Positions 1 through 19,709 of a DNA stretch of 19,709 bases are shown here, one piece after another (the stretch's first letter is position 1; the number at the start of each line of letters is the position of its first letter). The position numbers and the translations under genes are program-made. The DNA is from a candidate division TA06 bacterium SM23_40 (GTDB lineage: Bacteria > LJUI01 > SM1-40), in the NCBI GenBank assembly GCA_001303705.1, contig LJUI01000032.1, forward strand, positions 1 to 19,709, written 5' to 3'. The notes below the pieces were generated by a model. That model did not search any database, was not told where the DNA came from, and worked only from the letters and a program-made list of their open reading frames with translations.

Positions 1-1581
1 CGCTCGAACCGGGATGAGATTCTAGATCGCTGGCAGACTGGCGTGATCAAGGTGGACGAGGAAGAGCGTCAGCGAGTCGGAGCTGGTGACGTAGACCTTG
101 GGGGATTCTTAGAGCACTTCTTCAGAGCGATCGAAGACGGCGATCTGAGTCATCTCTACCGAATGCTGGGGGAGGTTGCGAAGCAGCGATGGCGGATCTG
201 GCGGTTGGCGATTTCGGAGTCCGGGCGCACGGCGCTCTACATCAAGCGTGTTCTGTACGACGTTCTCGACAGGGAATTGACCGACCGGGCCGAGCTCATG
301 CAGGCGGTGAGGATGATCGATGCGTGCACAACTGAACTGATGTACCACTATATCGAGACGTATCAGGCGATGGCGGTGGCCGAGCTCCAGCGTCAGGCAG
401 GACGCCTGGCCAAGGCAGAGCAGGACAAGAAGTTCGCCGTGGAGAGACAGCATCTGCTGGAGAAGCTGAGGCAGCAGGAGAGGCACCTGGCAGCGATCGT
501 CGACGGGAGCGCTGACGCCATTATCGGGCTCGATCCAGATGGTGTCATCCTTTCCTGGAACCGCGGTGCCGAGCTCATCTTCGGTTATGAGAGTGAGGAG
601 ATGATCGGCAGGTCGATCGAAGTGCTCGTGCCCGATCATCTCAAGAGGGCTCGCGAGCATGAAACGATAGCAAGTCAGGTACGTAACAATGGATTCGTAC
701 GCGGATTGGAGACCGAGCGACTCGCAAAAGGCGGACGCTGGGTGGTTGTCGATCTGACGAGCACGGCGATACGGGACGAACAGGGGAAGATAGTCGGTAT
801 GTCGGCCATCCTCAGAGATATCACGCACCGCAGGCGAATGAGGGAGCGGGTCCTCCATGCTGAACGCCTCGCCACCATAGGAATGATGGCAGCCCGCGTC
901 GCGCACGATGTGCGCAGTCCGCTCAGCTCCATTACGCTCAATGCCGACCTGCTGGCAGAGGAGCTCCGGACCTATGCGGAGAGCAATACGACCGAGGCGC
1001 AGGCACTCCTCAGATCGATCGACTCTGAACTGGAGCGGCTCAGCAAGGTGGTGGATGAGTACCTGAGCTTCGCGCGGCCGCCCGAGGCAAAGTTCGAACC
1101 GCATGACATAGCACAGATAGTGGGGGATCTACTGGACTTTCTGGAGAAAGAGATGGCGGGGAACGGTGTCCGGCTGAGCCGGGCGTTTCACCAGGGCATC
1201 CCGCCCATGCTTGTCGATGCGCATCAGATACGGCAGGCCTGCCTCAATCTCCTCAAGAACAGCTGCGAGGCAATGCCCCACGGGGGCGAGATCACAGCAG
1301 GGATCGAGCGTCAGGGCGATGACGTGCTGATCACTATCACCGATACCGGTGTTGGAATTCCTGAAGACGAGATCGATACCATGTTCAAACCGTTTACAAG
1401 CACCAAAGTGGGAGGGACCGGACTGGGGTTGGCAGTTGCCCAGGAGATTGTGGCGGAACACGGCGGCACGATACGTTGTCAAAGCAGAGTGGGAGAGGGA
1501 GCCACGTTCACCATCAGGTTGCCGCTCTTCCTGGGTAGGATTCGCTCGAAGCCGGAGAGATATGATGCAGATGCAGGGTGA
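1..1581 (+). CDS. Soluble PAS-domain sensor histidine kinase, 5'-truncated by window edge
   Basis: Cytosolic two-component kinase that autophosphorylates a histidine and passes phosphate to its partner regulator. The frame is open from base 1 ([12 protein letters not shown]...), so the GTG at 43 is probably not the true start. The N-terminal ~130 residues resemble the RsbRD-type helical sensor domain (EILDRW motif) and run into a coiled coil. A PAS domain follows (about codons 160-275), then the H-box [12 protein letters not shown] with the phospho-accepting His at 904-906. The ATPase boxes are all present: N-box [12 protein letters not shown]1 [10 protein letters not shown]-box FKPFTSTK and G2 GTGLGLAVA. 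No transmembrane segment or signal peptide is visible, so the signal is probably internal. The gene overlaps the next one by 20 bp, which implies translational coupling with the sigma-54 activator. Kinase identity is certain; the N-terminal domain name is less so, and the ligand is unknown. Confidence 0.93.
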
Positions 1582-3253
1582 ATATCGAGTGCTGGTCGTA
1601 GATGATGAGGCAGGCACTCGCGAGTCGCTCTCCAAGGTTCTAGCCAAGGAGGGATACGACGTTGCAGCGGCCAGCGACGGCCGAGAGGCATTGAATGTAG
1701 TGGAGAAGGGTGGGATCAACGTCGTGCTCGCCGATGTGAAGATGCCGAGAATGGACGGAGTGGAGCTCCTGCGTGCCGTGAAGAGGTACTCACCGGACAT
1801 CGAAGTCATCCTCATCACCGGGTATGGCACGGTCGAGACCGCTGTCGAGGCAATGCGCGAGGGAGCCTACGACTTCGTGTTGAAGCCGTTCAGACGAGTC
1901 GTCATCACGAAGGCCGTGAGCAAGGCTATCGAGAATCAAATTCTTGTCATCGAGAATCGCGCTCTGCGGGATCAGCTCCACGCGTTCCAGGAGGGAAAGA
2001 GGCTCATCGGCTCCGGACCTGCGATGGCGCGCGTTGTGGAGATCGTTGAGCAGGTCGCTCCCAGTGCTGCCACCGTTCTGATGCTGGGGGAGAGTGGTAC
2101 GGGGAAGGAAGTGGTGGCGAACGCCATCCACCAGCTCAGCCCGCGCCGGGATAGGAGATTCATCAAGGTGAGCTGTGCTGCGCTGCCGGAGACACTTCTC
2201 GAGGCCGAGCTCTTCGGGCATGAGCGTGGGGCCTTCACCGGCGCGGTGGCCCGGAGGGAGGGGCGCTTTGAGGCGGCAGATGGAGGCACCCTGTTTCTCG
2301 ATGAGATCGGAGAGATGTCCCTGGCGACTCAGGTGAAACTTCTTCGCGTGCTGCAGGAGGGGGAGTTTGAACGGCTCGGCTCGACTCGCACCCTCAAAGC
2401 TGACGTCAGACTGATTGCCGCCACCAATGAGGATCTGCTTGAGGCTATCGGTCATGGTTCGTTCAGAGCAGATGTCTACTATCGTCTCAATGTCATCACC
2501 ATTACGGTCCCTCCCCTGCGGGAGCGAAAAGAAGACATCCCTCTTTTCGTAGATCACTTTATTCACATTTATTCGAAGAAGAACGACAAGAAGATCGAGG
2601 GAATATCGGCTGAGGCAATGTCCATGCTCACCCACTACGACTGGCCTGGAAACGTGCGGGAGCTGGAGAACGCTATCGAGCGGGCAGTCGTACTGACGAG
2701 GAGGAAGTTCATCGGCCCACAGGATCTTCCTGTCGATATCAGGCATCCAGGGGACGTCACTGTGGCGGAGGAGATCGCGCCTGCGGAGACTGAGACAGGC
2801 CAGGTGGTCAGGATCCCGATCGGAGTCCCGCTGCGCGTAATCGAGATGCACGTGATAGATGAAACCCTTCGCGCCACAGATTACAACAGGAACCGTGCTG
2901 CCGAGATCCTCGGTCTGAGCGCCAGGACGATCTACCGGAGGCTGAAATCGAAGGAAGAGTCTCCTGTGGTGGGGAAGATGTTACTGGGGCGTCAGGATCT
3001 TCCTCGCGATATCACCTCGCGGGATGGCGGGGGCGATCGGATGCTCCACATTCCGATCGGAATGCCGCTACGCGAGGTCGAGAAGCGGGTCATCGACGAG
3101 ACCCTGCGAGCTACGAACGGCAATAGGAACCGTGCTGCCGAGATCCTCGGTCTCAGCGCCCGGACTATCTATCGGAGAGTCAAAGAGACGGAGAAGGATG
3201 GCGGCGATTCCAGGGGGATGTCAGGGACGGTGCCGAAGGGTGAAGATTACTGA
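1562..3253 (+). CDS. NtrC-family sigma-54-dependent response regulator with two Fis-type HTH domains
   Basis: Phosphorylation-controlled AAA+ activator that opens sigma-54 promoters. Receiver domain, residues 8-115: acidic pair D14/D15, phospho-acceptor D58 and K108. AAA+ domain about 148-380: Walker A GESGTGKE (176-183), GAFTGA loop (223-228, intact, so sigma-54 contact is expected) and Walker [12 protein letters not shown] (241-251). Unusually, the Fis-type HTH occurs twice: about 416-462 and 494-541, both with the core [19 protein letters not shown]. The usual family length is about 450-480 aa; this protein has 563, and the excess is accounted for by the duplication. The ATG at 1562 is one of three close candidates (1562, 1565, 1571). 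GGAGAG at 1554-1559 favours 1565 or 1571 slightly. The gene overlaps the kinase gene, its likely partner. The likely target is the sigma-54 promoter at 5006-5021 (inference). Confidence 0.95.
2702..3199 (+). repeat. Tandem intragenic duplication of linker plus HTH
   Basis: Two adjacent coding units, about 2702-2956 and 2972-3199, encode near-copies of the activator's C-terminal region. Each has a QDLPxDI linker motif, an IPIGxPLRxxE helix and the Fis-type HTH. DNA identity is high through the HTH core around 2890-2940 and 3128-3178. Differences there are mostly synonymous third-position changes, which suggests a duplication kept under protein-level selection. Confidence 0.9.
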
Positions 3254-3272
3254 AAATCTTCCAACTCTGCTA

Positions 3273-3301
3273 TTGACTGGCGACAGTCGTGTTGATATAA
3301 T
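3273..3301 (+). promoter_or_regulatory. Strong sigma-70-type promoter upstream of tonB
   Basis: TTGACT (3273-3278), a 17-bp spacer and TATAAT (3296-3301), with an extended -10 TG at 3293-3294. This is one mismatch from full consensus. The spacer region also contains a perfect inverted repeat, GACTG-GCGA-CAGTC (3275-3288), partly overlapping the -35, which could be an operator. It lies 91 bp upstream of the tonB start and just after the regulator's stop codon, so tonB is probably transcribed independently of the kinase-regulator pair. Confidence 0.8.
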
Positions 3302-3392
3302 TCACATGCCTTCCGGGAGATGGTAACTGGACAGACATGAGAAGGACTGAGTTCGCAGCATTGACCGGCGGGTGTACGAGGGGGTGTTCTAA

Positions 3393-4010
3393 ATGGCCAG
3401 CAGAAAGATAGTGGACCTGAAAGAGAGTCACGCGATCTACCTCAGGGTAGCGCTCCTCGCCTCCATAGTCTTACATGGCGTCGTCCTGTTCGCGGTGCCG
3501 TACTTCGAGCCGAACGTCAAGCCGAGGACGTACGAAGACGTCATCATCGAGGACATGGAGGCGCCGCCTGAGGTTGAGGAGCCTCCGCCTGAGCAGAGAC
3601 CGGCGCTGCCTGTGGAGGCGGAGTCGGAGGAGGAAGAGGAGCAGGCAGTTGAGACGATCGAGGAGACCGATTTCGATCCGTTCGCGCGGATCGATCAGCC
3701 GATAGCTCCCGAACCTGAGACCCCCGAGTTTGTCGCTTACGATACGCCTCCGCAGCTCATCCGGACCATTGAACCTGAGTATCCTGAGATTGCGCGCAGG
3801 GCCGGGATCGAGGGGACTGTCTTCGTACGGGTGCTGGTGGATGTCGATGGGACCGTTCTCGATGCTCGCATCGAGAAGGGTCTCAACGAGGCTCTGGATC
3901 GAGCCGCCATCGATGCCGCCCTCAAGAGCAAGTTCTCTCCTGCCAAGCAGCGCGACAAACCGGTGCGCGTCTGGGTCACCTATCCGATTCGTTTCACTCT
4001 CAAGGGCTAG
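3393..4010 (+). CDS. tonB: TonB-family energy transducer
   Basis: Periplasm-spanning protein that couples inner-membrane proton-motive force to outer-membrane TonB-dependent receptors. It has 205 residues. A single N-terminal membrane anchor lies at about 16-38 (YLRVALLASIVLHGVVLFAV), followed by an acidic, proline- and glutamate-rich linker (about 48-110). The C-terminal TonB domain (about 118-203) shows the typical EPEYPEIARRAGIEGTV start and RVWVTYPIRF end. The linker is dominated by Glu-Pro rather than the Lys-Pro repeats of E. coli TonB. GAGGGGG at 3378-3384, 8 nt before the ATG, supports this start. No exbB/exbD or receptor gene is in the window, so the partner is unknown. The gene has its own promoter and terminator and so stands alone between two regulatory loci. 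Confidence 0.92.
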   Translation: MASRKIVDLKESHAIYLRVALLASIVLHGVVLFAVPYFEPNVKPRTYEDVIIEDMEAPPEVEEPPPEQRPALPVEAESEEEEEQAVETIEETDFDPFARIDQPIAPEPETPEFVAYDTPPQLIRTIEPEYPEIARRAGIEGTVFVRVLVDVDGTVLDARIEKGLNEALDRAAIDAALKSKFSPAKQRDKPVRVWVTYPIRFTLKG

Positions 4011-4039
4011 CGTCCCCTGTGATGCGTGTTACTTCTCAG

Positions 4040-4072
4040 GGCTCCGGTGGGTCCTTCGCCGGGGCCTTTTTC
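4040..4072 (+). terminator. Rho-independent terminator after tonB
   Basis: GGCTCCGG (4040-4047) pairs with CCGGGGCC (4059-4066) as an 8-bp stem with one G-U pair. It is followed directly by a run of five T (4067-4071). It lies 30 nt past the tonB stop codon. Confidence 0.85.
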
Positions 4073-4118
4073 TATGCCGGCGCCTCTCCTCCATGCCTCT
4101 CGGCGGCATATATTTGTA

Positions 4119-4147
4119 TTGACAAAATCGGCCTTCAGTATTAGGTT
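4119..4147 (+). promoter_or_regulatory. Probable sigma-70 promoter for the small Cys-rich gene
   Basis: A perfect -35 TTGACA (4119-4124), a 17-bp spacer and a moderate -10 TAGGTT (4142-4147), in a locally AT-rich patch just past the tonB terminator. Expected transcription start is near 4154, giving a leader of about 170 nt before the ATG at 4328. Confidence 0.6.
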
Positions 4148-4189
4148 TGGACTGGGGAAGGGATTCGAGAGGACGCGGACAGACAGGAC

Positions 4190-4270
4190 GGGAAGCATCG
4201 TCAGGAGATGTCGGGACCGCGCAGTGACGGGGAGCGCATCTCCATGCCGAACCGGAAAGGTCGACGATGC
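4190..4270 (+). ncRNA. Structured 5' leader, riboswitch candidate
   Basis: Nested perfect helices: GCATCGTC (4195-4202) pairs with GACGATGC (4263-4270). Inside it, GGAGATG (4204-4210) pairs with CATCTCC (4237-4243). A further GCTCT-GGTG-AGAGC hairpin follows near 4281-4294. The element lies between a promoter and a small gene, where cis-regulatory RNAs occur. Short blocks resemble the cobalamin riboswitch core in order (GGGAA, GGGACCGC, CGGGGAGCG, ATGCC, CCGGAAAGG), but the hallmark GCCACTG is absent. The ligand is therefore unproven. The pairing is seen directly; function is inferred. Confidence 0.45.
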
Positions 4271-4327
4271 TCCGACTGATAGCTCTGGTGAGAGCAGGGT
4301 GACGTCCACTCGGGGGTGAGATTAGAG

Positions 4328-4642
4328 ATGGGCTGCCCGTATCTTCATCGCGTGGAGATCCGGCTGGCTGGGGTCGATCAGTATTACTGTCGCGGATACA
4401 CCAGCGGCAAGCTGAGGGTCCCCTCACTCTTCGAGCACAACTCCTATTGCTTCTCGGCCAACTATATCAACTGCCCCGTCCTTGTCCACCGTCGACGAAG
4501 ACAGCTCCCGGGTACGGCTCGCGATCAGTTGCCTGCCCGTGACGGAGAGCAGGCGGGAAGGTCAGCCCAACGTGTTCTATCCCCCTCCGCTGACACCGGC
4601 TGCCGCTCCGGCGGGCCGCTCTCGGCTCCCTCCGCTGACTAG
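4328..4642 (+). CDS. Small four-cysteine protein, function unknown; possible frameshift
   Basis: Reading from ATG 4328 gives 104 residues. GGGGGTGAG at 4312-4320 is a well-placed ribosome site; a GTG at 4316 is also in frame. The first ~52 residues look like a real compact domain: Cys3-Pro-Tyr-Leu, Cys21, Cys41 and Cys49-Pro-Val-Leu, with aromatic residues between. This spacing suits binding of one metal ion or Fe-S cluster. I have the impression that short CP...C...C...CP domains occur elsewhere in anaerobic bacteria, but I cannot name a family. After Cys49 this frame turns into Arg/Ser-rich sequence of low coding quality. The frame starting with TTG 4482 has much higher G/C at third positions and runs to a stop at 4677-4679. 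One extra base near 4475-4483 could therefore split a single gene. No function is assigned. Confidence 0.55.
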   Translation: MGCPYLHRVEIRLAGVDQYYCRGYTSGKLRVPSLFEHNSYCFSANYINCPVLVHRRRRQLPGTARDQLPARDGEQAGRSAQRVLSPSADTGCRSGGPLSAPSAD

Positions 4643-4786
4643 CCCCAGAGACGACATTCCTGAGATGACAATCGGCTGATATCGCAGATGTCCGAGGCTC
4701 TCTGCGCGCGTTCGTTCACAGGTGGCGCACCGTGCGGATACGGATGCTTGAGTATCGGACGCCGGGACAGGGGCCTGCGGATGGCA

Positions 4787-4801
4787 CTGACAGAATGTCA
4801 G
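4787..4801. promoter_or_regulatory. Candidate activator site 1
   Basis: Perfect inverted repeat CTGACA-GAA-TGTCAG. On the reverse strand it reads GACATTCTGTCAG, the best-conserved member of three related sites. Its centre is about 238 bp upstream of the predicted sigma-54 start, within the normal range for an enhancer bound by an NtrC-type activator. Confidence 0.6.
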
Positions 4802-4828
4802 GTGCTGCAGCCCGCAGCCGGGGTAACT

Positions 4829-4842
4829 GGACATTTTTTCAG
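4829..4842. promoter_or_regulatory. Candidate activator site 2 (weaker)
   Basis: GACATTTTTTCAG at 4830-4842 matches the site-1 and site-3 pattern GACATTCTGWCAG at 11 of 13 positions. It lies midway between them: 41-43 bp from each by centre. Taken alone it would be unconvincing; the regular spacing is what supports it. Confidence 0.45.
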
Positions 4843-4871
4843 GGGAGGTGGTCATCCAGGTCAAAGTGGCG

Positions 4872-4885
4872 TGACATTCTGACAG
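4872..4885. promoter_or_regulatory. Candidate activator site 3
   Basis: TGACATTCTGACAG matches the reverse complement of site 1 at 13 of 14 positions. It overlaps a second small dyad, TTCTG-A-CAGAA (4877-4887). Its centre is about 154 bp upstream of the predicted transcript start and 84 bp (about eight helical turns) from site 1. Confidence 0.6.
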
Positions 4886-5005
4886 AACATGGCGGTTTTC
4901 GGAGGACAAGGGCACCCGTGCGATACTCCCGGACCTGCCGCTAGTCTATTGATCGCCTGTGAGTTATGTGCAAGCGTCTTATTGGTTCCCGGCCCCAGCC
5001 ATGGT

Positions 5006-5021
5006 TGGCACGCATCTTGCT
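5006..5021 (+). promoter_or_regulatory. Sigma-54 (-24/-12) promoter
   Basis: TGGCACG-N4-TTGCT, with GG at 5007-5008 and GC at 5019-5020 separated by exactly 10 bp. This matches the full sigma-54 consensus, including the preceding pyrimidine. Transcription would begin near 5032 and read into the receiver gene and the oxidoreductase operon. Three activator-like sites lie upstream, and an activator with an intact GAFTGA motif is encoded nearby. Confidence 0.88.
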
Positions 5022-5202
5022 CCTATTCAGAGAATGATGTGGTATCGAGACCTCCTCAGGTCACCATCGCCGGTTTTGTCGTGTGAGCGGGAACTATCGG
5101 AGCTCATGCGGCGTTAGGTTGAAGTGGTGCTGCGCTGAAGGAGGTTGAGCCAACGCACCGAACGGCTAGACAGGGATTGGGACGGGGAACAGAAGGCTGC
5201 TA

Positions 5203-5266
5203 CTGTATTGAATGGAGTACCTGTCAGCGGTACGCCACCTCCCGTGATGGGCTCTCCGCAATACAG
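5203..5266 (+). ncRNA. Predicted three-way junction in the operon leader
   Basis: CTGTATTG (5203-5210) pairs perfectly with CAATACAG (5259-5266), closing a region that holds two smaller hairpins. These are GTACC/GGTAC (5217-5221 with 5229-5233) and CCC/GGG (5241-5243 with 5249-5251). I do not recognise a known riboswitch class. It lies about 75 nt upstream of the first start codon, in the position of a cis-acting RNA. Confidence 0.4.
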
Positions 5267-5305
5267 ATTGGTTGACTCGCCGGGGCGACAATCGCAGTCC
5301 TTCTT

Positions 5306-5339
5306 GTTCCCCGTCTTTTTTGTCCCAGGGGCGGGGAAC
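5306..5339 (+). promoter_or_regulatory. Hairpin covering the ribosome site of the first operon gene
   Basis: GTTCCCCG (5306-5313) pairs perfectly with CGGGGAAC (5332-5339) across an 18-nt loop. The 3' arm is the only plausible Shine-Dalgarno sequence (GGGGA) for the ATG at 5341. When folded, the RNA should block initiation. A T6 run lies in the loop (5315-5320). This could be a translational switch linked to the upstream folded leader, or a constitutive brake. Confidence 0.55.
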
Positions 5340-5340
5340 G

Positions 5341-5712
5341 ATGGCGCAGAGGATCTTGGTCGTTGATGACGATCGGGAGTTTCGCAGCGCGCTCGTAAAG
5401 ATCTTCGAAAGAGAGGGCTATTCCGTCGTGCCGGCCGCCGACGGCGATGAGGCGTTGGATTGTGTGAGGGGGACTTCGTTCGCACTCATCGTGGCTGACG
5501 CTCGTATGCCAAAGCTCGGCGGGCCCGAGCTCGTTCGCCGGCTCAAGGAACAGTGTCCGGGGGCTGCGCTCATTGTGGTCTCAGCGCTGCCGGATGGTCA
5601 GATCAGGGCAGACATGCTGGAGAACGGGGCATTCGATTTTGTCTCGAAGCCGGTGAGACGGGACGAACTGCTCAGGCTGGCACGGCGTGCACTCGCGCCA
5701 CGGGAGCACTGA
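5341..5712 (+). CDS. Single-domain response regulator (CheY-like receiver)
   Basis: Stand-alone receiver of 123 residues with no output domain. It has the acidic residues D9-D11, phospho-acceptor D53 in VADARMPKLGG, the switch Ser81 and K103 in SKPVRRDEL. All catalytic receiver residues are present, so it should be phosphorylated. It is the first gene behind the sigma-54 promoter and lies 34 bp before the oxidoreductase ferredoxin gene. A role as phosphate sink, relay or feedback element for the kinase at the left edge is possible but inferred. ATG 5341 is chosen because MAQRILVVDDD begins the receiver fold exactly, and GGGGA lies 5 nt upstream inside a hairpin. Upstream in-frame starts would add non-conserved residues. 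Confidence 0.9.
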   Translation: MAQRILVVDDDREFRSALVKIFEREGYSVVPAADGDEALDCVRGTSFALIVADARMPKLGGPELVRRLKEQCPGAALIVVSALPDGQIRADMLENGAFDFVSKPVRRDELLRLARRALAPREH

Positions 5713-5746
5713 TGCTGCTCACTGGAGGAAGAGAGGTACGTGACAG

Positions 5747-6022
5747 ATGGCCAGAGTGAAGGCGCTCGAACACGCGGTCGTCACGATCGACCCGGACCAG
5801 TGCAAGGGATGCGAACTCTGCGTCATTGCCTGTCCTGAGCACGTACTGGAGATGTCTCCAGAGCTGAACCGGAGGGGATTCCATTTCTCGCGCTATATCG
5901 GGAGCGGGTGTACAGGCTGCGGATTCTGTTACTATACATGCCCTGAGGCTGGGGCGATCACCGTCTACAAAAAGGGATATACCCCTGAGGGGGAGGAAGA
6001 AGCTCCATGGCCAGAGAGCTGA
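5747..6022 (+). CDS. vorD: 2[4Fe-4S] ferredoxin-like subunit of 2-oxoacid:ferredoxin oxidoreductase
   Basis: Delta-type electron-transfer subunit carrying two [4Fe-4S] clusters. The cluster motifs are [12 protein letters not shown] (Cys19, 22, 25, 29) and [12 protein letters not shown] (Cys55, 58, 61, 65), in a 91-residue protein. It would pass electrons from the thiamine-diphosphate subunits to soluble ferredoxin. The gene is followed with a 16-bp overlap by the alpha subunit gene and then the fused beta-gamma gene, which fixes its complex. A GGAGG/GAGAGG region at 5724-5736 precedes the ATG. The branched-chain (VOR) label comes from the alpha subunit; a 2-oxoglutarate enzyme is the main alternative. 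Confidence 0.88.
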
Positions 6023-7059
6023 TCAAGGGGAACGATGCACTGGTGAAGGGAGCCATCCTGGCCGGCTGCCGATCGTATTTCGGCTATCCCATCACACCGG
6101 CATCGGAGATCGCTGAGGCGGCCGCGAGGTTCATGCCGCTCGTCGGAGGGACGTTCATTCAGGCTGAGAGCGAGGTGGCCGCTATCAATATGGTGTACGG
6201 AGCCGCGTCCGCGGGGCAGCGTACGATGACCGCATCCTCCAGTCCGGGGTTCAGCCTCAAACAGGAGGGGATTTCCTATTGCGCCGGCTCCGAACTGCCC
6301 TGCGTCATTGCCAACATTGTACGAGGAGGACCCGGGCTCGGGAACATCGCGCCTGAGCAAGGTGATTACTTCCAGACGGTGAAGGGGGGCGGTCACGGCA
6401 ATTATCGGGTCATCGTCTTCGCCCCGAACTCGGCACAGGAGATGTGCGACTTCTCGATGCTGGCATTCGATCTTGCAGACAAGTATCGCAATCCCGTGCT
6501 GATCATGAGCGATGGGTTCACGGGTCAGATGATGGAGCCGGTCGACTTCCCCGAGCCGAAACCCGTCCCGGAGAGAGACGAATCGTGGGCAGTATGCGGC
6601 GACGCCGATACGCGGCCGAACCTCATCTCGTCGATCTACCTGGAGCCCGAAGAGCTTGAAGCCCACATCAAGAAGCTGAAGGCCAAGTACGATGAGATGC
6701 AGCGGACCGAGGTGCGGTACGAGGAGTACGAGGCGGATGACGCGGAAATCATGTTGATCGGCTTTGGCATCGTGTCGCGGGTTCTCAGGAGCGTCGTTGA
6801 CAGGGCGCGGGAGAAGGGGCTGAAGGTGGGCCTGCTGAGACCCATCACGTTATGGCCGTTTCCCAGTAAGCGGATCGCCCAGCGGGCGAAACAAGTAGAG
6901 ACATTTCTGGTTGTCGAGCTGTCGACAGGCCAGATGGTTGAAGATGTACAGCTGGCTGTCATGAATGAGGCGCCGGTCAGGCTGTACTGGCGTGCCGGCG
7001 GCGTGGTGCCGACTGCAGAGGAGATCCTCGGCGAGATCGAAAAGATGATCGAGGGCTGA
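6007..7059 (+). CDS. vorB: 2-oxoacid:ferredoxin oxidoreductase alpha subunit, VorB-like
   Basis: Alpha subunit (350 aa) of a thiamine-diphosphate-dependent enzyme that oxidatively decarboxylates 2-oxoacids to acyl-CoA with reduction of ferredoxin. The N-terminal pyrimidine-binding domain has [11 protein letters not shown] (about residues 25-35) and QAESEVAAI (53-61). The RGGPGLG motif and a C-terminal transketolase-like domain with [11 protein letters not shown] follow. Length and motifs fit the VorB group (3-methyl-2-oxobutanoate oxidoreductase), whose members are near 350 aa. The related KorA (2-oxoglutarate) cannot be excluded from sequence alone. The gene overlaps the ferredoxin subunit gene and ends 1 nt before the beta-gamma gene. 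GGGAGGAAG at 5991-5999 is its ribosome site. Confidence 0.9.
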
Positions 7060-7060
7060 C

Positions 7061-8527
7061 ATGGCAAAAAAGATATTGAAGAAGCCGGATGCCCTGTATG
7101 ACGTCTTCGAGAGAAAGCCCGGTGTCGACAAGACGATGACCCACTATTGCCCGGGCTGTGGTCACGGCATCCTGCACAAGCTGATTGCAGAGGCGATCGA
7201 CGACCTCGGTGTTGCCGATCGCACCATTTTCGTGAGTCCTGTCGGGTGCAGTGTCTTCGCATATTACTACTTCGATGTGGGTAATGTCCAGGTCGCCCAC
7301 GGGCGAGCTCCCGCCGTTGCTACGGGACTCAAGCGTGCCAGCCCTAACAGCATCGTCATCTCGTACCAGGGCGATGGAGATCTTGCGGCGATCGGGGGAA
7401 ACAACATCCTGCAGGCCGCCAACAGAGGTGAGTTATTCACTGTCTTCTTCATCAACAACGGCATCTATGGAATGACCGGCGGGCAGATGGCCCCGACTAC
7501 ACTCATCGGCCAGAAGACAACGACTACGCCGTACGGCCGGACCATCCGGAATGAGGGATACCCGATACGGGTGTGCGAGCTGCTCGCGACACTAGAATCT
7601 CCGGTCTACATCGAGCGCACCGCGATGACCGATGCAAAGAACATTGCCCGGACCCGTCGTGCCGTCAGGAAGGCGCTCAGGTGTCAGGTCGATCGGAAGG
7701 GATTCTCATTGGTCGAGGTACTCTCTAGCTGTCCCAGCGGGTGGAAGGTCGAACCGCGTGAGGCGCTCAAGTGGATCGAAGAGAAGATGATGCCGTACTT
7801 CCCTCTGGGCGTGTACAAGGATGTGATCGAGGAGCGAGAGCCTGTCGAGCTCGTCGAGCGTACCTACACCTCGGCCGATATCATGAAGGGGTTGGCACTG
7901 GCGGACGGAGAGGCAGCGGCCAGGGCTCCGCGGCACGAGGACGTAGGCGAAATGGCCATGAAGATAGCGGGCTTCGGCGGCCAGGGCATCCTCTTTCTCG
8001 GGCTGGCGCTGGCTGAGACCGGGATGGATGAGGGGCTGCATGTAACGTGGCTGCCGTCTTATGGTCCGGAGATGCGGGGGGGCACCGCAAACTGCCATGT
8101 CATTCTGTCCGGACGCAGAGTCGGTGCTCCGCTCGTCTCAATCCCCAACGTCTTGATTGCGCTCAACCGACCCTCACTCGAGAAGTTCGAGCCGGCCTTG
8201 AGTGAGGGAGGTCTTATCCTCTATGATAGTTCGCTCATCGATATCAGTCCATCACGAAAGGACATCATACCGCTTCCTGTGCCGGCGACGAAGTTGGCGG
8301 ATGAACTGGGGAGCACGAGGGCTGCCAACATGGTCGCCATGGGGGCGCTGATCGGATACACGGATGTGGTCAGCGTGGACGGGGCGATCGCAGCCCTGCC
8401 CAGGCTGGTGAAGAGAGATGAGCTCATATCGCTCAATGAAGCTGCCATCAGGAAGGGCGTCGAACAGGGTCGGCAGCTCCGGGCGAAGCAGAAAGTGGCG
8501 GTAGGAACAGGAAAAGGAGCACGCTGA
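7061..8527 (+). CDS. vorA: Fused beta-gamma subunit of 2-oxoacid:ferredoxin oxidoreductase
   Basis: One 488-residue chain joins two subunits that are usually separate. The beta part (about 1-285) binds thiamine diphosphate: HYCPGCGHG (28-36), GDGD (104-107), and Asn residues in GGNN and INNG. The gamma part (about 297-475) has GFGGQG (304-309) and SYGPEMRGGTANC (333-345), the signature of the CoA-interacting gamma domain. An acidic, Ala-rich linker at about 280-297 lies between them. The reading frame is continuous, with no hint of a frameshift. With the two preceding genes this gives a complete delta-alpha-(beta-gamma) enzyme. Both halves appear intact. The substrate is inferred from the VorB-like partner. 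Confidence 0.9.
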   Translation: MAKKILKKPDALYDVFERKPGVDKTMTHYCPGCGHGILHKLIAEAIDDLGVADRTIFVSPVGCSVFAYYYFDVGNVQVAHGRAPAVATGLKRASPNSIVISYQGDGDLAAIGGNNILQAANRGELFTVFFINNGIYGMTGGQMAPTTLIGQKTTTTPYGRTIRNEGYPIRVCELLATLESPVYIERTAMTDAKNIARTRRAVRKALRCQVDRKGFSLVEVLSSCPSGWKVEPREALKWIEEKMMPYFPLGVYKDVIEEREPVELVERTYTSADIMKGLALADGEAAARAPRHEDVGEMAMKIAGFGGQGILFLGLALAETGMDEGLHVTWLPSYGPEMRGGTANCHVILSGRRVGAPLVSIPNVLIALNRPSLEKFEPALSEGGLILYDSSLIDISPSRKDIIPLPVPATKLADELGSTRAANMVAMGALIGYTDVVSVDGAIAALPRLVKRDELISLNEAAIRKGVEQGRQLRAKQKVAVGTGKGAR

Positions 8528-8727
8528 ACTTCTGAAACAGTGACTGTTCGCCCTACGGTACTCAGGGCCCAGATGTCTCCAATTGGGCGCCGGCCGGATG
8601 TGGGATCGAGCTGGCAGGAGGGTGAGTCGCAGCGGTGAGTGCGACGCCCGCTGTCGGCCGTCGTGGCCGGAGGAAGAGGCTCGTCTGGGCTCCTTTCAGG
8701 TTGGCACCATACATCCGGGGGAGGATC
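8528..8727 (+). other. 200-bp gap with palindrome and alternative hairpins
   Basis: This is the largest gap inside the operon and splits it into two blocks. It holds a perfect palindrome AACAGT-G-ACTGTT (8536-8548). It also holds two mutually exclusive small helices: GCCCT 8550-8554 with AGGGC 8564-8568, or GCCCA 8567-8571 with TGGGC 8584-8588. No T-run terminator and no clear promoter is seen. TTGGCACC at 8701-8708 recalls a -24 element but lacks the matching GC at -12. Confidence 0.4.
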
Positions 8728-9858
8728 ATGGACATCGGGGTGCCGAAGGAGGTGCGCCAGCACGAAAAGCGAGTCGGGATCACGCCGGGGGGAGTGAGAC
8801 TGCTCGTCCGCAAGGGGCACCGCGTCTTTGTGCAGTCCGGGGCGGGTGAGGGCTGCGGCTTCCTCGACGAACACTATCAGGCGGTCGGAGCCGAAATAGT
8901 CTTTGACGCCGGAGAGGCTTACGGACGAGCGGATGTCGTCCTCAAGGTGACCGGCCTAATCCCGGAAGAATACGAACTGCTCCGGGAGGGTCAGGTCATC
9001 TTTGCATTCTTTCACCTTGCAGCGGCAGCGAGGCAGCTCGTTGACATCCTATTGAAGAAGGAGATCACGGCAGTCGCCTACGAGACGGTGCAGAATCCAG
9101 ATGGAGAGCTGCCCATCCTGGTGCCGATGAGCGAGATCGCCGGCCGCATGGCCCCTGCGATTGCATCTCACTGCCTCTCCACGCCGGCAGGGGGGAAAGG
9201 GATCCTGCTGGCAGGGATCCCCGGGGTCCCTGCAGCTGAGGTCGTCATCATCGGAGGCGGGGTGGTGGGATACAATGCCGCGCGTTCGTTCCTCGGCATA
9301 GGCGCCCACGTGACGCTTCTCGATCGCAAGGTCTCTGTCCTCCAGCGGCTCGACTCTCTGCTCGGGGGGCATCTGAACACGATGATCGCCACGAGGCACA
9401 ACATCACGCGGGTCTGTCGTTATCTCGACGTGCTCGTCGGCTGTATCCTCCTCCCGGGCGCCCGGACGCCGCACGTGGTCACCGAGGAGATGGTGCGTTC
9501 GATGCGGCGACGTTCCGTCATTCTCGACATAGCGATCGATCAGGGTGGATGCGTAGAAACGAGCCATCCGACGACACTGGGCGATCCGACATACATCTCG
9601 GAGGGGATCATACACTATTGCGTCCCGAACATGCCTGGCCGGGCATCACGGACATCATCGCATGCGCTCACAAACGCCTCAGTTCCCTTCCTGCTCGACT
9701 TTCTCGAGGCTGGTGAAGAGCGTGCGCTTGTCGAAAATCGCGCTCTCGCCGCCGGGGTCAACACCTACAGAGGACACCTCGTCAACGAGTCGGTGGCCGC
9801 CTCGACTGACATGGAGGCCGTCTCGCTGGAGTCGATACTCGGAGCCACGAAGAGATGA
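8728..9858 (+). CDS. ald: Alanine dehydrogenase
   Basis: NAD-dependent oxidative deamination of L-alanine to pyruvate and ammonia, or the reverse. The 376-residue length is normal for the family. Seen: [10 protein letters not shown]...ERV-type start with Arg15, substrate-site Lys73 in VVLKV, His96 in FAFFHLAA, the MSEIAGRMA motif, the nucleotide-binding [14 protein letters not shown] (172-185), and DIAIDQGGC (267-275) with the catalytic Asp271. ATG 8728 is preferred over the in-frame GTG at 8635: family proteins begin exactly at this MDIGVPKE, and GGGGGAGG lies at 8717-8724. The next gene overlaps by 4 bp (ATGA). In this setting it supplies pyruvate to the pyruvate-type oxidoreductase, or removes pyruvate and reductant as alanine. 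Confidence 0.95.
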
Positions 9859-11183
9859 ACTGGGTGGACATCTACAAGTCGAAGATCACCACTGCTGAGG
9901 ATGCGGCGACGTACATCAAATCAGGCGACCGCGTCTACATCGGTGCGGGATGTGGGGTGCCCCACAGTCTCGTAGACGCTATGGTCGGATGCGCCGCAGA
10001 TCTGTGGAATGTCGAGATCACCCACCTGTTGACCATCGGGCCGGCGCCCTACGCCAAACCTGAGATGGCCGAACACTTCCGCCACAACGCGGTCTTTGTG
10101 GGTGGGAATGTGCGCGAGGCGATCAACTCCGGGAGAGGGGACTACATCCCCATCTACCTCGCCGATGTGCCGAAGCTCTACCTGCAGGGCCACCTGCCTC
10201 TCGATGTCGCGCTCGTCAGCCTCTCGCCGCCCGATGAGCACGGGTTCTGCAGCTTCGGGATCGAGGTTGGCTGCACCAAGCCCGCAGCGCATGCCGCCAA
10301 GAAAGTGATCGCCGAGGTGAACACAGAGATGCCGCGCACCCTGGGGGATAGCTTCATCCACGTATCGAAGGTGGATCAGTTCGTTGAGGTGTCGCGGCCG
10401 CTCGACGTGCTGGGAAAGCCTGAAATATCGGATGTCCACCGTCGTATCGGCCGGTACATAGCTGATCTGATCGAGGATGGTTCGACTCTCCAGATGGGCA
10501 TCGGCGCGATCCCTGACGCTGTTCTCCTCTTTCTCGATGAGAAGGAGGACCTCGGGGTGCATACGGAGATGTTTTCGGATGGGCTGATAGAGCTCATCGA
10601 GCGCGGGATCGTGACGAACGACAAGAAGACGGTCCATCCGGGCAAGGCGATCGTCGGGTTTCTTCTCGGGTCGAGAAGACTGTACGAATTCGTTGACAAC
10701 AACGCACTCATCGAGTTCCATCCCACGGACTATGTGAACAACCCGCTCCTCATCAGCCAGAACGATAAGATGGTGGCGATCAACTCCGCCATTCAAGTCG
10801 ATATCACCGGCCAGGTGAGCGCGGACTCGATCGGCTACTATATCTACAGCGGGTTCGGCGGTCAGGTCGATTTCATGCGGGGAGCGGCGCGCTCCAGCGG
10901 AGGGAAGCCGATCACTGCGCTTCCGTCCACGGCGAAGGGCGGCGCGGTCTCTCGCATCGTCCCCCACCTGGACGAGGGTGCGGGGGTGGTCACAAACAGG
11001 GCGGACGTTCACTATGTGGTGACAGAGTACGGAGTCGCCTATCTCTACGGCAAGAACCTGAGGCAGCGCGTGCGGGCGCTGATCGATCTTGCCCATCCGA
11101 ACTTCCGGGAAGATCTGTTGCGCTTCGCACATGAACACAACTATCTGCCGCGCGCAACCGCTGTGGGCCGGGATGTTGGGTGA
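9855..11183 (+). CDS. Acetyl-CoA hydrolase/transferase family CoA-transferase (4-hydroxybutyrate/acetate type)
   Basis: Moves CoA between an acyl-CoA and a free acid through a glutamyl-CoA intermediate. It has 442 residues, typical of the 4-hydroxybutyrate and butyrate:acetate CoA-transferases. Motifs: MGIGAIPDAV (214-223), catalytic Glu in VHTEMFSDG at residue 238 (the position known in AbfT), the oxyanion/CoA-binding GFGGQVDF (333-340), and ITALPSTAKGG followed by VVTEYGVAYLYG. The start overlaps the ald stop by 4 bp, so translation is probably coupled. Beside oxidoreductases that make acyl-CoA, it could release acetate or branched-chain acids while conserving the thioester. The true acid pair cannot be read from the sequence. 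Confidence 0.9.
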   Translation: MNWVDIYKSKITTAEDAATYIKSGDRVYIGAGCGVPHSLVDAMVGCAADLWNVEITHLLTIGPAPYAKPEMAEHFRHNAVFVGGNVREAINSGRGDYIPIYLADVPKLYLQGHLPLDVALVSLSPPDEHGFCSFGIEVGCTKPAAHAAKKVIAEVNTEMPRTLGDSFIHVSKVDQFVEVSRPLDVLGKPEISDVHRRIGRYIADLIEDGSTLQMGIGAIPDAVLLFLDEKEDLGVHTEMFSDGLIELIERGIVTNDKKTVHPGKAIVGFLLGSRRLYEFVDNNALIEFHPTDYVNNPLLISQNDKMVAINSAIQVDITGQVSADSIGYYIYSGFGGQVDFMRGAARSSGGKPITALPSTAKGGAVSRIVPHLDEGAGVVTNRADVHYVVTEYGVAYLYGKNLRQRVRALIDLAHPNFREDLLRFAHEHNYLPRATAVGRDVG

Positions 11184-11246
11184 ACGTGCCGAATCGGTTG
11201 CTTCCGAGCAGCGTGGCGTCGACAGGAACGAGAGGTGTATAGGGGC

Positions 11247-11825
11247 ATGAGCGAAAGCGGAGTGATCGAGATCCGATGGCACGGCAGAGGAGGCCAGGGG
11301 GTGGTGACCGCAGCGCGCCTCCTCGCGGGCGCGGCCCTGAGGGCCGATAAGTATTTCCAGGCCTTTCCCGAGTTCGGCCCGGAGAGGATGGGAGCACCCA
11401 TCGTCGCCTTTAATCGCATCTCATCCCGGCCATTCTCCAACTACTCCCAGATCTCGAACCCCGATGTGGTCGTGGTGATCGACCCGACCCTGCTCGGGGC
11501 AGAGGCTGTCATCGCCGGTGTTGGTGAGGACGCGATCTTCATCGCGAACAGCTCTGAGGAGGCGCGGCCGGTTGCCGGGCGTCTGGGCCTGGAGCCCGGT
11601 CAGGTGTACGTTGTGGACGCCTCGAGGATCGCACGTGAGACGATCGGAAGAGATATTCCTAATACTGCGATGCTGGGTGGCGTCGTCGGGATTACGGAGA
11701 TCGTGCCACTCGATGACGTGATCGAAGAGTTGAAGGAGCTGATGGGGGAGAAGCTGGGCTCGGAGAGGATAGAAGGTAACATAGAGGCGATTCGCAGGAC
11801 TTTTGAGACGATACGAGCCAGATAG
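11247..11825 (+). CDS. porC: Pyruvate-type ferredoxin oxidoreductase gamma subunit
   Basis: Gamma subunit (192 aa) of a four-subunit pyruvate/2-oxoacid:ferredoxin oxidoreductase. It has the N-terminal RWHGRGGQGVVTAA (10-23) and the FPEFGPERMGAPIVAFNRIS block (about 40-59), which is typical of the gamma domain that closes over CoA. The C-terminal region includes NTAMLGGVVGI. ATG 11247 is preferred over in-frame GTG 11235: family proteins start close to the IEIRWHGRGGQG strand, and GAGAGGTG at 11230-11237 is well placed. It follows the CoA-transferase by 63 bp and starts the gamma-delta-alpha-beta order common for bacterial and archaeal POR operons. This gamma is separate, unlike the fused one upstream. 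Confidence 0.9.
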   Translation: MSESGVIEIRWHGRGGQGVVTAARLLAGAALRADKYFQAFPEFGPERMGAPIVAFNRISSRPFSNYSQISNPDVVVVIDPTLLGAEAVIAGVGEDAIFIANSSEEARPVAGRLGLEPGQVYVVDASRIARETIGRDIPNTAMLGGVVGITEIVPLDDVIEELKELMGEKLGSERIEGNIEAIRRTFETIRAR

Positions 11826-11851
11826 GCGCGAGAAGAGAAAGGCGGAAGAGG

Positions 11852-12370
11852 ATGGCCCGTAAGAAGGAGACGGCAGCTAGGAAGACGAGGGCGCAGACCC
11901 GGAAAGGGAGGAAGACGGAGCGTGTGAAGAGGGCGGGGGGCGCGAAGAAAGTACGTACGTCGGCCGCCGGCGTGAAGACGTCGACAAGAACGAGAAAAAA
12001 GGGGGAGGCCACCTCAGCTATCGGCGCGAAGAGGCCCGCAGGGAGGAAACGGGCGAAAGGCCGGCAGGCAGGAGGGGAGAAGCCTGGATGGCGCGACATC
12101 CCGCGCGGAGGTCTGATTGTCAAGGCCGGCAACGCAGAGACGTACGAGACAGGCTCGTGGAGGACAAAGGCGCCGGCCATCGACTTCGACCGATGCACGA
12201 ACTGTCTCTTCTGCTGGATCTGGTGCCCCGACGGGGCTATTCAGGTGAAGGATGGCAAGGTCGTTGGTATTGATCTGTTTCACTGTAAGGGATGCGGGAT
12301 CTGTGCCCATGAGTGTCCCAAAGAGGCCATCGCCATGGTAGATGAGCGGAGGACAACACATGTCGCATAG
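11852..12370 (+). CDS. porD: POR delta ferredoxin subunit with a long basic N-terminal tail
   Basis: Delta subunit with two [4Fe-4S] clusters: CTNCLFCWIWCP (Cys115, 118, 121, 125) and CKGCGICAHECP (Cys145, 148, 151, 155). The core from residue 79 (GWRDIPRGGLI...TGSWRT) is the normal ~95-residue PorD. It is preceded by an unusual tail of about 78 residues with 29 Lys/Arg and only 4 acidic residues. The tail is rich in Ala, Thr and Gly, like the tails of histone-H1-like bacterial proteins. The tail is in frame with a good ribosome site (AAAGGCGG, 11838-11844) at the ATG. Internal GTG codons (residues 25 and 41) could give shorter forms. The gene overlaps the alpha gene by 11 bp. The tail's function is unknown. 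Confidence 0.88.
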   Translation: MARKKETAARKTRAQTRKGRKTERVKRAGGAKKVRTSAAGVKTSTRTRKKGEATSAIGAKRPAGRKRAKGRQAGGEKPGWRDIPRGGLIVKAGNAETYETGSWRTKAPAIDFDRCTNCLFCWIWCPDGAIQVKDGKVVGIDLFHCKGCGICAHECPKEAIAMVDERRTTHVA

Positions 12371-13604
12371 AGGGAGACGCACAGGATCAGGGGCTCGGGT
12401 GCTGAGGGCTCCGGCACCTGCCAAGGGCACGATCGTGAAGGCACTGAGGGGTGCCGACGCCGTGGCCGAGGCGATGCGCCAGGTCAACCCGGGAGTTGTC
12501 GCCGCCTATCCGATCACACCTCAGACGGACGTCGTGGAACGGTTCTCCGAATTCGTCGCCGATGGAGAAGTCGGCACCGAATTCGTCACCGTTGAGAGTG
12601 AGCATAGCGCGATGAGTGCATGCATCGGCGCGGCTGCCGCCGGGTGCAGGGTGATGACAGCGACCTCTGCCAACGGGTTGGCTCTCATGTGGGAGATGCT
12701 CTATATCGCTGCCTCCTACCGGGCGCCGATCGTGATGGCAGTGGCGAACAGGGCTCTGAGCGGCCCGATAAATATCCACTGTGACCACAGTGACTCAATG
12801 GGGGCGAGGGACAGCGGTTGGATTCAGATTTATTCCTCGACGGTCGAGGAAGTGTATGACAATGTCATCCAGGCGGTGCGGATCGGCGAGTCGAAAGACG
12901 TGAGATTACCGGTGATGGTGATGTTCGACGGGTTCATCATCAGTCACCTCTTGGAACGCGTCCGGGTGTTGCCCGACAAGAAGGTCCAGTCGTTCATCGG
13001 TCCCCCGCGGCCCGTCTACTCCTTGCTCGATATTGATCATCCCCTCACATATGGGCCGCTCGATCTGTTCGACTACTACTTTGAACACAAGCGCCAGCAG
13101 GTCGATGCAATGGAGTATGCCGAAAAGGCGATCACGGACGTGGGAAAGGAATACGGTCAGGTTTCGGGTCGGCTATATGGATATTACGAGGCGCACGAGC
13201 TCGATGATGCGGAGGTAGCGGTGGTGGCTCTCGGCTCAACTGCCTCGACGATAAAGGGACTCATTCCTGAGATCCGGGATGAGCGGATCAAGGGCGGCCT
13301 GCTGAAGGTGCGGCTATTCCGTCCCTTCCCGACCAGAGATGTCGTTCGGAGGCTGTCAGCGACGAAGGCTGTCGCGGTCCTCGATCGCTCGGCGTCATTC
13401 GGGGCTGATGGTGGACCTCTCTATCTCGAGGTGTCGAACGCCCTCGGCAGGGCGGGGGCGAAGACGAAGGTGACCAACTATATCTATGGCCTGGGAGGGC
13501 GCGACATTTCGCACGAGCACATTATGCGTGTCTATCAGGATCTGACAAGAATGGCGCGTGGGCGCCTCAAGCCCGGTACACGGTATCTGGGAGTGAGAGA
13601 GTAG
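12360..13604 (+). CDS. porA: Pyruvate-type ferredoxin oxidoreductase alpha subunit
   Basis: Alpha subunit (414 aa) that forms the substrate and pyrimidine side of the thiamine-diphosphate site. Motifs: AAYPITPQTDVVERF (48-62), TVESEHSAMSACIGAAAAG (77-95), SANGLALMWEML, and a C-terminal transketolase domain with KVRLFRPFP and AVLDRSASFGADGGPLY. ATG 12360 is chosen because GGAGGA lies 6 nt before it; ATG 12342 is in frame but has no such site. The first ~25 residues are a basic extension (MSHRGRRTGSGARVLR) not expected in this family. It overlaps porD and is followed by porB after 26 bp. Pyruvate is the likely substrate given Ald and MaeB nearby, but a branched-chain 2-oxoacid is possible. Confidence 0.92.
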   Translation: MSHRGRRTGSGARVLRAPAPAKGTIVKALRGADAVAEAMRQVNPGVVAAYPITPQTDVVERFSEFVADGEVGTEFVTVESEHSAMSACIGAAAAGCRVMTATSANGLALMWEMLYIAASYRAPIVMAVANRALSGPINIHCDHSDSMGARDSGWIQIYSSTVEEVYDNVIQAVRIGESKDVRLPVMVMFDGFIISHLLERVRVLPDKKVQSFIGPPRPVYSLLDIDHPLTYGPLDLFDYYFEHKRQQVDAMEYAEKAITDVGKEYGQVSGRLYGYYEAHELDDAEVAVVALGSTASTIKGLIPEIRDERIKGGLLKVRLFRPFPTRDVVRRLSATKAVAVLDRSASFGADGGPLYLEVSNALGRAGAKTKVTNYIYGLGGRDISHEHIMRVYQDLTRMARGRLKPGTRYLGVRE

Positions 13605-13630
13605 AGCACCAATCGGAGAAAGGTCGAACG

Positions 13631-14608
13631 ATGGCCAACTTGAAAGAGCTAGCTACGAGGGAAGAGCTGTTGACGGGCGGGCATCGCCTGTGTGCCGGCT
13701 GTGCCGCGTCGATCATCGTCAGACAGATACTGCTCTCGTCGAAGTATCCTCTCGTCGTCTCTTCGGCGACAGGGTGTCTCGAAGTGGCGACGACCATCTA
13801 TCCATATACGGCATGGAAGACAGCATGGATCCACAGCGCATTCGAGAACGTCGCCGCTACCATTAGCGGGGTGGAGGCGGCATACACCTATCAACGTCGG
13901 ACAGGCACGCTCGATCAGGAGTTCCGGTTCATCGCGTTCGCCGGAGATGGGGGCACGTACGATATTGGAATCCAGGCTCTCTCCGGGGCGCTGGAGCGCG
14001 GGCACCAGTTCCTGTACGTCTGCTATGACAACCAGGCCTATATGAATACTGGCATTCAGCGTTCGAGCGCCACTCCTGCCGGCGCATGGACGACGACGTG
14101 TCCGCCCGGCAAGCAGAGCCGCGGCAAGCGCCAGTATCGGAAGAACCTGACGGAAGTCGTCGCCGCACACAGGATCCCCTATGCGGCTCAGGCATCGCCC
14201 AGCCACTGGAAGGATCTGGTGACGAAGATCGAGAAAGCTCTGGAGGTTGAGGGTCCTGCGTTCATGAACATCATCGCCCCCTGTCCACGGGGCTGGCGAC
14301 ACGAGACAGATGAGACGATCGAGATCGCCCGTCTCGCCGTCGAGAGCCGGTTCTGGCCCCTTTTCGAGGTGGAGGAGGGACGGTGGCGGCTCAATTACCG
14401 CCCGCGCAGGCCGATCCCGGTCGTCGACTGGCTCAGGCGGCAGGGGCGGTTCAAACATCTATTCACCGAGGGATGCGAGTCGATGCTCGATGAGATCCAG
14501 GCTCGCGTCGATAGGGAATGGGAAGACCTGGTCAGCAGGTGCGCCGCCGACAAGGAACGAGCAGCCGGGGGCGAATCCAGGACCGGAGAAGGTGGTGCTG
14601 AGCAATGA
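13631..14608 (+). CDS. porB: Pyruvate-type ferredoxin oxidoreductase beta subunit
   Basis: Beta subunit (325 aa) binding thiamine diphosphate and one [4Fe-4S] cluster. Candidate cluster ligands are Cys21 and Cys24 (LCAGC), Cys49 (ATGCLEV) and Cys218 (APCPRGW), the four positions expected in PorB. The thiamine-diphosphate motif is GDGGTYDIG (105-113), with [11 protein letters not shown] (131-141) supplying Asn ligands. The tail is Glu/Gly/Ala-rich. The start has MANLKELA just before the conserved domain. The stop overlaps the malic enzyme start by 4 bp (ATGA), which couples pyruvate oxidation to malic enzyme synthesis. It completes the porC-D-A-B set. Confidence 0.93.
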
Positions 14609-16857
14609 TCAGAAAAGAAGATGCTCTCAATTACCATTCGGAGGGTCGCAGGGGCAAGATCGAGGTGCGGGCGACGAAGCCGTGCCTCACACAGCGGGAT
14701 CTCTCGTTGGCGTATACGCCGGGAGTGGCTGAGCCCTGCCGGGAGATCGTCCGCGACGCACAGGAGGCGTTCACCTACACCGCGAAGGGAAACCTGGTGG
14801 CAGTTGTTTCGAACGGGACGGCTGTCCTAGGCCTGGGGAACATCGGCGCGCTTGCCGGGAAGCCGGTGATGGAAGGGAAGGGCGTCCTGTTCAAGCGGTT
14901 TGCGGACATCGATGTCTTCGATCTTGAGGTCGACACGGAGGACTCAGACGAGTTGATCCGTGTCGTTAGACTCCTCGAGCCGACATTTGGTGGAATCAAT
15001 CTCGAGGATATCAAGGCGCCCGAGTGTTTCTACATCGAGGAGACATTGAAACGGGAGATGGCGATTCCGGTCTTCCACGACGATCAGCACGGCACGGCGA
15101 TCATCTCGGGTGCCGCGCTCCTCAACGCTCTTGAGCTGGTGGGGAAGCGGATGGAAGATGTCAAGGTGGTGTACAACGGCGCAGGAGCGGCGGGGATCGC
15201 GTGCGCAGCCCTGTACATCACTCTCGGCGTCAAACCCGAGAACATGATCATGTGCGACTCGTTGGGAGTCATTTACAAGGGTCGTGAGAAGGGGATGAAC
15301 CCGTACAAGGAGCGATTCGCCGTCGACACCGACCTGCGTACCCTCGAGGATGCGATGAAGGGATCAGATGTCTTCGTGGGGGTATCGGTCGCCGATGTCG
15401 TGAGCAAGAAGATGGTGCGGTCGATGGCCGATCGTCCGATCGTCTTCGCTATGGCCAACCCCGATCCGGAGATCACCTACCCGGACGCCAAGGCGGCGCG
15501 CGACGACATCATCATGGCCACGGGGAGGAGCGACTATCCGAACCAGGTGAACAATGTTCTTGGATTCCCCTTCATCTTCCGGGGGGCACTCGACGTGCGG
15601 GCCACGGCGATCAATGAGGCGATGAAGGTGGCGGCCTGCCATGCTCTCGCAGCTCTGGCGAAAGAGGGCGTGCCGGAATCGGTCTCGAAGGCTTACGGAG
15701 TGGAGGGATTCGAATTCGGGCCGGACTACATCATCCCGAAGCCCCTCGACCCCCGCGTGCTGTTATGGGAGGCCCCGGCCGTGGCCAAGGCGGCGATCGA
15801 CTCCGGGGTCGCCGGGAACGAGCTCGATATGGACGTGTACCGAGAACAGCTGGAGGCGAGACTCGGCCGCTCGCGCGAGGTGATGCGGGTCGTCATCAAC
15901 AAGGCGAAGAAGTCACCGAAGCGGATCGTTTATCCTGAGGGCGACCACGAGAAGATACTGAGGGCGAGCCAGATCATCATCGACGAGGGAATCGCTCATC
16001 CGATCTTGCTGGGAAACAAAAAAGTCATCAAGCAGAAGATCGAGGATCTGAAGCTCGATCTGCCCCGCATACAGATCTTCGACCCATACGCGTGCGATCG
16101 GTTCGAAGATTATGCCCGTGAGTTCTACGAACTGCGCCAGCGGCACGGGGTGACGGTCCACTGGGCCCGGAAGATGATGCGCAACCGCAACTACTTCGGA
16201 TCGATGATGGTCCGCATGGGGGATGCCGACGGCCTCATCTCAGGAGTGACCCAGAACTACCCGGAGACGATCCGGCCTGCCCTTCAGGTGATCAAGGTAC
16301 GTGATGATGTGAGGCGCGTCTCGGGCGTGTACATGATGATCGTGAAGAACGACGTCTACTTCTTTTCCGATGCAACGGTCAACATCGACCCGACTGCTGA
16401 CGATCTCGCTGAGATCGCCATCTGCTGCGCGGAGCAGGTGAGACGGTTCGAGATCGAGCCGAGGGTGGCGATGCTCTCCTTCTCAAACTTCGGTTCGACG
16501 AAACACCCGCTTTCCGAAAAGGTGAAAAGAGCGGTGGAGATCGTGAAAGAGAGGGTTCCCGACCTCGCGATCGACGGAGAGATGCAGGCCGATACTGCGG
16601 TCGTGCCCGAGATCATCCGGGAGCTGTACCCGTTCTGTCAGATCCCCAGTGGCGCCAACGTGCTCATCTTCCCGGACCTCCAATCAGGAAACATCGCGTA
16701 CAAGCTGCTCGCGCGGCTGGGCGGGGCAGAGGCGATCGGCCCCATCCTGATGGGGATGAGCAAACCCGTCCACGTCCTGCAATTCGGCGGCGGCGAGGTA
16801 AAAGACGTCGTCAACATGACAGCCGTCGCCGTCGTCGACGCCCAAAACCTCACCTAA
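14605..16857 (+). CDS. maeB: MaeB-type malic enzyme fused to a phosphotransacetylase-like domain
   Basis: Converts malate to pyruvate and CO2 with reduction of NAD(P). It has 750 residues, normal for MaeB. The malic domain has the [11 protein letters not shown] start, [11 protein letters not shown], general-base Lys92 in [14 protein letters not shown], metal ligands Glu135-Asp136 ([12 protein letters not shown]) and Asp159/160 (FHDDQHGTA), and the nucleotide-binding [12 protein letters not shown] (188-199). From about residue 430 ([15 protein letters not shown]...) a phosphate acetyl/butyryltransferase fold follows. In studied MaeB proteins this part is regulatory, sensing acetyl-CoA, rather than catalytic. 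Coupled to porB by overlap, it feeds pyruvate into the oxidoreductase. Cofactor choice (NAD or NADP) cannot be judged here. It is the last gene of the operon; no clear terminator hairpin with a T run follows. Confidence 0.95.
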
Positions 16858-16868
16858 CCCCGGGGACG

Positions 16869-17089
16869 CCCCCTGGGGACGTTGGTAGGTTCTGTAGGTT
16901 GTGGGGGCGTATCCACATTTTGAGGGTTATTTGTTAGGGACGTACCTCGGTTTTAAGGTCATTGGCCAGGGATGTACGTAGGTCTTGAAGGTTATTGGGA
17001 AGAGAAACCTCTTGGGCCGAGTGTGTGAGTGTTTGATTGGGGGAGCGATATCGATAACCTTCTGAGCCTACCAACGTCCCCGGCGGGGG
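16869..17089. repeat. Non-coding repeat element with 15-bp inverted ends (MITE/REP-like)
   Basis: GGGGACGTTGGTAGG (16875-16889) is repeated in exact inverted form at 17067-17081. Outside it, CCCCC (16869-16873) faces GGGGG (17085-17089) with a small indel. Between the ends are further degenerate direct copies of a ~31-bp unit starting near 16904, 16937 and 16969, sharing GGGAYGTA and AGGTTATTGG-like blocks. The right end is an inverted copy of the same unit. No open frame is present. This resembles a miniature mobile or REP-type element, though no target-site duplication is obvious. A role as a transcript-end structure for the operon is also possible. Confidence 0.65.
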
Positions 17090-17136
17090 AACTTATTGTA
17101 GTTCTTGATGTTTCTTAATTGTGGTGGGCACTCGAT

Positions 17137-17164
17137 CTGGGGCTGCTTCTGTGCGTGGCCCCAG
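17137..17164. repeat. 7-bp inverted repeat upstream of hypF
   Basis: CTGGGGC (17137-17143) and GCCCCAG (17158-17164) form a perfect stem with a 14-nt loop, followed by the palindrome GAATATTC (17165-17172). No T run follows, so it is not a standard terminator. It may be an operator or leader hairpin for hypF. Confidence 0.4.
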
Positions 17165-17172
17165 GAATATTC

Positions 17173-17202
17173 TTGCCAAGCCGGGTGGTGACGTGATAGG
17201 GT
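17173..17202 (+). promoter_or_regulatory. Weak sigma-70-like promoter candidate for hypF
   Basis: TTGCCA (17173-17178), an 18-bp spacer and TAGGGT (17197-17202). Both boxes are only partial matches. Position, 45 bp before the hypF start, is the main support. Confidence 0.25.
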
Positions 17203-17246
17203 AGACGATCTGTTGATCAGTAACCTCGTCTCTCTTGGGACCTTCG

Positions 17247-19535
17247 GTGGAACAGAGGCTCAAAATCATCGTCCGTGGCGTAGTGCAGGGGGTTGGGTTT
17301 CGCCCCTTTGTCTATCGGCTCGCCCGTTCCCACGATCTCGGGGGGTATGTTGCCAATACCGATCAGGGAGTGACCATCGAGGTTCAGGGTGAGAAGGCTC
17401 GGGTGGCGGAGTTTCTCGACCGGCTGCGCACCGATCATCCCCCGCTGGCCGAGATTACGGACGTCGAGATCGCAGAGCTGCCTCTTAACTCACGGAAGGC
17501 ATTCAGTATCGAGGGGAGCACCTCGGTCGGCGAAGAGGAGGCGCTCGTAACACCGGACGTCGCGACCTGCGACGACTGCCTGCGAGAGCTCCGGGATCAG
17601 GACGATCGTCGGTACCGCTATCCGTTCATCAACTGCACCAACTGCGGCCCTCGGTTCACGATCATCGCTCATCTCCCCTACGATCGGCCGCGGACGACCA
17701 TGCGCGCGTTCCGGATGTGTCCGGCCTGTGACGCAGAGTACCACGACCCTGCCGACAGGCGGTTCCATGCCCAGCCGAATGCCTGCCCTGTCTGCGGTCC
17801 CTCACTAACCTACGTGGCTGAGGACGGGAGCGAAGTGCGCGGCGCCGATCCGCTTGCTGCGGCAGTCGATGCTCTGCGCGCCGGGAAGGTGATAGCAGTG
17901 AAGGGGCTCGGTGGGGTGCACCTCGCCTGCGACGCGCGTCGCGACGATGTGGTGGCGCGGCTCCGGGCGCGGAAGGACCGGGAGGAGAAACCGCTCGCGA
18001 TCATGGTCTCTGGGATGGAGGAGGTGGAGGCGCTCTGCGAGGTGTGTCCGGAAGAGCGCGCTCTCCTCGTCTCGCCGAGGCGGCCCATCGTCCTGATGAG
18101 GAAACGTCAAGGAGCAGAGATATCCGATCTCGTCGCGCCGCACCAGAAGTATCTGGGTGTGATGCTGCCATACACGCCGCTTCACCATCTGCTCCTCCGC
18201 GATTCCGGAATGGTTCTCATAATGACGAGCGGCAACAGGAGCGAGGAGCCCATCGTTCACACAAACCCCGGTGCGCTCGATCGCCTCACTTCCATCGCCG
18301 ACGGCTTTCTCCTTCATGATCGAGAGATCGAGACTCGCTGCGACGACTCGGTGACGCGAGTCTGGCGCGGCAAGGAACTCATCGTTCGGCGCTCGCGGGG
18401 ATATGCTCCCCTTCCGATCGAGATGCCGGTAGGGTGTGATCGAAGCATCCTCGCCTGCGGCGGCGAGCTCAAGAATACCTTCTGTCTCACCCGCGGGTCC
18501 GAGGCGATCCTCAGCCATCACATCGGCGATCTGAAGGAGGAGCCGGCGTTCGACTCATTTGTACAGGGGATCGAGCACCTGAGACGGCTCTTCCACATCG
18601 ATGTTCAGGTCGTCACCCATGATCTCCATCCCGACTATCTGTCGACGCGGTATGCGTTGTCACTCGAAGGAGTGAGGAATGTCGGGGTGCAGCATCACCA
18701 TGCGCACGTGGCGAGTTGTCTGGCAGAACACGGGCGCGATGAGCCGGTCATCGGGATTTCGTTCGACGGTGCGGGGTACGGCCCGGACGGCACGATCTGG
18801 GGAGGCGAGTTCCTGATCGCCGATCTCGGTGGATATGAGCGTGCGGGGCGGCTCGCCCACCTCTCCATGCCCGGCGGCGATCGGGCGACTGAGGAGCCCT
18901 GGAGGATGGCACTCTCACTCCTGTACCGTGTCTTCGGAGAGGATCTGCCGCCGCTAAGGTGTGCTGCTGTGCGTGAGCGGGAACGCCGGGGCTGGCCCGT
19001 GTTGGCGCGCATGATCGATGTCGGTCTCAGGACTCCCTTGACCTCGAGTGCGGGCCGGTTGTTCGATGCCGTCGCCAGCCTTGCAGGAGTGCGCGACTAC
19101 ATCAGTTACGAGGGCCAGGCGGCGATCGAGCTCGAGATGGCCGCCGATGAGCGCGAACCGGGCGCGTACTCGTTCGGTCTTTCCGTCGAGCCTGGAGAGG
19201 ACGGCAAGGAGGTCCTCGTCGTCGACCCTGAACCCATGGTGCACGAACTCGTTTCCGATCTTCTCGCTGGACAGGAAGCCTCGATTGTTGCTGCACGATT
19301 TCATCGCGGTCTGGCACAGATCACCGGTCAGACTGCGCAGCGCATTCGCGATCGCGGCGGGCCGGGGACGGCGGTCCTGACCGGCGGGGTGTTTCAGAAC
19401 ATGTTCTTGTGTGAGCTTGTGGCCGGAGAACTGGAGGAGCGAGGCTTCGAGGTTCTTGTCCATAGCCGTGTTCCTCCGAACGATGGTGGTATCTCCCTCG
19501 GCCAGGCAGCGGTGGCGGCCGTCCGGAGTCGGTGA
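17247..19535 (+). CDS. hypF: [NiFe] hydrogenase maturation carbamoyltransferase HypF
   Basis: Transfers the carbamoyl group of carbamoyl phosphate to HypE on the way to the CN ligands of [NiFe] hydrogenase. It has 762 residues, the usual length. Domains in order: acylphosphatase (about 1-90) with VQGVGFRP (13-20); zinc region with Cys108/111, 130/133, 158/161 and 180/183; YrdC-like domain (about 200-375) with KGLGGVHLACDA; and a Kae1-like domain (about 400-762) with VQHHHAHVAS, SFDGAGYG and LTGGVFQNMFL. GTG 17247 is preferred, with GGGA at 17237-17240 before it. TTG 17235 is in frame but lacks a ribosome site. It is followed by hypC. No hydrogenase structural gene is in the window. Confidence 0.96.
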   Translation: MEQRLKIIVRGVVQGVGFRPFVYRLARSHDLGGYVANTDQGVTIEVQGEKARVAEFLDRLRTDHPPLAEITDVEIAELPLNSRKAFSIEGSTSVGEEEALVTPDVATCDDCLRELRDQDDRRYRYPFINCTNCGPRFTIIAHLPYDRPRTTMRAFRMCPACDAEYHDPADRRFHAQPNACPVCGPSLTYVAEDGSEVRGADPLAAAVDALRAGKVIAVKGLGGVHLACDARRDDVVARLRARKDREEKPLAIMVSGMEEVEALCEVCPEERALLVSPRRPIVLMRKRQGAEISDLVAPHQKYLGVMLPYTPLHHLLLRDSGMVLIMTSGNRSEEPIVHTNPGALDRLTSIADGFLLHDREIETRCDDSVTRVWRGKELIVRRSRGYAPLPIEMPVGCDRSILACGGELKNTFCLTRGSEAILSHHIGDLKEEPAFDSFVQGIEHLRRLFHIDVQVVTHDLHPDYLSTRYALSLEGVRNVGVQHHHAHVASCLAEHGRDEPVIGISFDGAGYGPDGTIWGGEFLIADLGGYERAGRLAHLSMPGGDRATEEPWRMALSLLYRVFGEDLPPLRCAAVRERERRGWPVLARMIDVGLRTPLTSSAGRLFDAVASLAGVRDYISYEGQAAIELEMAADEREPGAYSFGLSVEPGEDGKEVLVVDPEPMVHELVSDLLAGQEASIVAARFHRGLAQITGQTAQRIRDRGGPGTAVLTGGVFQNMFLCELVAGELEERGFEVLVHSRVPPNDGGISLGQAAVAAVRSR

Positions 19536-19545
19536 ACGGTTTCCA

Positions 19546-19564
19546 GGGGCGAGCCGACCGCCCC
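19546..19564. other. Hairpin in the hypF-hypC gap
   Basis: GGGGCG (19546-19551) pairs with CGCCCC (19559-19564) around a 7-nt loop, 11 nt after the hypF stop. No T run follows, so it is more likely an mRNA-stabilising or processing hairpin than a terminator. The rest of the 130-bp gap shows no gene or RNA that I recognise. Confidence 0.4.
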
Positions 19565-19665
19565 ACGTGATGGCCTATCCGACCGTTAGATTTCGTAAGA
19601 TCGCGCACTGTCAGGTCCGTTGCATAACCGGCCCAGAGGGTGGGCGCTAACAAGAGTCTGTGCAC

Positions 19666-19709
19666 ATGTGCCTTGCCATACCGATGAAAGTCGTTGAGAT
19701 CGAGGGAGA
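19666..19709 (+). CDS. hypC: Hydrogenase maturation chaperone HypC, 3'-truncated by window edge
   Basis: ATG 19666 opens MCLAIPMKVVEIEG, the diagnostic HypC/HybG N-terminus. Cys2 (exposed after Met removal) binds the Fe centre and HypD during cofactor assembly. Only 14 full codons lie in the window. The ribosome site is weak (AAGAG near 19651-19655). Its position 130 bp after hypF in the same direction fits a hyp operon continuing to the right. Confidence 0.92.
   Translation, partial: MCLAIPMKVVEIEG

Follow-up and report, generated by a model that had tools for sequence, protein, structure and literature searches.

We found that the DNA upstream of a sigma-54 promoter in the window (the whole stretch of 19,709 nucleotides that was analysed) contains three related 15-bp dyads, and that this region is very probably the UAS of that promoter. 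The NtrC-family activator encoded at 1562-3253 would bind the three dyads, open the promoter at 5006-5021 and drive an operon for ferredoxin and a 2-oxoacid oxidoreductase. The features are as follows.

43-1581, plus strand: cytoplasmic PAS histidine kinase, AtoS/ZraS-like (Pfam PAS, HisKA and HATPase_c; best NCBIfam match AtoS, under its cut-off)
1562-3253, plus strand: NtrC-family response regulator, sigma-54 activator (Pfam Response_reg, Sigma54_activat and two copies of HTH_8; GAFTGA)
3273-3301: sigma-70-like promoter of tonB (TTGACT-N17-TATAAT)
3393-4010, plus strand: TonB C-terminal domain protein, between the activator gene and the predicted enhancer (Pfam TonB_C)
4328-4642: small Cys-rich ORF (MGCPYL..YYC..YC..CP), no match in Pfam or NCBIfam
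4787-4801, strand-neutral: predicted UAS site 1, CTGACAGAATGTCAG, a perfect dyad (12/12) and the sole perfect YTGACANNNTGTCAR of the genome
4828-4842, strand-neutral: predicted UAS site 2, TGGACATTTTTTCAG, weak (9/12; 10/12 with the widened consensus)
4871-4885, strand-neutral: predicted UAS site 3, GTGACATTCTGACAG (10/12)
5006-5021, plus strand: sigma-54 promoter, -24/-12 TGGCACG-N4-TTGCT (TGGCACGCATCTTGCT, 0 mismatches; predicted start ~5032)
5031-5321, plus strand: strongly structured leader RNA, candidate attenuator or small RNA (folding z-scores; long stem and U6)
5341-5712, plus strand: stand-alone receiver (REC), the first gene past the promoter (Pfam Response_reg; 41% identical to the receiver at loci L227/L233)
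5747-8527, plus strand: ferredoxin (Fd), VorA and fused VorB-VorC (2-oxoacid:ferredoxin oxidoreductase), the proposed target operon (domain and family matches; operon link in loci L215, L217 and L218)
8662-11183, plus strand: alanine dehydrogenase and acyl-CoA:acetate CoA-transferase, presumed to belong to the same operon (gene order as in L215)

Further downstream are a second 2-oxoacid oxidoreductase, malic enzyme-Pta and HypF. A coding explanation for 4640-5340 was rejected, as there was no coding signal in any frame. The small Cys-rich ORF has weak homologues, found twice on one contig of genome G227.

The earlier note on this DNA had described three related 13-bp sites, the first on the opposite strand and the middle one with two mismatches. 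The 13-mer GACATTCTGWCAG occurs exactly at 4787-4799 (minus strand) and 4873-4885 (plus strand), and with two mismatches at 4830-4842 (plus strand), as described. The minus-strand match is real, but strand has no meaning here since the natural unit of the site is a 15-bp dyad, CTGACA-N3-TGTCAG, present in three copies; the 13-mer lies one base off its axis. The centres of the dyads are at 4794, 4835 and 4878, giving 41 and 43 bp between neighbours, in agreement with the spacing of about 42 bp previously given. They lie approximately 128-212 bp upstream of the sigma-54 box, or ~-154 to -238 relative to the predicted start, which fits the earlier placement 150-240 bp upstream of the promoter. 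A 12-mer, GGTAACTGGACA, is present at 3322-3333, before tonB, and again at 4822-4833, where it overlaps UAS site 2.

We found that only close copies of the 13-mer are informative. Loose matches are not: at up to three mismatches the 13-mer was not enriched in the window (13 seen vs 9.6 +/- 2.9 expected). The 14-mer TGACATTCTGWCAG has two exact copies in the 2.88-Mb genome, both at this locus, and the perfect dyad YTGACA-N3-TGTCAR has one copy genome-wide, also at this locus. (This consensus was seeded on the window's own sites, and its ends were widened to Y and R after loci L216-L218.) With the widened consensus, the only dyads of at least 10/12 in the 19.7 kb window are these three. An unbiased search for palindromes with a three-copy score, covering all 6-bp arms and spacers from 0 to 9 within 300 bp upstream of the box, gave precisely these three sites as its top triple; 5/1000 dinucleotide shuffles reached its score. 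Elsewhere in the genome there are eight more dyads, each with one mismatch, and none of the eight (0/8) lies within 600 bp of a good sigma-54 box. The recurrence of the motif near other -24/-12 promoters of the genome, which the earlier note had suggested looking for, was not borne out, and the regulon probably has a single target in this genome.

The promoter at 5006-5021 satisfies the -24/-12 consensus TGGCAC-N5-TTGCW, and had rightly been called a consensus promoter. There are 10 exact matches to the sigma-54 box in the genome, the window box among them. At one mismatch or fewer, the pattern has 41 genome matches, compared to 20 for the reversed-pattern control. The genome encodes rpoN (contig C101; PF04552, E 6.7e-58). 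Among 40 sigma-54-like promoters in the genome, ranked by upstream repeated dyads, the window promoter comes in the first three. Other sigma-54 promoters of the genome have different repeated dyads of their own, indicating that this architecture is a general habit of the genome. For example, paired dyads two turns apart are found at sigma-54 promoters at C63:5180 (TTCGCA-N3-TGCGAA) and C61:4401 (TGGGTA-N6-TACCCA); these are probably UASs of other activators. Approximately 9 or 10 of the ~18 activator genes have a sigma-54 box in the same direction 0.2-0.7 kb downstream. The best match to an IHF site between the UAS and the promoter agreed at 7/9 positions and was not convincing. IHF is dispensable where DNA can loop or bend.

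The protein encoded at 1562-3253 fits the definition of the NtrC family (a receiver, an AAA+ domain with GAFTGA, and a Fis-type helix-turn-helix [HTH]), and its HTH is doubled. The tandem duplication spans 2804-3185, and Pfam resolves each of the two copies. The copies are identical at 37/48 amino acids but at just 109/144 nucleotides, and the recognition helix is the same in both, so both copies look maintained. A search of 386 genomes for a tandem HTH yielded, among the matches listed, none that spans both copies, and a literature search on tandem-HTH sigma-54 activators found none. The protein scored 509.7 bits against NCBIfam AtoC (PRK11361), below the cut-off of 714, and thus falls outside the AtoC equivalog. 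Its stop codon at 3253 is 1.75 kb from the box at 5006, the distance previously reported. The kinase encoded at 43-1581 is probably its partner. The doubled HTH is a natural experiment on whether a second copy of a DNA-binding domain alters the use of spaced enhancer sites.

We found that the dyad is enriched beside related activator genes in distant genomes. We compared 32 loci encoding related NtrC-type activators, counting dyads in the 350 bp past the end of the activator HTH (11,117 positions) and elsewhere in flanking DNA (545,061 positions). Nine dyads of at least 11/12 were near activator genes and five were elsewhere, an 88-fold enrichment. Perfect (12/12) dyads were enriched 294-fold (6 near, 1 elsewhere). 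The 20 loci L227-L246, which were scanned after the consensus had been widened, account for 8 of the 9 strong sites (six perfect and two 11/12). Each of L227/L233 and L234/L236 is a close pair, which lowers the number of independent events; the contrast persists. Most of the activators with dyads carry an xRTIYRKL-type HTH, and the sites usually precede a sigma-54 box. Four loci with the same HTH type (L215, L220, L222 and L223) have no strong dyad behind the activator gene. The occurrence of the same dyad next to genes for related activators in distant bacteria indicates that the sites in the window are most likely an enhancer used by the adjacent activator to switch on the operon.

The gene context is also shared. 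At L217 and L218 the activator gene is followed by Fd-VorA-VorBC, with an exact sigma-54 box between them in L218 and a degenerate one in L217. At L215 the activator gene closes an Fd-VorA-VorBC-AlaDH-CoA-transferase operon. L227/L233 have a kinase, an activator ~60% identical to that of the window, a perfect dyad, and the stand-alone receiver listed above. The NtrC-type enhancer architecture proposed in the earlier note is supported, at the level of sequence, by the dyad enrichment and by the presence of the same Fd-Vor genes after two activators. We also checked upstream of fused Vor genes, at 22 of 80 such loci in named genomes, and found no directly upstream sigma-54 box and no dyad. The element is therefore not carried by the Vor genes alone.

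The spacing of the sites may follow the helical repeat. Start-to-start spacings in the relatives are 33, 33 and 33 bp (L216-L218), 40 and 40 (L229 and L230), 19 (L231), and 32 and 32 (L244). All of these, and the 41 and 43 bp of the window, are near whole turns at 10.5 bp, with pairs mostly ~2, 3 or 4 turns apart. A Rayleigh test with a 10.5-bp period gave p ~0.014, and 0.06 once related loci were thinned. This pattern moderately favours binding on the same face of the helix, and binding at the array may be cooperative. Conservation in other genomes, to which the earlier note had looked, holds for the motif and for roughly integral helical spacing, but the number of sites and their exact spacing vary among loci.

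Based on the sites, the promoter, the activator's domains, the enrichment of the dyad beside related activators and the common operon context, we suggest the following sequence of events. The kinase would phosphorylate the activator, which would then bind, as dimers, the three dyads, all facing almost the same side of the helix. Once bound, the activator would oligomerise, loop the DNA and, at the expense of ATP, drive opening by the sigma-54 polymerase at 5006-5021. Transcription would then cross the structured leader into the receiver gene and then the ferredoxin/2-oxoacid oxidoreductase operon. The mechanism is an ordinary one; what is new is the identity of the sites and the unusual doubled DNA-binding domain.

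Our results might also indicate that the sites are a UAS for another of the ~17 other sigma-54 activators of the genome and not for the one encoded 1.5 kb upstream. The genome has many activators, and the tonB gene and its sigma-70-like promoter stand in between; the position of tonB and the small ORF between the activator gene and the enhancer, and the weakness of site 2, count against our preferred explanation. However, the dyad goes with activators that have the xRTIYRKL-type HTH, and the Fd-Vor link accompanies the window's type of activator. The other activators of the genome that we examined have divergent HTHs, and their promoters have other palindromes. We consider control by another activator quite unlikely. 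It is less likely still that the palindromes belong to an unrelated regulator, such as a repressor, and lie upstream of the promoter by coincidence. Short dyads with TGACA/TGTCA arms can suit several regulator families, but this reading does not account for the position of the dyads relative to sigma-54 boxes, or for an enrichment found only behind related activator genes. The absence of enrichment of the 13-mer at up to three mismatches would fit three short words that are alike by chance. The 14-mer present twice and the perfect dyad present once genome-wide, the 5/1000 shuffles and the independent enrichment in other genomes leave hardly any room for this.

A further possibility, compatible with the UAS reading, concerns the product of the promoter. 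It could mainly make a stand-alone structured RNA ending at 5321, with the operon transcribed from another promoter. The leader has a folding z-score of -4.0 from the predicted start to 5321 and of -5.9 for 5168-5322, and its U6 (5316-5321) follows a long stem and stops 20 bp short of the receiver gene. Of 38 sigma-54 leaders in the genome, none is more structured and no other ends in U6. No Rfam family matches it. There is also a precedent: the Desulfovibrio vulgaris sigma-54 activators DVU0653 and DVU0679 have been assigned ncRNAs whose genes immediately follow the activator gene (PMC4641369); in the window, by contrast, a metabolic operon comes directly after the structured RNA. In contrast, the loop of such a terminator would be ~100 nt, which is unusual; we found no other promoter-like site before 5341; and at L217 and L218 the sites or the box run straight into the Fd-Vor genes without such a leader. 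A stand-alone RNA as the main product thus seems possible but improbable. The leader may be an attenuator or a small RNA. With regard to our preferred reading, in which the promoter drives the operon, a dimer with a doubled HTH could hold two phased dyads at once and, together with the terminator-like leader, form a two-step switch of enhancer and then attenuation; we regard this elaboration as doubtful. Separately, a REP or MITE origin of the leader hairpin was unsupported, as the repeat pair had a single close copy and no Y1 transposase exceeded the cut-off.

The proposed arrangement resembles known systems. NtrC at glnA is the textbook enhancer, with looping and with several dyads placed upstream of a sigma-54 promoter at distances above 100 bp. 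The window likewise has several dyads more than 100 bp upstream of its sigma-54 promoter, and looping would be expected; the dyad sequence, the spacer and the target genes differ. In D. vulgaris, DVU3023 and related sigma-54 regulators control the lactate/pyruvate oxidation operon DVU3025-3033 (PMC3333781, PMC4641369). The window shows a similar arrangement: an NtrC-type regulator gene adjoins an operon for 2-oxoacid oxidation that would depend on sigma-54, and a predicted UAS lies before the -24/-12 box. Unlike that system, the window has a Vor-type ferredoxin oxidoreductase with a CoA-transferase and alanine dehydrogenase, and an activator with two HTHs. The Escherichia coli AtoS-AtoC system and its atoDAEB operon (PMC3118216) provide the best NCBIfam matches for the kinase and the regulator, and also have palindromes upstream of a short-chain acyl-CoA/CoA-transferase operon. 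However, both window proteins score under the AtoS and AtoC cut-offs, the enzymes differ, and the AtoC site consists of two inverted 20-bp elements (PMC3118216), compared to three 15-bp dyads in the window.

A literature search for the dyad motif under several spellings did not find it. From its distribution, YTGACA-N3-TGTCAR is a candidate binding site for a group of NtrC-type activators from numerous uncultivated lineages; some are linked with operons for 2-oxoacid:ferredoxin oxidoreductase, others with genes for type II secretion. Pairs of dyads follow the activator gene exactly 33 bp apart at L217 and L218, upstream of the sigma-54 box. At L216 the activator gene and a sigma-54 box flank two dyads, CTGACAGGGCGTCAC and TTGACAATTTGTCCG, whose starts are 33 bp apart. 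At this locus and six others (L229, L230, L231, L234, L236 and L240), activators with the same HTH, and dyads, precede gspC-gspD-gspE-like type II secretion genes; Pfam confirms T2SSC, secretin and T2SSE at L216, L229 and L231. At L244 (9286-9513), three TTGAC-type dyads spaced by 32 and 32 bp separate the gene for a sigma-54 activator from groES-groEL. The HTH of that activator is more divergent, and its apparent target is groESL.

Follow-up and report, generated by a model that had tools for sequence, protein, structure and literature searches.

A predicted NtrC-type two-component system and phased enhancer dyads upstream of a putative sigma-54-dependent 2-oxoacid oxidation operon in a candidate division TA06 bacterium

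What switches on a compact set of genes for 2-oxoacid metabolism in candidate division TA06 bacterium SM23_40, and in which kind of metabolism do the encoded enzymes take part? The question arises from a 19,709-nucleotide stretch of contig LJUI01000032.1, here called the window, which we analyzed at its full length. An earlier note on this DNA had described two 2-oxoacid:ferredoxin oxidoreductases, an alanine dehydrogenase (AlaDH), a CoA-transferase, and a malic enzyme as parts of one closely packed, two-component-regulated operon for pyruvate/2-oxoacid fermentation. We propose, with a probability of roughly two in three, that a sensor kinase acts through an NtrC-type activator, a set of enhancer dyads, and a sigma-54 promoter on an 11-gene operon for 2-oxoacid oxidation. 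The most valuable part of this finding is the conserved enhancer triad together with its NtrC clade.

Open reading frames and family profile searches recovered all of the genes that had been claimed, 11 in number, closely packed and on the plus strand at 5341–16857 (Table 1). The alpha subunit of the first oxidoreductase passes a curated cut-off (NF005507), which classifies the enzyme by sequence as VOR type. For the second oxidoreductase, the best-matching families are PorA_Arch and PorB (archaeal-type POR), both scoring too low for equivalog assignment. By family, the CoA-transferase is an acetyl-CoA hydrolase/transferase; its score for the butyryl-CoA:acetate equivalog TIGR03948 is too low (311 bits versus a cut-off of 674.8). 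Because four further POR-domain loci lie elsewhere in the source genome, a draft of 2.88 Mb, the cluster does not encode its sole 2-oxoacid oxidoreductase. A match to mir-2766 at 10916 was discarded as chance, being inside coding sequence and under the gathering score.

Table 1. Features of the regulatory region and gene cluster, by position in the window
Feature	Position	Strand	Basis or remark
Soluble sensor histidine kinase (PAS, HisKA, HATPase), probable NtrC partner	43..1581	+	Domain search; overlaps NtrC gene
NtrC-family sigma-54 activator: receiver, AAA+ with GAFTGA, two tandem Fis-type HTH	about 1562..3253	+	Domain search
Enhancer dyad 1 (candidate), TGACAGAATGTCA	4788..4800	.	Exact TGACA-N3-TGTCA
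Enhancer dyad 2 (candidate), GGACATTTTTTCA	4829..4841	.	2 mismatches; 41 bp past dyad 1
Enhancer dyad 3 (candidate), TGACATTCTGACA	4872..4884	.	1 mismatch; 43 bp past dyad 2
Predicted sigma-54 promoter, TGGCACGCATCTTGCT	5006..5021	+	Exact match; start expected near 5032
Leader RNA, terminator-like: three-way junction, long closing stem, then U6	5171..5326	+	Folding MFE -77.3 kcal/mol, z -6.4
Stand-alone receiver (REC), no output domain	5341..5712	+	Domain search; acceptor Asp and Lys present
2-Oxoacid:ferredoxin oxidoreductase delta (ferredoxin) subunit	5747..6022	+	Family profile
VorB-type alpha subunit	6007..7059	+	NF005507, 553 bits vs cut-off 399
Fused beta (TPP) and gamma subunits, first oxidoreductase	7061..8527	+	Family/domain profiles
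Alanine dehydrogenase (alaDH)	8725..9858	+	TIGR00518, 444 bits vs cut-off 392
Acyl-CoA:acetate-type CoA-transferase (catT)	9855..11183	+	Family/domain profiles
POR gamma subunit	11250..11825	+	Family profile
POR delta subunit, basic N-terminal extension	11852..12370	+	Family profile
POR alpha subunit	12342..13604	+	Family profile, 495 bits, cut-off 550
POR beta subunit	13631..14608	+	Family profile, 363 bits, cut-off 405
MaeB-type malic enzyme with PTA-like C-terminal domain	14605..16857	+	Domain search
Possible operon terminator preceding hypF	17136..17165	+	11-pair stem; weak U tract

The predicted promoter is a GG(-24)/GC(-12) element close to TGGCAC-N5-TTGCW; it matches this pattern exactly and is the window's only sigma-54 match with fewer than two mismatches. 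Genome-wide, the exact pattern occurs 19 times, versus once for a reversed-pattern control. Among the genes that follow these sites elsewhere are pilA, a prepilin peptidase gene, and a glutamate-dehydrogenase-like gene (identities from reading translations). This count and these neighbors indicate that the genome uses the sigma-54 promoter class.

Upstream of the promoter, three candidate enhancer dyads are spaced so that the first and third lie eight helical turns apart. They start 134 to 218 bp upstream of the sigma-54 site, within the range typical of activator sites (about 80 to 250 bp), and no such triad arose in 3,000 shuffles of the intergenic region. The exact TGACA-N3-TGTCA dyad is found in only 2 places in the genome. 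In a search for dyads paired at 41 bp, the source genome gave a single match, the array at 4788, and a Latescibacterota genome (G059) gave five; one extra match in another genome (G060) is probably chance, and reversed-pattern controls gave 0 in all. The three dyads, the upstream kinase–NtrC pair, and the terminator-like leader discussed below are absent from the earlier note.

The kinase–NtrC pair has the makeup of an NtrC-family two-component system: a receiver, an AAA+ domain whose GAFTGA motif is seen in the translation, Fis-type HTH domains, and an adjoining histidine kinase. Phylogenetic analysis places the window's NtrC in one clade (support 100/99) with NtrC proteins of other phyla whose genes lie beside or near catT (L009, L022, L058, L069, L083, L084, and L095) or a few kilobases from it (L061), and the NtrC paralogs of the source genome fall outside it. 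Recognition helices within the clade are similar (AARTIYRK is one form; the L095 sequence ends short there) and unlike those of the paralogs. Moreover, all 6 of the 6 loci tested carry the dyad, with at most one mismatch, 42 to 101 bp ahead of the NtrC gene; the background frequency is 28 sites per 1.28 Mb. The sequences suggest that NtrC proteins of this group bind TGACA-N3-TGTCA and are autoregulated in lineages carrying the dyad before the NtrC gene. In Krumholzibacteriota-type loci, the dyad lies upstream of the NtrC gene and not of korD, which counts against the proposed control of the operon. A FixL-like heme-sensing function for the kinase was rejected: its PAS domain matches FixL and DosP structures, yet the candidate heme histidine is absent from the related kinase at L009.

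Further insight comes from the Latescibacterota genome. At one of its loci (L009; JACQVL010000164.1), a histidine kinase gene related to that of the window and the gene for the closest NtrC adjoin divergent alaDH and catT genes, between which lies a triad with the same spacings (41 and 43 bp) and one sigma-54 site directed towards each gene. Arrays also occur near a gltD-like/methylenetetrahydrofolate reductase (MTHFR)/por operon, near radical-SAM and NnrS-like genes, near genes for a universal stress protein and a P-type ATPase, and at a transporter locus. At the alaDH/catT promoters and near the por operon, the first-to-third distance is 83 to 84 bp, and the array at the transporter locus (L182) reproduces the spacing of the window exactly (41 and 43 bp, then 134 bp to the sigma-54 site). 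Two loci, por (C194) and radical-SAM (C16), count against the proposal: there, the nearest minus-strand sigma-54 site is on the array's far side, with the dyads downstream of it, so that the orientation of the array is ambiguous. Two-component control, as the earlier note had it, is strengthened by the triad, the orthologous clade, and the recurrence of the array at alaDH/catT and near por in this genome. Best matches in G059 to the VOR alpha subunit reach 43%, so no close relative was found, and a malic enzyme search there, run without a positive control, gave no match. A receiver of this genome (L190) shares 37.5% identity with the window's stand-alone receiver, little more than the 35.7% between the latter and the receiver of the window's NtrC, so we do not claim the two as clear orthologs.

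Gene neighborhoods elsewhere repeat the arrangement in part. Among the best 80 CoA-transferase loci (the nearest genome among the relatives searched shares only the domain level), 74 have alaDH directly upstream of catT, 20 have a VOR-type korA no more than 6.5 kb away, and 6 continue with a malic enzyme gene; an Ignavibacteria locus (L010), for example, has the order alaDH-catT-maeB-korDABC. The korDABC-alaDH-catT block of Krumholzibacteriota, Zixibacteria, Acidobacteria, and others matches the window in its enzymes and often in their order, but it usually lacks por, the receiver, or a detectable sigma-54 site, and it includes malic enzyme in few cases. Because no por homologue with more than 33% identity was found near the module in relatives' loci, no other genome seen joins por and the receiver to it. 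Scanning with a weight matrix that approximates the published consensus detected strong sigma-54 sites ahead of 5 of 74 related modules (two in KSB1 and one each in Latescibacterota, Chloroflexi, and Acidobacteria) and 0 on the reverse strand. About 93% of related modules lack a strong upstream site, which counts against the proposal; sigma-54 control is thus a recurrent minority trait.

What might the operon do? Enzymes of these families oxidize 2-oxoacids or pyruvate to acyl-CoA with ferredoxin, exchange alanine and malate with pyruvate, and transfer CoA to release an acid. The convergence on pyruvate claimed earlier holds only for POR, AlaDH, and the malic enzyme. However, the VOR type of the first oxidoreductase and its grouping with AlaDH and CoA-transferase in other phyla point to amino-acid-derived 2-oxoacids, and the set looks more like one for amino-acid/2-oxoacid oxidation than for pyruvate fermentation alone. 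Since 2-oxoacid oxidoreductases and malic enzyme are reversible, the enzymes might instead run reductively, with 2-oxoacid synthases and malic enzyme fixing CO2 for assimilation, and the por genes of G059 adjoin MTHFR and a probable pterin methyltransferase-like gene. Nevertheless, the recurrence of AlaDH and VOR beside the CoA-transferase is more typical of amino-acid oxidation, and we regard the assimilatory direction as unlikely.

Whether the 11 genes form one transcription unit depends on two gaps, the only ones above 40 bp in the cluster: 197 bp (8528–8724) and 66 bp (11184–11249). These could divide the cluster into two or three units, with the receiver and VOR genes under sigma-54 and alaDH-catT and por-maeB separate, as would suit relatives whose modules lack por nearby and G059, where alaDH, catT, and por are in separate units. 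Neither a promoter nor a terminator was found on the plus strand at the gaps, though, and all remaining junctions are overlaps or short distances. Separate strong promoters inside the cluster, which the earlier note had named as the finding that would count against a single operon, did not appear: no gap contains a convincing sigma-70 promoter, the best candidate (8701–8729) being a 9-of-12 match that overlaps the alaDH start. Furthermore, the separate units of G059 adjoin the same dyad array and thus fit co-regulation. Division of the cluster is rather improbable on this evidence.

The single operon behind one sigma-54 promoter must still accommodate the leader that precedes its first gene. 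By sequence, this leader resembles an intrinsic terminator whose loop is large and structured: 5181–5191 pairs perfectly with 5305–5315, and U6 follows at 5316–5321. None of 300 window shuffles produced a perfect 11-bp stem followed by T6. The z of the leader is flattering because its frame was chosen after the sequence was seen; a blind sliding fold scan reached -3.26 near the leader and its minimum, -4.75, elsewhere. Searches with Rfam covariance models gave no credible match to a known riboswitch or RNA leader in 4000–5400, an apparent 5S-like stretch near 4200–4310 scored nothing, and a repeat or mobile origin was rejected since the genome holds one copy only. The earlier claim of one sigma-54 promoter therefore stands as to the site itself and needs qualifying as to its output, because a terminator-like element between promoter and operon makes readthrough or attenuation something to be explained. 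Transcription initiated at the site either reads through, is attenuated by the leader, or mainly yields a short RNA. In the last case, the main product would be a non-coding RNA of about 290 nt ending at the U6, and the operon would be served by leak-through or regulated antitermination; the fold favors this reading, as does the report of sigma-54-driven non-coding RNAs next to activator genes in Desulfovibrio (PMC4641369). Against it, no other promoter able to serve the operon was found, the leader at the array-sharing catT site in G059 is short, with about 60 bp between that site and the gene, and the window's leader is single-copy, so we judge it improbable.

Because the genome encodes 18 strong sigma-54 activator domains, the assignment of the adjacent NtrC to this promoter is one that we infer, and control by another of these activators is very unlikely given the orthologous NtrC clade with its common recognition helix and common dyad.

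Under the preferred reading, the sensor kinase, responding to a putative signal, would phosphorylate the NtrC-type activator, which would bind the three helically phased dyads and loop to the sigma-54 holoenzyme, switching on the 11-gene operon. The leader may limit transcription from this site. The VOR-type enzyme would then oxidize amino-acid-derived 2-oxoacids and the POR-type enzyme pyruvate, both giving acyl-CoA with ferredoxin as the acceptor; AlaDH and malic enzyme would interconvert pyruvate with alanine and malate; and the CoA-transferase would pass CoA from acyl-CoA to acetate. The earlier note had treated the first gene as a dedicated receiver. First it is, but the regulator would be NtrC, and the receiver carries no DNA-binding domain. 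It is probably a feedback element, and our guess is that it serves as a phosphate sink for the same kinase.

Several regulons offer parallels. The nearest of them is luo of Desulfovibrio vulgaris (DVU3025-3033), an operon that joins por to lactate enzyme genes, pta, and ack; a sigma-54 promoter is predicted for it, and mapping has shown it to be targeted by NtrC-type response regulators, DVU3023 among them (PMC4481167, PMC4641369). Like the window, it places a pyruvate:ferredoxin oxidoreductase behind a promoter predicted for sigma-54 and under NtrC-type regulators; unlike the window, it has lactate dehydrogenases, Pta, Ack, and a single-gene por, and no VOR, AlaDH, CoA-transferase, or leading receiver is described for it. 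DVU0569 is predicted to regulate alanine dehydrogenase through sigma-54 (PMC4641369); its gene likewise adjoins the alanine dehydrogenase gene, with a conserved upstream motif, but it is a one-component activator and ald stands alone. In Clostridiales, ZypR is predicted to control tyrB-iorAB-butK, and its reported motif consists of TGT and ACA repeats 10 to 12 bp apart (PMC6615313). ZypR and the Stickland regulators resemble the window's system as sigma-54 activators over amino-acid fermentation that includes 2-oxoacid:ferredoxin oxidoreductase, and they differ in their hosts and enzyme set. A full-text literature search, in a field where many papers spell the factor differently, found no paper combining alanine dehydrogenase, sigma-54, ferredoxin oxidoreductase, CoA-transferase, and operon. 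Still, the idea of the earlier note, which knew of no such set described as a two-component-regulated unit, does have a precedent in luo.

A broader proposal is tentative, and we consider it doubtful in its entirety: a previously undescribed NtrC regulon with a phased dyad triad, common to this lineage and Latescibacterota, might link ferredoxin-dependent amino-acid/pyruvate oxidation to stress and redox functions (universal stress protein, P-type ATPase, and NnrS-like protein), with the leader as an attenuator here.

The array supplies a specific and testable cis code for a two-component system, in which three dyads about 42 bp apart are followed by a sigma-54 site. This code makes the regulon, and hence the signal, traceable in other metagenome-assembled genomes. 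Predicted sigma-54 control of ferredoxin-linked 2-oxoacid oxidation now reaches past Desulfovibrio and Clostridiales, and the system appears to govern central carbon metabolism under anaerobic conditions in phyla not yet cultured.

The leader of the predicted operon for 2-oxoacid oxidation folds into a long-range, terminator-like three-way junction. Immediately ahead of the start codon, GGGGCGGGGAAC repeats the leader 5' arm, GGGACGGGGAAC, and could compete with that arm for the leader 3' arm.

Upstream, the NtrC protein contains two tandem Fis-type HTH domains whose recognition helices are nearly identical; a relative encoded at L009, a locus in the Latescibacterota genome G059, has only one, at its end. 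A TonB C-terminal-domain gene with its own predicted signals lies between the kinase-NtrC pair and the operon. Downstream is hypF (hydrogenase maturation carbamoyltransferase), suggesting that the organism has a [NiFe] hydrogenase.

Features in and around the operon
Feature	Position
NtrC gene	about 1562-3253
Good sigma-70 promoter of TonB C-terminal-domain gene (predicted)	3273-3301
TonB C-terminal-domain gene	3393-4010
Strong terminator of TonB C-terminal-domain gene (predicted)	4038-4068
Operon leader	5171-5326
GGGGCGGGGAAC	5328-5339
hypF	17235-19535

Elsewhere in the window's genome (G000:C33, L142), a glutamate-dehydrogenase-like ORF has an exact sigma-54 site 49 bp upstream and a sigma-54 activator nearby; this ORF is a putative second amino-acid catabolic target. 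In G059, a stand-alone receiver is encoded together with a PAS kinase at locus L190 (G059:C354), and a pair of dyads plus a sigma-54-like site come after these genes; the resemblance of this receiver to the one in the window is only weak. The dyad array of the window also recurs at L183, L184, and L182 of G059. Close to it there are radical-SAM/NtrC/NnrS-like genes, genes for a universal stress protein and a heavy-metal P-type ATPase, and a transporter locus of the TLC-HEAT-cNMP type, neighbors that hint at a redox or anoxia regulon.
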